DNA of 64,000 nt, taken from positions 248,001 through 312,000 of the forward strand of contig CAJJBJ010000003.1 in the NCBI GenBank assembly GCA_905182455.1, given 5' to 3'. Numbering within the stretch: position 1 is the stretch's first letter; each line of letters starts with the position of its first letter. Source of the DNA: an uncultured Planktomarina sp. GTDB taxonomy: Bacteria; Pseudomonadota; Alphaproteobacteria; Rhodobacterales; Rhodobacteraceae. Positions 1 through 64,000 of this stretch are shown here, one piece after another. A program made the translations under genes and the position numbers. The notes beneath the pieces are model-generated. The model saw nothing but the letters and a program-made list of their open reading frames with translations. It did not search any database and was not told the origin of the DNA.

Positions 1-1
1 G

Positions 2-1195
2 GCCCGTGGCACCGACGGCCCACTTTCAGTTTCCCCCACCCGGCTTAAGCGCGATATCGTCGACAAATGGATCGATTCTGCCGTTGCCGCAGGCTACAAA
101 CGCAATCCAGATTACAACGGTTCAGATCAAGAAGGGGTCGGCTATTTTCAACTGACCCTCGACAAAGGCCGCCGCTGTTCTAGCGCTGTGGCCTACCTAA
201 AGCCTGCACGTGACCGCAAAAATCTCACCATCATCACCCATGCCCAAGCTGAAAAGCTTTTGATCAAAGACGGTCGCACCACTGGCGTGACTGTGAATAT
301 TAAAGGCGCAAGCCAAGATATCATGGCGCGGCGCGAAGTTATTTTGAGCGCAGGGACCATCGGGTCGCCGCAAATTTTGATGCTCTCTGGCGTTGGGGCT
401 GCGGACGAGCTGAAACAACAAGGTATCACTGTGGTTCATAATTTGCCCGGTGTTGGCAAAAACCTTCAAGACCATCTGCAAGCCCGGCCCGTATTCAAAA
501 CAGACCTCTCGACCATCAACATTGAGACCAACAACCTTTTGAAACAAGGCATGATTGCGCTGCAATATGCACTGACACAAACCGGGCCTATGACCATGGC
601 CGCAAGTCTGGGCACCGCATTCCTTAAAACAGATCCGACGCTAGACACGCCTGACATTCAGTTTCACATTCAGCCGTTCAGCGCCTCCGCACCGGCAGAT
701 GGGCCGCATAAATTCTCAGCTTTCACAGCCTCTGTTTTGCAGATGCGCCCCGAAAGCACCGGGCATATCGCCCTGAAATCTGCCAATTGGCGCGATCACC
801 CCGCGATTCATCCAAATTATTTGGCAACCAAGCTGGACCAAGAGACGATTGTCAAAGGCATCCAGATCGCTAGAAAAATTGCTCAGTTTGAACCGCTGAA
901 GGCGCTTATCACCGGAGAATTCACCCCAGGTTCGAGTGTGGCACTGGATGATTATGACGCAACCCTCACATGGGCGCGAGACAACAGCGTTACGATTTAC
1001 CACCCCACCGGCACCTGTAAAATGGGCCAAGATGATATGGCTGTGGTGGACGCGCGTTTGCGGGTGCACGGCATCAAAGGACTGCGCGTTGCGGATTGCT
1101 CCATAATGCCCACCATCACCTCCGGCAATACCAATGCTCCTGCGATTATGATCGGTGAAAAAATATCCGACATGATTTTGGAGGATGCAAAATGA
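2..1195 (+). CDS. GMC-family FAD oxidoreductase (choline/alcohol dehydrogenase-like), 5' partial
   Basis: The reading frame is open from base 2, so the gene starts outside the window; about 397 codons are present. The visible part covers the middle and C-terminal parts of a glucose-methanol-choline oxidoreductase. These include the family signature region [12 protein letters not shown], the segment [11 protein letters not shown], and the C-terminal catalytic region with [10 protein letters not shown] followed by a second FAD-contacting stretch ending [14 protein letters not shown]. The N-terminal Rossmann GxGxxG lies upstream of the window. Such flavoenzymes oxidise alcohols, choline or polyols in the cytoplasm. 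The substrate cannot be told from the sequence. The stop codon is 33 nt from the TerC-like gene, so the two could share a transcript. Confidence 0.9.
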
Positions 1196-1228
1196 ACCAA
1201 GCCGCACACTCCTTGAAGGATACAACGA

Positions 1229-1897
1229 ATGTTTGAGACAATTATGGCATACGGGCAAATCGTAATTGCCGATTTGATCCTCTCGGGGGACAATGCTTTG
1301 ATCATCGGCATGGCCGCCGCAGGATTGGCGCCAGAATTGCGCAAAAAAGCCATTCTCTACGGCATGATTATCGCCGCTGTCTTACGGATTGTTTTTGCAG
1401 TCGTAGCAACAACACTTTTGGGCATCCCGGGCATTTTGTTTATCGGATCAGTGCTGCTGTTCTGGGTGTGCTGGCGGCTGTTTAAAGAAATCCGCGAAGG
1501 CATGGACCGCGAGGCGCAGGCCGCGCTTGAGACCGCAGGCGACCCGAGCCAAGGTTATACTGGCCCACCACGTAAAACCATGGCCGCAGCGCTTATTTCG
1601 ATCACTATCGCCGATGTCTCTATGTCGCTGGATAATGTGTTGGCCGTGGCTGCTATCGCCAATGGCGATAAGCAAATTTTGGTCTTTGGGCTTGGCTTGG
1701 CCATTTTGCTCATGGCTTTTGCGGCCACGATGATCATGAGATTGTTAACAAATTACCCATGGATATCATGGTTGGGACTCATCGTGCTGCTCTATGTGGC
1801 TGGAGAAATGATGTACCGCGGCTTTTTTGACATGAACAGCGGCGTGGGCCCCTTGCTAGGCCTCGTAGACGGTTGGGAGATGATCAAGGGCCATTAA
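1229..1897 (+). CDS. TerC/YjbE-family integral membrane protein
   Basis: A 222-residue membrane protein with about six to seven hydrophobic segments. It carries the two TerC-family signatures: [10 protein letters not shown] at residues 18-27 and the related SLDNVLAVA at about 133-141. The acidic residues in these motifs are thought to bind metal ions. Bacterial TerC/YjbE/YkoY proteins have been linked to manganese export and to metal loading of secreted proteins, so metal-ion handling is the likely role; this is family knowledge, not shown here. An AAGGAT stretch about 9 nt upstream supports this ATG; a second in-frame ATG at 1244 is possible. No tellurite-resistance neighbours are present. 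Confidence 0.88.
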
Positions 1898-1941
1898 AAA
1901 GAATTGGGATTTGGCATAACGCGAGTGACGCCAATACTCTA

Positions 1942-1971
1942 AGATCCACGGTGTGCCTTCGGCCAGGATCT
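1942..1971. repeat. Short inverted repeat between terC-like gene and dctP
   Basis: AGATCC (1942-1947) and GGATCT (1966-1971) form a perfect 6-bp inverted repeat enclosing an 18-nt segment that can fold a small inner GCC/GGC stem. There is no T-run after it, so a rho-independent terminator is not supported. It could be an operator or an mRNA structure in the dctP leader. Confidence 0.3.
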
Positions 1972-2012
1972 AAAATACTAAAAGAGGGCAAAACCTAGGG
2001 AGGAAAACTTAA

Positions 2013-3119
2013 ATGTTTAACCTAAAAAATATGGCCAAAGGCGCAGCAATTTCTGCTGTTGCTATTTCGGTTATGGCAACATCTGCTATGGCAGATAAAG
2101 TGTTACGAATTCAATCTGTTTTGGGTGACAATGCAGACGAAGTTTTCATGTTGAAAGAATTTGGCAAGGATGTCGCAGCTTTAACCGGCGGTTCTTTGAC
2201 TATCGAAGTTCTGCCAGCTGGTGCGGTTGTTGGCGCACGCGACGTAATGGATGCCGTTGATGCGGGCCTCGTCGAAGGTGGGTTCGCTTGGACGCACTAC
2301 TGGGGAGGTAAGCACCCAGCCGCCAACCTATTTGGCGCACCAATTGCCGGCGCTGGCGTTGGTTTGGACAATATCGCATTTCTGTCCTGGTTCCAGTACG
2401 GTGGCGGCAAGGAATTATATGATCGCCTTTGGGACGAAATGGGCGTCAATGTGAAGGGCTTCATGCTCCAGCCAGTTGGCCCAGAGGCCTTGGGTTGGTT
2501 CAAAGAGCCAATCGCATCAATGGATGATTTCCGCAAGTACCGTTTCCGGGCCCCTCCCGGTATGGTAGGACAAGCCTATAAAGACATCGGTGTTGCTTCT
2601 GTCGCAATGGGCGGCGGAGATATTTTGCCAGCTCTAGAAAAAGGCACAATCGATGCAGCTGAGTGGTGCTGCCCGAAGCCTGACATGGTATTTGGCTTCC
2701 AAAAAGTGCTTAAGCATTACTACCTGCAAGGTCTACACCAGGTAGTTGTTAATGCTGACATGTACGTTAACGGTGACTTCTACAATGCTCTTTCAGACAC
2801 TGAGAAAAAAGCTTTGGAAGTTGCGGCAAACGCATCTTTGTCTAAGTCTATGTCCTACCGCATCTACGAGAATGGCAAAGCGCTGCAGTCTCTGGTTAAA
2901 GATCATGGCGTGATTTTGCATGATACACCAGCGGACTATTTCTCGTCTTACATGGCGGCTGCAAAAAATCTTCTTGAAAAAAATGCGGCTGAGAACGAGT
3001 TTTTTGCTGAAGTGTGGCAGTCACAAAAAGACTTTGCTGACATAGCAGTTCCATTTTGGGCAGGCTCGCAGGCATCAAATGCAGCTTTGGGTAAGGCGCA
3101 CGCTGATACTTTAAAATAA
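2013..3119 (+). CDS. dctP: TRAP transporter periplasmic substrate-binding protein (DctP/TakP-like)
   Basis: A 368-residue periplasmic receptor of a tripartite ATP-independent transporter. Residues 1-27 form a signal peptide with an AMA-type cleavage site before DK. The conserved segment FRKYRFRAPPG (about 173-183) contains the arginine that clamps the substrate carboxylate in this family. The stretch GTIDAAEWCCP (about 211-221) resembles the TakP (2-oxo acid) branch, so an organic-acid or keto-acid ligand is likely but not proven. The ribosome site AGGGAGGA at 1997-2004, 8 nt before the ATG, is unusually strong, which suits a receptor made in excess over its permease. A hairpin terminator follows directly. 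Confidence 0.93.
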   Translation: MFNLKNMAKGAAISAVAISVMATSAMADKVLRIQSVLGDNADEVFMLKEFGKDVAALTGGSLTIEVLPAGAVVGARDVMDAVDAGLVEGGFAWTHYWGGKHPAANLFGAPIAGAGVGLDNIAFLSWFQYGGGKELYDRLWDEMGVNVKGFMLQPVGPEALGWFKEPIASMDDFRKYRFRAPPGMVGQAYKDIGVASVAMGGGDILPALEKGTIDAAEWCCPKPDMVFGFQKVLKHYYLQGLHQVVVNADMYVNGDFYNALSDTEKKALEVAANASLSKSMSYRIYENGKALQSLVKDHGVILHDTPADYFSSYMAAAKNLLEKNAAENEFFAEVWQSQKDFADIAVPFWAGSQASNAALGKAHADTLK

Positions 3120-3132
3120 GCCAATAAAACTA

Positions 3133-3169
3133 AATACGGGGTTCTTAAGAATCCCGTATTTTCTTTTTT
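3133..3169 (+). terminator. Hairpin terminator/attenuator after dctP
   Basis: AATACGGGGTTC (3133-3144), loop TTAA, and GAATCCCGTATT (3149-3160) form a 12-bp stem with one G-U pair, followed by a T-rich tract to 3169. This is a good rho-independent terminator. Because dctQM lies only 77 nt further on, it probably acts as a partial terminator that lets the receptor be made in excess. Confidence 0.8.
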
Positions 3170-3205
3170 AAAGAAACGCAGCATTGGCGCTTCTTTAAAA
3201 AAGAA
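3161..3205 (+). promoter_or_regulatory. 15-bp perfect inverted repeat between dctP and dctQM
   Basis: TTCTTTTTTAAAGAA at 3161-3175 and TTCTTTAAAAAAGAA at 3191-3205 are perfect reverse complements with a 15-nt spacer. The left arm overlaps the T-tract of the preceding terminator, so the two structures are mutually exclusive and could switch. It may stabilise the dctP 3' end, tune read-through, or be a protein-binding palindrome. A purine-rich ribosome site (AGGGAGATAGGG) follows before dctQM. Confidence 0.6.
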
Positions 3206-3245
3206 AAACCCCATATTTAAAGGGGCCACAACAAGGGAGATAGGG

Positions 3246-5720
3246 ATGGCTGCAGAAGAAGTTGACCCAGCAAAACTCGAAATTGCAGACGAGTTGATTG
3301 CGGAGCGTAATAATTTCACACCAGGTGAAACACCTGATGATATGACCCCCTGGCAGCGGCCAATCACTGCGGCAATTGATATTTTAAATAATTGGGTTGG
3401 ACGGATCATCTGCTTGTTAATAATCCCATTGATCGCTGTTGTCGTGATCGAGGTGTTCTCGCGTAATACATTTTCCATAATGGCCAATAACGGCTGGGGC
3501 GATCTTGCCCGCTCTTTAGGTCTTGGCCCCACAGTCTTTGCCTACGACATCAGCCGCATGGTCGCAGGCGTACTATTCATGGCTGCAGCAGGTTACGGCT
3601 TGATGCGCGGAGTACATATTCGCGCGGATTTTTTGTATCGAAATTGGTCTGACAAAACACAAGCCACCGTTGATGCAGTTCTCTATTTGGCGCTTTTTCT
3701 GCCATCAATGGCATTGTTTACTTGGATTTCAGCAAAATTTTTCATGGTTGCCTATCTCACCGGTGAAACCGCTTTTGACAGCACTTGGTCACCCGCACTA
3801 TGGCCGGCAAGGATTGCCATGCCCATTGGCGGCGCCCTACTGTTCCTGCAAGGTTTCCCAGAATTGTTCCGAGCCTTTCACAAGATGGGCAAGGAACGCG
3901 AGCGTGTTTTCTTATGGGGCACAGCAGCCGTCCTAGTAGTGATTGCATTAGAAATGTGGGTTCCAGGTATTTTACCAATTTTTGAGTGGGTCACAGCTCT
4001 GTTCGAGCCGGGCGGATTTTTTGATATGCCAAAACCTGTCATTGGTTTGATCATGTTGGGCACCATGATCTTTGTAATTTTTATTGGCTTCCCTATATCA
4101 TTTACATTGATTTTCTTGGCATTTGGCTTTGGCATTTGGGGCCTTAACTTTAAATTAACTGGCCTCCTAATGACTTTGAATACGAATTCAACCATGTTGA
4201 GCGACCAGCTAATGGCAGTGCCCTTGTTTATATTAATGGGTATTGTGATGGAAGCAGCGGGATTGATGGAGCGTTTATTTTCCTCGATTCAAATGATCAT
4301 GTCACGTGTGCGTGGATCACTTTACATCGCAGTCTTGATCGTCTCAACAATCTTTGCTGCAGCAACCGGTATTGTAGGTGCATCAGTTACCATCCTGGGA
4401 ATTATGGCTGGGGCAACTATGAGCCGCTCAGGATATAATGTAAGACTTTCTGCGGGAGCAATTACCGCCGGTGGGACGCTGGGCATCTTAATACCGCCGT
4501 CAATAATGCTGATTGTGATGGGTCCTGTGCTAGATGTATCCACTCTAGACCTATTTCGTGGTGCGTTTGTGCCGGGTGCACTACTTGCTTCACTATACTT
4601 GATTTACACATTGGGCCGCTGTTGGTTAAATCCAGAGCTGGGTCCTATTCTTGCGGAAGCAGATCAGCCAAAGACATCAAACAACTACCGCTTGGAAGTT
4701 ATTCTAATTTGTATTGGCGTTCTCGCGATTTGTAGAGTGTTTGGGCTCGCTCTCGGTGGTGCCTTTGGATTTATCCCATTTGGTGGTCTGATTGTTTTAC
4801 TGGCAGCGCTACTTATAAGCTATCGCGCATATAAAAACCTAACCGTGCTGCGAATTGTTACGCCTATCGTGATCGGCGTACAGATCATATATTCACTCTC
4901 TCAGCTTATGGCCGTGGACGGTGTAGAGTTTGGACTTTTCTACCAAATTGCATGGTTAATTTTTCTTGGCTTCGGTACCTATAAAGCAGTTGGCCTGTAT
5001 TCCACCACTACAGCAAAAAACTTCCACTTCTCAGACTTGTGGAATGAGTTTTTTGCTGGGCTGATGCCTCCAACTATTCTAATTTCCTTTGCTTTGGGAT
5101 CCATTTTGATGGGATTTGCGACTCCAGCCGAAGCCGCAGCTATGGGTGCATTTGGATCAATCCTATTGTCATTAGCTTACGGAAAGTTCAAAATTGCCAG
5201 CTTCTTTGATAGCTTAATTAAAGCTTTGGAAATCACAGTTTTGATTATGTTTTTGGTCGCAGCCTCAAATTTCTTCGGAGCCGAGTTCTCGATGCTTGGG
5301 ACACCAAAAATGATGACCGAAGTTCTGCTTGGGTTGGACATGTCGCCGTATATGATCTTGATCATAATCATGGCTCTAATCTTCGTACTTGGGTGGCCAC
5401 TGGAATGGGTGCCAATTGTTTTGATAGTCCTACCAGTTTTACTCCCCACTGTGATGGCACTGGACCTTCCAGGCTTTGAGAGCCAGTACGACAAAATGGT
5501 TTGGTTTGGAATCTTGGTAGCCGTGAATTTACAAACCGCATGGCTCAGTCCTCCTGTGGCACTATCAGCTTATTTTCTAAAGGGCGTAGTACCAAATTGG
5601 GATTTAAAGGACATCTACCTTGGCATGATGCAATTCATGGTGATCCAATTGATCGGGCTGGTCCTCTTGTTTAGCTTCCCACAATTGGTCCTGTGGTTGC
5701 CGCGCATTATGGGCGGATAA
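3246..5720 (+). CDS. dctM: TRAP transporter fused small and large permease (DctQ-DctM)
   Basis: An 824-residue inner-membrane protein joining both TRAP permease subunits. The first roughly 230 residues are a DctQ-like four-helix unit, with MVAGVLFMAAAGYGLMRG followed by HIRADFLY. From about 255 onward it is a DctM-type permease of the IT superfamily, with GIPF-like GFPISF, the GITVxxxG-like GIVGASVTILG, and the helix GTLGILIPPSIMLIV. DctM alone is normally about 430 residues. Here the DctM half is near 570, with roughly 130 extra, mostly hydrophobic residues between about 470 and 600. Together with DctP it should drive sodium-coupled carboxylate uptake. Confidence 0.92.
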   Translation: MAAEEVDPAKLEIADELIAERNNFTPGETPDDMTPWQRPITAAIDILNNWVGRIICLLIIPLIAVVVIEVFSRNTFSIMANNGWGDLARSLGLGPTVFAYDISRMVAGVLFMAAAGYGLMRGVHIRADFLYRNWSDKTQATVDAVLYLALFLPSMALFTWISAKFFMVAYLTGETAFDSTWSPALWPARIAMPIGGALLFLQGFPELFRAFHKMGKERERVFLWGTAAVLVVIALEMWVPGILPIFEWVTALFEPGGFFDMPKPVIGLIMLGTMIFVIFIGFPISFTLIFLAFGFGIWGLNFKLTGLLMTLNTNSTMLSDQLMAVPLFILMGIVMEAAGLMERLFSSIQMIMSRVRGSLYIAVLIVSTIFAAATGIVGASVTILGIMAGATMSRSGYNVRLSAGAITAGGTLGILIPPSIMLIVMGPVLDVSTLDLFRGAFVPGALLASLYLIYTLGRCWLNPELGPILAEADQPKTSNNYRLEVILICIGVLAICRVFGLALGGAFGFIPFGGLIVLLAALLISYRAYKNLTVLRIVTPIVIGVQIIYSLSQLMAVDGVEFGLFYQIAWLIFLGFGTYKAVGLYSTTTAKNFHFSDLWNEFFAGLMPPTILISFALGSILMGFATPAEAAAMGAFGSILLSLAYGKFKIASFFDSLIKALEITVLIMFLVAASNFFGAEFSMLGTPKMMTEVLLGLDMSPYMILIIIMALIFVLGWPLEWVPIVLIVLPVLLPTVMALDLPGFESQYDKMVWFGILVAVNLQTAWLSPPVALSAYFLKGVVPNWDLKDIYLGMMQFMVIQLIGLVLLFSFPQLVLWLPRIMGG

Positions 5721-5726
5721 AGAAAC

Positions 5727-5760
5727 AAAGGGGCGGCCCAATCGGGTCGCCCTTTTCTTT
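5727..5760 (+). terminator. Rho-independent terminator of the TRAP operon
   Basis: A 13-bp GC-rich stem with two G-U pairs, centred on GGGCGGCCC-AATC-GGGTCGCCC (about 5731-5752), is followed by TTTTCTTTT. It ends the dctP-dctQM operon and abuts the 3' end of the decayed GGDEF gene on the opposite strand. Confidence 0.85.
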
Positions 5761-6250
5761 TATTGGATCGTAAGATCCGACTTTTGATCTTTAAAAAATT
5801 TGTGTTGACCACGCCCTACCTTTTTACTGGCATAGAGCGCCGCATCGGCATGCATTGCCTCAGGATCTGGATCTGGGTTAGTCATGCGAAATCGCTGTGC
5901 CAGCACTTCTTGAGATGAAGCAACTATGTTGATCAAACAAAACCGGCTCATCCAATTTGGCAATGATGCGTTGTGCAATCCTGTGTAGGAAAACCGGATC
6001 CGTCACCCTGACAAATATCAGCACAAACTCGTCGCCGCCCACCCGCACGACACAGTCTGCGGCTCGAGTCTCGTTGCTCAAAATGTCGCACTTCCTGCAA
6101 CACATGGTCACCCGCAGCGTGGCTAAAGATGTCGTTAATCGTTTTGAATTAATCCAAATGCATGCAGGCAAAAGGGACTTTTCTCATGATCAACTGATCC
6201 AAATTCTGGGTCATAGCCCGACGGCTTTCAAGACCGAACTCTGGAACTCT
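5760..6250 (-). pseudogene. Decayed GGDEF-domain (diguanylate cyclase) gene
   Basis: Read on the minus strand, this stretch spells most of a GGDEF domain in broken frames. In order it gives ESRRAMTQNLDQL (domain start), then LD-stop-FKTINDIFSHAAGD, where the normal LDxFKxINDxxGHxxGD motif is cut by a TAA. A frame change leads to VVRVGGDEFVLIF, which retains the GGDEF core, and another leads to the domain end ADAALYASKKVGRGQHKFF. An intact domain would make cyclic di-GMP. With one internal stop and at least two frameshifts no enzyme can be made. Any N-terminal sensor domain is gone or lies in unrecognisable DNA beyond about 6250. Confidence 0.85.
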
Positions 6251-6572
6251 GTAGGTAGTTATAGCCCTTAAAATTATTAATATTCTCACTTTTTAGGCAC
6301 CATATGCGCCATATTTTGGGCACCAGTTATTTCTAAAAGGTTGTCACAAACGTCTAGGACTTGAAGCTTCAAAAGACTGGTTTTAAAGTAGCAAAATAGA
6401 GAGTGTTTTATCATTAGACTAGGTTACAAAGTCACCCTGCCCTTCTCAGGAAGTTTTGTCTGAAAGTGCGTCAACTACAATTGACGAAAATGCATTTTGC
6501 ATCTGATCCATTTGCACAATAAGGTGATGATTAAGGTAGTTGTTCAGTTTATAGTAGTTAAGGAATATATTT
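6251..6572. other. Gene-free stretch upstream of qmcA
   Basis: About 320 A/T-rich bases with no supported gene. The first part may be residue of the decayed GGDEF gene. Near 6470-6485 there is a small GTCAA-N6-TTGAC inverted repeat. AAGGAA about 9 nt before the next ATG is the likely ribosome site of the SPFH gene. Confidence 0.5.
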
Positions 6573-7598
6573 ATGTATTTAGAAGATATTTTAAGCATCA
6601 TTTTTCAGCCTACAATCTGGTTTTTTATTCTGGTTGTGGTGATCTTGCGGTTATCGATTAAATTTGTGCCCCATAACAGAACCTATCTAATTGAAAGGTT
6701 TGGTAAGTTTAACACTGTGCAGCAAGCAGGGCTTAATTTTATTATCCCTTTTATCGACCGAGTTTCTGCTGACCGTTCGCTGAAAGAGCAGGCTGTCGAC
6801 ATCGATAGCCAAAGCGCGATCACCAAGGACAATATTTCTCTCAGTGTGGACGGGGTGCTCTATTTCCGGGTGCTCGATCCATACAAAGCGACCTATGGTG
6901 TTGACGATTATGTCTTTGCTGTAACCCAACTGGCGCAGACGACGATGCGATCAGAATTGGGTAAGATGGAGCTGGATAAAACTTTCGAGGAGCGCGATTT
7001 ACTCAACACAAACATTGTTGTAGCCATCAATCAGGCCTCTGCGGCGTGGGGAGTCCAAGTTTTGCGTTATGAAATAAAAGACATCGTCCCACCGCAATCA
7101 GTAATGCAGGCTATGGAGGCTCAGATGAAAGCTGAGCGTGTGAAGCGGGCACAGATTCTGGAGTCCGAAGGTGACCGCCAAGCTGCGATCAACCGCGCCG
7201 AAGGTAAGAAGGCCTCAGTGGTGCTGGCGGCTGAAGCTGAAAAAGACGAGCAGGTGCTGCGTGCCGAGGGTGAGGCCAAAGCCCTTGTTGCCGTGGCCGA
7301 TGCTCAGGCGAAAGCCTTGGTTATGGTGGGTAAAGCCGCTAATACCCCTTCTGGACAAAAAGCGATTCAGCTCGAGCTAGCGACCAAGGCAATCCATGCT
7401 AAAGAAATGATAGCTAAACACTCATCGCTAGTCTTGTTGCCCGATGGCGCTACTGACGCCGCTACCGTCGTTACTCAAGCGATGGCAATCATCCAAAAGA
7501 TTTCCACTACCAATGTATCTTCTGCTGCAATGCAGTCTTCAGATATCCAAGCCGAACCATCCCGTGGTTCCGACACTTCTAGCCCTTGGGATAAGTAA
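6573..7598 (+). CDS. qmcA: SPFH/stomatin-family membrane protein (QmcA-like)
   Basis: A 341-residue protein with one N-terminal transmembrane segment (about residues 12-28). An SPFH/band-7 domain follows from about 33 to 190, with the typical stretches NRTYLIERFGKF and GLNFIIPFID. A long Ala/Glu/Lys-rich helical region (about 190-265) should form a coiled coil. Such slipin-like proteins build large membrane-microdomain assemblies and assist membrane proteases. The next gene, an NfeD-like protein, begins 2 nt after the stop. That pairing is the standard SPFH-NfeD operon and supports the call. Confidence 0.92.
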   Translation: MYLEDILSIIFQPTIWFFILVVVILRLSIKFVPHNRTYLIERFGKFNTVQQAGLNFIIPFIDRVSADRSLKEQAVDIDSQSAITKDNISLSVDGVLYFRVLDPYKATYGVDDYVFAVTQLAQTTMRSELGKMELDKTFEERDLLNTNIVVAINQASAAWGVQVLRYEIKDIVPPQSVMQAMEAQMKAERVKRAQILESEGDRQAAINRAEGKKASVVLAAEAEKDEQVLRAEGEAKALVAVADAQAKALVMVGKAANTPSGQKAIQLELATKAIHAKEMIAKHSSLVLLPDGATDAATVVTQAMAIIQKISTTNVSSAAMQSSDIQAEPSRGSDTSSPWDK

Positions 7599-7600
7599 GA

Positions 7601-8077
7601 ATGGACCCTCATAGTTTTCAACTACCTCTGGAGCATTGGCTTTTCATTATAGGGATTGGCCTTTTGGTCATCGAGATTGCCTTTTTTGGCTTTGCTACCT
7701 TTGTTTTGTTTTTCGTCGGCATTGCGATGCTTATAGTGGGCGCGTTAATGGCGTTTGGCGTGCTGCCGGTAAGGATCGATATTGCAATTGGTGCAGTATC
7801 CTTGCTGACAATCTCTGAGGCGGTTCTGCTGTGGAAGCCACTGAAGAAAATCCAATCATCTAAAGAATCGGCCAAGGTCGAAGTAGGCTTTGTTGGGCAC
7901 CGATTTCAGGTGCAAACAGACATCGCGCCGGACTTGCCGGGCACCTACACCTATTCTGGCATCGAGTGGGCCGTTGTCAGTAACACTACAATCCATCGTT
8001 TTACTCAGGTCCAAGTTATAAAGGCAGATGTTGGCCAACTCACCGTGACGCCGACAGAGGTGCTGTCAGACAAATGA
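7601..8077 (+). CDS. NfeD-family membrane protein partner of QmcA
   Basis: A 158-residue protein with two or three transmembrane helices (about residues 14-85). A C-terminal soluble OB-fold-like domain follows (about 92-153), including YSGIEWAVVS and a VGxxG-like VGFVG. This is the short NfeD1b type, without the ClpP-class protease half. It follows the SPFH gene by 2 nt, so translation is coupled. NfeD proteins act with stomatin-like partners in membrane quality control. The first copy of a dispersed repeat starts immediately after the stop codon. Confidence 0.9.
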   Translation: MDPHSFQLPLEHWLFIIGIGLLVIEIAFFGFATFVLFFVGIAMLIVGALMAFGVLPVRIDIAIGAVSLLTISEAVLLWKPLKKIQSSKESAKVEVGFVGHRFQVQTDIAPDLPGTYTYSGIEWAVVSNTTIHRFTQVQVIKADVGQLTVTPTEVLSDK

Positions 8078-8079
8078 GA

Positions 8080-8188
8080 ACAAGCATCGGATTGCTGGCA
8101 CAGCCTAAATCTATGCGCTCAATAATTGCCGCCACTCGGCGAGAGCAGCGGCACGGCTTAGCTTGAAATTGATACGTGAACAGAGGTG
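8080..8188 (+). repeat. Dispersed intergenic repeat, copy 1
   Basis: About 109 bp nearly identical to 8736-8847 and clearly related to 11462-11573 and 10211-10300. Shared blocks include AAATCTATGCGCTCAATAAT and GCCACTCGGCGAGAGCAGC. Read on the minus strand the copy encodes RINFKLSRAAALAEWRQLLSA followed by TAG, a peptide conserved in the other copies. It starts 2-3 nt past the nfeD stop codon. Confidence 0.85.
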
Positions 8189-8262
8189 ACGCGCGCAGCA
8201 GTTGCCACAATAACAAGGACATACATCGCGGCAATCCCCTTTAAATTTTATAGCATGCAAGA

Positions 8263-8616
8263 TCAGCGTGCCGCGATAAGCCCAATTTCAACAGTGAACT
8301 GAGATGCCGCGAGCCGTGGCGATTCGACTGCAGCACGACAAGGCGCCGCACCACCTTTGGACCATTGGTCCCAAACAATATTCATTTCTTCGAAATCGTC
8401 CATGCTGCACAGCCAAATTGTGGCCGTAAGTACTTTTGACTTATCGGTTCCAGCCTCAGTAAGAAGTCCGTCGATTTGGTCTAATATGGCCTTAGTCTGT
8501 TCTGCGACGCTGGTACCAGGAGCCTTCAAGGCCACCTGCCCTGCCAAGTACACAGTATCTTTGTGGGTCACTATCTGGCTCATACGGTCAGTTGTGTGAA
8601 AGCGTTCAATTGTCAT
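8263..8616 (-). CDS. RidA-family protein (enamine/imine deaminase type)
   Basis: A 117-residue single-domain protein of the YjgF/YER057c/UK114 family. The stretch PCRAAVESPRLA near the C-terminus holds the arginine that binds the substrate carboxylate in RidA, and EIGLIAA follows as in the family. RidA proteins hydrolyse reactive enamine/imine intermediates made by PLP enzymes. The start is placed at 8616 rather than an upstream in-frame ATG at 8655, because a GGAAAT ribosome site precedes it and the shorter protein matches the usual length. It is flanked by two repeat copies and stands alone, so its metabolic partner is unknown. Confidence 0.88.
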   Translation of the reverse strand: MTIERFHTTDRMSQIVTHKDTVYLAGQVALKAPGTSVAEQTKAILDQIDGLLTEAGTDKSKVLTATIWLCSMDDFEEMNIVWDQWSKGGAAPCRAAVESPRLAASQFTVEIGLIAAR

Positions 8617-8948
8617 TTTGATTTCCAATTTAATGTGGTTCCTTAATTTTAACATATCGCACGCAAAGCAAAAATGTATACATATTTTGATCCTTCCCTA
8701 GTGAATTGGGCCAGTCAATGCTATCAAACTAAAGGGAACAAACATCAGATTGCTGGCACAGCTTAAATCTATGCGAGCAATAATTGCCGCCACTCGGCGA
8801 GAGCAGCGGCACGGTTTAGCTTGAAATTAATACGTGGATAGAGGTGCAGAGCTCTGCACCAAGAGGACCGCTTCTGGGCCACCTTATCATCCAAAGAGAC
8901 CACAAAGCCGCTCTACCCGTCTCAAGTGATTTTGTTTGACAAAACCGT
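8617..8948. other. Gene-free stretch holding repeat copy 2
   Basis: This 332-base gap contains the ridA promoter region and repeat copy 2 (8736-8847). Beyond the copy, the minus strand continues with a degraded coding-like stretch that aligns loosely with the upstream part of copy 3. No intact gene is seen. Confidence 0.6.
8736..8847 (+). repeat. Dispersed intergenic repeat, copy 2
   Basis: About 112 bp matching copy 1 with few differences. The minus strand encodes RINFKLNRAAALAEWRQLLLA then TAG. Differences from copy 1 include a synonymous Ile codon change and two amino-acid replacements. The orientation is the same as in the other copies. Confidence 0.85.
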
Positions 8949-10016
8949 TCAGATTGCTGCTGCAATCGCTTTTCCACAGGTCACTGTATCTGCCGTTCCC
9001 CCAAGATCACCTGTTCGCAATTTGGGCTCGGTTAGAACGGCCTCTATTGCGGTCATGATCCCTTGCGCGGCTTCCGAATGTCCGAGATGTTCTAGCATCA
9101 TCGCGCCCGACCAGATTTGTCCTATGGGGTTGGCTATGCCCTTTCCCGCGATATCGGGTGCAGAGCCATGTACTGGCTCAAATAACGAAGGAAATTTTCG
9201 CTCTGGATTGATATTGCCAGATGGTGCAATGCCTATAGTTCCGGTGCAGGCTGGCCCCAAATCAGACAGGATATCTCCAAAAAGGTTTGACCCTACAACA
9301 ACATCAAAACGGTCAGGGTGCAGGACAAACAATGCCGTTAGAATGTCAATATGATATTTATCAACCGAGACGTCAGGATATGATTTTTGCATCTCGATAA
9401 CACGTTCGTCCCAGTAAGGCATCGTGATGGAGATACCGTTTGATTTGGTCGCCGAAGTCAGTTTTCCACCACGTTTTTGCGCAAGTTCGAAAGCATAGCG
9501 CAAGATCCGATCCACGCCGACCCGCGACATAACAGTTTCCTGCATGACAATTTCACGGTCTGTTCCGGGGAACATCTTTCCACCAATCGACGAATATTCA
9601 CCCTCAGTATTTTCACGTACGATCAGCATATCTATGTCACCAGGACCACGCCCGGCCAATGGTGACGTCACGCCGGGCATCAATTTGGCAGGACGTAGGC
9701 TGACATATTGGTCGAACTCCCGGCGGAACTGCAAAAGAGATCCCCAAAGCGAGACATGATCAGGTACAGTATCCGGCCAACCTACCGCACCAAAAAAAAT
9801 CGCATCATGACCGCCAATTTGGTCTTTCCAGTTGTCCGGCATCATCTGCCCATGTTGCTGGTAATAGTCACATGACGAAAAATTAAATTGGTCAAAGCTA
9901 AACTCCAAACCATACCTATCCGCCGCAGCATTCAAAACGCGAAGCCCTTCTGGGATCACTTCCGTGCCAATTCCGTCCCCTGGTATTACCGCAATGTTCA
10001 TCTTGTTGTTGGCCAT
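8949..10016 (-). CDS. ttuC: Tartrate dehydrogenase / D-malate dehydrogenase-like beta-decarboxylating dehydrogenase
   Basis: A 355-residue member of the isocitrate/isopropylmalate dehydrogenase family. It shows IPGDGIG (11-17), SLRP (106-109), the substrate-loop RENTEGEYSSIGG (134-146), TKSNGI with the catalytic lysine at about 191, the metal-binding GDILSD (248-252) and the NAD site PVHGSAPDIAG (281-291). The loop wording and SLWGSLLQFRREFD are those of the tartrate/D-malate (TtuC/DmlA) branch rather than LeuB. It should oxidise D-malate, tartrate or a related hydroxy acid with NAD and Mn or Mg. AAGAGGAAC precedes the ATG. The gene stands alone between repeat-bearing gaps. Confidence 0.88.
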   Translation of the reverse strand: MANNKMNIAVIPGDGIGTEVIPEGLRVLNAAADRYGLEFSFDQFNFSSCDYYQQHGQMMPDNWKDQIGGHDAIFFGAVGWPDTVPDHVSLWGSLLQFRREFDQYVSLRPAKLMPGVTSPLAGRGPGDIDMLIVRENTEGEYSSIGGKMFPGTDREIVMQETVMSRVGVDRILRYAFELAQKRGGKLTSATKSNGISITMPYWDERVIEMQKSYPDVSVDKYHIDILTALFVLHPDRFDVVVGSNLFGDILSDLGPACTGTIGIAPSGNINPERKFPSLFEPVHGSAPDIAGKGIANPIGQIWSGAMMLEHLGHSEAAQGIMTAIEAVLTEPKLRTGDLGGTADTVTCGKAIAAAI

Positions 10017-10539
10017 GATGATGTTCCTCTTTGATCGTTATTTCGACGCCTTGCAGTTACTACCGCACCAGTCACTTTGTAGACTTCATTCATTATATAT
10101 CGGTGCAGCCAGCGATACCACAGTCCAAAGGCCGTCAAGATTCTATTATGTTAAGACCGTTTTACAGCGATGAAACCTAAAGTAGCCTGCCCGGTGCTGT
10201 CAAAGTAATGGAAACAGCCATCACATTTATGGCATAATCGAAATCTATGCACTCAACAATTGACGTCAGTCGGCTAGAGCAGTGGCCCAGTTGTCTAGAG
10301 TTACACTCCAATGGAACAGCTCCCCCAACCCCTGTTGCGCCTTTAACAGACCAGAGTGTTACAGGGGGGTAGGTTGTCGGCTTGCGGCTTACATATAAAG
10401 CCCCCTAGATTAGCCTATTTGGGAGGCATTAGGAGCTGAAATTTGGCCGGGAGCAGACCTCCGCTGGGGCGTTAAATCCTATCTGATTGAATTTTCAACC
10501 AACCAGAGATACTTTAAGTAGAGGCTTCGGAGGGTGTAG
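10017..10539. other. 523-bp gap with degenerate repeat copy 4
   Basis: No gene is supported. The stretch holds the promoter region of the dehydrogenase on its left side, the most diverged repeat copy (10211-10300), and a 7-bp CCCCTGT/ACAGGGG inverted repeat around 10327-10367. A GGAGG-like ribosome site lies just before the hydrolase ATG at 10540. Confidence 0.6.
10211..10300 (+). repeat. Dispersed intergenic repeat, copy 4 (degenerate)
   Basis: The core GAAATCTATGCACTCAACAAT plus the following CAGTCGGCTAGAGCAGTGGC aligns with copies 1-3 in the same orientation. On the minus strand the conserved peptide survives only as NWATALAD, then a TGA in place of the tryptophan codon, then RQLLSA and TAG. 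It appears to be an older, decayed copy. Confidence 0.7.
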
Positions 10540-11463
10540 ATGTTTCAGGGATTTGTTGAAGATTGGATCGATGGTGAAGGCGCTAAGATTTTCGTGCGTC
10601 GCGCCGGACCTTTAGGTGCGCCGCCTGTAGTCTTATTACATGGCTACCCACAGACGTCAGCCATGTGGAACGGTGTCGCGCCAATTCTCGCCCAATCCTT
10701 TCAGGTCATTTGCCCTGACTTGCGCGGGTATGGTCGTTCAAGCAAACCGCCCACTGACGAGGTCCACAGCCCTTATTCAAAACGCGCAATGGCGCAAGAT
10801 ATTGTGGCGATGATGAGCACCTTAGGCCATGATCGATTTTTCATTGGGGCACATGATAGGGGCGCTCGCGTGGCGCATAGGCTCGGTCTTGATCATCCAA
10901 AAAAAGTGATGGCAATGACACTGCTCGATATTGCCCCTACTAGGGAGATGTACGCAGGCACAAATGCCAAATTTGCGACAGCGTACTGGCACTGGTTCTT
11001 CTTGATACAAAAGCACCCTATACCCGAGCAAATCATTGGAGCGGATCCGGATAACTTTTGGAAGCTAAAGTGTTTTAACCAAGCTGGGGGCGATAATCCC
11101 TTTTTGCCAGAAGCCTTAACAGAGTATCTGACGGCTTTTTCCAACCCAGAAGCCATCCGAGCAAGCTGTGAAGACTACCGCGCTGCAGCGTCCATCGATA
11201 TTGCTCATGATGATCAGGACGGCACACGAAAGCTGAGCATGCCAGTCCAAACTCTTTGGGCAAAACGCGGCGTGATCGAGGCCTGTTTCGACGCGCTTGA
11301 TCTCTGGCGGAAACGTGCTGACTGCGTGGAGGGCGAAGCTTTGGATGCGACCCACTACATGGCCGAAGAAATACCCGGTGAGATTACCGTCAGAATGGCT
11401 GATTTTTTTAGCAGGCACATGACCGATCAGGACCCTATCCAGTGGGCACTTTCAAACAAATGA
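10540..11463 (+). CDS. Haloacetate dehalogenase-like alpha/beta hydrolase (fluoroacetate dehalogenase type)
   Basis: A 307-residue alpha/beta hydrolase. The oxyanion region is LLHGYPQT (32-39). The nucleophile region is HDRGAR (105-110), with Asp106 as nucleophile and Arg107/Arg110 in place of the carboxylate-binding pair known from fluoroacetate dehalogenase. Asp130 is the likely acid and His272 the base. Residues matching the fluoride pocket are also present: His151-Trp152 in YWHWF and Tyr213 in CEDYRA. In the characterised enzyme these residues allow C-F bond cleavage. The sequence thus predicts a haloacetate dehalogenase, although some relatives with the same fold act on other esters. The gene stands alone, with repeat copies on both sides. 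Confidence 0.85.
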   Translation: MFQGFVEDWIDGEGAKIFVRRAGPLGAPPVVLLHGYPQTSAMWNGVAPILAQSFQVICPDLRGYGRSSKPPTDEVHSPYSKRAMAQDIVAMMSTLGHDRFFIGAHDRGARVAHRLGLDHPKKVMAMTLLDIAPTREMYAGTNAKFATAYWHWFFLIQKHPIPEQIIGADPDNFWKLKCFNQAGGDNPFLPEALTEYLTAFSNPEAIRASCEDYRAAASIDIAHDDQDGTRKLSMPVQTLWAKRGVIEACFDALDLWRKRADCVEGEALDATHYMAEEIPGEITVRMADFFSRHMTDQDPIQWALSNK

Positions 11464-11573
11464 AAACCCGCATCAGATTGCAGGCAAAGCCGAAATCTAT
11501 GCGCTCAATAATTGAAGCCACTCGGCAAGAGCACCGGCACGGTTCAGCTTGAAATTGATACGTAAATAGAGAT
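11462..11573 (+). repeat. Dispersed intergenic repeat, copy 3
   Basis: Begins at the last base of the preceding gene's stop region. On the minus strand it encodes RDLYLRINFKLNRAGALAEW, then LQLLSA and TAG. The frame stays open upstream on the minus strand to about 11625, which is longer than in the other copies. Most differences from copies 1 and 2 are at third codon positions. Confidence 0.85.
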
Positions 11574-11744
11574 CGCGACCAAACCCACCCTTTTGGTCCA
11601 AATTAGTTTCGAGTGTCGTCCAAAGCCCAAGCCTTCAGTTTCAATAAAAACACCTGTAAGCCGCAATCGACGATTCCGTTAAAGCAAAGACTTCACCCTT
11701 TAGAGGCACTTTTGCAGACACAGGTTAAAATAAATAAAACATGA

Positions 11745-13295
11745 TCAAAAGTCTGTCGGCGCGCCCCCTTCGGACACACGACGATCGACAAAGGCCCGCA
11801 ATTCCTCATGGATGGCTTCATCCATTGGCGGTTTTTTGTAATCGGCTAAAATCTCTTTGTATTTGTGATGCGCCCGCTCAGCGGTCCAAACACCGCCGGC
11901 CAACTCCCAACCTTCATAATTGCGCCAATCGCTGATGAAGGGTTGGTGAAATGCATGCTCATAGCGGTCTTGCGTATGTTGAACGCCGAAAAAATGTCCC
12001 GATGAGCCGACTTCTCGGATTGCATCCAGAGCAATATCTTCAGGATCCGTACGGGTGATCATCGGTTCAAAATACCGTTGGATCATTTGCAGCACTTCAC
12101 AATCCATGATGAACTTTTCTGGTGAGGCAATCAGCCCACCCTCAAGCCAACCGGCAGCGTGATACACAACATTGGTGCCCGATTGCACCGCCGCCCAAAG
12201 CGAATTGGACGTTTCCCACATGGCCTGACCATCAGGGACATTTGCCGCACATACCCCTGAAGACCGAATAGGCAGTTTGTAAAACCGCCCCATTTGGCCC
12301 GTCATTTGGGTGGCGCGCATATATTCAGGAGTGCCAAAAGCGGGAGCACCGGTTTTCATGTCCACATTTGAGGTGAACGTCCCGATCACACAAGGAATCC
12401 CCGGGCGGACATATTGAAACAATGCAATCGCACAGAGTGCTTCAGCAATCGATTGCGCCACAGCCCCCGCCATGGTCACCGGTGCCATGGCTCCTGCGAG
12501 CGTGAATGGCGTCACGAAAATCGCTTGCCCGCGGCGCGCAAGGCGCAGGCAGCCATCGATCATCGGCCAATCATGCTTTAGCGGACTGGTGGAATTGATA
12601 TTAGTGTACATATGTGGCTTGGATTCAAACTCTTCATGCGTGAGCCCACCGGCAATCCGTACCATCTCCATCGTATCTTCAACCCGTTCTGAGCCGAGAC
12701 AATAGGTATGCGCCGCTTTGTCTGTGAGTGTTAACTTATCATAGGTTGCCTCAAGATGGCGAATAGAGGCATGCAGATCCACCGGCTCCACCGGGTAGCC
12801 ACCAACGAAGTGGATACAGTTAAAATATTGGCTTAATTTGAAAAAATCTTGGCATTTCTCACGGGTGCCCGTGACCTTACGGCCCAGCTCCATATCCCAG
12901 TAATTTGGTGGCGAGGAGACATTGCCAAAGAGCATCTTATTGCCCCCGACAGTCAATTCATGCGCCGGGTTGCGCGGTGTGATGGTGAACTCTGACGGGG
13001 CTTTGCCCACCATTTCCATCACCCAATGGCGGTCAAGAAAGACTTTCTCATCGACAACTTTGCAACCCGCATCTTTGAAAATAGCGAGGGCTTCTTCGTT
13101 GAGAAACTCGATCCCAATGTCTTCCAATATTTCCATTGCACCTTCGTGGATGGCCAAAATACCTTCGTCGGTCAGTGGTTCGATGGGACGATCTGTATTT
13201 TCAATAATGCGCCAAGGCATCTGCTCAATGGCGCCTCGGTTCCCGCGGGTGTTGCCGGCCCGACCGCCGCTGCGGCGTCTTGGTGCATCGCTCAT
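11745..13295 (-). CDS. MttB-superfamily methyltransferase (trimethylamine/glycine betaine methyltransferase-like, non-pyrrolysine)
   Basis: A 516-residue TIM-barrel methyltransferase of the MttB superfamily. Recognisable stretches are FGNVSSPPNYWD, CIHFVGGYPVEPVD and SVDMK-like SNVDMKTGAPAFGTPEY. There is no in-frame amber codon, so it is not the archaeal pyrrolysine enzyme. Non-Pyl members such as MtgB demethylate glycine betaine and other quaternary amines, passing the methyl group to a corrinoid protein. None of the usual partners (corrinoid protein, reductive activase) is nearby, so the acceptor is unknown. Start 13295 has a GGAG site 8 nt upstream; an upstream ATG at 13343 is less likely. 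It is probably co-transcribed with the HAD and DUF3572 genes. Confidence 0.88.
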   Translation of the reverse strand: MSDAPRRRSGGRAGNTRGNRGAIEQMPWRIIENTDRPIEPLTDEGILAIHEGAMEILEDIGIEFLNEEALAIFKDAGCKVVDEKVFLDRHWVMEMVGKAPSEFTITPRNPAHELTVGGNKMLFGNVSSPPNYWDMELGRKVTGTREKCQDFFKLSQYFNCIHFVGGYPVEPVDLHASIRHLEATYDKLTLTDKAAHTYCLGSERVEDTMEMVRIAGGLTHEEFESKPHMYTNINSTSPLKHDWPMIDGCLRLARRGQAIFVTPFTLAGAMAPVTMAGAVAQSIAEALCAIALFQYVRPGIPCVIGTFTSNVDMKTGAPAFGTPEYMRATQMTGQMGRFYKLPIRSSGVCAANVPDGQAMWETSNSLWAAVQSGTNVVYHAAGWLEGGLIASPEKFIMDCEVLQMIQRYFEPMITRTDPEDIALDAIREVGSSGHFFGVQHTQDRYEHAFHQPFISDWRNYEGWELAGGVWTAERAHHKYKEILADYKKPPMDEAIHEELRAFVDRRVSEGGAPTDF

Positions 13296-13385
13296 TTTGG
13301 TCTCCATCAGATCGTTGTCGTTCAGAATGGCCCAGACCAGCAAAGTTTGCGGTCCAGTTGCGACATTTTTTGTCGAACTGAGAGC

Positions 13386-14084
13386 CTAACTGTTTTGCGC
13401 GGAGATCCAAGCAGGAAGATGCGACACATCTGGCAGCACTACATCGGCTAAGGAGCTTAACTCTTCACGCCCGGCTAGCCCGGTCAGCACCGCCACCACG
13501 CGCATGCCAGCCTCACGGCCCGAGTGCAGATCATGCTGGCTGTCGCCCACCATCACGCAGCAAGCCGCAGGCACATCCATTTTTGCAGCCAAGGCCAAAA
13601 GCGGTGCCGCCTCCGGTTTTGCACCAAACCCACTATCGCTGCCAATCACGTGATCAAACAACTGCAACGCTCCGGCCGCTGCCAAATGCGCCCTTGCAGG
13701 GCGCTCAGCATCATTGGTCATGACACTCAGTTGGAGCCCGAGTGCCCGCAGCTTTGCAGTAAGTATCCGTAAATCTGTGACCAAAACCTGAGGGGCATGC
13801 TCGGCCTCTTCATTCAACTGATTTAGAATCTCAGCAACCGTCATATCAGATTTGAAGCGCTGGATATTTTGGGCAATTTCTAGGGGTGTTCCAGCCACAA
13901 TCACACTTCCCGGCATGACTTTGCGCGCTTGCGCATCATACTTCAGAGCCTGCGCCAATTGCTCAAAAAGCGCAGTATCCTCCCCTGCAATCCGAGCCAA
14001 TATCAGTCCAGTCCAAACGCCCCAAGTGCTTTGGAAATCAAATAAGGTGCCATCCTTGTCAAATATGGCGGCGCGAATGTTCAT
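13386..14084 (-). CDS. HAD-superfamily hydrolase (phosphoglycolate-phosphatase-like)
   Basis: A 232-residue HAD phosphatase. Motif I is FDKDGTLF (nucleophile Asp9 and Asp11), motif II has SVMTND, the motif III lysine lies in FGAKPEAAP and motif IV is VMVGDSQHD. The alpha-helical cap sits between motifs I and II, as in Gph-type phosphatases that act on small phosphate esters such as 2-phosphoglycolate. The substrate cannot be assigned. The ATG at 14084 overlaps the TAA of the upstream DUF3572 gene (TAATG), so translation is coupled. A TTG three codons earlier is less likely as the start. Confidence 0.85.
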   Translation of the reverse strand: MNIRAAIFDKDGTLFDFQSTWGVWTGLILARIAGEDTALFEQLAQALKYDAQARKVMPGSVIVAGTPLEIAQNIQRFKSDMTVAEILNQLNEEAEHAPQVLVTDLRILTAKLRALGLQLSVMTNDAERPARAHLAAAGALQLFDHVIGSDSGFGAKPEAAPLLALAAKMDVPAACCVMVGDSQHDLHSGREAGMRVVAVLTGLAGREELSSLADVVLPDVSHLPAWISAQNS

Positions 14085-14365
14085 TAGGTCCAATTGACCT
14101 GTTGACCACCGGGCAAGGCCTGGCGCGCCATCATCGGATCCATATAGTTTCGGATCCCAGTCTCGTCACAAAACCGCGTAACCCATACATCATCCATGCA
14201 AATAAAATCCAGCAGAGAAGCCAGAAACACCGGATCGGCAACACCATTACGCAGATCTTGTTCAGACGCACCGCTTGCGCCCAAAAATACATCTCGCAAA
14301 TCATCTTCACCTATCACCCACGCGAGGGCTTGCACGGCGAGGGTCTGGGCAATCTCTGGTGTCAT
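14084..14365 (-). CDS. DUF3572 family protein
   Basis: A 93-residue, mostly helical acidic protein beginning MTPEIAQTLAVQALAW. It has the family hallmarks VFLGASGASEQDLR, LDFICMDDVWV and the C-terminal ALPGGQQVNWT. It is conserved in alphaproteobacteria with no known function. Start 14365 has AAGGGCG upstream and matches the family N-terminus; a longer frame to 14455 starts in non-conserved sequence. It sits at the head of the DUF3572-HAD-MttB-like run. Confidence 0.85.
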   Translation of the reverse strand: MTPEIAQTLAVQALAWVIGEDDLRDVFLGASGASEQDLRNGVADPVFLASLLDFICMDDVWVTRFCDETGIRNYMDPMMARQALPGGQQVNWT

Positions 14366-14441
14366 TTTGGCGCCCTTATATCTGTTAGTTTCAACCTGTT
14401 TAAAGCCACCCCGGCGCCAGATGCAAGGCCCGTTGCCACCG

Positions 14442-14915
14442 CTATTTTCGACCATTTAATAAGGTTTCAGCCAATTTTGCACGCACCTCAGGGCTCATCG
14501 TGGCGACTTTTTCCACCAAAACATTGCGGCTCAATTCCAAACGGCGTGAGGACTCAGCCGACTCCGCTTCCATCAGCGTCAAAACCGCGGCACCATCAAA
14601 GGGCGTGGCCCGCACCGCTTGGGCAAATTCTATGTTCTTAGCCTGTCGCGCATCTCGTGTCATGCCACCACTTTTGCCCTGCGCCACTTGGATCAACCGG
14701 CCAAGCTCACGCCGATCTTTGCGATCCATTGCACGCAGTAGCGGACCAAGACCTGAGCTGGGGCCGCGCGGGCGCGCCTCTTGGGTCTTACCCGTATAAT
14801 CCAACCGCAAATCTTTGTGGAGACCTGAGCCAAAAAACCCACCCACAGCGCCAGCCACCAACAGGTTCGCAGCAAATGAGATCACCAGTAATATTTTCAA
14901 CGTTTTTTGTGACAT
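14442..14915 (-). CDS. CpxP/Spy/ZraP-like periplasmic heavy-metal sensor family protein
   Basis: A 157-residue protein with an N-terminal hydrophobic segment (about 5-27) that is either an anchor or an uncleaved signal. A basic, helical periplasmic domain follows with several arginine-rich helices of the kind seen in Spy-like chaperones, for example RKDRRELGRLI and LELSRNVLVEKV. Such proteins hold unfolded envelope proteins and damp stress signalling. The ribosome site AGGGG lies 6 nt before the ATG at 14915 but directly abuts the ATG at 14921, which decides the start. It follows the sigma/anti-sigma-like pair by 9 nt and is probably a member of that stress operon. Confidence 0.75.
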   Translation of the reverse strand: MSQKTLKILLVISFAANLLVAGAVGGFFGSGLHKDLRLDYTGKTQEARPRGPSSGLGPLLRAMDRKDRRELGRLIQVAQGKSGGMTRDARQAKNIEFAQAVRATPFDGAAVLTLMEAESAESSRRLELSRNVLVEKVATMSPEVRAKLAETLLNGRK

Positions 14916-14924
14916 GATCATCCC

Positions 14925-15314
14925 CTAGGTGTCTTCCCAATAAATTTCCGTTTCATCACCAAGCCCGGCCAATTCACTTAAGCTTTCGGTTTGAAAATAG
15001 GCGGTAGTGACATCCAACACAACGTCGGGAGGGCTTATCCCGATCACAACACCGAGGATACCAGCCGTGGCCAAGCATGCCACTGCGGGCCAGCCGCCGA
15101 ACTGAGCAAAAACATCAGAGATCCGCTCAAATAACGACAGCTTCTCAGGTTCAAATGCCATCTTCGGCTCCTGCGGCATGGCCTCAAAGGCTTGGCTCTG
15201 CAAACGAGTGAGAAACTCTGCACCCATCTCCGGTGCTTCTTGCTGGGCCGCATTAAACAGGAGGCCCAATTTACGCTCATCCAATGGCGGATAGTTGAAA
15301 TCTTTATTAGTCAT
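14925..15314 (-). CDS. Small single-pass membrane protein, putative anti-sigma factor
   Basis: A 129-residue protein with an acidic cytoplasmic N-terminal part (residues 1-70), one transmembrane helix (about 75-92, containing ACLATAGILGVVIGI) and a short acidic periplasmic tail. Its ATG lies inside the last codons of the ECF sigma gene, an 8-nt overlap, which is the usual layout of a sigma factor and its membrane-bound inhibitor. No ZAS zinc motif is visible. The anti-sigma role is inferred from position and topology only. Confidence 0.6.
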   Translation of the reverse strand: MTNKDFNYPPLDERKLGLLFNAAQQEAPEMGAEFLTRLQSQAFEAMPQEPKMAFEPEKLSLFERISDVFAQFGGWPAVACLATAGILGVVIGISPPDVVLDVTTAYFQTESLSELAGLGDETEIYWEDT

Positions 15315-15885
15315 CTTCCAATCCTAACGCTTTTTTCTGTGGGGCCAAGGTACTTGCCAAGGCGCGCTTGCCACGCGACACTAAACTTTCGACAGCCTCT
15401 ACAGAAATCTCCATAATATCAGATATCTCTGGGTTTGAGAGATCCTCGATGTGGCGTAAAATCATAGCCTGCCTTTGTCGATCTGGTAGGGTCTGCAACG
15501 CATGTTGCAAGGCCTGCGCCCGTGCAGTGGCCTGTAACTTGCGATCTATGCCCGGAGTCTCATCCGCCACCTCTGGCACCTCATCGCCGGAATTGCGGTT
15601 TGATTTACGCAAACGATCAATGCACAGGTTCGACGTCACACGGTAGAGCCAGGTTGTGATCTTTGCCCGGGTTGCATCCCAACCTGGGGCTGCTTTCCAC
15701 AGGCGCAATAGGCTCTCTTGCGTCACATCTTCCGCCTCAGCACGGTCCCCCAGCATCCGAAAGGCTTGGGCAAAAACAACAGGGGCCAGACGCGATGTCA
15801 AAGCCAAAGCTGCTGCGCGATCCCCTTTTGAAAACCGCGCGAGAAGCTCTGCATCCCGTTGATTTTGAATTATGTCTAAGGCCAT
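15307..15885 (-). CDS. ECF-type sigma-70 family RNA polymerase sigma factor
   Basis: A 192-residue extracytoplasmic-function sigma factor. Region 2 includes RMLGDRAEAEDVTQESLLRLW and the -10 contact stretch TWLYRVTSNLCIDRLRK. Region 4 is LPDRQRQAMILRHIEDLSNPEI with a helix-turn-helix through EISVEAVESLVSRGKRAL. Two ATGs are adjacent; the second (15885) is better spaced (5 nt) from AGGAG. It overlaps the putative anti-sigma gene, and the CpxP/Spy-like gene follows, which suggests control of an envelope-stress or metal-stress response. Confidence 0.9.
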   Translation of the reverse strand: MALDIIQNQRDAELLARFSKGDRAAALALTSRLAPVVFAQAFRMLGDRAEAEDVTQESLLRLWKAAPGWDATRAKITTWLYRVTSNLCIDRLRKSNRNSGDEVPEVADETPGIDRKLQATARAQALQHALQTLPDRQRQAMILRHIEDLSNPEISDIMEISVEAVESLVSRGKRALASTLAPQKKALGLEDD

Positions 15886-15962
15886 CATGGCTCCTGCCTA
15901 AACAATTCCACAGCTTGGGTATATGGCCTGACCCTGCTAAAAAATTAGGTCAAAATCAACGT

Positions 15963-16421
15963 CTAGCCGTTGTCGTTCTTGCGTTTTCTCTTATTGCTGC
16001 GCTTGCTTTTATGGGCGTCGAATTCTTCTTGCGAGATCATCCCATCTTCGTTTGCATCGAGATGTCCAAACATCCGCTCCCCGCTGCGCTTGGCTTGCAT
16101 TTCTGCCAGCTCAACAGTGCCGGTGCCGTCTGTATCCAGATGCTTGAACATCCGTTTTACCCGCTTCTCCATCTTTTTCGAGCATCTTTCATCGACTTTA
16201 GCCATCAGCTCCTCAGCGCTCAGGCTACCGTTGCCGTCTATGTCGACTTTGACAAACTCTGCTGCCCTGTGAGCTTGAACCTCAGCCTTGGTGATCTGAC
16301 CATCGCCATTGTCATCCAAATTCGAGAACTCAGGCTTATTGCCCCAGTGGCCTTTTGCAGTTGCAGGGGAAAATACGAGGGCAGCTGTGGTGGCCAATGC
16401 GAGAATTAAGATCTTGTTCAT
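15963..16421 (-). CDS. Secreted EF-hand calcium-binding protein
   Basis: A 152-residue protein with a signal peptide (1-22, ATA cleavage) and four canonical EF-hand loops. Their first and twelfth residues are D36/E47, D60/E71, D96/E107 and D122/E133, and each has the central glycine and hydrophobic position 8. The C-terminus is a basic tail rich in Lys and Arg. Four intact loops predict calmodulin-like periplasmic calcium binding. It lies just upstream of the ECF sigma gene on the same strand, so it may belong to the same regulon, but no shared promoter motif is seen. Confidence 0.88.
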   Translation of the reverse strand: MNKILILALATTAALVFSPATAKGHWGNKPEFSNLDDNGDGQITKAEVQAHRAAEFVKVDIDGNGSLSAEELMAKVDERCSKKMEKRVKRMFKHLDTDGTGTVELAEMQAKRSGERMFGHLDANEDGMISQEEFDAHKSKRSNKRKRKNDNG

Positions 16422-16606
16422 TATGATTTTCCTTCAGTTAATCTGGTCAGTGTTATGGCTGCAGGCATCAATTCCCGCGCTTGGTAATCATAAAACGCAC
16501 CGGCTCAGAGATTCCGTCGGAAAAAAGTAAAAAATATTGTGGCAGTATGCCCCAGTACCATTGGCAACCCATCTCGGTCATAAGATGGCGAACAAAGGAT
16601 TTCACC

Positions 16607-17002
16607 ATGTCATCAGATCACCCCCTCAAACCTGCCCTCCTGCGCGGCTGGCGCCGTTGCTGTCCCAATTGTGGCAAGGGGGCGCTTTTGTACAAATATC
16701 TAAAGGTGCATGACAGCTGCCAAAACTGCGGCCAAAACCTTTACCACCACCGTGCCGATGACGGGCCGGCCTATCTGACCATCCTCATCGTTGGCCATAT
16801 CTTGGCGCCGCTGTTGCACGTCGTCTTTGTACAATTCAGACCCGAGCCATGGATCATGGCTGTAGGGTTTGGCACCGCTTGTGTGGTTTTGTGCTTGTAT
16901 TTTTTGCCGCGCATCAAAGGCGCAGTGGTGGCCTTCCAATGGGCCCGTGGCTTGAATGGCTTTGGCAAGGATACCTCTGGCATTGCGGTAAAAACCAACT
17001 AA
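16607..17002 (+). CDS. DUF983 family zinc-ribbon membrane protein
   Basis: A 131-residue protein starting MSSDHPLKPALLRGWRRCC. An N-terminal zinc ribbon has CPNCG near residue 19 and CQNCG near 42. Two transmembrane helices follow (about 58-78 and 85-105). This is the DUF983 family, widespread in alphaproteobacteria and of unknown function. AAAGGAT 7-8 nt before this ATG fixes the start, although the frame is open upstream to 16481. The Nudix gene follows after 10 nt. Confidence 0.88.
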   Translation: MSSDHPLKPALLRGWRRCCPNCGKGALLYKYLKVHDSCQNCGQNLYHHRADDGPAYLTILIVGHILAPLLHVVFVQFRPEPWIMAVGFGTACVVLCLYFLPRIKGAVVAFQWARGLNGFGKDTSGIAVKTN

Positions 17003-17012
17003 GGTTGGCCTT

Positions 17013-17684
17013 ATGACAGATACACCCATCCGATCCGCATCGACCCTTATAATTTTGCGCAACTTCGCTTCGAGGCCACAGGTGCTTATGGGCCAGCGCG
17101 GGTCAAAAGCGGCATTTATGCCCAATAAATTCGTATTTCCGGGCGGTGCAGTGGATACAGCCGACAGCGCCATTCGGCTCGCGCAGCCCTTGACCGATCG
17201 ATGCCACGCCAATCTACAGCAAGACAGTACGGGCCCCGCGCCCGAAACCCTCGCTGTCGCGGCCATTCGGGAGTTGTGGGAAGAAACTGGCCTCATGCTT
17301 GGCGCCTTAGAAGCTTGGCCCGATGCGCCTGAAGACTGGGCAGATTTTGCCAAAGCCGGGTTTCGCCCCTCAGCCGCAAATATGTATTTCTTTTTTCGCG
17401 CAATCACTCCCCCGGGCGCACCCCGACGCTTTGATGCGCGATTTTTTCTGGTCAATGCCGATCAGCTATCAGGTGATTTGGACGATTTCTCCAATGCTTC
17501 TGATGAATTATCGCATCTGCAATGGGTCTGTTTGGATGAAGTCCGCTCGTTAAACCTGCCGTTTATCACCTCGGTGGTTTTGGGCGAACTGGTAGGAATG
17601 ACCGAGATTGGCGCGCCAAATTCCGTTCCATTTTTCAAAAACCAAGATGAGGAAAGCTTGTTTCTCAGGCTGCAAGGATTATAG
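17013..17684 (+). CDS. Nudix hydrolase
   Basis: A 223-residue Nudix protein. The Nudix box is partly recognisable: AAIRELWEETGLML supplies the REx2EExG core that binds Mg, while the preceding region FPGGAVDTADS is spaced further away than in the canonical 23-residue box. This NUDT7/CoA-like or long-insert subtype hydrolyses nucleoside diphosphate derivatives; the substrate is unknown. It follows the DUF983 gene by 10 nt, and its 3' end overlaps the converging transporter gene by 6 nt. Confidence 0.85.
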   Translation: MTDTPIRSASTLIILRNFASRPQVLMGQRGSKAAFMPNKFVFPGGAVDTADSAIRLAQPLTDRCHANLQQDSTGPAPETLAVAAIRELWEETGLMLGALEAWPDAPEDWADFAKAGFRPSAANMYFFFRAITPPGAPRRFDARFFLVNADQLSGDLDDFSNASDELSHLQWVCLDEVRSLNLPFITSVVLGELVGMTEIGAPNSVPFFKNQDEESLFLRLQGL

Positions 17685-18578
17685 CAGTAAGATCAACATC
17701 ACCACAGAGGCGCTTAAGAGCAGAATGCCCAGAGCTTCACTGCGGCGTAATTTCTCGCCAAAGACAAAAACCGATATCGCGAATGACGCCAAGATCTCCA
17801 CTTGACCCAGCGCTTTAACATAGGCCGCGTTTTGCAAAGCAAAGGCAGTGAACCAAGCCATTGAGCCAAACAGTGACAACAGCCCCACCCAGACAGCCAC
17901 GCGCCACGCCTGCACCACCGCTTTGATTTGCTGGGGTTCGCGCCATGTCAAAAACAAGGCCATGCCCACAAGCTGCATCAAAATAGCAGCCATAAGCGTG
18001 ACGCTGGCGCGGGCAAAAACGTCTTCCGCCCAAATATGCAGCGTAGCGCCCCGGTAAAATACCGCGCAGGCGCCAAACAATATTCCGCATGATAGGCCAA
18101 GCGCGGTGGCTTTGTTGAAAAACCTTGGGCCTTCAGATCCTGCAACTTGCGGCGTGTCAGACAGCACGATCACCCCCAGTACCCCAATTGAGATGGCCCC
18201 AAGTGCAGGTATGCTCACACCCTCTCCCAAAAACAGCAAGCCAAAACCCACCGCCAGCAGCACCTCAATTTTCTTGAACGTGATTCCGACTGTGAAGTTG
18301 CGTTGCTGAAACAGGGCGACCACGCACATAGTGGCACTAACTTGGCAGAGGCCTCCGGTGGCGGCAAAGGCCCAGAATGGCCAATCCACCCGCGGCAAGC
18401 CATATCCACGCACCAAGGAATAGCCGATGGCCAGCGCGCTAATCAAAGGGGCCGAATATAGGAAACGAGCAAAGGTCGCACCGCCCGTTGAGAGCGTACC
18501 TATCCGCAACCGCTTTTGAACCATAAAGCGGAAGGTTTGGGCAAAGGCTGCAAACAGCGTGACTGGGATCCATAACAT
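17679..18578 (-). CDS. EamA/DMT-superfamily permease
   Basis: A 299-residue protein with about ten hydrophobic helices arranged as two EamA halves (about 1-145 and 150-299), the drug/metabolite transporter fold. A basic loop, VQKRLRIG, sits early, and FGEKLRRSEALGILL near the C-terminus is typical of the second repeat. Members export amino acids, nucleotide precursors or other metabolites; the substrate cannot be predicted. It is 17 nt downstream of the desaturase gene and probably co-transcribed. Confidence 0.85.
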   Translation of the reverse strand: MLWIPVTLFAAFAQTFRFMVQKRLRIGTLSTGGATFARFLYSAPLISALAIGYSLVRGYGLPRVDWPFWAFAATGGLCQVSATMCVVALFQQRNFTVGITFKKIEVLLAVGFGLLFLGEGVSIPALGAISIGVLGVIVLSDTPQVAGSEGPRFFNKATALGLSCGILFGACAVFYRGATLHIWAEDVFARASVTLMAAILMQLVGMALFLTWREPQQIKAVVQAWRVAVWVGLLSLFGSMAWFTAFALQNAAYVKALGQVEILASFAISVFVFGEKLRRSEALGILLLSASVVMLILLL

Positions 18579-18595
18579 AACGCAGGCTTAGGCGA

Positions 18596-19492
18596 TTACT
18601 TATCCCTAGACCAGAGTGGATGCGGCACCGGATCTTTGCGCCGGAAAAGGTGGTGCCGGAACAGCTGCCCATAATTTTGATAGACATAGCCATGATTTAG
18701 CTGCAGGAACTTGTCTTTTTGCGCACGATAGAAAGCCGGCAAAGCATACCATGCAATTTGCGGATTCAAGTGATGCACCGCGTGAAAATTATTGTTTAAA
18801 AACAAAAACGCCAACAGTCCACGATCTTCAACAACAGCGGTGCGTGCGCCCACATCTTCATGAGCGCGGTGTTCGGCATAGGTGCGAATTTTCAAAAGGC
18901 TCAACCCGCCATAGGCCGCGATTAGATAGGCCCAAATCGGAAATTCAGCTTGGATCAGCAATACAACCACCAATGCGCAGGCCGGGACGTGGATCACCCA
19001 AGCCCAAAGTACTCTGCGGTCGCCCGCACGAGCTTCATGCCAATCGCCCAGCATGAAATAGACTTGCGAGATTAATGCGCCGAGCAACAACCGCCCCGCT
19101 AATGTTCCATTAGCCAAGAATATCCAGCGCCCAAGTCGGGGCATCTTCTCCCATCTGGCCGGGTCTAGATAATTGGTTTCAGGATCATCGTAGGGATCAG
19201 TCAGGCAGGCGTCTTGGTGATGCGCTAAATGCATATCGCGAAACCGTCCGAATGGGATTAGGAGGTTTAGCGAAGCTAATACCAAAGCCGCATTCACCCA
19301 AGGCCATTTGGTAGGATGACCGTGAATGACCTCATGTTGTAGCGACGATTGCAGGGCAATTGCCAAGGCTAAACCCGGCACAGCAATCCAGAGCGGCAGG
19401 AACAGCAAGGCCATCCAAGCCCCATAGCAGCCAAGCAATGCTGCAAGCGTGGGCCATTCGGTGTGCAATTTTGGGCGGGGCGAAGACATCAT
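18596..19492 (-). CDS. Fatty acid desaturase / carotenoid-hydroxylase-type membrane di-iron enzyme
   Basis: A 298-residue membrane protein with the histidine clusters of the membrane di-iron desaturase superfamily: HEVIHGH (about 53-59), HLAHH (about 88-92) and the C-terminal HAVHHLNP, plus EHRAHE between them. Four to five hydrophobic helices separate them. Enzymes of this fold insert double bonds into acyl chains or hydroxylate carotenoids; which applies cannot be decided. It lies divergently from an HTH regulator 96 bp away, which may control it. Confidence 0.85.
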   Translation of the reverse strand: MMSSPRPKLHTEWPTLAALLGCYGAWMALLFLPLWIAVPGLALAIALQSSLQHEVIHGHPTKWPWVNAALVLASLNLLIPFGRFRDMHLAHHQDACLTDPYDDPETNYLDPARWEKMPRLGRWIFLANGTLAGRLLLGALISQVYFMLGDWHEARAGDRRVLWAWVIHVPACALVVVLLIQAEFPIWAYLIAAYGGLSLLKIRTYAEHRAHEDVGARTAVVEDRGLLAFLFLNNNFHAVHHLNPQIAWYALPAFYRAQKDKFLQLNHGYVYQNYGQLFRHHLFRRKDPVPHPLWSRDK

Positions 19493-19588
19493 CTACAAGA
19501 AGTTATAGGGTTTTGAACACTTGCGATATTTGGAATATTATGTATTTTTATTAACTATAATTTATATAAATCACCAATTGAGATTTTA

Positions 19589-20437
19589 ATGGACAAACGT
19601 GACCGCTCAGCCCTCTTTAGAACGCGCCTGCAAACCGCGATGAACCTCAGCGGTGACACGCAGTCGAGCCTGTCGCGGAAGACCGGAGCAGATCGCTCAA
19701 CCCTGTCGCAAATTCTTGTCGGCACCGATGCGCGGCTGCCAAATGCCAATTTGGTGGCGGAATGCGCGCAATCTCTGGGCGTTTCGGCGGATTGGATTCT
19801 GGGATTGTCGGACCAGCCGGAGCCCGCCGCACAGGTTTTGGCCCAAGCCATGACAATGGCCGATGCGCCCCGCGCCCTGATTGATGCGCAAATCTTTGCC
19901 TGGCACCAAGAGGCTGCCGGATATAAAATCCGCCATGTCCCAGCTGGGTTGCCAGATATGATCAAAATTCATGAGATGCTGGAATGGGAATATGAACCAA
20001 CCCTTGGTCGCACCATCGGCCAAGCAATTGGCGCATCTGAGGATCGTTTAAACTGGATGAGCAATGCCCAGTCCGACTATGAGATCGCCCTGCCGCTCCA
20101 TGAACTCTATGCCTTTGCCCGCGCTGAGAGTTATTATCACGACTGTCCCCGTGACATTAGGATCAAACAGCTTGAACATCTCAAAACCTTAGTGCAGCGG
20201 CTCTATCCGTCTTTGCGCCTGTCACTCTTCGACGCCCGGCGTGTGTACTCAGCCCCCATCACAATTTTCGGACCATTGCTGGCGGTGATCTATCTGGGGC
20301 AAAAATATCTGGTATTTCGGGACCGCGAACGGATCGGCGCTTTGAGCCAGCACTTTGATGGGTTGATCCGGGAAGCACATGTAGGATCGCGCGGCTTGCC
20401 GGATTTGATCCAAACTCTCTTGGATGAAATCTCATAA
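19589..20437 (+). CDS. HTH-type (XRE/Cro-like) transcriptional regulator with C-terminal domain
   Basis: A 282-residue protein. The N-terminal HTH spans about 24-70, with SSLSRKTGADRSTLSQIL as the helix-turn-helix and NLVAECAQSLGVSADWILG closing the domain in Cro/CI style. The remaining roughly 200 residues are a regulatory domain of unknown ligand, present in other Rhodobacterales regulators of this size. It is divergent from the desaturase, the most likely target, across a very A/T-rich 96-bp spacer. It converges with the carnitine operon at its 3' end. Confidence 0.82.
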   Translation: MDKRDRSALFRTRLQTAMNLSGDTQSSLSRKTGADRSTLSQILVGTDARLPNANLVAECAQSLGVSADWILGLSDQPEPAAQVLAQAMTMADAPRALIDAQIFAWHQEAAGYKIRHVPAGLPDMIKIHEMLEWEYEPTLGRTIGQAIGASEDRLNWMSNAQSDYEIALPLHELYAFARAESYYHDCPRDIRIKQLEHLKTLVQRLYPSLRLSLFDARRVYSAPITIFGPLLAVIYLGQKYLVFRDRERIGALSQHFDGLIREAHVGSRGLPDLIQTLLDEIS

Positions 20438-20452
20438 GCCGCACGCCTCGGA

Positions 20453-21208
20453 TTAGACTTTTGGATCAGGATTTTCTGTATGCCCATCCACGGCAATCAC
20501 CTGCCCCGACACCAAACGTGCGCCCTTGCTACATAAAAACAACGCCATATTGGCGACATCTTCTGCAGTGACCAAACTACGCATAGAGGTGCCCCCAGCA
20601 TATCCATCGTAAATATGCTGATAGCTGGTGCCTTTGGCTGCTGCTTCACGCTCCATCACCCCCTGCATGCGAGGGCCTTCCACTGCGCCCGGGCAAATTG
20701 CATTGGCCCGTACACCTTCAGGGCCCCATTCCATAGCAAGGGTTTTCATCAACCCTATGATGCCCCATTTGGCCGCCGCATAAGGCGCGCGATTTGGAAA
20801 GCCATAAAGACCCGCGGTCGAGGAGGTTAGCACGATTGATCCGTGCGTGGCTTTCAACATTGGACCACCATATTTCGCCGCCAAAAACGCGCCTTCAAGG
20901 TTCACAGAAACGCAGCGTTGCCAGTCTTCGATTTTGATGTCTTCCACCGCTGCAGTTGGACCGGCGATCCCGGCATTGGCGCAAAGAGCATCCAATTCGC
21001 CCCATTGCGCGGTTATCTCAGCAAACAACTCGGCCACCTGGGCCTCATTGCTCGCATCGACTTGGCTTTTGCCCCAATGCGCCGGACAAGAGGCCAGACA
21101 GTCTGCGTCAACATCCGTGACCCAAACCTCAAAGCCTGCGGCGTCAAAGGCCTGGCCCATCGCGCGCCCAATACCGTTGCCACCCGCGGTGATCAGAACC
21201 CGGTTCAT
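20453..21208 (-). CDS. Short-chain dehydrogenase/reductase of the carnitine operon
   Basis: A 251-residue classical SDR. It has the cofactor motif TAGGNGIG (7-14), the NAG motif LCANAG, the catalytic Ser in LTSSTAG and the YxxxK motif YAAAK. Its ATG overlaps the stop of the L-carnitine dehydrogenase gene by 4 nt. Such SDRs recur in roseobacterial carnitine clusters. A D-carnitine or other hydroxy-betaine dehydrogenase role is plausible but inferred from context. Confidence 0.85.
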   Translation of the reverse strand: MNRVLITAGGNGIGRAMGQAFDAAGFEVWVTDVDADCLASCPAHWGKSQVDASNEAQVAELFAEITAQWGELDALCANAGIAGPTAAVEDIKIEDWQRCVSVNLEGAFLAAKYGGPMLKATHGSIVLTSSTAGLYGFPNRAPYAAAKWGIIGLMKTLAMEWGPEGVRANAICPGAVEGPRMQGVMEREAAAKGTSYQHIYDGYAGGTSMRSLVTAEDVANMALFLCSKGARLVSGQVIAVDGHTENPDPKV

Positions 21209-22674
21209 TTCTTGCCTACCATACGACCAAGACCTTCGGGACGCGGCAGCACGGAATGAGCCTGCGCAATTCGTCCTAAGATATCTGCGATGTTCTCAGA
21301 GGGCAATGTGGCTTTGCGCGTCTCTAGGGAAACGTGGATCAACATATGCTCACCAGTCGCCAGCAAACGGCTGCCTTCAAACATCTGATGGAACAAGTGC
21401 ATCTTTTTGCCTGCCCCTTCAGCACAATAGGTCTCGATACGGATCACATGGCCTGCGTGCACCTCATCCACATGGCGGATATGGGTTTCGGCGGTAAAAT
21501 AGCTGCCCCCTGAAGCGATATAATCCGTATTGCAGCCCACAATCTCCATAAAGCGGTCCGTGGCATCGCCAAAGGCCTGCAGGTAACGCGCCTCATTCAT
21601 ATGGCCATTGTAATCTGTCCAATCCAAAGGCACCGCCCGGCGAAGCGTTTCGGTCAGACAGGTCAGATCCAGCGCTACGGCACTTCTGGGCATCTCTGCG
21701 CGGGCGTTTAAGAGGTGATCTTGCTCCTTTAACAGTGCACCAGCCCCCCAATCTTGGGTTTTCAACGCCCGCATCATGCCCACCAAATTGTTGTCGCGAA
21801 TGCGCTCCAACTCACGAATGGAATGCATGCCAGACTGCGCATCCGATTGATCCGAGATCATATCCACCAATTCATCGGTGAACTCAGGCACATCCATCAG
21901 CTTGGTCCAAGGCCATTGCAACGCGGGGCCAAACTGCGCCATAAAATGCCGCATACCGGCTTCGCCACCGGCCACACGGTAAGTTTCAAACAGACCCATC
22001 TGCGCCCAACGAATACCAAAGCCATAGCGAATGGCATTGTCGATTTCCTCAGTGGTAGCGATGCCATCTTTGATCAGCCATAGAGCCTCACGCCAAACAG
22101 CCTCCAAAAACCGATCTGCGATATGCGCATCAATTTCTTTGCGCACCCGCAGTGGATACATGCCCATATCACGTAATATACCCTCGGCACGTTCAACAAT
22201 CGTGAGATCGCTTTGATCCGTAGGCACAACCTCAATCAAAGGCAAAAGATAGACAGGGTTGAACGGATGACACACCATGATTTGTTCAGGTCGCATAGCG
22301 CCAGCTTGCAACTCAGAGGGTTTGAAGCCAGAGGTAGATGAGCCCAGCACGGCCGCCGGATCACAATGGGCCTGTAGGGTTTGATAGACCTTCTGTTTGA
22401 GGGCCAATTGCTCTGGTACGCTTTCTTGGATCCAAATCGCACCCGCCACGGCTTCCGAGATGGTGGCATGAAAACTTAACTGGCCTTCCTCTGGCAAAGG
22501 CGCCTCATAAAGCCCCGGCAAAGAGCGGCGCGCATTGCCTAACACTTCGCCAATTTTACGCTCGGCTTCTGGATCGGGATCAAATACCCGAACATCCCAA
22601 CCGTTGAGCAAAAACCGAGCAGCCCAACCGCCGCCAATCACACCGCCACCAATAATCGCTGCTATTTGTGTCAT
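21205..22674 (-). CDS. lcdH: L-carnitine dehydrogenase fused to betainyl-CoA thioesterase
   Basis: A 489-residue two-domain protein. Residues 1 to about 320 are a 3-hydroxyacyl-CoA-dehydrogenase-type enzyme, with the NAD motif GGGVIGGGW (9-17) and MVCHPFNPVYLLPLIEVV holding the catalytic His and Asn-Pro. This half matches L-carnitine dehydrogenase (EC 1.1.1.108), which makes 3-dehydrocarnitine. Residues about 345-489 are a hotdog thioesterase (LDWTDYNGHMNEARYLQ) matching betainyl-CoA thioesterase. One polypeptide therefore carries the first and third steps of L-carnitine to glycine betaine. The BKACE gene upstream supplies the middle step. Confidence 0.93.
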   Translation of the reverse strand: MTQIAAIIGGGVIGGGWAARFLLNGWDVRVFDPDPEAERKIGEVLGNARRSLPGLYEAPLPEEGQLSFHATISEAVAGAIWIQESVPEQLALKQKVYQTLQAHCDPAAVLGSSTSGFKPSELQAGAMRPEQIMVCHPFNPVYLLPLIEVVPTDQSDLTIVERAEGILRDMGMYPLRVRKEIDAHIADRFLEAVWREALWLIKDGIATTEEIDNAIRYGFGIRWAQMGLFETYRVAGGEAGMRHFMAQFGPALQWPWTKLMDVPEFTDELVDMISDQSDAQSGMHSIRELERIRDNNLVGMMRALKTQDWGAGALLKEQDHLLNARAEMPRSAVALDLTCLTETLRRAVPLDWTDYNGHMNEARYLQAFGDATDRFMEIVGCNTDYIASGGSYFTAETHIRHVDEVHAGHVIRIETYCAEGAGKKMHLFHQMFEGSRLLATGEHMLIHVSLETRKATLPSENIADILGRIAQAHSVLPRPEGLGRMVGKK

Positions 22675-22735
22675 TTAATTTATCCTACCATCTTCTAAAT
22701 CTGATACCTGCGTCTGTAACAGCAGCGACCGGCCC

Positions 22736-23650
22736 TTAGCCCCCAATTGGAGCGCGTTTGACCAAGCCCAATTTCTCGCGCACCTCAGCAGGGCCAATCA
22801 CCCGTGCGCCAAGATTTTCAATGATGCTCACTGCGCGGTCTACCAGCTGATAGTTTTCCGCCAAGACACCCCGATCCAGCATTAAATTATCTTCCAAGCC
22901 AACCCGCACATTGCCCCCTGCCAAAACAGAGGCCGCGACCAGAGGCATTTGATGCCGGCCCAAACCAAAGGCGCTGAAGGTCCAGCCGTCAGGCACATTG
23001 TTCACCATGGCCATCAAGGTGTTGAGATCATCCGGCGCGCCCCAAGGCACGCCCATACACAGCTGCACCAAAGCATTGGGCTCAAGCACGCCATCAGCCA
23101 CCAATTGCTTGGCATACCAAAGATGCCCAGTATCAAAAGCTTCAATCTCAGGCTTAACGCCCAGCTCTGTCATCATCCGGCCCATCGCGGTTAGAGTGCC
23201 CGGCGTGTTAGTCATAACGTAATCGGCTTCGGCGAAATTCATGGTGCCACAATCCAACGTACAGATCTCGGGTCGACATTGAGCAATATGGGCCACCCGT
23301 TCGCTGGCCCCAGCCATATCCGTGCCCGCAATGGGCGGCAAAGGGTTCTCTACATCGCCAAATACCATATCCCCGCCCATGCCAGCGGTGAGGTTCAACA
23401 CCACATCCACCTCAGCATCACGGATCCGGTCAGTCACTTCGCGGAACATCCCAATATCCCGGCTTGGCGCACCAGTTTCCGGGTCGCGCACATGGCAATG
23501 CACCACAGCTGCCCCAGAGCGCGCGGCCAATATGGCACTGTCGGCAATTTGCTTTGGGCTGCGCGGTACATGCGGGCTTTTGTCTTGAGTGGCACCAGAT
23601 CCGGTCACTGCACAGGTGATGAAAACTTCTCGGTTCATTTCTAGGGGCAT
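22736..23650 (-). CDS. BKACE-family dehydrocarnitine cleavage enzyme (3-keto-5-aminohexanoate cleavage protein family)
   Basis: A 304-residue TIM-barrel enzyme of the beta-keto acid cleavage family. The zinc ligands are in VVHCHVRDP (about 49-57), and the EAFDTGH stretch and the glycine-rich VRVGLEDN follow in family order. In carnitine degradation this enzyme joins 3-dehydrocarnitine and acetyl-CoA to give betainyl-CoA and acetoacetate. It heads the operon; GAGGAG 6 nt before the ATG at 23650 fixes the start. The next gene, 61 nt downstream, is the dehydrogenase/thioesterase. Confidence 0.92.
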   Translation of the reverse strand: MPLEMNREVFITCAVTGSGATQDKSPHVPRSPKQIADSAILAARSGAAVVHCHVRDPETGAPSRDIGMFREVTDRIRDAEVDVVLNLTAGMGGDMVFGDVENPLPPIAGTDMAGASERVAHIAQCRPEICTLDCGTMNFAEADYVMTNTPGTLTAMGRMMTELGVKPEIEAFDTGHLWYAKQLVADGVLEPNALVQLCMGVPWGAPDDLNTLMAMVNNVPDGWTFSAFGLGRHQMPLVAASVLAGGNVRVGLEDNLMLDRGVLAENYQLVDRAVSIIENLGARVIGPAEVREKLGLVKRAPIGG

Positions 23651-23724
23651 TGTGATCTCCTCTTTGTCTTGATCAATCTGTGACGGTTGTAAAAACCGAT
23701 TTGCCTATATACGAATATTTCTTG
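23651..23724. promoter_or_regulatory. Divergent promoter/operator region of the carnitine operon
   Basis: A 74-bp spacer between the operon's first gene (leftward) and the GlxA-type regulator (rightward). It contains CGGTT-N5-AACCG (23684-23688 and 23694-23698), a perfect 5-bp inverted repeat in a position suited to an AraC-type operator. No clear sigma-70 boxes can be assigned by eye. Confidence 0.45.
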
Positions 23725-24696
23725 ATGATATCCGCAAAAAATATTTGGCAAAATACCGATGCCCCGCTCCATGTTGGACTTTTGGTCTTAAACGACAGCA
23801 ATATGCTGTCGCTGGCTGCTGCAGTGGACCCCATGCGTGCCTGCAATCGCCGTGCGGATCGTGTATTGTTTTCATGGCAATTTCTAGCTCAAGGTGGTCA
23901 AGAGGTAAGCCTGACCTCCGGCATGGTGCTGCAAACTGAAGACATCAGCGGTTTCATCGGGGATTTGCTAATTTTGGTTGCGGGCTTCGGGCTGGAGCAA
24001 CACAGCACCCCAGCGCTCACCATCGCTTTGCGCCGCTGCGTGGTGGATGGCACCCACCTTTGGGGTGTTGATGGCGGCAGTTGGGTGATGGCGCAGGCGG
24101 GCCTATTGGATGGACACCGGGCAACCTGTCACTGGGAAGATGCCGAGGCTTTTGCCCGCCGCTTTTCTGCGGTCAATTTGGTGCCAGATCGCTATGCTAT
24201 AAGCGGGCCCTTTGCCACCACAGGCGGCGCCTCTCCCTGCATTGATTTGATGCTACATCTGATAACCAGCCGCCACGGGCGTGCCCTGTCGGAACGGGTG
24301 GCGGCCGCCTTCATCTATGATCCGATCCATGCCGGTGAAGCCCCCCAACAGATGATTGCCACCACTCGCATTGCCGCCAAGCATCCACGCATTGCCAGAA
24401 TTCTCAAACAAATGGAAAATTTGATCGACAGCCCACCCACCATCAAAGCCCTTGCGCGCGCCAATGGGATTTCGACACGCAAATTGGAATTGGAATTCAA
24501 AGCCGCCACCGGACGAGCACCGGGCACTTATTTTCTGGATCTGCGTTTATCAGAGGCCCGTAGGCGCGCCATTGATAGTGCTCAAAGCGTTCAAGAAATT
24601 GCTTTGGCTTGCGGGTTCACCTCACAAGCCAGCTTTGCACGCGCCTTCAGACAGGCCTTTGGGCAATCCGTAACCGCCCTGCGCCGTCAACATTGA
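23725..24696 (+). CDS. cdhR: GlxA-family (DJ-1/PfpI plus AraC) transcriptional regulator, CdhR-like
   Basis: About 323 residues from the ATG at 23725; an in-frame GTG at 23680 would add 15. Residues about 15-180 are the DJ-1/PfpI-like ligand domain (HVGLLVLNDSNMLSLAAAVDP). The C-terminal quarter is an AraC double helix-turn-helix with ALARANGISTRKLELEF and IALACGFTSQASFARAFRQAFG. CdhR, the carnitine-responsive activator of Pseudomonas, has the same architecture. Placed divergently beside the carnitine genes, it is very likely their activator. No clear ribosome site separates the two possible starts. Confidence 0.87.
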   Translation: MISAKNIWQNTDAPLHVGLLVLNDSNMLSLAAAVDPMRACNRRADRVLFSWQFLAQGGQEVSLTSGMVLQTEDISGFIGDLLILVAGFGLEQHSTPALTIALRRCVVDGTHLWGVDGGSWVMAQAGLLDGHRATCHWEDAEAFARRFSAVNLVPDRYAISGPFATTGGASPCIDLMLHLITSRHGRALSERVAAAFIYDPIHAGEAPQQMIATTRIAAKHPRIARILKQMENLIDSPPTIKALARANGISTRKLELEFKAATGRAPGTYFLDLRLSEARRRAIDSAQSVQEIALACGFTSQASFARAFRQAFGQSVTALRRQH

Positions 24697-24700
24697 GCTT

Positions 24701-25744
24701 TTAATACGGCATCGGATGGGCACGGTGGGTTTTGCTCAAATCGGCTAAAACCTCTTTCGGCAGGATTATATCCTTGCCGTCCAAGATATGCGCCAACTGG
24801 GCCACGTTGGTCGCACCAAAAATGGCGGAGGCCATGAACGGCCGGCCAACACACCAAGCCAGAGCCATATGAACCGGATCCAGACCATGCTTTTGCGCCA
24901 CCGCCACATAGGCTGCAGCGGCCTCATGCGCCCTTGCGGTGTTGCGGCCGCCCAGTTCGGGTGAGACGCTCATCCGGCTGCCTTCAGGCACCGCATCGGC
25001 GGCATATTTTCCGGTCAAAAGCCCAGTGGCCAGCGGAGAAAAAGACAACAGCCCCACATCTTCATTGGCGCTCAACTCGGCCAAATCGGTGTCATACATC
25101 CGACACATCAAGGAATATTCATTTTGAATAGATGCTACACGAGGGCCATGCCCCTCTTCAGCAGCACGCACCCACTGCGCCGTGCCCCAAGCACTTTCGT
25201 TGGACAGGCCAAAGGCGCGAATACGTCCGCGCTCCACTTCTAAGGCCAAAGCACCCAAGCAATCCTGAATATTCTGAACCGTCTCCGCTTTGTTTTGTTT
25301 CGATGGGTCATAGCTCCAATTTTGGCGGAACATATACGATCCCCGATTGGGCCAATGGAATTGATAAAGATCAATTACGTCGGTTTTCAGCCGCTTGAGA
25401 CTGCCATCAATCGCCTGCGGGATAGAACTGGGGGTGATCGGCGCGCGGTCACGAATATGTTTGATGCCAGCACCGGAATGTTTGGTGGCCACGACAACCT
25501 GATCGCGCTTGCCACGGGCCTGCAACCAATTGCCAACAATCTCTTCGCTATCGCCCTGCGTCTCGGCAGTGATTGGGTTAACAGGATACATTTCCGCGGT
25601 GTCGAAAATATTAATCCCCGCATCCAGTGCCATATCCATCTGCGCAAAAGCATCCGCCTCGTCGGTCTGGGTGCCATAGGTCATAGTGCCCAAGCAAAGA
25701 TCAGAGATCATAATGCCGGTTTGGCCCAATTCATTCATTTTCAT
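24701..25744 (-). CDS. Aldo/keto reductase (Tas-like)
   Basis: A 347-residue AKR-family TIM barrel. The catalytic set is Asp in NIFDTAEMYP with the Tyr four residues on, Lys in VVATKHSG and His in YQFHWPNR. The NADPH-binding C-terminal part includes SIFGATNVAQL. The length and the wording LCLGTMTYGTQT resemble the E. coli Tas branch. The physiological carbonyl substrate is unknown. AAGGAC 6 nt before the ATG at 25744 decides the start over an upstream ATG at 25795. It converges with cdhR, leaving 4 nt between stops. Confidence 0.87.
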   Translation of the reverse strand: MKMNELGQTGIMISDLCLGTMTYGTQTDEADAFAQMDMALDAGINIFDTAEMYPVNPITAETQGDSEEIVGNWLQARGKRDQVVVATKHSGAGIKHIRDRAPITPSSIPQAIDGSLKRLKTDVIDLYQFHWPNRGSYMFRQNWSYDPSKQNKAETVQNIQDCLGALALEVERGRIRAFGLSNESAWGTAQWVRAAEEGHGPRVASIQNEYSLMCRMYDTDLAELSANEDVGLLSFSPLATGLLTGKYAADAVPEGSRMSVSPELGGRNTARAHEAAAAYVAVAQKHGLDPVHMALAWCVGRPFMASAIFGATNVAQLAHILDGKDIILPKEVLADLSKTHRAHPMPY

Positions 25745-25842
25745 CTTAAAGTCCTTTTGTTGCGGATAAGATAAGCGAACAATATGCAGCTGCAAGCCGA
25801 AAATAGATTGAGAACAAAAGATGAACTAGTTAGACTTTAGAA

Positions 25843-26472
25843 ATGATGTCAGCTGCCCCAACTTTTTTACAACGCAAGCCCACAGCCCCTGCCCCCATGC
25901 TGGAACTGTGGCCGGATCTGCGCTTGACCTTGGGGCGCGTGCATGAGGCTTGCGGCCCCAATCGGCGCAGCTTTGCGATGATGATCGCCCAAAAAACCCA
26001 AGGTCCAGTGTTTTGGATTGCGCCCCAATGGGCCACAGACAGGCTGCATGCGGATGGAGTACACCCCTTCATCTGCCCCGGCCGTCTGACGTTCCTCACC
26101 CCAAAACGCGCCGAAGACATCCTGTGGTGTGTTGAGGAGGTGTTGCGCAGCGGTGCGGTGCCGTTAGTGGTTGTGGATATCCCGAGGTTGCCAGCCCTCA
26201 CGCCAATCCGCCGCTTGAATTTGGCCGCAGAGACCGGGACGGCTGAGGGGGCATCACCACCGCTCGGGCTACTGCTCACCCCCGGTGATGGCGGCGCACC
26301 CGGAGTTGAGAGCCGCTGGCGTCTTGCTGCGGCCGTTCACCAAGGCCTCGGTGAGCAGTGGCATCTTGAACGGATCCGCAGCCGCAGTGATCCCCCACGC
26401 AATTGGCGAGTGTCCCGCCAAAACGGGCGCTACACGCTTGGCCCTTTGTCCAAAACAGACGACACCCTATAG
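25843..26472 (+). CDS. ImuA-like protein (RecA-fold accessory protein family)
   Basis: A 209-residue protein resembling ImuA-like proteins of alphaproteobacteria. The stretch AEDILWCVEEVLRSGAVPLVVVDIP and the following PIRRLNLAAETG match their conserved core, while the RecA-type P-loop is absent. ImuA works with ImuB and DnaE2 in damage-induced mutagenesis, but neither partner lies in this window. It stands alone between an aldo-keto reductase and an MFS gene. The identification is by pattern recognition and is moderately secure. Confidence 0.6.
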   Translation: MMSAAPTFLQRKPTAPAPMLELWPDLRLTLGRVHEACGPNRRSFAMMIAQKTQGPVFWIAPQWATDRLHADGVHPFICPGRLTFLTPKRAEDILWCVEEVLRSGAVPLVVVDIPRLPALTPIRRLNLAAETGTAEGASPPLGLLLTPGDGGAPGVESRWRLAAAVHQGLGEQWHLERIRSRSDPPRNWRVSRQNGRYTLGPLSKTDDTL

Positions 26473-26557
26473 CGCAGCTCATAGGCTTGCCTGAAAATTT
26501 CACCGACATCCATAAATCTCACTTGCCACCGCCAAATCCCAAGCAGATGGTTGGCTT

Positions 26558-27793
26558 ATGCGACTCATACTTTCCCTCGCCGCTCTTTTTCTATCGGTCA
26601 TTCTCTTGCAACTCTCCTCGGGAGGAGTGGGTCCTCTGGATGCGTTGACGGGCTTGGAGCAGGGCTTCAGCAAAGGCCAAATCGGGATCTTGGGCTCTTC
26701 GCATTTTCTCGGCTTTTTCATCGGCTGTTGGTGGGCTCCGCGGGTTATGGGCAGCGTTGGGCATTCGCGCGCTTTTGCGGTTTTCACCTCAATGGGCGCG
26801 ATTGGCATGCTGGGTCATACTTTACTAATTGATCCCATGGCTTGGGCGGTGATGCGGGTGGCCTCGGGCCTATGCGTGGCCGGCTGCTATACCGTGATCG
26901 AAGCTTGGCTGCAGGCCAAAGCCACCAATGAAAACCGTGGTCGCACGATGGGCGTTTATCGCGTAGTCGACATTTCTGCCTCACTGGGCGCGCAAATGAT
27001 GATCGGAGCCTTGGCCACGGTCGAGACCTATCTCGCCTATAACCTTCTTACCCTGTTTTGCTGTGCCTCACTTTTGCCCTTAGCGCTCACCAAAGCCAGC
27101 CCACCCATCACCAAAAGCGCGCCGCGCCTGCGCCCACTACTAGCACTCAGCCGATCCCCCTTGGCGGTTTCGGCTGTGGTTGTGACCGGCCTGACTTCTG
27201 CAGCTTACCGGATGGTAGGGCCAATCTATGGCTCAGAGCTAGGGCTCAACGCATCACAGATCGGGCTTTTCTTGGCAGGCTATGTTTTGGGTGGGGCCAT
27301 CTCGCAATACCCCTCCGGTTGGCTGGCGGATAAATATGACCGCCGCTGGGTGGTGATTGCGTTGTCACTCGCCTCATTGGTCTCCTGTAGCATCTCCTTC
27401 TTTGCGACCGGCGTGACCCAAATCATCACAGCCTCCTGCTTGTTTGGCTTTATCACCGTGCCGATTTACTCAATTGCCACCGCCCATGCCCATGACTTTG
27501 CCGCCAGCGACGAAAGGGTCGAGCTCTCCGCTGCTTTGTTGTTCTACTTTGCCATTGGCGCCATTGCCTCGCCCATTATCGCAGCCCTTTTGATCCAAGA
27601 GTTTGGCGCCGGCTCCTTCTTCGTCTTCATTGCGTCGGCGCATTTTCTACTGGCCGTCATCGGTGGGCTGCGCATGTTGCTTGGGGATGTGGCCCTATCT
27701 AAGACAGCTTACATATATTCTCCCAGAACATCCTTTTTGGTGGGCCGCCTCACAAAAAGATTGCGCGATCCTGGCTCTTCTTTCAAGCCTTAG
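26558..27793 (+). CDS. MFS transporter (YcaD-like)
   Basis: A 411-residue membrane protein with 12 predicted helices in two halves. The MFS loop 2-3 region is RVMGSVGHSRAF and the second-half counterpart GWLADKYDRRWVVI carries the GxLaDrxdRR motif. Also present are ATNENRGRTMGVYRVVD, typical of the YcaD-like group. The substrate is unknown. The next gene, metG, follows after 57 nt. Confidence 0.85.
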   Translation: MRLILSLAALFLSVILLQLSSGGVGPLDALTGLEQGFSKGQIGILGSSHFLGFFIGCWWAPRVMGSVGHSRAFAVFTSMGAIGMLGHTLLIDPMAWAVMRVASGLCVAGCYTVIEAWLQAKATNENRGRTMGVYRVVDISASLGAQMMIGALATVETYLAYNLLTLFCCASLLPLALTKASPPITKSAPRLRPLLALSRSPLAVSAVVVTGLTSAAYRMVGPIYGSELGLNASQIGLFLAGYVLGGAISQYPSGWLADKYDRRWVVIALSLASLVSCSISFFATGVTQIITASCLFGFITVPIYSIATAHAHDFAASDERVELSAALLFYFAIGAIASPIIAALLIQEFGAGSFFVFIASAHFLLAVIGGLRMLLGDVALSKTAYIYSPRTSFLVGRLTKRLRDPGSSFKP

Positions 27794-27850
27794 GGCTGGG
27801 CTTTCCGATGGGGCATGGTTAAATAGAGCTAACTTTATTTGGGCATTGCA

Positions 27851-29563
27851 ATGAAACGTATACTGATCACATCAGCCATTCCTTATATCAACGGGATCAA
27901 ACACCTTGGAAACCTTGTGGGCAGCCAACTGCCTGCGGATTTATTCGCACGCTATCACCGGGCGCGCGGCAATGAGGTTTTGTTCCTCTGCGCAACGGAT
28001 GAGCACGGCACGCCCGCCGAGCTGGCCGCCGCTAAAGCCGGCAAGCCAGTGGCCGAGTATTGCGCCAATATGCATGAGGTTCAGGCCAAAATCGCCCAAG
28101 GTTTCCGCCTGTCGTTTGACCATTTCGGCCGCAGCTCTTCGCACCAAAACAAGGAGCTGACCCAACATTTTGCAGGCCGTTTGGCTGAGCAAGGGTTGAT
28201 CAGCGAAGTGGATGAGCAGCAGGTCTACTCGCACGCCGATGGCAGGTTTCTGCCAGATCGCTATATCGAGGGAACATGCCCCAATTGCAGCTATGACAAG
28301 GCCCGCGGCGATCAATGCGAAAACTGCACAAAGCAGCTAGACCCAACCGATTTGATCAATCCCCGCTCCGCGGTCTCAGGATCCACAGACCTTGAAGTGC
28401 GCAACACGCGGCATCTTTATCTGCGCCAATCCTCTCTGCGCGACACTTTGAATGATTGGATATCCAAGAAAACCGACTGGCCAATCCTCACCACCTCAAT
28501 AGCTAAAAAATGGCTCAACGATGGCGAAGGCCTGCAAGACCGTGGCATCACGCGGGACTTGGATTGGGGCGTGCCCGTGCGCAAAGGCGATGCAGCTTGG
28601 CCCGGCATGGAAGGCAAAGTCTTCTACGTTTGGTTCGATGCGCCGATTGAATACATCGCCTGCGCCCGTGAATGGGTCGATGCAGGCAAGGGCACCGATT
28701 GGGAACGGTGGTGGCGCACGGATAAAGGTGCTGACGATGTCTCATATTATCAATTTATGGGCAAAGATAACGTGCCCTTCCACACCCTCTCCTTCCCCGC
28801 CACGATCTTAGGGTCTGGCGAGCCTTGGAAGCTGGTCGATTACATTAAATCCTTCAACTACCTCAACTATGACGGCGGCCAATTCTCCACCAGTCAAGGC
28901 CGTGGCATCTTCATGGATCAGGCTTTGGAAATTCTGCCGCCAGATTACTGGCGCTGGTGGCTTCTCAGTCATGCGCCTGAAACCTCTGACAGCGAGTTTA
29001 CTTGGGTTAATTTCCAAGCCGATGTGAACAAAGACCTTGCCGATGTTCTGGGCAATTTTGTGTCCCGTGTGACCAAATTCTGCCGCTCTAAATTTGGTGA
29101 AACCGTGCCCAGCGGTGGCAGCTATGGCACGCGCGAGCAGGCCCTGATTGCCGATCTTCAAACTCGGGTTCAGGCCTATCAAACCCATATGGAAGCGCTG
29201 GACGTTCGCAAATCAGCCGCAGAGCTGCGCGCCATTTGGGCCGTCGGCAATGAATATCTACAAGCCGCAGAACCTTGGGCGGTATTTAAAACTAATCCCG
29301 AAGCCGCTGCCGCGATTGTGCGCCTGTCGCTGAACTTGATCGCACTCTATGGCCAGCTATCAGCACCCTTCATCCCCGATGCCGCTGATGCCATGCGCGA
29401 TGCCATGGGCCTGCCAGATCTTCAATGGCCCGAGTCTGTCGTCACCGCTCTCGAGCGCTGCCACGCAGGCGACGCCTTCACTGTGCCCGAAAACCTGTTT
29501 GCCAAGATCACTGACGAACAACGCGAAGAGTGGAGCGAACGGTTTTCAGGGATCCGCAGCTGA
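27851..29563 (+). CDS. metG: Methionyl-tRNA synthetase
   Basis: A 570-residue class I aminoacyl-tRNA synthetase charging tRNA-Met. The HIGH-equivalent is KHLGN near the N-terminus (about 19-23). A single zinc knuckle has CPNC and CENC around 142-161. The KMSKS-equivalent is FSTSQGR (about 345-351). [12 protein letters not shown] and the anticodon-binding helical domain follow. There is no C-terminal dimerisation domain, which is common for shorter bacterial forms. The ATG at 27851 gives the usual N-terminus [15 protein letters not shown]; a TTG four codons earlier is less likely. Confidence 0.95.
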
Positions 29564-29793
29564 GGGCTTTATAAAGGTAAACCTCAGAAGATCAGGTGAA
29601 AACGGGACAGCGCGCGCAAAAAACACCAGACAGCCCAGTGTCGTCGATTGCGCGCTGGACAAGGCCTGAAAAAACGGCAATAAGCCCGCTGAACGGAAGA
29701 TCATAGGTAGTATCACCGATGCAAATTGGTACGCTGTCTGGATCAACCTTCGACCTAGAAGTCGAGACCTATACTTGATTTCAAACCACAAGA

Positions 29794-29867
29794 GGCGGGT
29801 TGGTAGAGTGGTTATGCAGCGGATTGCAAATCCGCGTACACCGGTTCGATTCCGGTACCCGCCTCCA
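29794..29867 (+). tRNA. tRNA-Cys (anticodon GCA)
   Basis: A complete cloverleaf. The acceptor stem GGCGGGT/ACCCGCC is perfectly paired (29794-29800 with 29857-29863). The D-arm is present, the anticodon stem GCGGA/TCCGC encloses the loop TTGCAAA, and the T-arm has GGTTCGATTCC. The 3' CCA is encoded (29865-29867). The accessory island begins directly downstream. The 230 bases between metG and this gene show only a small TCGAC-N6-GTCGA inverted repeat near 29748. Confidence 0.95.
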
Positions 29868-29900
29868 CAACATAATCACTCAGAACCTAAATTAAAACAA

Positions 29901-30013
29901 CCTCTTGGAGGCTAGGCTACCGTCTTCCGTTCAGAGTAGTCAAGAGGAGGTTTGCGCTACTCTACTGTGACAGGTTGTGACAGGATTGTGACAGAACGCG
30001 CAAACCCCCTCTT
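29901..30013. repeat. Triple TGTGACAG iteron cluster within nested inverted repeats
   Basis: TGTGACAG occurs at 29966-29973, 29976-29983 and 29987-29994, spaced 10 and 11 bp, about one helical turn apart. The cluster is framed by AAGAGGAGGTTTGCGC (29942-29957) and GCGCAAACCCCCTCTT (29998-30013), reverse complements at 15 of 16 positions. Further nested pairs are AGAGTAG (29933-29939) with CTACTCT (29957-29963), and CCTCTTG (29901-29907) with CAAGAGG (29941-29947). It lies 34 bp beyond the tRNA-Cys end. This fits integrase arm sites, an excisionase or repressor binding site, or a replication iteron array. Confidence 0.7.
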
Positions 30014-30301
30014 AATCACTACTGTACCGATCTGGATTTAGGTGCCGTGCTAACCGATTAACTCTGGCGCTGCGCTTGGCTGTCGGCGTTTTCCATTACA
30101 CCTCATATAATCTGGTATCTAAACTAGAGCCTCTGGGTGAGCCTCAAGGAAACCCTTTGATGTACAAACTTTATGGTTGGCCTTCGGGTCTGGCCCTTTT
30201 TGTAGCTGCATTAGGCTTCGCAGTTATACGCTGTGACACTGTGTACCTTGATTAGAAACTATTTCAGGATACCTTAGCTTCATAAACACAAGGAGAAAGC
30301 T
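30014..30301. other. Leader region upstream of the small secreted peptide gene
   Basis: No gene is seen. A stretch near 30035-30085 read on the minus strand resembles the D-arm of a tRNA, but no T-arm follows. AGGAGA at 30291-30296 is the ribosome site of the next gene. Confidence 0.4.
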
Positions 30302-30460
30302 ATGAAAACACTTACAGCATCACTATTTGCTTTGGTTCTCTCAGCTCCGTTTGCTTTGGCAGATGGATGCGATAGCCACAGCAAAGAAGCGTCAATGTCT
30401 TGCGCAACAGGACAAGCATGGAACGCAGAAGCACAACAGTGCGTAGATACAAACGCATAA
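30302..30460 (+). CDS. Small secreted cysteine-containing peptide (52 aa)
   Basis: An ATG with AGGAGA 5 nt upstream starts a 52-residue protein. Residues 1-20 are a signal peptide (KTLTASLFALVLSAPFALA). The mature part contains three cysteines in the spacing C-x10-C-x15-C within GCDSHSKEASMSCATGQAWN. Similar tiny exported proteins occur in Rhodobacteraceae, where they are sometimes misnamed as adenylosuccinate lyase; no function is known. A strong terminator lies 22 nt past the stop, so this is a complete monocistronic gene. Confidence 0.8.
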   Translation: MKTLTASLFALVLSAPFALADGCDSHSKEASMSCATGQAWNAEAQQCVDTNA

Positions 30461-30482
30461 ACTTACTTATGCAGAACTAATG

Positions 30483-30511
30483 AGGCCCCACTTTTTGTTG
30501 GGGCCTTTTTT
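30483..30511 (+). terminator. Rho-independent terminator of the 52-aa peptide gene
   Basis: AGGCCCCA (30483-30490), an 8-nt loop and TGGGGCCT (30499-30506) form a perfect 8-bp stem followed by a run of six T. Confidence 0.9.
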
Positions 30512-30618
30512 GTCGCTAACCTACTGTACATGTTTGCAAACATATGTATCATTTTAATCTATAACTCGATCTCCTATAGTGGCAATCCCTGAACCCCGTC
30601 TGTCTCAAAAAAGAAGTA

Positions 30619-30759
30619 GTGGCTACGGATACCGCCATCGAATTGTCGGAGGGGGAGGGTGTAGTTTGCTGGATATATGAACGCGTTTCGGAGGACACTG
30701 TATATATATCACTGGCTAACTACGGGCTTCTAATGTTGGAACATCTTAAGCCTGAGTAA
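30619..30759 (+). CDS. Unrecognised small ORF or gene remnant (46 aa, GTG start)
   Basis: An open frame of 46 codons, acidic, containing the readable run EGVVCWIYERVSEDTVYISL. It has no ATG and no good ribosome site; the frame remains open upstream to about 30578, where a stop occurs. It looks like the C-terminal piece of a protein rather than an independent gene. The rest of 30512-30881 shows nothing recognisable. Confidence 0.3.
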   Translation: MATDTAIELSEGEGVVCWIYERVSEDTVYISLANYGLLMLEHLKPE

Positions 30760-30881
30760 ATTATAGCATAAAGACAAATGCAATGTAAAGTACAATCAAA
30801 TACTTAACCCTTTTAAAGCTCCAAGAATTAGGGCGGCTTTGTATACAGTACTAGGTGACTGGGTAATAGTTGGTCGCAGTG

Positions 30882-31187
30882 TTACGGCTCATTAGTGATC
30901 ATCTTGTTTATCATAATATCAAAGTCATCTTCGTCTTGCTCTTCACTATCATGCTCTGAAAATAGCTTAGACATGTGGATAGGCTCTCCGTTATCTAAGA
31001 ACCCGACAATAGACTGTGATCTAATAGTGAGAGCTATCATCACTTCCGAAGAAACGCTCTTGTCTTTCAACATACGAAAATGTGTGTAACTCCCGTACCC
31101 CTCGTCTGAGAAATAGACCTGCGGGCAGAATAGCTTTTCAACATCTTCGTCTGTAAGGCTATCAACTTGGCTAACAGTCATTATCAT
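30882..31187 (-). CDS. Hypothetical acidic protein (101 aa)
   Basis: An intact 101-codon frame with ATG starts at 31187 and 31181. The protein is acidic with a Glu/Asp run near the C-terminus (HDSEEQDEDDFD), no signal peptide and no transmembrane segment. No domain is recognised and no Shine-Dalgarno sequence is obvious. Base composition is A/T-rich like the rest of the island. It could be a phage or plasmid accessory protein; that is only a guess from location. Confidence 0.5.
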   Translation of the reverse strand: MIMTVSQVDSLTDEDVEKLFCPQVYFSDEGYGSYTHFRMLKDKSVSSEVMIALTIRSQSIVGFLDNGEPIHMSKLFSEHDSEEQDEDDFDIMINKMITNEP

Positions 31188-31570
31188 TCGGGTAGCTTAA
31201 CCAAATGTTAGAGCATGAAGGGAAGATACACTCTCATGAGTAAGTTCAGGCACAGGCTGCTAATCATACTGCTTCTGCATATTAGCCGTAATACTGTTGG
31301 TAGCTTATGCGACAGGTTTGCTTGCGGTTGTTGTGGAAGAGGTAGTTTGGCGGCTGTCTAACATCTATTGGAAACCATTGTAGTCTCCCAGTTTCAAACC
31401 CCCGCCGTGTAGATGCACATACTTAATAACGTATCGCAAGGATGAGGACGATACTGTAGAAGCTAAAACATTAGATGTTGATGCAATCCTCAGTGCGGAT
31501 GCTGACGTATCGCAGTGGCGAGAGAGACATCACCTTTGGTATGCCCAGAGCTAATCACCCTCAAACCTGT
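31188..31570. other. Gap with a start-less coding-like remnant
   Basis: The plus strand at about 31393-31554 is open for some 54 codons without a start codon, reading RCTYLITYRKDEDDTVEAK and ending HHLWYAQS then TAA. It may be the tail of a lost gene. Nothing else is recognised. Confidence 0.35.
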
Positions 31571-32054
31571 CTAAGCCATTCTTTTGATAGCTTTGGATCG
31601 TAGCTGGTCGAAACTAAGGTCATCGTACAAGATTGATAGGCCACGAGCAGCCCATGTCACTCCATCATTATATGCCTGTTCATAAAGTGTGGCTGCCTTA
31701 AGTAGGTCTTGCGGCATGGCCTCTCCAAAGTGATGTAGTGTAGCGAGAGCAAATGTTGCGGCTGCATAACCCATCTCATGAGAGTGAGTTATGTCACTCT
31801 CTGCTTCTTCGTAAGAACCAGAACTCAAATAACCTCTCGCCCTCAGCAGATGATACCTTGGAAGGCCTTCGTTCTGTTTGCTAATCGCCATCGTGCAAAC
31901 CTCAATAAGCTTTGCGCCTTGAATGTCGTGGAACTTAACTGGCTCAGAGATTGCCAGTGGATCAGCTTCCAACGATCCCAGAAGTATCACATTCCTCAAT
32001 GGCATAGGCTTTGCTAGAGAATGCCGTGAATATCAGTAAAACAATGAAGCGCAT
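31571..32054 (-). pseudogene. Frameshifted secreted Sel1-repeat protein
   Basis: A signal peptide, MRFIVLLIFTAFSSKAYA, is encoded from the ATG at 32054, but this frame stops at 31962. The remainder of the protein is in another frame (open to 31571), with Sel1/TPR-like helical repeats: LLRARGYLSSGSYEEAESDI, then ATFALATLHHFGEA and AATLYEQAYNDG. One frameshift near 31965-32000 therefore separates signal and repeats. Sel1 proteins are scaffolds for protein contacts in the periplasm. It lies 4 nt behind the phosphatase pseudogene, so the two once formed an operon. Confidence 0.75.
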
Positions 32055-32058
32055 CCAT

Positions 32059-32615
32059 TCAGTCCAGGCGAAACACTTTTCGCTTCTTCGAACTGGTGTT
32101 GTACGCAACGAACTCTCCACTTCCGATTGAGGCTCCAGTGGTAGCGTTGATAATCACCTGATGAGTTATCATCAAAGTCACCCCTTCGGTTAGTTCACTT
32201 AAGGCTAAGGCTTAACTTCTCTAGTGTGCTGTCCTTGTCGGCATAGCCCTGGAAGAAGGAGTTTAGGCCCGAAAAGGTTTTCCACTGACCTACTTTCATG
32301 AGTTCAGAAGTCTCTTTGCAGCGACACCACTCACTGGAGAATACGTGGGCGAAACGAAAACCACTATTCTTGATAGCAACGCCAATATAACTTGCTTGTT
32401 TTCTACCCTCTAAATCTAGATTTCTTTGAGTATCACAGTCGCTCAATGAGAAATTAGCTGGATCCCCATAACCTGGTGCTAATGCATGCCGCATGAAAAC
32501 TACATTGGCATCAACTGCTGCTATCGCATTTGATGAGGATACTTCGGCTTTCAGCACTAGCGTGGCTGGCGAGTAATACAAGAAAGGCTAGGATATAAGT
32601 GGAGCGAGTTAACAT
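32059..32615 (-). pseudogene. Frameshifted secreted histidine-phosphatase-superfamily protein
   Basis: Three frames must be joined. The signal peptide MLTRSTYILAFLVLLASHASA starts at the ATG at 32615. The catalytic core follows in a second frame with VVFMRHALAPGYGDP (the phosphohistidine RH motif), TQRNLDLEGRKQA, SSEWCRCKET and GLNSFFQ. The C-terminus VTLMITHQVIINATTG, holding the second catalytic His, is in a third frame and ends at 32059. At least two indels are present, so no active enzyme is expected. The intact family is about 180 residues, matching the reassembled length. Confidence 0.78.
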
Positions 32616-32719
32616 GGCTGTACTTTAACCGCAGCACCATCAAGAGCAATACAAGAATTACCCCTCCACACGATCTGATACGTGTTTTTGCCGCAGCGCA
32701 GCATATCCTTGGTGTTCAT
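32609..32719 (-). CDS. Micro-ORF A (36 aa), homologous to micro-ORF at 33055-33150
   Basis: An ATG with AAGAGAG upstream begins a 36-residue frame containing CGKNTYQIVWRGNSCIALDG and ending VKVQPC. Its stop overlaps the start of the phosphatase pseudogene. A second stretch 340 bp away encodes the related NKYQIVYAGNSGVAMDD. Shared residues are N-x-YQIV-x-x-GNS-x-(I/V)A(L/M)D. The family is not recognised. Confidence 0.5.
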   Translation of the reverse strand: MNTKDMLRCGKNTYQIVWRGNSCIALDGAAVKVQPC

Positions 32720-32801
32720 TAATTCTCTCTTGCTGCAATGCAGCGTTTTGTAATTATTCTTATAAATTAACTTATAATATCAACATTTTAGATTTATTAG
32801 G

Positions 32802-32891
32802 TTAGTCTCTGGTCATGTCTAAGTAGCCTGCAAAGAAAGCCATGAAGCCAACAAGTATTAGCAAGTATGATGTTATGATGTCTTCACTCAT
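32802..32891 (-). CDS. Single-pass membrane microprotein (29 aa)
   Basis: MSEDII followed by a hydrophobic helix (TSYLLILVGFMAFFAGYL) and the tail DMTRD. The purine-rich AGGGGGTGG lies 3-4 nt before the ATG. The frame is continuous with the serine-recombinase fragment upstream, so it could be only a chance extension. The composition is that of a real transmembrane helix. Confidence 0.4.
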   Translation of the reverse strand: MSEDIITSYLLILVGFMAFFAGYLDMTRD

Positions 32892-33092
32892 CGTCCACCC
32901 CCTCAATTCACTAATGATACCGTACAAACTTGTCTTACTAATATCTAAGTCCCTACATATCTGAGCCTTACTTATCCCTTTGTCTAATGCAAGTTTCAAC
33001 ATGTCAGTCTTGGCACGGGCAGTTGGCTTACAGGCCTTGTATTTGCTATCAGCCTTAGCTTTGGCAATACCCCCACGCTGCCGCTCCAGCAT
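32892..33092 (-). pseudogene. C-terminal fragment of a serine recombinase (resolvase/invertase)
   Basis: The frame from 33092 reads MLERQRGGIAKAKADSKYKA and then KPTARAKTDMLKLALDKGISKAQICRDLDIS in consecutive pieces. This is the hinge and the HTH_7 DNA-binding domain of resolvase-type recombinases. The catalytic N-terminal domain (about 120 residues with the nucleophile Ser) is missing; a micro-ORF-like sequence lies where it should be. No stop closes the fragment before the membrane microprotein frame. It shows that a site-specific recombinase once belonged to this element. Confidence 0.75.
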
Positions 33093-33150
33093 CATCCATC
33101 GCAACACCTGAGTTACCCGCGTAAACGATCTGATACTTATTGCTTTCCAT
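33055..33150 (-). CDS. Micro-ORF B (31 aa), homologous to micro-ORF at 32609-32719
   Basis: From the ATG at 33150 the frame reads MESNKYQIVYAGNSGVAMDD and ends in WGYCQS; it is open further upstream without a stop to 33243. It overlaps the recombinase fragment in a different frame. The identity with micro-ORF A over about 15 residues indicates duplication of an unknown short coding element. Confidence 0.4.
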   Translation of the reverse strand: MESNKYQIVYAGNSGVAMDDAGAAAWGYCQS

Positions 33151-33297
33151 ACCATGCAAGCTACACACCGCATTGTAATTTATTAAACGGAGAACGATGA
33201 TGAATATTTGTATGCGAGCAACTTTTAAATGCACTTGGAACAATATGATTGCTAGACTGGAAGCGAATATGGCTTCTGCGAGCGATGCACAAACAGG

Positions 33298-33769
33298 CTG
33301 GAAAGCCGAGACGATAGAAACTTAACCCCGGACCAAACAGCACCAGTGAGGTGAAGAAAAATTGAATAACCCAGCTGGACTGATGGCCAATCGTGGCCAT
33401 AATTAGACCATCAAACCCCGGGATGACATGCCCACCCATGCCCAGCAGGATTACCGGAGCCGCCAAAAGCCCGGCAAATCCCGTGCGCCGTACATAGGCT
33501 TTTGCCGCCAACTTCTTGCGCTGTTGCGCCTCTGATGAGGCATGCTGAGAATTCAACTTCGCCGCATAGCCCGCCTGTGTGGAAGCGGTCAAAATATCAT
33601 GGGCCGACACTGCACCTTCAACAAAGGTGACCGTCGCGGTGTCAGACGCCAAATTGACATCCGCGCGCGTTACTCCAGGCACCTGCAGCAGTGCTCGCTC
33701 CACCCGCCCCACGCAAGACGCGCAGGACATGTTGCTTACTGAAATCACGATTTTGTCTAGGGCACTCAT
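33298..33769 (-). pseudogene. copA: Truncated copper-translocating P-type ATPase (CopA N-terminus)
   Basis: AGGAGA 5 nt before the ATG at 33769 starts a normal CopA N-terminus. The heavy-metal-associated domain has the copper ligands in MSCASCVGRVERAL (residues 14-27). The first transmembrane hairpins follow, ending FGPGLSFYRLGFPA at residue 158. There the homology stops abruptly near 33298 and the frame runs into unrelated island DNA to 33161. The phosphorylation, ATP-binding and channel domains are missing from the window. Insertion plus deletion by the neighbouring element is the simplest explanation. Confidence 0.85.
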
Positions 33770-33923
33770 GGTGTTCTCCTCTGCTCCTGCCCCACATAAA
33801 GCCTCCCCTAACTAGAGGGTCAAGGGGCTGGTGCCTCAATAGCAGACTGCTGGGCACTTATTATTCCATAGTTCATGACAAATATGGTAAGGAGGTGAGA
33901 TAATTTGACCGTTGGAGGCTGTG

Positions 33924-34121
33924 ATGACCGTTATTAGTGCAACAGGAACTGTGACCGTAGTCTCTGATTCCGGAGTAGAAGCTCAAGCCATTGTGGTGTC
34001 CTCCACCCCCCGAAAAATCCGCGTAAACATGCAGGGTGTCGCGATGGACTTCCTGAGTGACCCAAAAGGAAATTGGACCGCCCGGCTATCTGGATTATCT
34101 TTTTCATTGCTCAAACAGTGA
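33924..34121 (+). CDS. Hypothetical small protein (65 aa)
   Basis: The ATG at 33924 has GGAGG 6 nt upstream. The protein is rich in Val, Ser and Thr, has no membrane segment and reads like a small beta-rich protein (TGTVTVVSDSGVEAQAIVV). It has no recognised family. It is divergent from the truncated copA, which could link it to copper handling, but nothing in it shows metal ligands. The following 34122-34348 shows no gene. Confidence 0.55.
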   Translation: MTVISATGTVTVVSDSGVEAQAIVVSSTPRKIRVNMQGVAMDFLSDPKGNWTARLSGLSFSLLKQ

Positions 34122-34348
34122 GATAAATGAATTATCGTGCATCTACTACCATACAAATTTCACGACAGCATCATTGATGGCTATAGGGTGTTTGCATATG
34201 GATAAATGTCAAGCACGATGGCCGCTGAAACTTTACATGGATAAAACTGTTTTTTATCAGATGAACACCAAAGCGCGAAAAGCCAAATTTGAAAACCAAA
34301 CCGCGGCAGCCCGGTGCAACCACACCGAGCATCGCGCATTTTGAAAGT

Positions 34349-35155
34349 TTATTGTGCGGTCCAGCCACCATCGATTGGAATGCTTGTTCCCGTCACGTTG
34401 TGCGCAATTGGCGCGCAAAGCCAAACAGCCAACGCCCCAATTTCTGACGGATCAGCGGTGCGGGTGGAGGGTTGCTTTTCCGCAACCAATTCCGCCTTAC
34501 CCGCTTCGCGATCACCACCATATTTTTCAGCCCGTGCCATGATTTGTGGCTCAATGAGGGGCGTATCAGTCCAGCCGGGGCAGATGCAATTGACCGTGAC
34601 CCCTCCGCTTTCTTTGCTGCCAACATGGGCATATTCCAATGCAGCAACCTTGGACAGGCCCACCAATCCAAACTTTGCAGCCACATAAGGCGCTTTGTCT
34701 TTCGAGGCCACCAACCCATGCACAGAGGCTATATTAATGACCCGGCCGTAGCCCCGTTCTGCCATGTTCGGCAAAGCGTGGCGCATCGTATGTAGTGCGC
34801 CCGACAGGTTCACCGCTATAATGGCGTCCCAAGTGTCTCGGGTTAAATCTTTCAGGCTGACCGTTTTTTGAATGCCAGCATTGTTGACCAAAATATCCAA
34901 AGGCCCCCAAGCTTCAACAGAATTTACCAGCGCCTCAATCGCATCTGGATCGCGCATATCACCCTCAAAGAACTTCACATCAGTTGCGCCGGCCTCTTGC
35001 ATCACCTTGGTTGCCTCCGCTATTTGAGCCGCATCTGCCAACCCATGCAGGGCAACCCGCGCCCCTTGTTCGGCCAGAGATTTGGCAATGGCGAGGCCAA
35101 TTCCTTGAACAGAACCCGTGACCAATGCGACGCGCCCACTCAGATCATTCTTCAT
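34349..35155 (-). CDS. bdhA: 3-hydroxybutyrate dehydrogenase (SDR)
   Basis: A 268-residue SDR with the features of D-3-hydroxybutyrate dehydrogenase (EC 1.1.1.30). It has TGSVQGIG (cofactor), NNAGIQ, NIASVHGLVAS with the catalytic Ser, and YVAAK. The substrate-lid stretches CICPGWTDTPLIEPQI and EKQPS and the C-terminal DGGWTAQ are also present. It interconverts 3-hydroxybutyrate and acetoacetate with NAD, in polyhydroxybutyrate or ketone metabolism. Start 35155 has GGAG 8 nt upstream and overlaps the end of the acyl-CoA synthetase gene by 11 nt, so the two are translationally coupled. Acetoacetate from carnitine cleavage could feed this enzyme. Confidence 0.9.
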   Translation of the reverse strand: MKNDLSGRVALVTGSVQGIGLAIAKSLAEQGARVALHGLADAAQIAEATKVMQEAGATDVKFFEGDMRDPDAIEALVNSVEAWGPLDILVNNAGIQKTVSLKDLTRDTWDAIIAVNLSGALHTMRHALPNMAERGYGRVINIASVHGLVASKDKAPYVAAKFGLVGLSKVAALEYAHVGSKESGGVTVNCICPGWTDTPLIEPQIMARAEKYGGDREAGKAELVAEKQPSTRTADPSEIGALAVWLCAPIAHNVTGTSIPIDGGWTAQ

Positions 35156-36686
35156 CACTCTCTCCATTTTGCAGCATGTGGCGCAGGTCAGTTTTCAACA
35201 CCTTGCCATAATTATTTTTGGGCAGCTCTGCGACGAGCCGATACTCTTTTGGGCGTTTAAACCGGGCGATGTTGGCAATGCAATGGGCATCAAGTTGGGC
35301 TGAGGCAACCTCTTGACCGGGTGCGGCTACGACAAAGGCGACAACTGCTTCGCCCCATTCTGGATGCGGTTGTCCAACCACCGCCACCTCCGCCACAAAC
35401 TCCAGTTCCAGCAAGACCTCTTCCACTTCCCGCGGATAAATATTGGAGCCGCCAGAGATGATCATATCTTTCGATCGATCATGCAGGGTGACGAAACCAT
35501 CCTCATCCATCGCCCCCATATCTCCGGTCCACAACCAACCATCTTGAATGGTCTTTGCCGTGGCCTCAGGGTTTTGCCAATAGCCGCTCATCACGATGGT
35601 CCCAGACACCAAAACCTCACCGATTTCACCCAGAGGCAATGTTGCTCCCACCTCATCACCGATGCGAACCAGCACAGGGCTTTGCGCCACGCCTACCGAC
35701 CCAAGACGCGCGCGCCAATTCGGATGGGTGCGGTCGCTGACAAAGTCGCGTCGCAGGGCTGTAATCCCCATCGGGCATTCCCCCTGGCCATAAACCTGCA
35801 CAAATTTATCTCCCAAGATCTCAACCGCCGCGATAATATCGGCGACATACATAGGCCCGCCCGCATAGGTGATTGTTTTGATACCCTGCCCATTGCTGCC
35901 AATGGCACGCGCCCGCTCGACAAGACGTTTGACCATGGTTGGGGCAGCAAACATTGAAATATTGTCGATCTTAGGCGCCAGACCCAAGATTTCATCCGCA
36001 TCAAATCCATGACTGTCCGGCACCACGTGCCGCGCTCCCTTGATCACATGCATAAAGTTATAAATCCCCGCCCCATGCGACATGGGGGCCGCATAGAGGA
36101 TTGCGTCTTCAGCAGTGACGTCGTCCACATCGCTAAAATAGGTCAGGGCCATAGAACTGATATTGCCCGCGCTGATCATCACCCCTTTTGGTCGACCTGT
36201 GGTCCCTGAGGTGTAAAACAACCACAGCAGCTCATCGTCATGGATCACCATAGGCCATATCATTTCTGCGTGTTGGCGCAGTAAGGCAAACTCCGGGTGA
36301 TCCGCATAGATCAGAGTTCTGAGACACTCTGGAGCAAGTGCTTGCAAGGCCTCCCCCACATCTGACGAGACAAAGGCAATCTCTGCACCAGCATTCTCAA
36401 TGATCCAAGCGGCCTCTTTCGCATGCAGCTTCGCGTTGATTGGCACCACAACCGCCCCCGCAAACCAAATGCCATACATAGCTTCCAGATATTCCGTGCG
36501 GTTGCTCATGAAGAGGGCCACCCGGCTGCCTTTGCCAATTTTGTGCTCGGCGCTCAGCGCCCCAGCGATGGCCGCAACACGAGTTGCAAATGTGGCATAA
36601 TCCGCCTCAATTGCCTCGCCTTTCAGCAAAGCAGGCGCTGCGGGAGATAAACGTGCGGTTCTGACCAGCCACTCCGCCGGGTTCAT
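35145..36686 (-). CDS. AMP-dependent acyl-CoA synthetase/ligase
   Basis: A 513-residue adenylate-forming enzyme. The P-loop-like A3 motif is FYTSGTTGRPKGVM, followed by A5 VYGQGE, A7 WLWTGD, A8 DRSKDMIISGGSNIYPREVE, and the C-terminal catalytic lysine in PKNNYGKVLKTDLR. It should activate a carboxylic acid to its CoA thioester; the acid is unknown. The next gene, 3-hydroxybutyrate dehydrogenase, suggests short-chain or acetoacetate-type substrates. The start overlaps, as ATGA, the stop of a 17-codon upstream ORF with a very strong ribosome site. Confidence 0.9.
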   Translation of the reverse strand: MNPAEWLVRTARLSPAAPALLKGEAIEADYATFATRVAAIAGALSAEHKIGKGSRVALFMSNRTEYLEAMYGIWFAGAVVVPINAKLHAKEAAWIIENAGAEIAFVSSDVGEALQALAPECLRTLIYADHPEFALLRQHAEMIWPMVIHDDELLWLFYTSGTTGRPKGVMISAGNISSMALTYFSDVDDVTAEDAILYAAPMSHGAGIYNFMHVIKGARHVVPDSHGFDADEILGLAPKIDNISMFAAPTMVKRLVERARAIGSNGQGIKTITYAGGPMYVADIIAAVEILGDKFVQVYGQGECPMGITALRRDFVSDRTHPNWRARLGSVGVAQSPVLVRIGDEVGATLPLGEIGEVLVSGTIVMSGYWQNPEATAKTIQDGWLWTGDMGAMDEDGFVTLHDRSKDMIISGGSNIYPREVEEVLLELEFVAEVAVVGQPHPEWGEAVVAFVVAAPGQEVASAQLDAHCIANIARFKRPKEYRLVAELPKNNYGKVLKTDLRHMLQNGESDEE

Positions 36687-36736
36687 AGCCTGAACATCCC
36701 TATAAATTTGCAGTCCACCGTGTCGTTATCCAACAT
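36683..36736 (-). CDS. 17-codon upstream ORF (putative leader peptide) of the acyl-CoA synthetase gene
   Basis: GGGAGGAGG ends 4 nt before an ATG at 36736, the strongest ribosome site in the region. The ORF reads MLDNDTVDCKFIGMFRL and its TGA overlaps the ATG of the acyl-CoA synthetase (ATGA). The synthetase has no Shine-Dalgarno of its own, so its translation probably depends on ribosomes finishing this short frame. A hairpin CGACAC/GTGTCG (36754-36771) stands just upstream of the ribosome site. Confidence 0.55.
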   Translation of the reverse strand: MLDNDTVDCKFIGMFRL

Positions 36737-36848
36737 GATACCTCCTCCCATTGCGACACTCCTGCGTGTCGGAGCCACCTTAGAATTCAGCGATCAAACC
36801 TGCAATGATGCTTTCAAGCTTGGGGGAAAGGAGACGCTAAGGCAGGCC

Positions 36849-38220
36849 TCAGTATGAATAATCCTCATAGATCCGCGTCAGGTCACCTTCCCAATCGCCA
36901 TGATAGCGCGCCAGAAGCTCATCGGCGGGGGTTTGACCGGTCTCTAGGCTGTCTTGCAGAGCATTCAGGAAATGTGTCTCATCAGGCACCATGCCACCGG
37001 CGCCAGTCCGCGCCCGCGCGGCCAAACCTGCGTTGGAAATATTCACAGCTTGCCGGGCCAATTCCATCATCTTGATGCCAGAAACTTCCGCCTGCAACCC
37101 GTCCACGGAAGCCGCAACGCGACAGGGCATCCCGGGTTTCCGCATCCATAGATTTGACCAAATCCCAAGCCGCATCCAGCGACGATTGGTCATACAACAG
37201 TCCCACCCAAAAGGCAGGCAACGCGCAGAGACGGCGCCATGGCCCGCCATCAGCACCGCGCATCTCAATAAATTGCTTAATCCGCGCTTCGGGAAATATC
37301 GTGGTCAGATGATCGGCCCAATCGCTGAGCGTTGGCATTTCACCGGGCAAAGCTGGAAGCTGACCTTTCAGGAAATCGCGGAAAGATTGTCCCAGAGCAT
37401 TGATATATTTTCCGTCGCGATAGACGAAATACATCGGCACATCTAAGGCGTAGTCGACATAACGCTGAAAGCCCATGCCATCTTCAAACACAAAAGGCAG
37501 CATGCCGGTGCGATCCGCATCCAAATCCCGCCACACCCGAGCACGCCAAGATTTGTGACCATTCACCTTGCCTTCAAAGAAGGGTGAATTGGCAAACAAG
37601 GCGGTAGCAACAGGCTGTAACGCCAAAGCCACGCGGAATTTTTGCACCATATCTGCCTCAGATGCGAAATCGAGGTTCACCTGAACGGTGCAGGTCCGGC
37701 GCATCATTGTGCGGCCCATAGTCCCCACTTCACCCATATAGGCATCCATCAGCTGGTAGCGGCCCTTGGGCATCAGCCCCACATCTTCATGCTGCCAAAT
37801 TGGTGCGGCACCCAATCCGATAAAGCCAACACCGATTTTATCAGCAATTTCTTTAACCTCGCGTAGGTGCACATTCACCTCATCGCAGGTCTCATGGATC
37901 GTCTCCAGAGGCGCGCCCGACAGCTCAAGCGCCCCGCCCGGCTCAAGGCTTACATTACCCCCATCTTTGGTCAGCCCAATCAAATGGCCGCCCTCTTCTA
38001 CCGGCGCCCAATTAAACTGATCGCGCAGGCCCTGCAGGATGGATTGAATGGAGCGCTCGCCTTCGTAGGGCAATGCTTTAAGTGTATCTTTACAATATCC
38101 AAATTTCTCATGCTCGGTGCCAATGCGCCAATCCGCTTTAGGTTTATTGCCCTGCTCAAGAAGATTTGCCAGCTGGTTAAAGCTTTCGATTGGGCCACCG
38201 CCAGATTGTGGTATTGACAT
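36849..38220 (-). pseudogene. gshA: Glutamate-cysteine ligase (plant/alphaproteobacterial type), single-base frameshift
   Basis: Two overlapping frames together spell a complete plant-type GshA of about 456 residues. The first frame (from 38220, GGAG upstream) runs to SMDAETRDALS. The second continues with RVAASVDGLQAEVSGIK, then PDETHFLNAL and IYEDYSY, ending at 36849. Removing one base at about 37122 (an extra A on the plus strand) restores AETRDALRVAASV. The enzyme makes gamma-glutamylcysteine, the first step of glutathione synthesis, with conserved GTEHEKFG and SLEPGGALELSGAP. Because the rest is perfectly kept, this may be a sequencing error or a very recent mutation. Confidence 0.88.
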
Positions 38221-38290
38221 GTGGAACTCCGATATATCTGCGCCTGTTGATTTACAGGTGGCCTCCAGACTCAGCCAAGTCAAGGTGTGG

Positions 38291-38830
38291 TCAGTGAAGT
38301 TTCGCGCGATTGCGTTGCCAAATCAAAAATAGATCAGGTCCCTTGCCTTGAGTGGCGGCCTCAGCTTGGGTGTAATTCACCCCCGGCAAGGCCACCAAAG
38401 CATCAAATAACTTATCAGTGCCTTCCGCATCACCCGGGACCGACAACATACCTTCAGGGCCAAAAAATACCCAGGTGATCCGCCCCCTGGCATTACGATG
38501 CAGTTCAATTCGTTCAAGCGTGTCCATCGAGATTGACGTGCCAGACCCAGCGGCAAGATAGCTCACCCGTCGTTCGTCCACCTCAACCACCCCCGCGCCA
38601 CCATGGCCCGCTGGAAATTTGAAACGGCGATAGGCATCATGGCCAATCAAGCTTCCAATCACCACAAAGAGCCCGCCCGCGATGCGCGTGGTGCCGTAAC
38701 TGGTAAAGATAATGAACAGGCCCGCAGTCAGAATAAGGCCACCTAGAATAAATCCACGGTATTGACGCAGCGTGTTCAGCGCCTCCGGCCGAATGAAACT
38801 CACTGCCAATCCCCCAAACTTGTTTGCCAT
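38291..38830 (-). CDS. Conserved hypothetical membrane protein (two-helix, PH-like domain)
   Basis: A 179-residue protein. Two transmembrane helices (about 26-44 and 49-66) are followed by a soluble beta-rich domain with ERRVSYLAAGSGTSISMDTLERIEL, similar in layout to small PH-like membrane proteins. It has no assigned function. It overlaps the end of rsmE by 31 nt, and the gshA start lies 70 nt downstream, so the three probably form one leftward operon. Confidence 0.7.
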   Translation of the reverse strand: MANKFGGLAVSFIRPEALNTLRQYRGFILGGLILTAGLFIIFTSYGTTRIAGGLFVVIGSLIGHDAYRRFKFPAGHGGAGVVEVDERRVSYLAAGSGTSISMDTLERIELHRNARGRITWVFFGPEGMLSVPGDAEGTDKLFDALVALPGVNYTQAEAATQGKGPDLFLIWQRNRAKLH

Positions 38831-39516
38831 AGCGCCAGTGCCGCCACCGCCGCGGTGTCTGCTCTAAGAATGCGCGGTCCTAAGGAGACCCCTTGCGCCT
38901 GAGGCATGGCCTCCAACCGTTCGCGCTCGGCCGGGCTAAATCCACCTTCGGGGCCAATCAAAATAGCCCAAGGTCCGGGCTGCTGCGACAAGGCAACAGC
39001 TTCGCCCACGCGGTTTTCATCGCAAAACATAATATGGCGGTCGTCCCAGCCGTCCAACAGCTTCGACAGTTTTTGCAGCTCCATCACCGGCGGTACATAT
39101 GTGCCCCCGCATTGCTCAGCCGCTTCCAGCGCATGGTTTTGCAGGCGATCTTGGCGAATACGTTCAGAGTTTGTGAAATCTGTCTGCACCGGCAAAATTT
39201 GGGCCGCACCCATCTCGGTGGCTTTTTCCACAATAAAATCTGTGCGCGCTTTTTTGATCGGGGCAAACATCATCCAAAGGTCTGGCGGCAACATCATAGG
39301 TTTGGACTTGCTCTCACACAACAAAATTGCATTGCGCTTGCCGGCCTGAACCACCCGCGCCAGCCATTCACCATCGCGACCATTGAAAAGTTCAAGCACT
39401 TCGCCCACGCCCCTTCGCATCACCCCGAACAGATAATGTGATTGTTCGCGGTTCAAAGGAACCGATTGCCCCACCCCCAGCGGGTGATCTACATATAAGC
39501 GAATAACTGAAGCCAT
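38800..39516 (-). CDS. rsmE: 16S rRNA (uracil-1498-N3)-methyltransferase
   Basis: A 238-residue SPOUT-class methyltransferase. The N-terminal PUA-like part has LNREQSHYLFGVMRRGVGE. The C-terminal knot carries AILIGPEGGFSPAERE and GPRILRADTAAVAAL, the S-adenosylmethionine-binding trefoil of RsmE. It methylates U1498 of 16S rRNA in the assembled 30S subunit. Start 39516 gives the usual N-terminus and leaves 12 nt to the divergent ubiA; an in-frame ATG at 39537 would overlap ubiA. Confidence 0.92.
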   Translation of the reverse strand: MASVIRLYVDHPLGVGQSVPLNREQSHYLFGVMRRGVGEVLELFNGRDGEWLARVVQAGKRNAILLCESKSKPMMLPPDLWMMFAPIKKARTDFIVEKATEMGAAQILPVQTDFTNSERIRQDRLQNHALEAAEQCGGTYVPPVMELQKLSKLLDGWDDRHIMFCDENRVGEAVALSQQPGPWAILIGPEGGFSPAERERLEAMPQAQGVSLGPRILRADTAAVAALALWQTSLGDWQ

Positions 39517-39528
39517 GGAGCATAAGAT

Positions 39529-40485
39529 ATGACGCAATCGGGCAAATCACCAGAGGGTCAAGTTGCAGATGCGGTAAAAGATAATTGGGTGGATCGTTTG
39601 GCCCCTGCCGCGAGCCGCCCTTATCTGCGCCTGTCGCGAGCAGATCGCCCGATTGGCACTTGGCTTTTGTATATCCCTTGCATCTGGGGCGTGCTTTTAG
39701 CCGCCTTACATGACGGCAATTTACAGCTTTGGGATTTTTGGCTGATTACGGCCTCTGGCGCTGGGGCTTGGTTGATGCGCGGCGCTGGCTGCACGTGGAA
39801 TGACATCACCGATCGGCACTTCGACGCCCAAGTGGCCCGCACCCGCTCTCGGCCAATCCCATCAGGCCAAGTCACAGTGCGCGGTGCCGTTTTGTGGATG
39901 GCGGCCCAAGCCCTGATTGCCTTTGGCATATTACTTACATTCGGCCCTATAACAGTGATGATTGGTATAGCCAGCCTTGGGTTTGTCGCGATTTACCCCT
40001 TTGCAAAGCGCTTCACGTGGTGGCCGCAAGTATTTTTGGGCCTGGCATTTAACTGGGGCGCTCTGCTCGGCTGGGTCGCGCATACCGGTAAGCTCGAATG
40101 GCCTGCGGTGGCCCTCTACCTGAGCGGTATCGCTTGGACGCTATTTTATGACACCATCTATGCTCATCAAGACACCGAAGATGACGCCTTGATCGGTGTG
40201 AAATCCACAGCCCGCCTATTTGGCGACCACAGCCCACGCTGGCTGTGGCTGTTTTTGGGTCTTGCCGTGGGCTTAATGGGCTTGGCCGTCTGGGCCGCAA
40301 ATACGAGCCATCAGCTGGCACTCTGGGCCGCATTGATGGGACCTTTGAGCTTTGGGCTGCATATGATTTGGCAGTTGCGCCGCCTCAACATCAACCACAG
40401 CGGCACTTTGCTAATCTTATTTCGCTCAAATCGCGAAACAGGCCTGCTGCCTGTGCTGTTTTTCGCCATAGCAGTAATGCTGTGA
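39529..40485 (+). CDS. ubiA: 4-hydroxybenzoate polyprenyltransferase
   Basis: A 318-residue UbiA-family membrane prenyltransferase with about eight helices. Both aspartate-rich motifs are intact: WNDITDRHFDAQVARTRSRPI and YDTIYAHQDTEDD. These bind the Mg-diphosphate of the isoprenoid donor. It attaches the polyprenyl chain to 4-hydroxybenzoate in ubiquinone synthesis. It is divergent from rsmE, as in many Rhodobacterales, with an unusually short spacer, so promoters must lie inside the opposite gene. Confidence 0.93.
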   Translation: MTQSGKSPEGQVADAVKDNWVDRLAPAASRPYLRLSRADRPIGTWLLYIPCIWGVLLAALHDGNLQLWDFWLITASGAGAWLMRGAGCTWNDITDRHFDAQVARTRSRPIPSGQVTVRGAVLWMAAQALIAFGILLTFGPITVMIGIASLGFVAIYPFAKRFTWWPQVFLGLAFNWGALLGWVAHTGKLEWPAVALYLSGIAWTLFYDTIYAHQDTEDDALIGVKSTARLFGDHSPRWLWLFLGLAVGLMGLAVWAANTSHQLALWAALMGPLSFGLHMIWQLRRLNINHSGTLLILFRSNRETGLLPVLFFAIAVML

Positions 40486-40538
40486 TTGATCCCGCGCCAG
40501 TCCCGCTTTAGAACAACCGGGGGACTTAAGGAAAATAA

Positions 40539-42422
40539 ATGAAAATAATCTCGGTCACTTTGTCCGCAGCCGCCTTTGCACTTGCAGGGCTGGGAGCGTA
40601 TTTTGCAGCGGGCATGACCGTGACTTGGATCGAGAACAGTTCTGCCACAGCCGTTGAACAACAGCTTGCGATGGAAGGTTATCCTTGGGCCAGCGTACAA
40701 ACCGATGGTTTACAAGTGGTTTTGGAGGGCGAAGCGCCCTCAGAGGCCACACGTTTCAAAGCCCTTGCCGCAACTGGCGCGGTGGTTGAGGCCGTACGCG
40801 TGATTGATAACTTCACCATTCAAGATCGGCGCGCGCCGGTTGCACCGAAGTTTTCCGTCAAAATTCTTCGCAACGACACCAGTATTTCTTTGATAGGACT
40901 GGTTCCTGCATCTGCGGACAATGCCAATTTCCGCAACCGTGTATCTCGGATAGCAAAGGATCTTCCGGTGGCTGATTTCTTGGAAATGGCCGAATATCCC
41001 GAACCAGAGACGTGGTCATCCGCCATTTCCTATGCGCTTTTGGCTTTGGAACGGCTAGAGAGATCTAAGATATCAGTCGGCGAAGATCAGGTTAATATCG
41101 AGGCCATTAGCGATTCCGCGGAACAGAAATCCAAACTCCTAGATGAGCTGAAGCGCCGCACCCCGGCAGACATCACATCAAAAATCGCAATCAGCGCGCC
41201 ACGCCCGGTGATTACCCCATTCACACTGCGGTTTCGCATCTCTGAGACCGGCGCATTGTTTGACGCGTGCTCTGCCGACTCAAAGCAGGCGGCCACCCTC
41301 ATTTTGAATGCTGCAAAAGCCGCGGGGCTTCAAGATGGTGCTTCTTGTCGGCAAGGGCTAGGTGTTCCGTCGCCCATGTGGGGGCAAGCCGCAGCACTCT
41401 CCATCGCAGCCTTAGCAAACCTTGGCCGAGGCTCTGTGACATTGAGTGATGCGGATGTGAGCCTTACCGCCGCCGAAGGCACGGATTCGGCACTGTTTGA
41501 CAAGGTGACCAGCCGCCTGGACGCAGATCTTCCTGAAGTCTTTGTACTGGACAAGAAGCTTTTGCAGGCCGTGACCGAAGTCGAGGGCCAAGAAGCCGCG
41601 CCCGAGATGGTCGCCACATTATCGCCCGAAGGTCAGGTCCAAGTCCGCGGCCCCGTACAGGATGCGCGGTCCCAACGGACCTTGGAAACCTTCGCCTATG
41701 CTGTATTTGGCACCGAGGGGGTGTTTGTGTCGACCAAACTGCGGGATGATTTGCCCAACGGCTGGTTGGTACGCAGTATGGCGAGTTTGGCCTCACTGGG
41801 TGAGCTCAATTCAGGCCTGGTCGAAGTCACACCCACCTCAATTACAATCTCCGGCCTCACTGGCAGCACTGCGTCGAAAACAGATATCTCCCAAATCCTA
41901 CTGGACCGAGTTGGCAATGGTGCAGAATTTCAATTGGATGTCACCTATCTTGAGGAACTCGATCCTTTGGCGCGGATGATCTCAGGCCCCGAATGCGTTG
42001 CTGAAATCAGCACTTTATTGACCGACAATAAAATCACCTTTGAACCCGGTTCAACCACCCTAGACAGCAATAGCAGCAACATGATTGATGCCATTGCCGA
42101 GGTTTTTGATCGTTGCCTTGAAGCGCCCATTGAGATTGGTGGCCACACCGACAGCCAAGGCCGCGAAGAGATGAACCTCAATCTCAGCCAAAGCCGGGCA
42201 GATGCGGTTTTGAATGCGCTCCGGGCCGCCCGCGTCAAACTTAAAGCCCTGACATCAAAAGGATATGGCGAAGCGCAGCCGATTGCTGACAATAAAACCG
42301 AAGATGGACGTGAAGCAAATCGCCGCATTGAATTCCAACTGGTGCTCCCCAAACCCACGCAAGAACAAGACACCGCAGCCACAGACATGCCTTCCACCGC
42401 TGAGGAGACCAGCAATGAATAG
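40539..42422 (+). CDS. OmpA-family protein with N-terminal BON-like domain
   Basis: A 627-residue envelope protein. An N-terminal hydrophobic segment (about 5-27) serves as signal or anchor. A BON-like region follows at about 40-92 (VQTDGLQVVLEGEAPSEATR), and BON-like repeats seem to recur in the long middle part. The C-terminal 120 residues are an OmpA/peptidoglycan-binding domain, with FEPGSTTLDS, IEIGGHTDSQG, NLSQSRADAV and NRRIEFQL. The acidic tail contains TQEQDTAATDMPSTAEET. It should tether peptidoglycan to the membrane. TAAGGAAA precedes the ATG. Confidence 0.88.
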   Translation: MKIISVTLSAAAFALAGLGAYFAAGMTVTWIENSSATAVEQQLAMEGYPWASVQTDGLQVVLEGEAPSEATRFKALAATGAVVEAVRVIDNFTIQDRRAPVAPKFSVKILRNDTSISLIGLVPASADNANFRNRVSRIAKDLPVADFLEMAEYPEPETWSSAISYALLALERLERSKISVGEDQVNIEAISDSAEQKSKLLDELKRRTPADITSKIAISAPRPVITPFTLRFRISETGALFDACSADSKQAATLILNAAKAAGLQDGASCRQGLGVPSPMWGQAAALSIAALANLGRGSVTLSDADVSLTAAEGTDSALFDKVTSRLDADLPEVFVLDKKLLQAVTEVEGQEAAPEMVATLSPEGQVQVRGPVQDARSQRTLETFAYAVFGTEGVFVSTKLRDDLPNGWLVRSMASLASLGELNSGLVEVTPTSITISGLTGSTASKTDISQILLDRVGNGAEFQLDVTYLEELDPLARMISGPECVAEISTLLTDNKITFEPGSTTLDSNSSNMIDAIAEVFDRCLEAPIEIGGHTDSQGREEMNLNLSQSRADAVLNALRAARVKLKALTSKGYGEAQPIADNKTEDGREANRRIEFQLVLPKPTQEQDTAATDMPSTAEETSNE

Positions 42423-42744
42423 AACTGAGTTTATATTTATTACCGCGATCATTCTCTTCGTTGCTTTTTGCCTCGGATGGTTTGCCAATTGGCTGGTACA
42501 TCGCTTCACCCGAGTCAGCCAGTCTGATGTTGCGGAACTGGACAAATTAGCTCAGTCTTTGCACGAGGCAGAAGATATGCGTGATCAAGCCATTGCCTAT
42601 GTGGAAAAGCGTGAGGCTGAGATGAACAATCAGCTCTCACAAACCGAAGCAGAATTGCGCGCAGCTATGGAGGGTTTGCGGGTCGCTCGCACCGAAGCCG
42701 AAGAACTGCGCAGCTATATTGAACTGCAAAATTCCGCGGGCTGA
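42415..42744 (+). CDS. Small membrane-anchored coiled-coil protein
   Basis: A 109-residue protein starting inside the last codons of the OmpA-family gene (8-nt overlap) with GAGGAG 7 nt upstream. An N-terminal transmembrane helix (about 6-29) is followed by an acidic heptad-rich helix (about 38-105, with KREAEMNNQLSQTEAELRAA), a probable coiled coil. It has no named family. The overlap suggests a partner of the OmpA-like protein in the envelope. Confidence 0.75.
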   Translation: MNRTEFIFITAIILFVAFCLGWFANWLVHRFTRVSQSDVAELDKLAQSLHEAEDMRDQAIAYVEKREAEMNNQLSQTEAELRAAMEGLRVARTEAEELRSYIELQNSAG

Positions 42745-42745
42745 T

Positions 42746-43204
42746 CTAGGATTTAGGAGCGTCAGACCACGCCGCCAAAGCATCCTCATCTTGGACCTTT
42801 GAGGCGACCCATTCTGTATGGTCTTTAGACACTTCTTTTTTCCAAAACGGCGCGCGGGATTTCAGATAATCCATAAGGTAATCCGCGCCGGCAAAAGCGT
42901 CTTTGCGATGCCGCGCTGCGGTGGCAACCATCATAATCGCCTCACCGGGCGTCAAAACTCCGTAGCGATGGATCACCAAAGCATCTTCCAGCCCAAATTT
43001 TTCCATCGCTTGGAGTGCAAATTTTTGGAGAGCAGCTTCGGTCATCGCCGGATAATGTTCTATGAACATATGATCCAAGCAGCCACTGTCATCTCGCACG
43101 ACACCAGTGAAGGTTACCACAGCACCAGCATTTTGCACGTCCGCCTGAAATGCCACCACCTCAGCAGAAAAGTCAAAGGGTGCCTCTTGGACTCGGGCGG
43201 CCAT
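42746..43204 (-). CDS. moaE: Molybdopterin synthase catalytic subunit
   Basis: A 152-residue MoaE. It has VTFTGVVRDD near residues 30-39, FIEHYPAMTE, VIHRYGVLTPGE, the HRKDAFAG loop, and the catalytic lysines in RAPFWKKE. With MoaD it converts precursor Z to molybdopterin. It follows moaD after 1 nt, so expression is coupled. Confidence 0.93.
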   Translation of the reverse strand: MAARVQEAPFDFSAEVVAFQADVQNAGAVVTFTGVVRDDSGCLDHMFIEHYPAMTEAALQKFALQAMEKFGLEDALVIHRYGVLTPGEAIMMVATAARHRKDAFAGADYLMDYLKSRAPFWKKEVSKDHTEWVASKVQDEDALAAWSDAPKS

Positions 43205-43205
43205 A

Positions 43206-43457
43206 TCAACCCCCTGTCATAGGTGGGAAAAAGGCAACTTCGCGGCAGTCTTTGAGCAGGGTTGTGAAATCGCCAAGCTCTTGATCAATGGCCACGCATA
43301 TCGCCGACAAATCTGAGAATGCAGCCGCATAGCCCGCGTCGCGTAGGATCAGCTCGTCCACAAGATCCCCGGCTGTCTTCGCGTTGGTGTCTACAGCCTC
43401 TTGGCTTTTCCCCACCCGTTCACGCACCCAAGCGAAATAAAGAATATCAAGTTTCAT
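43206..43457 (-). CDS. moaD: Molybdopterin synthase sulfur-carrier subunit
   Basis: An 83-residue ubiquitin-fold protein starting MKLDILYFAWVRERVG and ending with the obligatory Gly-Gly (FPPMTGG) that is thiocarboxylated for sulfur transfer. An ATG two codons earlier (43463) overlaps the pgsA stop as TGATG, so either start is coupled to pgsA. It pairs with moaE directly downstream. Confidence 0.9.
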   Translation of the reverse strand: MKLDILYFAWVRERVGKSQEAVDTNAKTAGDLVDELILRDAGYAAAFSDLSAICVAIDQELGDFTTLLKDCREVAFFPPMTGG

Positions 43458-43462
43458 GACCA

Positions 43463-44143
43463 TCAATCTCGCAAATGCGGCAAGGCTTTTCGGAAATAAT
43501 CCACGCCTGTGATCACAGTCAAAGCCGCTGCCGCCCAAAGGAAGGCAACGCCTGAGTACCATGTGGCATACATGCCATTATAAAAGAGCCGCAAATGCGC
43601 GGGATCCGACGCATCAGAGGCTAAGATATCTGCTACAATTTGACGATCCATTCCTTCGGTACCCATCACAAAGTAATGCTCAAAAATACCAACGGCAAAG
43701 AGCAAGGCAATGGCGACCATTTGCGCGGTGGTTTTCCACTTGGCCATTTTCGTCACTTGCAGTGTTCCAGAAACATCGCCCAAAAACTCACGCAGCCCCG
43801 AAACAAACACTTCCCGAAAAACGATCAAGGCCGCAGGCAGGAGGATCAAGGCATCAAGTCCAAAGACACTGGCCAAAACCACCAAAGCAATCACGACCAT
43901 GGCCTTATCCGCAATCGGATCCAACATAGCACCGAGTTTGCTTTCTTGTTTCCAAGCCCGGGCCAAAAAGCCATCCAGCCAATCTGTAAGGGCCGCTCCT
44001 ACGAATAGGATCAGAGCCGCCCAATCCGCATAGGGCCGGATGACAGACAAAAACATCACAGCAACCATAGGTGCCGCGATCAGTCGGATCATCGTGAGAA
44101 TATTAGGTAACGTCCACATGGATTTAAACCTAGCCGGGTTCAT
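43463..44143 (-). CDS. pgsA: CDP-diacylglycerol-glycerol-3-phosphate 3-phosphatidyltransferase
   Basis: A 226-residue CDP-alcohol phosphatidyltransferase with the full catalytic signature DWLDGFLARAWKQESKLGAM followed by LDPIADK. Five to six membrane helices surround it. It makes phosphatidylglycerol phosphate, the first committed step to phosphatidylglycerol and cardiolipin. No clear ribosome site precedes 44143; the ATG at 44119 (MWTLPNILT) matches the usual N-terminus and is an equally likely start. It lies between uvrC and moaD in the usual roseobacterial order. Confidence 0.92.
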   Translation of the reverse strand: MNPARFKSMWTLPNILTMIRLIAAPMVAVMFLSVIRPYADWAALILFVGAALTDWLDGFLARAWKQESKLGAMLDPIADKAMVVIALVVLASVFGLDALILLPAALIVFREVFVSGLREFLGDVSGTLQVTKMAKWKTTAQMVAIALLFAVGIFEHYFVMGTEGMDRQIVADILASDASDPAHLRLFYNGMYATWYSGVAFLWAAAALTVITGVDYFRKALPHLRD

Positions 44144-44220
44144 AAGAGCATGCCACCCTTATCCGCAAATTTTTGACGATTCCAATCTATAAATTGCTTC
44201 CGCTTAAATCTCGCTTAACT

Positions 44221-46077
44221 TCAAGGTTGAAAATGATTGTAAATAATTCCTGCCATGGCATCTGACACGCCCTCAACAGCCTTTAAGTCAACCAAATTGG
44301 CCCGGGTCACAGCCTTGGCTGAACCAAAATGCACCAGTAAAGCCTTTTTGCGTTTGGGTCCGATGCCATCAATGTCATCGAGCGGGTTTTTCATATTGGC
44401 CTTGGCCCGTTTGGCGCGATGCGTGCCAATGGCGAAGCGGTGCGCCTCATCGCGCAAACGTTGCACGAAATACAAGACTGGGTCATTATGCCGAAGCGCC
44501 ATGACGGGCTTGCCTGTGCGGTAAAACTCTTCCTTGCCCGCATCCCGATCAACACCCTTGGCCACGCCGATCATTGCAATGTCATCAACGCCCCATTCGC
44601 GCAGGATGTCGCGCACAGCACTCACCTGCCCTGCCCCACCATCGATCAACAGCAAATCTGGCCAAGCCTCCGATTTTCGCTCCGGGTCTTCCTTCAGAAG
44701 CCGTTTAAACCGGCGGCCCAGCACTTCCTTCATCATGCCAAAGTCGTCACCGGGCGTGATGTCATCGCCCTTGATGTTGAACTTCCGATATTGCGACTTG
44801 ATCATACCTTCAGGACCCGCCACAATCATGCCGCCCACAGCATTGGTGCCTTGGATGTGGCTGTTGTCATAGACTTCAATCCGCCGTGGCGGTTCGGGCA
44901 GATCAAAGGCCTCCGCCAACCCCTTCAACAACTTTATTTGTGACGCCGATTCTGACATACGCCGCGCCAAGCTTTCGCGGGCGTTGCGCTTTGCTCCGGC
45001 TACCAATTCTAACTTTTCACCACGCAGGGGCACAGCAATTTCAACCTTGCGGCCCAGCTTCCCCGTGAGCGCCTCCACCATCAAATCCGGATCTTCTATC
45101 GCATCGGACAAAAGCACCATCCGCGGCGGTTCGCGGTCCGAGTAAAACTGTCCCACAAAAGCTTGCATCACCTCGGCGATCGAAACGTCGCCGACCACGC
45201 GCGGATAATAATCTCTGTTGCCCCAATTTTGATTGCCCCGGATGAAAAATACCTGAACGCAGGCCTGCCCTGCCTCCATATGCAACGCGATCACATCAGC
45301 TTCAGGAACGCCTTGCGGGTTGATCCCTTGCGAGGTCTGCACTTGGGTCATCGCTTTGATGCGGTCGCGCAGGGCGCCGGCGCGCTCAAACTCCATATTA
45401 TCGGACGCGGTTTGCATGTCTTGCGCCAGCTCGGCCTGAATATGAGTTGATTTTCCGCCTAAGAACCGCTCAGCGTCCCTGACCAAAGTCGCGTATTCTT
45501 CAGCCTTCACATAGCCCACGCAGGGCGCGCAGCAACGTTTGATTTGGTACTGCAAACATGGTCGGGTGCGCGCTTCGAATTGGCTGTCAGAACAGTCACG
45601 CAGCAAGAAAAATCGTTGAAGCTGATTCAGCGTCCGGTTGACCGCGCCAGCACTGGCAAATGGTCCGTAGTAATTGCCCTTTTCCTTCTTCGCGCCCCGG
45701 TGCTTTTTGATCTGCGGGAACCCATGCTCATGGCTCACTAAGATATTTGGAAATGATTTATCATCCCGCAGCAGCACGTTATATTTTGGCTTCAGCTGTT
45801 TGATCAGATTTTGTTCAAGCAATAATGCCTCAGTCTCAGTCTTGGTGGTTAGAAACATCATGCTTGAGGTTTCATTGATCATTCGGCTGATCCGGGCGGA
45901 ATGGCCCTGAGGGCGCGCATAGCTGGCCACACGAATTTTCAAGCTGCGCGCTTTGCCCACATAAAGCACCCGGTTTTCACTATCTAGCATGCGATACACG
46001 CCCGGCGAACCATCAAGGCGCATCAGGTAATCGGCAATAAGATCATGCCCGGTGAGTGGCGGCGGTGTTTCAATCAT
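44221..46077 (-). CDS. uvrC: Excinuclease ABC subunit C
   Basis: A 618-residue UvrC. An N-terminal GIY-YIG nuclease spans about 25-100 (GVYRML, then VLYVGKA). The Cys-rich segment is [13 protein letters not shown], then UVR motif [20 protein letters not shown]. The C-terminal RNase H-like nuclease has [11 protein letters not shown] and [11 protein letters not shown], and tandem helix-hairpin-helix motifs close the protein ([13 protein letters not shown]). It makes both incisions in nucleotide-excision repair. Start 46077 follows AAAGAG; the frame is open to 46137. Confidence 0.95.
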
Positions 46078-46370
46078 AACTCTTTGTACATCTAGGCGAT
46101 TCTTTTGAGGGCTGCACCGAAATAACACCGGCTGCAAGAATTAACACATCCACAATTTCTGTGGATAACTCTGAGGGTAAAATCCAAAATCCCACAGGTT
46201 TCTCTTGTTTCTCTGGTGTATCATTGATTTGCACAAAAATAAGGCGATATATTAAGTAATTGTTTTTATTATAAAAAATTATGAACAGCGCAACGTTTTG
46301 TTATTATTTAATTTTTTGTAAACCCTATTGGGAAATCTGTACCAACGTGTACAACTCTTGCCCCCAATCT
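46078..46370. other. A/T-rich gap upstream of uvrC with a DnaA-box-like palindrome
   Basis: The stretch holds ATCCACA-ATTTC-TGTGGAT (about 46148-46166), a perfect 7-bp inverted repeat. Its right half is part of TGTGGATAA, the reverse complement of the consensus DnaA box TTATCCACA (46160-46168). The following 46200-46330 is strongly A/T-rich. It holds the uvrC promoter side and no gene. Confidence 0.45.
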
Positions 46371-47147
46371 TTAGTCAAGACCCAAAACATCAGGAGTTTG
46401 CCATCCCAGATGTTGCCCCCCATCTACGCAAAGCAGCTGCCCCGTAACAGCAGGGGCCGAGATAAAATAGCCCAAAGCCGCGGTGATGTCGGAGGGGTTT
46501 GACCCCCGCTTCAGCACTGTGGCCGCTCGTTGGCGCGTGAAGTGCTGCGTAGACTGACGCACCCCTTGCACAGTGGGACCGGGACCTATCGCATTCACCC
46601 GGATATCAGGTGCCAAGGCCCGTGCTGCGGTTTGTGTCAAAGCCCATAGCCCCATTTTGGCTAGGGTGTAGCTCATGAAATCGGGCGTAAGCTTGCGCAC
46701 GCGTTGATCGAGCATATTCACCACAAGCCCCTGTGCCACAGGTTCGCCCTTCGCATCCGCTTGCGCTTTGGGGGCTTGTTTAGCGAATTCTTGAGTAAGT
46801 ACAAATGGTGCCCGCAGGTTGCTTTCCATATGCCGATCCCAACTTGAGCGGGTGGCCGTATCAATCGTGTCATGTTCAAAGATCGAAGCATTGTTGACCA
46901 GCAGAGTAAGCGGGCCACCAAGCGCCTCACCTGCGCGCGCAATCAAGGGTTGTGATCCAGCATCACTCAGAAGATCCGCTTGCAAGGCCACAGAGTTCAG
47001 GCCCATGGCTTTGATCTCGGCCACAGTCTCATGTGCCCCCGCCTCGGAGGCCGCATAATGCACAGCAACGTCATAGCCCCGCTGAGCCAGATACAAAGCA
47101 ATTTCGCGCCCCAATCGAATGGCGGCGCCGGTAACCAATGCACGCAT
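46371..47147 (-). CDS. Short-chain dehydrogenase (pteridine-reductase/FolM-like)
   Basis: A 258-residue SDR starting MRALVTGAAIRLGRE, with TGAAIRLG as the cofactor motif, NNASIFEHD and YTLAK as the catalytic YxxxK, then INAIGPGPT. The wording of the first two motifs is that of the FolM/PTR1 group that reduces pterins or folates, so dihydromonapterin or dihydrofolate reduction is possible. AAGGAG 7 nt before the ATG at 47147 fixes the start, although the frame is open upstream. The antiporter gene ends 11 nt before it. Confidence 0.82.
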   Translation of the reverse strand: MRALVTGAAIRLGREIALYLAQRGYDVAVHYAASEAGAHETVAEIKAMGLNSVALQADLLSDAGSQPLIARAGEALGGPLTLLVNNASIFEHDTIDTATRSSWDRHMESNLRAPFVLTQEFAKQAPKAQADAKGEPVAQGLVVNMLDQRVRKLTPDFMSYTLAKMGLWALTQTAARALAPDIRVNAIGPGPTVQGVRQSTQHFTRQRAATVLKRGSNPSDITAALGYFISAPAVTGQLLCVDGGQHLGWQTPDVLGLD

Positions 47148-47158
47148 GTGATATCTCC

Positions 47159-48097
47159 TTAGAGCAGTACCGCTAAGAGATATGCCATATACAGCAGGGT
47201 CAAGGCCGCACCCCAAATCCGTGTGATGTTTCGTCCGAAAAACACGAATGGGATCAACAAAAACGAAGCAGCCAGCATGACCCAAAGATCAAAGCGTAAG
47301 AATTCATCGGCCACCGGGATCGGTCCAACCAACGCCGCAATCCCTATGATCGCTAAGAGATTAAACATATTTGAGCCAATGACATTGCCAAGCGCCACAT
47401 CCGCCTGTCGCCTAATCGCAGCCACAGTGGTGGTTGCCAGCTCTGGCAAGGAGGTGCCCACCGCAATCAAGGTAAGCCCAATAGCAGTTTCAGGCACGCC
47501 AAATTCCCTTGCAATAATCTCGGCATTTACCACCAAAACCTTTGCCCCAAGAGGCAAACCCACCAGACCAAACAGCAAATATAGAGTAATTTTCCAACCG
47601 GGTATTGAGGTATCAACTCCGTTCAAATCCTCAGTCGCCACTGCCACACGACTGACACGGCGTGCTGTCCATGCCTGATCGAGCAATATCGCAGCCAAAA
47701 CCGCAAGCATAAGCCCTCCATGCCACCAGGAAAACGGCCCCATAAAGGCCAGGATGATGAACAAAACTGTCGCCAAAATCATAGATATAAATACTTTTTT
47801 GGTATCGAAGCCCGTCGTATAAAGCCCCGCCGCCAAAGCAGGCAGCCCCAGAACCAGCAAAATATTCGCCGTATTGGATCCGACGATATTACCCATCGCC
47901 AAACCGGGCGCATCATCGGCCATGGCTGACAGAACGATCAACAGCTCTGGCGCTGACGTGCCAAAGGCGACCACAGTCAGGCTCACCACAAGCGCCGATA
48001 TACCAAGACGCAGGGCTAAATTGACCGCAGCTCGCACAAGAAAATCACCCGCCAGCAACAATGTCACCAGCCCGAGCACCACAAAAAACCAAGCCAT
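47159..48097 (-). CDS. Calcium/sodium antiporter (CaCA family, YrbG-like)
   Basis: A 312-residue membrane protein with two inverted repeats of five helices. The alpha motifs are GTSAPELLIVLSA with GNIVGSN in the first half and GTSLPELATTTVAA with GNVIGSN in the second; their acidic residues bind Ca. It exchanges sodium or protons for calcium across the inner membrane. It is in a leftward run with the S49 peptidase and small zinc-ribbon genes upstream. Confidence 0.92.
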   Translation of the reverse strand: MAWFFVVLGLVTLLLAGDFLVRAAVNLALRLGISALVVSLTVVAFGTSAPELLIVLSAMADDAPGLAMGNIVGSNTANILLVLGLPALAAGLYTTGFDTKKVFISMILATVLFIILAFMGPFSWWHGGLMLAVLAAILLDQAWTARRVSRVAVATEDLNGVDTSIPGWKITLYLLFGLVGLPLGAKVLVVNAEIIAREFGVPETAIGLTLIAVGTSLPELATTTVAAIRRQADVALGNVIGSNMFNLLAIIGIAALVGPIPVADEFLRFDLWVMLAASFLLIPFVFFGRNITRIWGAALTLLYMAYLLAVLL

Positions 48098-48100
48098 ACT

Positions 48101-48277
48101 TTACCCTTTACGGTGACCTATATGGCCACAAGAGCACGGGCCCTTACCAATTTTATAGCGCCCACATTTCGGGCATTTTGCATTTTCTAATCGGGATTGA
48201 CCGGGGAATTTCAATCGCCCAAACATCGCCAACACAGCAATGCCAATCAGAAAAAATGTGACAACTTTGACCAACAT
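48101..48277 (-). CDS. Small membrane-anchored zinc-ribbon protein (58 aa)
   Basis: A 58-residue protein. The N-terminal hydrophobic helix MLVKVVTFFLIGIAVLAMF is followed by a basic linker and a zinc ribbon with CPKCG and CSCG in KCPKCGRYKIGKGPCSCG. Similar short proteins are conserved in Rhodobacteraceae with no known role. It fits exactly between the S49 peptidase stop (4 nt upstream) and the antiporter start (3 nt downstream), so it is a genuine operon member. Confidence 0.8.
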   Translation of the reverse strand: MLVKVVTFFLIGIAVLAMFGRLKFPGQSRLENAKCPKCGRYKIGKGPCSCGHIGHRKG

Positions 48278-48281
48278 GCGC

Positions 48282-49067
48282 CTACATCCCAAAGCGTGCA
48301 AAAGCTGCGCGCTCTTCGATGCTATGGGTCAAGTCACCCAGCATATTCATGCCAAAGCGAGACAGTATCGATTTCTTTTGGCCATAGACCCGAAACCTAA
48401 CTTTATCACCAAATTTGTTTTTCAGAGTGGGTACCAAGTGACCGATGCCATCAGCCAAACCGTCATCGATGCCCTTTTGACCTACCCAAATTTCTCCGGT
48501 GAACAGGTCACGATCTACAAGTTTAAGCCCGCGGCGTTCGGTGATGTGGTCTTTGAACGTTTGGTGAATGCCATCCAACAGCCCCTTAAGGCGCACCACA
48601 TCCTCATCCTTTTGAGGTTGAAACGGATCCAGCATGGATTTCGACGTGCCTGCGGTATGCACCCGGCGTTCAATCCCATGCTTGTTGATCAGCTGATCAA
48701 GTCCAAAGCCTGCTGATACCACACCAATCGAGCCCACAACGGAGGACGCATCCAGATAGATCTCATCCGCGCTGACCGCCAACCAGTAGCCACCAGAGGC
48801 GGCCACGTCTTCGATGAAGGCATAGACGGGCGTGTTGCTTTCATCAGCCAATCGGCGGATGCGTGCGCCAATCAGCGACGACTGCACCGGGCTGCCGCCG
48901 GGGGAGTTGATAACCAACGCGACGGCAGAAGGCTTTTTCGCAAAAGCCTTTTCCAACAGCGGGGCCAGTCCGGCGTCATTAAGGCCGCGACCGGTTGCGA
49001 TCATGCCATTCAAACGCACAACAGAAACGGTTTTGCGGTCGCGGCGAAAGGGATTTTTAAATTTCAT
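48282..49067 (-). CDS. S49-family signal peptide peptidase (SppA/SohB-like)
   Basis: A 261-residue serine protease of the short SppA type. ALVINSPGGSP forms the oxyanion region, the nucleophile Ser is in VAASGGYWLA, and the general-base Lys lies in TAGTSKSMLDPF. A further family stretch is DLFTGEIWVGQKGIDDGLAD. It degrades remnant signal peptides in the membrane. There is no clear transmembrane anchor, only a basic N-terminus (MKFKNPFRRDRK). The upstream open frame to 49202 lies in the intergenic region. Confidence 0.87.
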   Translation of the reverse strand: MKFKNPFRRDRKTVSVVRLNGMIATGRGLNDAGLAPLLEKAFAKKPSAVALVINSPGGSPVQSSLIGARIRRLADESNTPVYAFIEDVAASGGYWLAVSADEIYLDASSVVGSIGVVSAGFGLDQLINKHGIERRVHTAGTSKSMLDPFQPQKDEDVVRLKGLLDGIHQTFKDHITERRGLKLVDRDLFTGEIWVGQKGIDDGLADGIGHLVPTLKNKFGDKVRFRVYGQKKSILSRFGMNMLGDLTHSIEERAAFARFGM

Positions 49068-49119
49068 ACTCTGGACATAAGACACCCCCCACCCTGTAAC
49101 AAGGCGGGGGGCAAATATT

Positions 49120-49881
49120 TTAGCTGCGAATGCGCCAACCCGTTTTGAAAATCCACCAGATAAAGGCCATGCAGCCCAAGGTAAACAGGCTGATCGCACC
49201 AAGGCTCACACCAATCGCAACATCTGCTTGCCCAAAAAACGCCCATCGAAATCCAGATATAAGATAAACCACTGGGTTAAACATGGTCACAGTTTGCCAA
49301 ATTGGGGGCAACATCGAGATTGAATAAAAAGAACCGCCCAGAAACACCAAAGGCGTCACAACCAGCATTGGCACAAGGTTCAATTGCTCAAAATTTCCAG
49401 CCCAAATCCCGATGATAAAGCCCAGCAGAGAGAACGACAGGCATGTCAAAAGCAAAAAGCACATCATCGCAATGGGGTGTTGGATATCGAGGTCCACAAA
49501 AAGATAGGCAGTGCCCAGAATGACAAGGCCGATAAATAGACTTTTGGTCGCCGCCGCCCCCACATAGCCCACCACAATTTCCAAAAAATTCACAGGCGCT
49601 GACAACAGCTCATAGATCGTGCCAATAAACTTGGGAAAATAGATCCCAAAACTTGCGTTGGCGATGGATTGCGTCATGACCGACAACATGATTAGCCCCG
49701 GCACGATAAAGGCGCCGTATTCAACCCCGTCGACAGCCTCCATTCGGCTGCCAATCGCGGTGCCAAACACTACGAAATACAGGCTGGTTGAGAGAACAGG
49801 AGACAGAAAGGATTGCTTGAGCGTGCGGAAAAACCGCGCCATTTCGAATGTATAAATCGCACCTACAGCTTGAAAATTCAT
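49120..49881 (-). CDS. ABC-2 type exporter permease
   Basis: A 253-residue membrane protein with six helices and the ABC-2 signature region near the end ([22 protein letters not shown]). It forms the channel for the ATPase encoded immediately upstream; their genes overlap by 4 nt (ATGA). Such pairs export polysaccharides, lipids or drugs; the substrate is unknown. Confidence 0.9.
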
Positions 49882-50807
49882 TTTGCATCCTCCTGAACCA
49901 GACCAACAAAAATATCTTCGAGGCTGGATTGTTGTGTTTGAACATCTCGCATTTGCAGCCCGGCGGCTTGCAGATCATTCAAAAGACCGGTGATCCCAGT
50001 GCGCTCAGAATTGACGTCATAGGTATAAGTCAAAGCCGAGCCATCTGCTGCCAGCTCCAAGAAATAGGGGGCCAGCCGCTCTGGAACGGTTTTAGCAGGC
50101 TCCATCAAATCGATGCGAATTTTCTTTTTGCCCATCCGTGCCATCAGTGCGGCTTTATCTTCAACCAGCAAGATTTCACCGCTATTGATCACCGCAATAC
50201 GGTCTGCAATCGCTTCGGCTTCTTCGATATAGTGCGTGGTCAAAATGATGGTGACGCCCTGCTTTTTGAGCTTGGCCACTGTGTTCCACATGTCTTTGCG
50301 CAGCTCAACATCCACACCGGCGGTTGGCTCGTCCAAAAACAAAACCCGCGGCTCATGCGCCAAGGCTTTGGCAATCAAAACCCGACGTTTCATGCCGCCA
50401 GACAATGTCATGACTTTGGAGTTTTTTTTGTCAAACAAAGACAGCGTCTTCAGTACCTCGTCTAGATAAGCTTCATTTTTCTTCTTACCAAACAATCCAC
50501 GCGAAAACCGGACGGAATTGATCACCGTTTCAAACGGCTCAAGAGCGATCTCTTGCGGCACGAGGCCGATCATAGCGCGGACCTTGCGATAGTCTGTGCC
50601 GATATCCATACCATCGACGGTGATTTTGCCAGATGTCAGGCTTGAAATTCCGCATATAGTTGAAATTAAAGTAGTTTTACCTGCTCCATTCGGGCCAAGA
50701 AGGGCGATGATTTCACCCTCTTGGATCTCGAGATTGGTGCCTTTTAGCGCTTCAAACCCACCGTCGTAGATTTTACGAACGTTCTGAACTGAGACAATTC
50801 CTGTCAT
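49878..50807 (-). CDS. ABC transporter ATP-binding protein (exporter)
   Basis: A 309-residue ABC ATPase with Walker [12 protein letters not shown], signature LSGGMKRR, Walker [14 protein letters not shown] and the switch His in LTTHYIEEA. The C-terminal 80 residues are an extension typical of CcmA/YadG-type exporters. It energises the permease encoded next. Confidence 0.92.
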
Positions 50808-51110
50808 AATTAATCCTCTAACGGGTTAAGTTTTCCCTGTCACATCAGCTATTTATTATTCAATAACAACCCCGGTAATTTGATTAAATAAATTGTGATA
50901 CAAAAGTATTTAACTAGACTAAAATTCATTACCTTCTAATACCCAGCATGAGAACATGGCAATGCTGGGGCCCCATCCATCGACCAAATGTGCTGCGATT
51001 AACGCAACACGGCTGACAGCATCACTGCCGTTTATGAGACGCTGCTAAGAAAAATACTGAACAGCAATAAAGAAAATTCTCTTCATAGTCATAAATGCAA
51101 TATTAGAAGA
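50808..51110. other. Gap between the ABC exporter and the amidohydrolase gene
   Basis: An A/T-rich 303-bp stretch without a gene. It contains CCCAGCAT (50942-50949) and ATGCTGGG (50962-50969), an 8-bp perfect inverted repeat with a 12-nt loop and no T-run on either side. It probably holds the leftward promoter of the exporter and the 3' end of the M20 run. Confidence 0.5.
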
Positions 51111-52277
51111 TTATCTTGCTGAAGGCATCCGTTGCTCAATGATTTCAGACCACCAGCTGCAGCCTGCAGGTATGGCACTATCGTCGAAATTATACTTAGG
51201 ATGATGCACCATCGCCGTGTCACCATTACCAACCAAGATATAGGCGCCGGGCCGTTCTTCAAGAAGATAGGCAAAATCTTCCCCCCCCATCACCAAAGCA
51301 GCCTCGGCGCACGAACCAGATACCGATCGCGCCACATCAGCCGCAAATTCGGTCTGTTCCGGGTGGTTAACCATGACTGGATAGCCGCGCTGATAGGTTA
51401 CCTCGGCCGAGCCCCCAAACGTGGCGGCTGTCCCCTTGCAAATTGCCATTATGCGTTCTTCGGCCAATATACGCATTTTTATGGACATCGTGCGCACAGT
51501 CCCTTTCAAATGCACCCCCTGTGGAATCACGTTGTAAGCTTTTGATGATGTCTCAAACGAGGTGACTGAAACTACAATCTGATCAATCGGATCGGCATTG
51601 CGACTTGCAATAGTCTGCAACGCTAGAACCAAGTGACTTGCCATTACGGTTGTATCGATTGTTTCGCTTGGTTTAGCAGCATGACCCCCAAGCCCCTCGA
51701 GAGCAATGTCAAAAGTATCAGTCGCAGCAAAAAAAGCACCTGAACGAATTGCAAAACTGCCTACTGGCATGCCCGGCCAATTGTGCATGCCATATACTTC
51801 TTGGATGCCCCAACGCTCCATCATTCCATCATCACACATCTCTTTACCGCCACCACCTCCTTCTTCAGCTGGTTGGAAAATTACGACCGCTGTGCCATCA
51901 AAATTACGTGTTTCAGACAAATACTTTGCCGCACCCAACAACATTGCGGTGTGACCATCATGCCCACACGCATGCATAGCACCATCAGTTTTAGAGGCAT
52001 AATCCAACCCGGTTTGTTCATGAATAGGCAGCGCATCCATGTCAGCACGCAGGCCAATCACCTTTCCAGATCCGATCGTTATGCCCTTAATTACTCCGAC
52101 AACGCCTGTTCGACCAATACCCTCGACGACTTCATCACAACCAAATTCGCGCAACTTTTCAGCAACTAATGCACTAGTGCGGTGCGTTTCAAATAAAATC
52201 TCAGGGTTTTGGTGAATATCTCGACGCCATCCTGTGATGTCATCGTGTAATTCGGCAAACCGATTTTTTACGGGCAT
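51111..52277 (-). CDS. M20 amidohydrolase, copy 1 (hippurate hydrolase/N-acyl amino acid hydrolase family)
   Basis: A 388-residue M20D metallopeptidase. Conserved parts are GLRADMDALPI, MHACGHDGHTAML, FQPAEEGGGGGKEM with the catalytic Glu pair, YGMHNWPGMPVG and MGGEDFAYLLEERPGAY. These supply the metal ligands and the dimerisation-lid His of IAA-amino-acid hydrolases and HipO. It should release amino acids from N-acyl or benzoyl derivatives. AGGAGA 7 nt before the ATG. The next gene upstream is a close paralogue; both lie behind ArgE and the peptide ABC ATPase. Confidence 0.9.
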   Translation of the reverse strand: MPVKNRFAELHDDITGWRRDIHQNPEILFETHRTSALVAEKLREFGCDEVVEGIGRTGVVGVIKGITIGSGKVIGLRADMDALPIHEQTGLDYASKTDGAMHACGHDGHTAMLLGAAKYLSETRNFDGTAVVIFQPAEEGGGGGKEMCDDGMMERWGIQEVYGMHNWPGMPVGSFAIRSGAFFAATDTFDIALEGLGGHAAKPSETIDTTVMASHLVLALQTIASRNADPIDQIVVSVTSFETSSKAYNVIPQGVHLKGTVRTMSIKMRILAEERIMAICKGTAATFGGSAEVTYQRGYPVMVNHPEQTEFAADVARSVSGSCAEAALVMGGEDFAYLLEERPGAYILVGNGDTAMVHHPKYNFDDSAIPAGCSWWSEIIEQRMPSAR

Positions 52278-52365
52278 TATATTCTCTCCTATATTAAAAA
52301 ATCCTCAACCCTGAACTATCAGTTTATCCATTAAAATGTTCCAACCGAAAAAGGATCAACGTATA

Positions 52366-53535
52366 TCAGATCAATAGTGGCATCCTACTCTCAACCATTT
52401 CTGCGTACCAACTACACCCTGCAGGTATGGCATCATCATCAAAATTATACTCGGGATGGTGAACCGTCGCACCGTCACCGTTGCCAACCATAATGTAGGC
52501 GCCAGGACATTCTTTTAACATATAGGAAAAGTCCTCGGCAGCCATAATTGGAGGCGTATCTGTATCAACAGAACCGGCCACAGCCAATGCAGCTTTAGCG
52601 GCATAACCCGTGTTCTGTTCTGCATTTACCGTCACCGGATAGCCACGTTCATAGATTATTTCCGCGACGCAATCGTGGGCTTGCGCCGTCATGCTCACCA
52701 ATTTCTTCACCTTCACCTCAACCATATCCCGCACCTCTGAGTCCAGCGTGCGCACAGTCCCACGCATCCGGACAACCTGTGGAATAACGTTGTGAGACTC
52801 CGTATCGGAATGCAATCCACAGACTGACACGACCACATTACCAAGCGGGTCAACAACTCGGGAAGCGACAGATTGCAGGGCTAAAATAATATGGGCTGCA
52901 GCAATATTTGGATCTATCGCCTCATGCGGGGCAGCCGCATGACCTCCACGACCTGTAATCTTTAAAGAAAACTCATCCGCCGCTGCCATTAAAGCTCCAG
53001 ACCGGATAGCAAATTCGCCAACAGGAAGGCCAGGCATGTTATGCATCCCATAAATTTCTTGAATGCCCCAACGATGCATCAGACCGTCTCTACACATCTC
53101 AAGGCCACCTCCACCGCCCTCTTCAGCAGGTTGAAAAATCAGGACCGCTGTGCCATCAAAATTGCGGGTCTCAGCCAGATATTGGGCAGCCCCCAACAGC
53201 ATCGCAGTGTGACCATCATGTCCACAGGCATGCATCTTGCCCGAGACCGTGCTAGCGTATTCCAAGCCTGTCGCCTCGTGAATTGGCAAGGCGTCCATGT
53301 CAGCACGTAGACCAATCACTCGGCCCCGCGCATTAGTCCGGCCCTTGATCACCGCAACAACACCAGTCTGCCCAACACCAGTTGTGATGTCCGTAATGCC
53401 AAATTCGCGCAACCGATCCTCAACAAATTCAGCCGTATTATAAACATCGAACCCCAACTCGGGATGCATGTGCAAATGCCGCCGCCATCCGGTGATTTCA
53501 GCATGAGTTTCTGCAAATCTATTTTTAATAGGCAT
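52366..53535 (-). CDS. M20 amidohydrolase, copy 2 (paralogue of copy 1)
   Basis: A 389-residue M20D enzyme aligned with copy 1 along its whole length without gaps of note. GLRADMDALPIHE, KMHACGHDGHTAML, IFQPAEEGGGGGLEM and AAEDFSYMLKECPGAY are all kept. The two share identical runs such as the N-terminal RFAE-H--ITGWRR pattern and are tandem duplicates that have diverged, perhaps to different acyl groups. GAGGTAAA precedes the ATG. The 88-nt spacer to copy 1 shows no terminator. Confidence 0.9.
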   Translation of the reverse strand: MPIKNRFAETHAEITGWRRHLHMHPELGFDVYNTAEFVEDRLREFGITDITTGVGQTGVVAVIKGRTNARGRVIGLRADMDALPIHEATGLEYASTVSGKMHACGHDGHTAMLLGAAQYLAETRNFDGTAVLIFQPAEEGGGGGLEMCRDGLMHRWGIQEIYGMHNMPGLPVGEFAIRSGALMAAADEFSLKITGRGGHAAAPHEAIDPNIAAAHIILALQSVASRVVDPLGNVVVSVCGLHSDTESHNVIPQVVRMRGTVRTLDSEVRDMVEVKVKKLVSMTAQAHDCVAEIIYERGYPVTVNAEQNTGYAAKAALAVAGSVDTDTPPIMAAEDFSYMLKECPGAYIMVGNGDGATVHHPEYNFDDDAIPAGCSWYAEMVESRMPLLI

Positions 53536-53639
53536 TTGTTTACCTCAAAGTAAAACCGGACCCAAACCTGTTTCGCGGCAATAATCATAAATGGCTCCAT
53601 GCACATATCCCAAAAAAAGGCAGAGCTGTACCGGGGCCG

Positions 53640-54815
53640 TTAAGCCAACTTAGCCAACAATTCGCACATAAATTGATGGCCTGCTTCAAACTGAGCCACC
53701 TCTATAAACTCATTAGGCTGGTGGGCCTGCGCTATATCACCCGGCCCACAAACAACTGCGGAATATCCCGCATCTTGAAACTGCCCCGCCTCAGTACCAT
53801 AGCTCACCACATGAGCGGCATTATCTCCAGTAACGGCCCTAACTAAGCCTTCGGCTTCCCCACTCTCTTCTGGCTTCAACGGCGGCACAGCAAAGCGCGG
53901 GGTGAGGACGATGTCCGCCTCTGGGTGTACAGCCTGCATAGCCGCCTTCACCTCATTCACCTTATCAAAATACATCTGGTTCAATCTCGCAGTATCATCA
54001 CCAGGTACCGCTCGGTACCCCATATTGAAATGGCAATCCTTAGCGGTGATATTATCGGCAGTACCACCAGAAATAATGCCTACATGCCATGTCGTATATG
54101 CCGGATCAAACATCGAGGCCAAAGGACCCGGCGTTGCCGCCCCGTTCAATTCGTTTTGTTCCGTAGCCCACTGAATAAGACGTGCACCCTCATGCACTGC
54201 ACTTACACCCCGATAGTGGATCGAAGAATGCACCTCGAAACCCACAACATGAGTGGCAAAGGCGTTGCCACCCTTATGGCCCGTGACAGCTTTCATCATC
54301 GATGGCTCGCCCACGATGACCGCAGAACCTTTTGGCACCACACCCTGCATCGCTGCGATCATTGGCGGTGCGCCTGTACAACCAATTTCTTCATCAAAGC
54401 TCAGAGCCAACTGCAGCGGCCGGGTCACCTCTGCATAATGCGCCTCTACTAAGGCCCAAATAGCCAAAGCATCAAAGCCCTTCATATCGCATGTACCACG
54501 ACCGTAATATTTGCCCTCTTTTTCAACAACGTCCCACGGATTTGTTTCCCACGGCTGACCATCAACGGGCACAACATCTGTATGGCCCGACAACACAACC
54601 GCACCCTCGATATCCGGACCTACATGCGCAAACAACGCTGCCTTATGTGGTTGCTTAGGATCAGGCCAACGGTGTGAAGCGATGCCATGCAATGTCAAAT
54701 AGGACTCAACCCAATCAATCAAGGGCAGGTTGCTGTCACGGCTCACAGTCGGGAAACTGATCAATTTTGTCATCAATTCTAAAGGGGTTAAACGTTCTAA
54801 AGTTTCAATACTCAT
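53640..54815 (-). CDS. argE: Acetylornithine deacetylase-like M20 amidohydrolase
   Basis: A 391-residue M20A enzyme of the ArgE type. The metal site stretches are VVLSGHTDVVPVDG, YGRGTCDMKGFDA, ALSFDEEIGCTGAPP and GEPSMM, with GPGDIAQAHQPNEFIE near the C-terminus. It deacetylates N2-acetylornithine or related N-acyl amino acids. In this setting, beside a peptide importer and two other amidohydrolases, a catabolic role is at least as likely as arginine synthesis. The start is 1 nt past the ABC ATPase stop; a GTG 4 codons earlier would overlap it. Confidence 0.88.
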   Translation of the reverse strand: MSIETLERLTPLELMTKLISFPTVSRDSNLPLIDWVESYLTLHGIASHRWPDPKQPHKAALFAHVGPDIEGAVVLSGHTDVVPVDGQPWETNPWDVVEKEGKYYGRGTCDMKGFDALAIWALVEAHYAEVTRPLQLALSFDEEIGCTGAPPMIAAMQGVVPKGSAVIVGEPSMMKAVTGHKGGNAFATHVVGFEVHSSIHYRGVSAVHEGARLIQWATEQNELNGAATPGPLASMFDPAYTTWHVGIISGGTADNITAKDCHFNMGYRAVPGDDTARLNQMYFDKVNEVKAAMQAVHPEADIVLTPRFAVPPLKPEESGEAEGLVRAVTGDNAAHVVSYGTEAGQFQDAGYSAVVCGPGDIAQAHQPNEFIEVAQFEAGHQFMCELLAKLA

Positions 54816-54816
54816 C

Positions 54817-56661
54817 TCAATACCCACTATCTGTAATCAACACTTTATGGCCCAGCGCCACTTCACGATAGACCGATGGTTCTGCAACATATGAAACGGG
54901 ATGGATCGGCGAAGGTATCGGTTTAAAGTTCAGATCTCTCTCATCCTTTCGTTGACGAGGATCGGCAATCGGAACCGCCTTCATCAACGCCCGAGTATAA
55001 GGATGCTGAGGGTTTTCAAACACGGCTGAACGCGGGCCCATTTCGACAATACGACCAAGATACATCACACCAACATAGTGACTGACGCGTTCAACCACGG
55101 CCATGTCATGCGAGATAAAGAGAAACGACAGGTCTAATTCAGACTGTAATTCCATCATCAAGTTTAATACTTGGGCCTGCACCGACACGTCCAAAGCGGA
55201 AACGGCTTCATCCGCAATGATTAGCTTTGGGTTCAGAGCCAAAGCACGGGCAATTGCAACTCGCTGGCGCTGGCCCCCCGACAGCTCATGTGGATAGCGC
55301 CGCATGAAACTGCGAGGCAACTCCACACGATCAAACAACATCTCAACACGGTCCTGTATCGCCTTACCTTTAAGAGTGGCAAAGTTGTGCATCGGTTCCG
55401 CAACTTGATCCGACAACTGCATCTGAGGGTTAAGCGATGCAAATGGATCCTGAAAAATCATTTGCATATCAAGACGGGAATTACGTAAACCATTAGAATC
55501 TAGCGCCATGATATCTTTGCCACCGACGCGAATGGCACCTTTCTGCGGTTCAACCAAACGCAGGATTGAACGCCCTGCCGTAGATTTTCCACAACCAGAT
55601 TCACCAACCAAACTAAGCGTCTGGCCCTTGTTAATAGTAAACGACAAGTCCTCAACTGCATGTACATTGGCCACCGTACGGCGAAAGAACCCGCCTTTGA
55701 CCGAGAAACGAGTTGTAAGGTTTTCTACCTCCAACAACACTTCATCAGTCCCTTTAATCGGCTCAATCGCGCCTTGATCACGGCCCATCAAAACCATCGG
55801 TTCTGGATATTTTTTACCAGTCATCTCGCCCAATTTGGGGACAGCAGCCAACAATAGCTTGGTATAAGGGTGTTTGGGGTTTTCGAAAATCTCCTCAACC
55901 GTACCCTCCTCGACCTTCTCACCACGGAACATGACGACAACGCGGTCAGCCATCTGTGCTACTACAGCCATATCGTGAGTTATGAACATTACAGCAGTGC
56001 CAGTATCGCGTTTCAGGCGATCCATGAGTGCAAGAATTTCGGCCTGAATGGTCACATCCAATGCAGTTGTAGGCTCATCGGCTATTAATAAACGGGGTTC
56101 GCAAGCTAATGCCATCGCGATCACAACACGCTGGCGCATACCACCGGACAATTCGTGTGGATATTGCTTCATCCGGCGCTCGGGCTCCGGGATTCGAACC
56201 TCATGCATCAAATTCAACGCCTTCGCCGAAGCTTCAGCCTTGGATAGACCTTTGTGCAGGCGCAAACCTTCAGTCAATTGACGCTCTACTGTAAAAACAG
56301 GGTTCAGGGCCGTCATGGGTTCTTGAAAAATCATGCCTATCTCATTGCCTCTAATAGAACGCATGAGCTTAGGTTCTGTTTGGGCCAAGTCGACTTCATC
56401 AGCATCTTTTCGGCTAAATAATAGACGGCCACCAGTTATTTCACCGCCGCCAAACTCAACCAAACGCATCAATGACAGCGAAGAAACCGATTTTCCAGAG
56501 CCCGATTCTCCAACAACACAGACCGTTTCACCCGATTTAATATCAAAAGATACATCAGACACGCCGACCACAGGGCCATCTTTGGTTTGGAATTCCACCC
56601 GCAATCCCTGAATTTCAGCAATTACTGACCCTTTGATAGCTAAGTTGTCGTGATCGAACAT
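54817..56661 (-). CDS. Peptide ABC transporter fused double ATPase (DppD-DppF type)
   Basis: A 614-residue protein with two complete ABC units in tandem. Unit 1 has Walker A VVGESGSGKS, signature LSGGMRQR and Walker B LLIADEPTTALD. Unit 2 has VGESGCGKST, LSGGQRQR and LIIADEAVSALD. Each is followed by the oligopeptide-binding-type C-terminal extension (NPKHPYTKLLLAAVP and NPQHPYTRALMKAVP). It powers the peptide permease encoded divergently. GGAGG 4 nt before the ATG at 56661 decides the start. Confidence 0.93.
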   Translation of the reverse strand: MFDHDNLAIKGSVIAEIQGLRVEFQTKDGPVVGVSDVSFDIKSGETVCVVGESGSGKSVSSLSLMRLVEFGGGEITGGRLLFSRKDADEVDLAQTEPKLMRSIRGNEIGMIFQEPMTALNPVFTVERQLTEGLRLHKGLSKAEASAKALNLMHEVRIPEPERRMKQYPHELSGGMRQRVVIAMALACEPRLLIADEPTTALDVTIQAEILALMDRLKRDTGTAVMFITHDMAVVAQMADRVVVMFRGEKVEEGTVEEIFENPKHPYTKLLLAAVPKLGEMTGKKYPEPMVLMGRDQGAIEPIKGTDEVLLEVENLTTRFSVKGGFFRRTVANVHAVEDLSFTINKGQTLSLVGESGCGKSTAGRSILRLVEPQKGAIRVGGKDIMALDSNGLRNSRLDMQMIFQDPFASLNPQMQLSDQVAEPMHNFATLKGKAIQDRVEMLFDRVELPRSFMRRYPHELSGGQRQRVAIARALALNPKLIIADEAVSALDVSVQAQVLNLMMELQSELDLSFLFISHDMAVVERVSHYVGVMYLGRIVEMGPRSAVFENPQHPYTRALMKAVPIADPRQRKDERDLNFKPIPSPIHPVSYVAEPSVYREVALGHKVLITDSGY

Positions 56662-57032
56662 ACTGCCTCCGAGCGCATCCACAAACTGGAGCTAAACAAA
56701 TGCTAAGGGGAACTGTTGGCGTCTGTCAAATGAATGCACCGGCTAAGTTTTAATAGTTTAATTTAGACTCAAACTAACCCACCGTTAATAAACATAAGTG
56801 TCTTATCAAAGATTAATATTTATTCAGAAATAGGGTTGATTATTTTTTGGAACCTGTTTCGATGAAACTTATTAGCTTGTTGGGGAAAGCTACAAGAACG
56901 CCATTAATAGTTTTTCGTTATGATTTAACTGAAATATGTGCTTTCCTTTACATCAATCATAAACACCGCAGACCCATTCTGGTGAGCTGCGGAATAAATA
57001 GGCACCTACTTGTGCCCAACAAGGAGAGTATA
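56662..57032. promoter_or_regulatory. Divergent control region of the peptide-scavenging locus
   Basis: About 370 bp, A/T-rich, between the leftward ATPase/hydrolase operon and the rightward binding-protein operon. The leader of the latter can fold CCGCAG-ACC-loop-GGT-GAG-CTGCGG (56966-56992) and GGCAC-N6-GTGCC (57001-57016). The second hairpin ends 4 nt before the AAGGAG site, so it could influence ribosome access. An open frame from 56847 runs through the region but lacks a signal peptide at its start and is not favoured. Confidence 0.5.
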
Positions 57033-58751
57033 ATGATACTAAAAACAATTTTGCTTGGAGCGATAGCTACAACTGCTTTTGCATCCACAGCGATGGCGGA
57101 TGGCCACGAAGGCGCCCGCGCTCGTGATGGCGAAGTCAAAATTATTTATTGGCAAGCCCCATCGATCTTAAACCCTTATTTGTCCGGTGGCACGAAAGAC
57201 ATCGAGTCGTCTTCACTGGTGATAGAACCAATGGGCCGCTATGATCAAAATGGTGACCTAGTTGCCTATTTGGCTGCAGAGATTCCAACAGTTGGGAACG
57301 GCGGTGTTTCAGAAGATCTGACATCTATCACGTGGAAACTCAAAGAAGGCCTCAAATGGTCTGATGGTTCCGATGTGACGTCAGCTGACCTAGTGTTTAC
57401 AGCCAAGTACTGCATGCACCCAGAAGGTGGCTGCGCACAATTATCAAAATACGATGGAGTTGAAAGTGTTGAAGCGATTGACGCTCTGACAACAAAAATA
57501 ACTTTTAACCAGCCCAAACCAAATCCATACGGCCCGTTCATGGGCGGCCAGTCGCCAATCATTCAAGCGACACAGTTTGCCGATTGCTTGGGGGCACGCG
57601 CTCCTGAGTGCACCGAGGCCAACTTTGGCCCAATCGGCACAGGCCCCTTTGTTGTCACAAACTTTAAGCCAAACGATGTGATCCAAATGGTTGCCAACGA
57701 AAACTATCGCACAGCGGGCAAACCTGCGTTTGCATCGCTGACATTCAAGGGCGGTGGGTCTGCTGAAGCCTCTGGTCGTGCAGTTATGGAAACAGGCGAA
57801 TTTGACTACGCTTGGAACCTACAATTAGCACCAGACGTCATATCGAAGATGGCCCAAGGCGGCAAAGGTCAGCCAATCTCCGCATTTGGTGCTTTGGTTG
57901 AGCGTCTTGAAATGAACCTCACGAACCCTTCACCTAATCTTCCACCAGAAACACGTGCAACGGTTGCAGAACCTCACCCATTTTTGTCGGATATAAACGT
58001 ACGCGAAGCACTTTCCATGGCAATCAACCGCCAAGAACTTGTTGACGTAGGTTACGGCGACGCAGGGCGGCCAACATGCAACTTGGTCCCAGCTCCAGCA
58101 CTTTATGCATCGGACAACACAGGGTGCCTTACACAAGACATCGCTGGCGCAAACGCCAAGCTGGAAGCAGCCGGTTGGGTTAAAGGTTCCGACGGCATCC
58201 GCGCCAAAGATGGCGTGCGCCTGTCTATCTTATATCAAACATCCACAAACGCTGTGCGTCAGGACTTCCAAGCTCTGATTAAAAACTCGTGGAACCAAAT
58301 TGGAGTTGAAACAGAATTGCGTAACCTAGATGCATCAGTATTCTTTGGTGGTGATCCAGGTTCTCCTGACACGTTCCAAAAATTCTATGCTGACGTAGAG
58401 ATGTATGCGAACGTGTTCGACGGTACGGACCCACAAGCCTACCTCGCAGCATACCGTTGTGGCGGCGAGCCTAAACCTAGCAGCCAGTGGCAGGGTGAAA
58501 ATATCAACCGTTTCTGTGATCCCGCGTATGACGCGATGATCGACGAACTGGCCCGCACAGGTGATCTCGCTAAACGGGGTGAGTTGGGTAAAAAGATGAA
58601 CGATATGCTGACAAAAGACAGCTTCACAATCGTTCCTTTGGTTGACCGTGGTCGTGTATCCGCACACGCAAACAGCTTGGGTGGCGTTGTTCTCAACGTG
58701 TTTGATTCCGAGCTGTGGAACGCTGCTGACTGGTACCGCATCGGGAACTAA
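57033..58751 (+). CDS. Peptide ABC transporter substrate-binding protein (SBP family 5)
   Basis: A 572-residue periplasmic protein with a signal peptide (1-22, AMA cleavage). The family-5 core includes IYWQAPSILNPYLSGGTKDIE, the LKEGLKWSDGSDVTSADLVFT motif, INRQELVDVGYG and the C-terminal region VPLVDRGRVSAHANSLGG. It binds oligopeptides or related compounds for the DppBC-like permeases downstream. AAGGAG 6 nt before the ATG at 57033 fixes the start. Confidence 0.93.
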   Translation: MILKTILLGAIATTAFASTAMADGHEGARARDGEVKIIYWQAPSILNPYLSGGTKDIESSSLVIEPMGRYDQNGDLVAYLAAEIPTVGNGGVSEDLTSITWKLKEGLKWSDGSDVTSADLVFTAKYCMHPEGGCAQLSKYDGVESVEAIDALTTKITFNQPKPNPYGPFMGGQSPIIQATQFADCLGARAPECTEANFGPIGTGPFVVTNFKPNDVIQMVANENYRTAGKPAFASLTFKGGGSAEASGRAVMETGEFDYAWNLQLAPDVISKMAQGGKGQPISAFGALVERLEMNLTNPSPNLPPETRATVAEPHPFLSDINVREALSMAINRQELVDVGYGDAGRPTCNLVPAPALYASDNTGCLTQDIAGANAKLEAAGWVKGSDGIRAKDGVRLSILYQTSTNAVRQDFQALIKNSWNQIGVETELRNLDASVFFGGDPGSPDTFQKFYADVEMYANVFDGTDPQAYLAAYRCGGEPKPSSQWQGENINRFCDPAYDAMIDELARTGDLAKRGELGKKMNDMLTKDSFTIVPLVDRGRVSAHANSLGGVVLNVFDSELWNAADWYRIGN

Positions 58752-58797
58752 GATTGGTCCGGGTGTATAATTTGCACATCGAACCTTAAAAAACTAC

Positions 58798-58823
58798 GTA
58801 AGGTGCGCCTCGGTGCACCTTAC
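58798..58823 (+). promoter_or_regulatory. Intercistronic hairpin between binding protein and permease genes
   Basis: GTAAGGTGC (58798-58806) and GCACCTTAC (58815-58823) form a perfect 9-bp stem with an 8-nt loop. No T-run follows. Such hairpins commonly protect the binding-protein mRNA or attenuate the permease genes. Confidence 0.65.
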
Positions 58824-58870
58824 TATTCTGTTCTCCAGAATTTCAAAACTGACGCACAAAGGCGCCGCAT

Positions 58871-59938
58871 ATGTTGACCTTCACAATTCGTCGATTAATT
58901 CTCTCGATTCCGACGCTTTTGTTCATCAGTATCGTTATATTTGCTCTGCTACAATTGGCGCCCGGCGATCCAATGGCCCAAGTGCCGCTGACTGTTCCTC
59001 CAGAGGTGAAGCAAAAAATGCGTGAGGCCCTCGGTCTTGGAGCACCTGTACACATCCAATATCTTAAATGGCTAAATCAATTTTTTATTGTGGAACCACA
59101 GTTTTTAATCGATTGGATGACACGAAACAGCTTCCTGTTTGGCTGGTTGCCCGACACCCAACTTGGCATGGTATACGACGTCGAACTGGAAAAACTGGTT
59201 CCTCAACAACGTAACATTAGCTGGCAGACCCGTAGCCCAATCATGGACATCGTGATCCAGCGCATCCCGCAAACCTTGTGGGTCGTCGGGCTCGCTTACC
59301 TCGTCGGAATCCTGATCGCTCTGCCGATTGGAATCTACTCAGCTTATCGCCATTACTCAGTTTTCGACCAAACCGGCACATTCATCACGATGATTGGCTT
59401 CTCGATTCCACCTTTTTTTACTGGCCCCCTACTAATCGTGATTTTCTCAGTCACCCTTGGCTGGCTACCCTCTATTTATGATACAACTCATGTGGTGAAC
59501 GATTGGACCAGCTTCAAATATCAACTCTCACAAATGATCCTCCCAGTAATGGTTTTGGCCCTCCAGACAACCGCTCAAATTAGCCGCTATATGCGAGCAT
59601 CTATGCTGGACAACCTAAATCAAGATTACGTCCGTACTGCGAGGGCCAAGGGGCTAAAAGAGGGCGTGGTCGTCATGGTGCACGTGTTGCGCAATTCAAT
59701 GATCCCAGTGATCACCGTTATAGCCCTTGGCGTCCCCTCCATATTTGGCGGGGCCATCATTACAGAGAACGTCTTTGGAGTGAACGGGATCGGCCAACTT
59801 TTAATAACGGCACTTTTTGCAAACGATATCCCGATGGTCATGACCATTACCTTTATTTTTGCAATTATGATTGTAGCATTTAACCTGATTGCTGACGTGC
59901 TCTACGGCGTACTAGACCCAAGGATTCGCTATGACTGA
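58871..59938 (+). CDS. Peptide ABC transporter permease (DppB-like)
   Basis: A 355-residue permease of the oligopeptide family with six helices. It begins MLTFTIRRLILSIPTLLFIS and contains the EAA-loop region DYVRTARAKGLKEGVVVMVH, the contact site for the ATPase. The C-terminus VLYGVLDPRIRYD is typical of DppB. It overlaps the DppC-like gene by 8 nt. No good ribosome site precedes the ATG, so coupling to upstream translation is possible. Confidence 0.92.
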   Translation: MLTFTIRRLILSIPTLLFISIVIFALLQLAPGDPMAQVPLTVPPEVKQKMREALGLGAPVHIQYLKWLNQFFIVEPQFLIDWMTRNSFLFGWLPDTQLGMVYDVELEKLVPQQRNISWQTRSPIMDIVIQRIPQTLWVVGLAYLVGILIALPIGIYSAYRHYSVFDQTGTFITMIGFSIPPFFTGPLLIVIFSVTLGWLPSIYDTTHVVNDWTSFKYQLSQMILPVMVLALQTTAQISRYMRASMLDNLNQDYVRTARAKGLKEGVVVMVHVLRNSMIPVITVIALGVPSIFGGAIITENVFGVNGIGQLLITALFANDIPMVMTITFIFAIMIVAFNLIADVLYGVLDPRIRYD

Positions 59939-60917
59939 CGCATCGTTAAAAACAGTCGAAATCGACCCATACGCAGCCCTGCAGGATAAAGAACCACCGC
60001 GGGCCCCACGCAACCAATGGCTAGACGTCTGGGACCAGTTCAAAAAACATAAAGGCGCAGTCTTTGGTGGTGGTTTTTTGTTGTTTATCACACTTGCCGT
60101 CCTGCTCGGCCCATACATATGGAATGTCGACCCACAAAAACTAGATATCCGCAACAAAGATGCGCGGCCAATTTGGACCTTGATCTGGGATAGTTCTGCA
60201 AAAACACTTTGGCACCGCCCCTTTGGTACCGACAATTTGGGCCGAGACATCCTTTCCAACATGATCGCAGGAGGTCGGGCATCAATGGCCGTAGGCTGGA
60301 CAGCTATGTTACTCTCACTCAGCATAGGTACAGCAGTAGGCGTGGCTGCAGGCTATTTCAAACGGCTCGACGGGTTACTAATGCGCCTAACTGACCTATT
60401 TTTATCTCTGCCGATCCTGCCGTTACTATTGGTGGCGGTAACCTTATTCCGCCAACCATTGCGAGCCAATTTTGGACCAGAGGGCGGGATGTTCATCTTA
60501 ATCGTTGTGATAGTCGGAATAACAAGTTGGATGCAAACGGCTAGAATCGTACGCGGCGAAATTCTTGCTTTAAAAGAACGTGAGTTTATCCTAGCCGCCC
60601 GCTCCATAGGCACGAGCCCGGGCGCGATCATTCGTCGCCACCTACTACCAAACGTGGTGTCCCCTATCATGGTTTCCGCAACACTAGGGCTGGCAGTAGC
60701 AATTATCACAGAAAGCGCACTGTCCTTTTTAGGTGTCGGCTTCCCATCAGATTTTCCAACATGGGGCAAAATGCTGGCAGATGCCGTACCCCGGATGGAA
60801 GAATACCCTGAACGCGTGTTGCTGCCCGGTATAGCAATTTCACTGACAGTGCTTGGGGTCAATTACCTCGGCGATGGGCTCCGCGACGCGCTCGACCCAC
60901 GCATTCGCGGACGATAA
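59931..60917 (+). CDS. Peptide ABC transporter permease (DppC-like)
   Basis: A 328-residue permease with a long cytoplasmic N-terminus and six helices. It has HPFGTDNLGRD-like HRPFGTDNLGRDILS, the EAA loop REFILAARSIGTSPGAIIRRH and C-terminal GDGLRDALDPRIRGR, all DppC hallmarks. With the DppB-like protein it forms the channel for peptides or similar amides. Confidence 0.93.
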   Translation: MTDASLKTVEIDPYAALQDKEPPRAPRNQWLDVWDQFKKHKGAVFGGGFLLFITLAVLLGPYIWNVDPQKLDIRNKDARPIWTLIWDSSAKTLWHRPFGTDNLGRDILSNMIAGGRASMAVGWTAMLLSLSIGTAVGVAAGYFKRLDGLLMRLTDLFLSLPILPLLLVAVTLFRQPLRANFGPEGGMFILIVVIVGITSWMQTARIVRGEILALKEREFILAARSIGTSPGAIIRRHLLPNVVSPIMVSATLGLAVAIITESALSFLGVGFPSDFPTWGKMLADAVPRMEEYPERVLLPGIAISLTVLGVNYLGDGLRDALDPRIRGR

Positions 60918-60918
60918 T

Positions 60919-60940
60919 CTTAGGTGACTGCCCACCTAAG
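60919..60940 (+). terminator. Hairpin at the end of the binding-protein/permease operon
   Basis: CTTAGGTG (60919-60926), a 6-nt loop and CACCTAAG (60933-60940) form a perfect 8-bp stem directly after the stop codon. The following bases are A/T-rich but lack a clear T-run, so it may work with Rho or as a 3' stabiliser. Confidence 0.5.
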
Positions 60941-61450
60941 TATAAATCCGAATACTTACAGCTCCGGGTTAAACACGTGCTCGTAGTAGATAACTGTATT
61001 CAGGAATACGGATCATTGCAAGAATAGCCAAAGGAGCGAAGCCCGAAAATGCTTGAACCGCAACAACATGCGCCGACTTGGCACGCATGGCCCAATCAGA
61101 TTGTAGTATCTCCTCTGACGCCCCAGGTAAAGTTCTCGCAAGGTTCCTGACTGAGCGTGATGTACAGACACCTTCAAGACGTTCCACCACTTGGCAAGCC
61201 ACAACCGTACATCGGATGAAGGCTTGTTGGGGTGTGGCCCCAAACGGTGCAGATCACATGAAGCGATACTGAGCGTGTATGGGACTCTGTGTAAGGCTGA
61301 CGGGGACCTCAGCGTTAGAACCAAACGGATTGGTTTGGCCCGTTTTGTAGGTGTAAATCCAAGGTAAAGATTTAGTTTGCGGATGGATATGTTATTTAAT
61401 CTTACTATGGGGTTTTTTGAGAAGACTGTTTACCTTCCAAAAAACTACCA
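60941..61450. other. 510-bp stretch without a supported gene
   Basis: Several short open frames exist on both strands, but none has a convincing start, ribosome site or recognisable domain. The sequence changes character near 61350 to A/T-rich DNA. It looks like the junction between the transport operon and an accessory segment and may contain unrecognised transposon remnants. Confidence 0.4.
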
Positions 61451-61924
61451 CTAATCTAAATTCGAATTTACCAAAGAAGCAATTTTGGTTTTAGCTTTGC
61501 CTATTAATTTTTTCACATCTCTAATAGCAGTTTCACCCTCATCAATACTAACCATAACCTTATTTAAAAGGTCTGAAAGCTCTGCACTTTGTTTATTTGA
61601 CTCCATAAGACGTAATTGGGTTTTTTCTATAATAGCTTTCAAGGAAGTATTAATGTTGAGTGTGGCCTCAAAGTCTTTTTTATCAAGATAGACAGCGGAG
61701 GCGCCTTTGGAACCTGCCTGAGCGGTAACGGACCTTTTATTATTAAAAATTGTCGACGTCTCACCCAAAAGCTCTTTTTCACCGAGTGTGTTCAACAGCA
61801 AACCATCTCTAGCATAAATATTAACCGAGCCACCAAGAATTATAAATATGCCGTTAGGATCGCTATCTATTTTATAGATAGTTTCATTGGCATCCCAAAT
61901 TACTTTATTTTTAATTACGTCCAT
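61451..61924 (-). CDS. Stand-alone cyclic-nucleotide-binding-domain protein with C-terminal coiled coil
   Basis: A 157-residue protein. Residues about 10-95 follow the cNMP-binding (CAP effector) fold: GIFIILGGSVNIYARDG, then LNTLGEKELLGETSTIF, where GE of the phosphate-binding cassette is kept (canonical FGExxL), then NNKRSVTAQA in place of the arginine-containing part. The C-terminal 60 residues are a charged helix likely to form a coiled coil (IEKTQLRLMESNKQSAELSD). There is no DNA-binding HTH. It is markedly A/T-rich compared with its neighbours, suggesting transfer. Function is unknown. Confidence 0.65.
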   Translation of the reverse strand: MDVIKNKVIWDANETIYKIDSDPNGIFIILGGSVNIYARDGLLLNTLGEKELLGETSTIFNNKRSVTAQAGSKGASAVYLDKKDFEATLNINTSLKAIIEKTQLRLMESNKQSAELSDLLNKVMVSIDEGETAIRDVKKLIGKAKTKIASLVNSNLD

Positions 61925-62113
61925 CTGATTGGCCTAACTGAAAAATTAATAATTCCAACGATAGCTTATCACGTAAAGTTCGCTAATAGTATTTTAACTT
62001 AAATAACGGCTCTAAACTCCACTTAGCCCAAGGGGATCACCGTGTAGACCTGGTCTTATCACGGTTTAGTTCCGGTCTCTTTCGAGCAATGTTTGCTATG
62101 AAGGAGAGAACGA

Positions 62114-62389
62114 ATGGCAAAGAGATACACAGATGAGTTTCGCCGTGATGCGGTGAGGATAGCCACGACCAGTGGTTTAACGCGGCCTCAGCTTTCCTCA
62201 GATTTAGGGGTTGGGCTTTCTACGCTGAACAAATGGGTTCAACAGCATCAACACGATGACCTGATGTCAGGGCCGCATGAGGACGTGGAGAAGGAAAACG
62301 CGCGCCTTCGCAAAGAAGTTCGTTTGCTCCGCGAGGAGAGGGAAGTGTTAAAAAAGGCGGCAATCTTCTTTGCAGGCCAAAGCCGGTGA
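62114..62389 (+). CDS. IS3-family transposase OrfA
   Basis: A 91-residue DNA-binding protein with an IS3-type HTH (RYTDEFRRDAVRIATTSG, then LSSDLGVGLSTLNKWV) and a leucine-zipper-like helix (ENARLRKEVRLLREEREVLKKA). AAGGAGAG precedes the ATG. AAAAAAG at 62350-62356 is the classical -1 slippage heptamer and would join OrfA to OrfB. The stop overlaps the GTG of orfB. Confidence 0.92.
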   Translation: MAKRYTDEFRRDAVRIATTSGLTRPQLSSDLGVGLSTLNKWVQQHQHDDLMSGPHEDVEKENARLRKEVRLLREEREVLKKAAIFFAGQSR

Positions 62390-63244
62390 GATTTGCTTTC
62401 ATCGACGCCTGGAAAGAAGAATGGCCAGTTGAATTTCTTTGCAAAGTTATGCGGGTCACATCGCGGGGTTTTCGCGCGTGGCGGGTGCGCCCGATGAGCC
62501 AGCGTCAACGTGATGATATGGTGATCCTGGCTCATATCCGTGAACAGCACCGCTTAAGCCTAGAAAGCTATGGGCGGCCACGCATGACTGAAGAGTTGCA
62601 GGAATTGGGAGTGAACGTTGGGCACCGGCGCGTGGGTCGTTTGATGCGTCGAGAATGGCATCAAGATCATCAGGACCCAGAAACACAAGGTAACAACTGA
62701 CAGTAATCACGCGTTCAACATCGCACCCAATCTGCTTGATCAAGACTTTTCTGCTGATGGGCCAAACCAGAAATGGGCGGGCGATATATCCTATATTTGG
62801 ACGAACGAAGGGTGGCTTTACCTTGCTGTCATTCTTGATTTGTATTCTCGGCGTGTGATTGGCTGGGCCGTTAGCAATCGCATGAAGCGGGATCTGGCCA
62901 TACGTGCATTGGATATGGCCGTTGCTTTGCGTCAGCCACCCAAAGGCTGCATTCATCACACAGATCGTGGCTCGCAATACTGTTCGAATGACTACCAAAA
63001 GCTTCTAACCAAGCACGGCTTCGAAGTATCAATGAGCGGTAAAGGGAATTGCTATGATAATTCCATGGTGGAGACGTTCTTCAAATCCATCAAGGCGGAG
63101 CTGATTTGGCGCAATCGGTGGGAAACAAGACGCCAAGCCGAAGGGGCAATATTCCAGTATATCAACGGATTTTATAACCCGCGCCGTCGCCATTCATCGC
63201 TGGGTGGCAAAAGCCCCTTGGCCTTTGAACGAAAGGCTGCATAA
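62386..63244 (+). pseudogene. IS3-family transposase OrfB, frameshifted
   Basis: The N-terminal part (62386-62700) reads FIDAWKEEWPVEFLCKVM and SYGRPRMTEELQELG, then leaves frame after LMRR. The catalytic part continues in another frame with WAGDISYIW (first Asp), HTDRGSQYCSNDY (second Asp), NSMVETFFKSIKAEL (catalytic Glu) and the end YNPRRRHSSLGGKSP. Removing one G near 62653 rejoins the frames (RRNGIKIIRTQKHKVTTD). All three DDE residues are present, but the break should prevent full-length transposase. Confidence 0.88.
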
Positions 63245-63282
63245 ATGAGTTGGGAGACCGGAACGTAAGCGGGACAAGACCA

Positions 63283-63636
63283 ATACTAGTAACGGTAAGC
63301 ATTGGGACGTTAAAACACTCTGTGTATCAACACATATTCCACTTAACCTTCAGCTCAACTCGCTAGAACTACACCTTGTCTAGTGACTGAGTCATTCCTC
63401 CTTCTTACGCGAAACGAGAAGTGAGACTAGGAGAAGTACTCTACAGTAATTTCCCTATTTATTCATACATTACAATTCAGTATAGTAAATCAAAAAAAGC
63501 AGGAGTCCGACCTATCACAACAACTTCAAATGCTATGCTGTAGCCTTGGCATGGAAAGTGCACAACACCAATATAGTGTTCATGACTCCCTCCACTTGGT
63601 TGGCCCTAGAATACGGGCTGACCATTTTTATTTAGG
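63283..63636. other. Gap between the IS element and the right-edge gene
   Basis: A/T-rich sequence of about 350 bp. No supported gene, terminator or repeat is seen. Confidence 0.4.
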
Positions 63637-64000
63637 TTACACCGCCACGTCAACCAATACTGTTCCTGAGATACGATCAAATGTCGGCTCAGGTAAGTTT
63701 TGTATTTTAGCAGCTTCCGTAAGTAAGTCCTGCCAGTAAGAATCTACTATCGTTGTGTTGTAAGCTTGGAGAAGGAAGTCTTTTTTGGTGCTGAACACAT
63801 TATCATGTGCAGCCAGTGAGTCCCGTTGCTTCTTTAACCACTCTTTATTCTCTGCTGTCTCTACTGGAGGAACCAGAGCCTCTATGGGTGGAGGGTTTAG
63901 CAGATCAACTTTAAGACTTAGTTCGATACCATTTGTTTTAGCTTCATCCGTTACCTTCCAAGCCGCATCCAGTTTCCGCATCCTGTCAGGGAGGTCATCT
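63637..64000 (-). CDS. Hypothetical protein, cut by the right window edge
   Basis: The frame is open from the stop at 63637 to the edge (at least 120 codons) and reads DDLPDRMRKLDAAWKVTDEA at the edge, so the true start lies outside. The visible part is charged and helical, with a proline-rich patch (LLNPPPIEALVPP) and no membrane segment. No family is recognised. The DDLPDRMRKLDAAWK wording and A/T-rich setting beside an IS element suggest a phage or plasmid origin; this is a guess. Confidence 0.5.
   Translation of the reverse strand, partial: DDLPDRMRKLDAAWKVTDEAKTNGIELSLKVDLLNPPPIEALVPPVETAENKEWLKKQRDSLAAHDNVFSTKKDFLLQAYNTTIVDSYWQDLLTEAAKIQNLPEPTFDRISGTVLVDVAV

Follow-up and report, generated by a model that had tools for sequence, protein, structure and literature searches.

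Ends of an IS6-family insertion sequence and its MITEs separate gene modules in a stretch gained by a Planktomarina genome

The window, the whole stretch of 64,000 nucleotides analysed here from an uncultured Planktomarina sp., carries four directly oriented copies of a short repeat. All copies lie within about 5.9 kb, among genes for stomatin/Band 7, NfeD-like, RidA-like, tartrate dehydrogenase-like, and alpha/beta hydrolase proteins. The features are listed below, where LE and RE are the left and right ends of an insertion sequence (IS).

5868–11735, no strand: stretch with all copies, ~5.9 kb; depending on the alignment, its left end shifts by up to ~140 bp and its right end by up to ~13 bp
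6375–6470, minus strand: LE piece, IS positions 1–97, with the start of the transposase gene
6453–8071, plus strand: module 1, stomatin/Band 7 gene (6573–7598) and NfeD-like gene (7601–8077); homology to genomes G018 and G005 ends in the flanking terminal repeats
8059–8192, minus strand: copy 1, RE, IS positions 684–817, containing the final codons and stop of the transposase gene, the tail, and the right terminal repeat, whose outer tip is at 8059
8059–8843, no strand: module 2, RE-ridA-RE, with a ridA-like gene (8263–8655, minus strand); the same unit lies behind phoB in genome G008
8717–8846, minus strand: copy 2, RE, IS positions 688–815 aligned; tip decayed, at ~8717 (alignment from 8719)
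8884–8946, minus strand: LE of copy 2, forming with 8717–8846 one MITE of ~230 bp
8949–10016, minus strand: TtuC-type tartrate dehydrogenase-like gene (TIGR02089, above cut-off), between copy 2, at its LE, and copy 3, at its tip
10193–10293, minus strand: copy 3, RE with an internal deletion and an in-frame TGA; similarity to a ~340-bp MITE subfamily continues to 10359
10540–11463, plus strand: alpha/beta hydrolase gene (dehalogenase-like), its last codons and TGA coming from the tip of copy 4
11445–11577, minus strand: copy 4, RE, IS positions 685–813 aligned (alignment from 11448), tip at ~11445; a ~525-bp MITE profile reaches 11589

The original prediction of four repeat copies in one orientation is borne out by BLAST, by profile, and by a 21-base core, which occurs four times in the window with up to three mismatches, compared with a mean of 0.00 in 100 shuffles. 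The copies had been placed at the right positions but with the wrong starts, the outer ~17–21 bases, which are the terminal inverted repeat, having been left off; the boundaries given here have been set by BLAST and by profiles of the IS ends. The minus-strand peptide RINFKL(S/N)RA(A/G)ALAEW, for which two to six further residues had been described, is present in the copies at 8059, 8717, and 11445 and is followed there by six residues and TAG. The in-frame TGA that had been assigned to copy 4 belongs instead to the copy at 10193, which matches the reference copy at 74%. Both LE pieces, at 6375–6470 and 8884–8946, had been missed. Copies 1, 3, and 4 show a recognisable RE without an LE, and copy 2 retains both ends. 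To the left of the 6375–6470 piece, the minus strand at 5878–6171 holds an open frame with a GGDEF-like motif (seen by eye), which looks like the remnant of a gene; the alignment with G008 stops at 5867.

Almost certainly, the repeat represents the right end of an 817-bp IS6-family IS of Planktomarina (RCA roseobacters), present here in decayed copies and MITEs. The conserved peptide is the C-terminus of the transposase, and it is followed by an untranslated tail and the terminal inverted repeat. The copies had been suggested to be duplicated 3' ends of a real gene, and that gene is the IS6-family transposase (NF033587). The family, which had been left without a name, has been placed in IS6, at family level, by profile scores: the transposase reaches 195.8 bits against NF033587 (IS6 transposase, cut-off 125) and 143 bits against PF13610 (DDE domain, cut-off 27). 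In a PF13610 profile search, transposase copies in congeners directly adjoin the repeat matches. The full copies in genome G011 encode proteins with the C-terminus HNHFNQERHFYSRDNFKLNRAAALTEWRQLLSA, directly before the stop, or close variants of it, and at locus L030 of another genus the peptide terminates an internally deleted transposase frame. Intact copies occur in congeners, and the IS is 817 bp long in all ten aligned full copies with flanks; the alignment uses 10 of 17 copies, the other 7, in which the N-terminal motif was not found, having been omitted. Homology starts at GG(C/T)ACTGTCAGAC-type ends and finishes at GTCTGACAGCACC-type ends, which are the terminal repeats, and the window copies map to the 3' portion of the IS.

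The repeat has a match in 18 of 61 genomes, namely in 15 of the 20 of the genus (the genome of the window included) and in 3 of 41 others, where the match is confined to query positions 47–109, the peptide-coding part. No relative of the repeat has been found in the plasmid collection. The genome of the window has nine strong matches, all on contig C3 and on one strand; three of them are window copies, the copy at 10193 being too diverged to appear among them. Its single PF13610 match is partial and lies within a 582-bp deleted element on contig C8, so nothing points to current activity there. Relatives of the IS are widespread: at least 571 of 594 candidate stretches of species genomes encode one. 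The matches listed (the best 80 were kept) come mostly from Rhodobacteraceae sensu lato, alongside a small number of other genera, Mesorhizobium and Hoeflea among them.

A large number of the RE copies are parts of MITEs, which have been found as paired ends without a transposase by profiles of both ends. Two coherent subfamilies are observed, of ~340 and ~525 bp. The first comprises five complete copies of 335–344 bp (G011 and G004), two of which resemble each other in the right flank and could represent a single site in two strains, and the second comprises five complete copies of 504–532 bp (G008, G000, G004, and G011). Copies align end to end in both cases, and neither subfamily has an interior that matches the IS. 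Of the window copies, the third carries interior sequence of the ~340-bp subfamily, and the fourth a little of that of the ~525-bp subfamily. In the fetched stretches, eight RE halves begin and four LE halves stop at positions 253–260 of the ~525-bp profile. One foreign flank is common to all four LE-half edges and another to four of the eight RE-half edges, and another element may once have inserted at these positions. Locus L141 of the genome of the window holds a ~525-bp MITE that is split at profile position 254/258 and permuted around a 2.4-kb segment (5237–5636, 5637–5886, 8306–8576, and 8577–8681 of the locus), and its cut edges bear foreign sequence common to G011, G004, and G018. One of these foreign flanks encodes an arginine- and cysteine-rich start that is reminiscent of small proteins near integrases.

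The ~5.9-kb stretch is a gain relative to 12 congeners. It is absent from the orthologous site in all 12 of the 19 congeners that have both flanks on one contig, and the aligned sides are 52–203 bases apart in each of them. A TRAP transporter gene borders the stretch on its left side, and an MttB and HAD gene on its right; both flanks are conserved in relatives. Within the stretch, gene segments are separated by element ends in one orientation. Relatives of the TtuC-type gene (77–79%) are present in 3 of the 19 other congeners. In two of these, G010 and G013, which have no repeat matches, a hydrolase gene comes next after the TtuC relative and on the same strand; the two window genes, in contrast, diverge and are separated by copy 3. 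The window hydrolase is closest to those of G001 (74%) and G019 (67%), the values for G010 and G013 being 50% and 45%. Given these differing nearest relatives and gene orders, the island looks assembled from different sources.

Two modules of the stretch recur elsewhere. The first, stomatin-NfeD, has counterparts at other loci in G018 (6453 to 8071, 88.6%) and G005 (6454 to 8074, 86.1%), and these homology edges place both edges of the module within terminal repeats. In G018 and G005 the module is bounded by bare tips of ~13–17 bases, with no longer element recognised, and in G014 and G016 the homology on the NfeD side ends at 8058, a single base short of the RE tip. Several modules have homology edges that are offset by 0 or 1 base from element tips. 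Locus L141 also holds a stretch of 8.4 kb (17509–25906) that is 99.5% identical to G018, compared with 88.6% for the stomatin module; one of its edges is in an RE piece, on the other side the sequence available for comparison stops, and it includes genes that look, by eye, like those of an amino-acid ABC transporter.

The second module, RE-ridA-RE, is a gene flanked by directly oriented copies at two non-orthologous loci, and its flanks are half-MITEs and not full ISs. In G008 it is 785 bp long, 85.0% identical, and located behind phoB, the TRAP/MttB site of that genome being empty. The flanking backbone, at 76–80% identity to G008, is somewhat more distant than the unit. A ridA gene is found in 2 of 20 genomes (E 1e-30). 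Element pieces lie within ~200 bases of the gene at four of eight phoB-like loci (G008, G004, G001, and G011), of which that of G011 may be a different locus since its gene is only 60% identical. At the phoB locus, G004 carries a single RE, G001 a single LE in roughly the same position, and G008 RE-ridA-RE; the first REs of G004 and G008 may or may not be one insertion.

At least 43 element copies are present in G011 and at least 41 in G004 (40 of 55 and 40 of 84 candidates scored, respectively). The copies are clustered in G011, where 25 of 42 neighbour distances are below 10 kb, with 5.2 expected at random and 15 as the largest value in 5000 simulations. Neighbours less than 20 kb apart are co-oriented in 25 of 29 cases in G011 (0 of 5000 shuffles) and in 20 of 23 cases in G004 (p 0.0002). 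Between these two genomes, 37 of 88 edges of homology blocks fall at elements, with 7.5 expected, in an unmasked test on fetched element-rich stretches that had been picked for holding elements. A first breakpoint test on element-masked sequence (19/46 and 12/46) has been set aside because masking itself breaks alignments. Among 132 element clusters, compared with stretches that cover only part of each partner genome, no clean empty site of a single element has been found, and three sites are common to two genomes.

Exact flanking repeats of 7–12 bases (slippage up to 3) are found at none of 102 paired elements, a count made with no positive-control IS family alongside, and flanking repeats of 4–6 bases occur at chance level. 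The 102 elements consist of 51 from the Planktomarina search (52 minus one cut by the locus end), including three from other genera, and a further 51 from other genera. The latter, copies of the IS group at loci L185–L259, are likewise free of flanking repeats of 7–12 bases, and the absence may therefore be a property of the IS group.

IS6 element ends and MITEs probably built the gained, module-carrying stretch, with IS26-like transfer as the most likely route. The transposase from an intact copy would act on RE or MITE ends, one end and its neighbouring gene would travel as a unit, and the unit would dock beside an end already in place; the flanking copies would decay afterwards. As the actual mechanism, such unit transfer may by analogy with IS26 equally well prove right or wrong, and it is favoured over its main rival, homologous recombination. 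Several points count against it. Neither a circle nor a transposition event has been seen, and the LE and RE flanks compared across copies of one genome show no cross-copy 8-base duplication, as would be expected of young cointegrates. The same holds for the single partial transposase match in the genome of the window, the bare tips around stomatin-NfeD in G018 and G005, the choice of element-holding stretches for the breakpoint test, and the lack of a recognised LE in three of the window copies.

It is also conceivable, at a lower level of confidence, that the genes are shuffled by homologous recombination of the RecA type, with the dispersed direct copies as its substrates. The transposase would then have put the copies in place at an earlier time without moving modules. 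The copies are numerous, close, and mostly co-oriented, which makes them ready substrates for recombination, and reassortment of flanks would erase target duplications as well. Also, the full copies in G011 differ among themselves by several per cent, so many of them are not recent. On the other hand, a crossover within copies should leave an entire or hybrid copy at each side, whereas the homology blocks often end at the outer tips, as for stomatin-NfeD in G018 and G005 and for the edges offset by 0 or 1 base.

Ordinary decay is improbable as a full account. According to this explanation, the ISs inserted independently, mostly the right end survived, and the genes between the copies are coincidental. 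Partial ends of all sizes are common, and copy 3 of the window is clearly decayed. However, decay alone leaves unexplained the coherent MITE subfamilies with common non-IS interiors, the absence of the stretch at 12 of 12 sites, and the presence of RE-ridA-RE at two non-orthologous loci.

The excess of synonymous changes noticed among the window copies holds in a larger set, with a crude nonsynonymous to synonymous ratio of ~0.29 of neutral in 48 gap-free short copies. The set comprises 89 RE copies, 30 of them from near-complete elements and 50 from short ones, the 9 intermediate copies having been dropped. The near-complete elements have no internal stops and a crude ratio of 0.37 of neutral (26 gap-free copies). 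Diversity is highest at the third and lowest at the second codon position in full and short copies alike. This common pattern, together with internal stops in 10 of the 48 short transposase-less copies, is explained by transposase ancestry, and the synonymous excess is best read as inheritance from coding ancestors. Nothing suggests translation of the short copies. The synonymous excess and the third-position diversity would also suit a translated mobile coding cassette with a functional peptide in the short copies, which had been the other suggestion of the original prediction. This reading is very improbable given the internal stops, the identical codon-position pattern of the full copies, and the lack of a conserved start region of its own, the homology starting within the transposase frame; the copies are the ends of an IS and its MITEs, and a translated peptide has been rejected for the short ones.

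Read inwards, the RE tip (8059–8077 and 11445–11463) encodes (V/A)LS(D/N)K followed by TGA, which provides new C-termini for the NfeD-like and hydrolase genes. A frame of at least 120 codons runs in at 2 of 110 RE ends, a count from which copy 4 is left out by the end-match rule and in which some loci are perhaps counted twice. Gene-end capture is therefore incidental, and it has been rejected as a general function. A function at the 3' ends of genes, either as a REP-like repeat, already disfavoured when the repeat was first described, or as a structured RNA, would fit the window copies, which touch gene ends and in two cases supply the stop codon, but it is hardly credible and has been rejected, given the rarity of gene-end capture, no Rfam match at the repeat, a double change in only 1 of 20 predicted pairs (13 sequences, covariation term +0.29), and a complete ~525-bp copy whose fold is no better than that of shuffled sequences (z -0.46 with DNA parameters).

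Returning to transposase-driven transfer, we tentatively suggest a cassette-like gene exchange in Planktomarina, in which IS6 and MITE ends would act as docking sites and single genes or operons would be gained, lost, and shuffled as units without target duplication. If true, such exchange may be a main channel of gene flux in this lineage, for which neither plasmids nor complete gene transfer agents, and almost no prophages, have been reported. A study of RCA genomes describes no complete gene transfer agents, prophages, or plasmids, with the exception of one incomplete prophage, and places IMCC1909 in P. temperata (PMC10675870). If the transfer mechanism holds, short MITE ends would suffice to make chromosomal genes portable, and the repeats would explain where variable islands start and stop. 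No description of this IS/MITE family has been found in the open-licence literature on Planktomarina/RCA mobile elements and on MITE translocatable units.

The element resembles members of the IS6/IS26 family in its IS6 transposase with a PF13610 DDE domain, its length of ~820 bp, its single gene, and its short terminal inverted repeats. The alphaproteobacterial ISPko6, as tabulated in a review, is 817 bp long, the same as the element here (PMC6807381). The 8-bp target duplication that is usual in the family is, in contrast, found at 0 of 102 elements here, although IS26 need not carry target duplications according to a review (PMC7986276). The same review gives two MITE examples for the IS6 family, MITEBth2 and MITEHarch3, of 227 and 336 bp (PMC7986276). 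The MITEs described here, of ~230, ~340, and ~525 bp, are similar to these in architecture and size, having both IS ends and no transposase. They differ in their many copies across the genus, their non-IS interiors, and the gene modules between copies.

The closest parallel to the arrangement is found in the translocatable units and pseudo-compound transposons of IS26. Direct arrays, missing flanking repeats, and translocatable units are described for IS26 in that review (PMC7986276). In both systems, unique segments lie between directly oriented copies and flanking duplications are often missing, and in both, units seem to adjoin other copies (PMC7986276; PMC7885326). Unlike in IS26 units, MITEs or single ends often serve as flanks here, ordinary genes of a marine chromosome make up the cargo, and the units are known from genome comparison only. 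IS26-type arrays are known chiefly from antibiotic-resistance regions. The similar architecture seen here consists in part of remnants without a transposase, and the genes that it organises are ordinary metabolic ones of a lineage abundant in the ocean.
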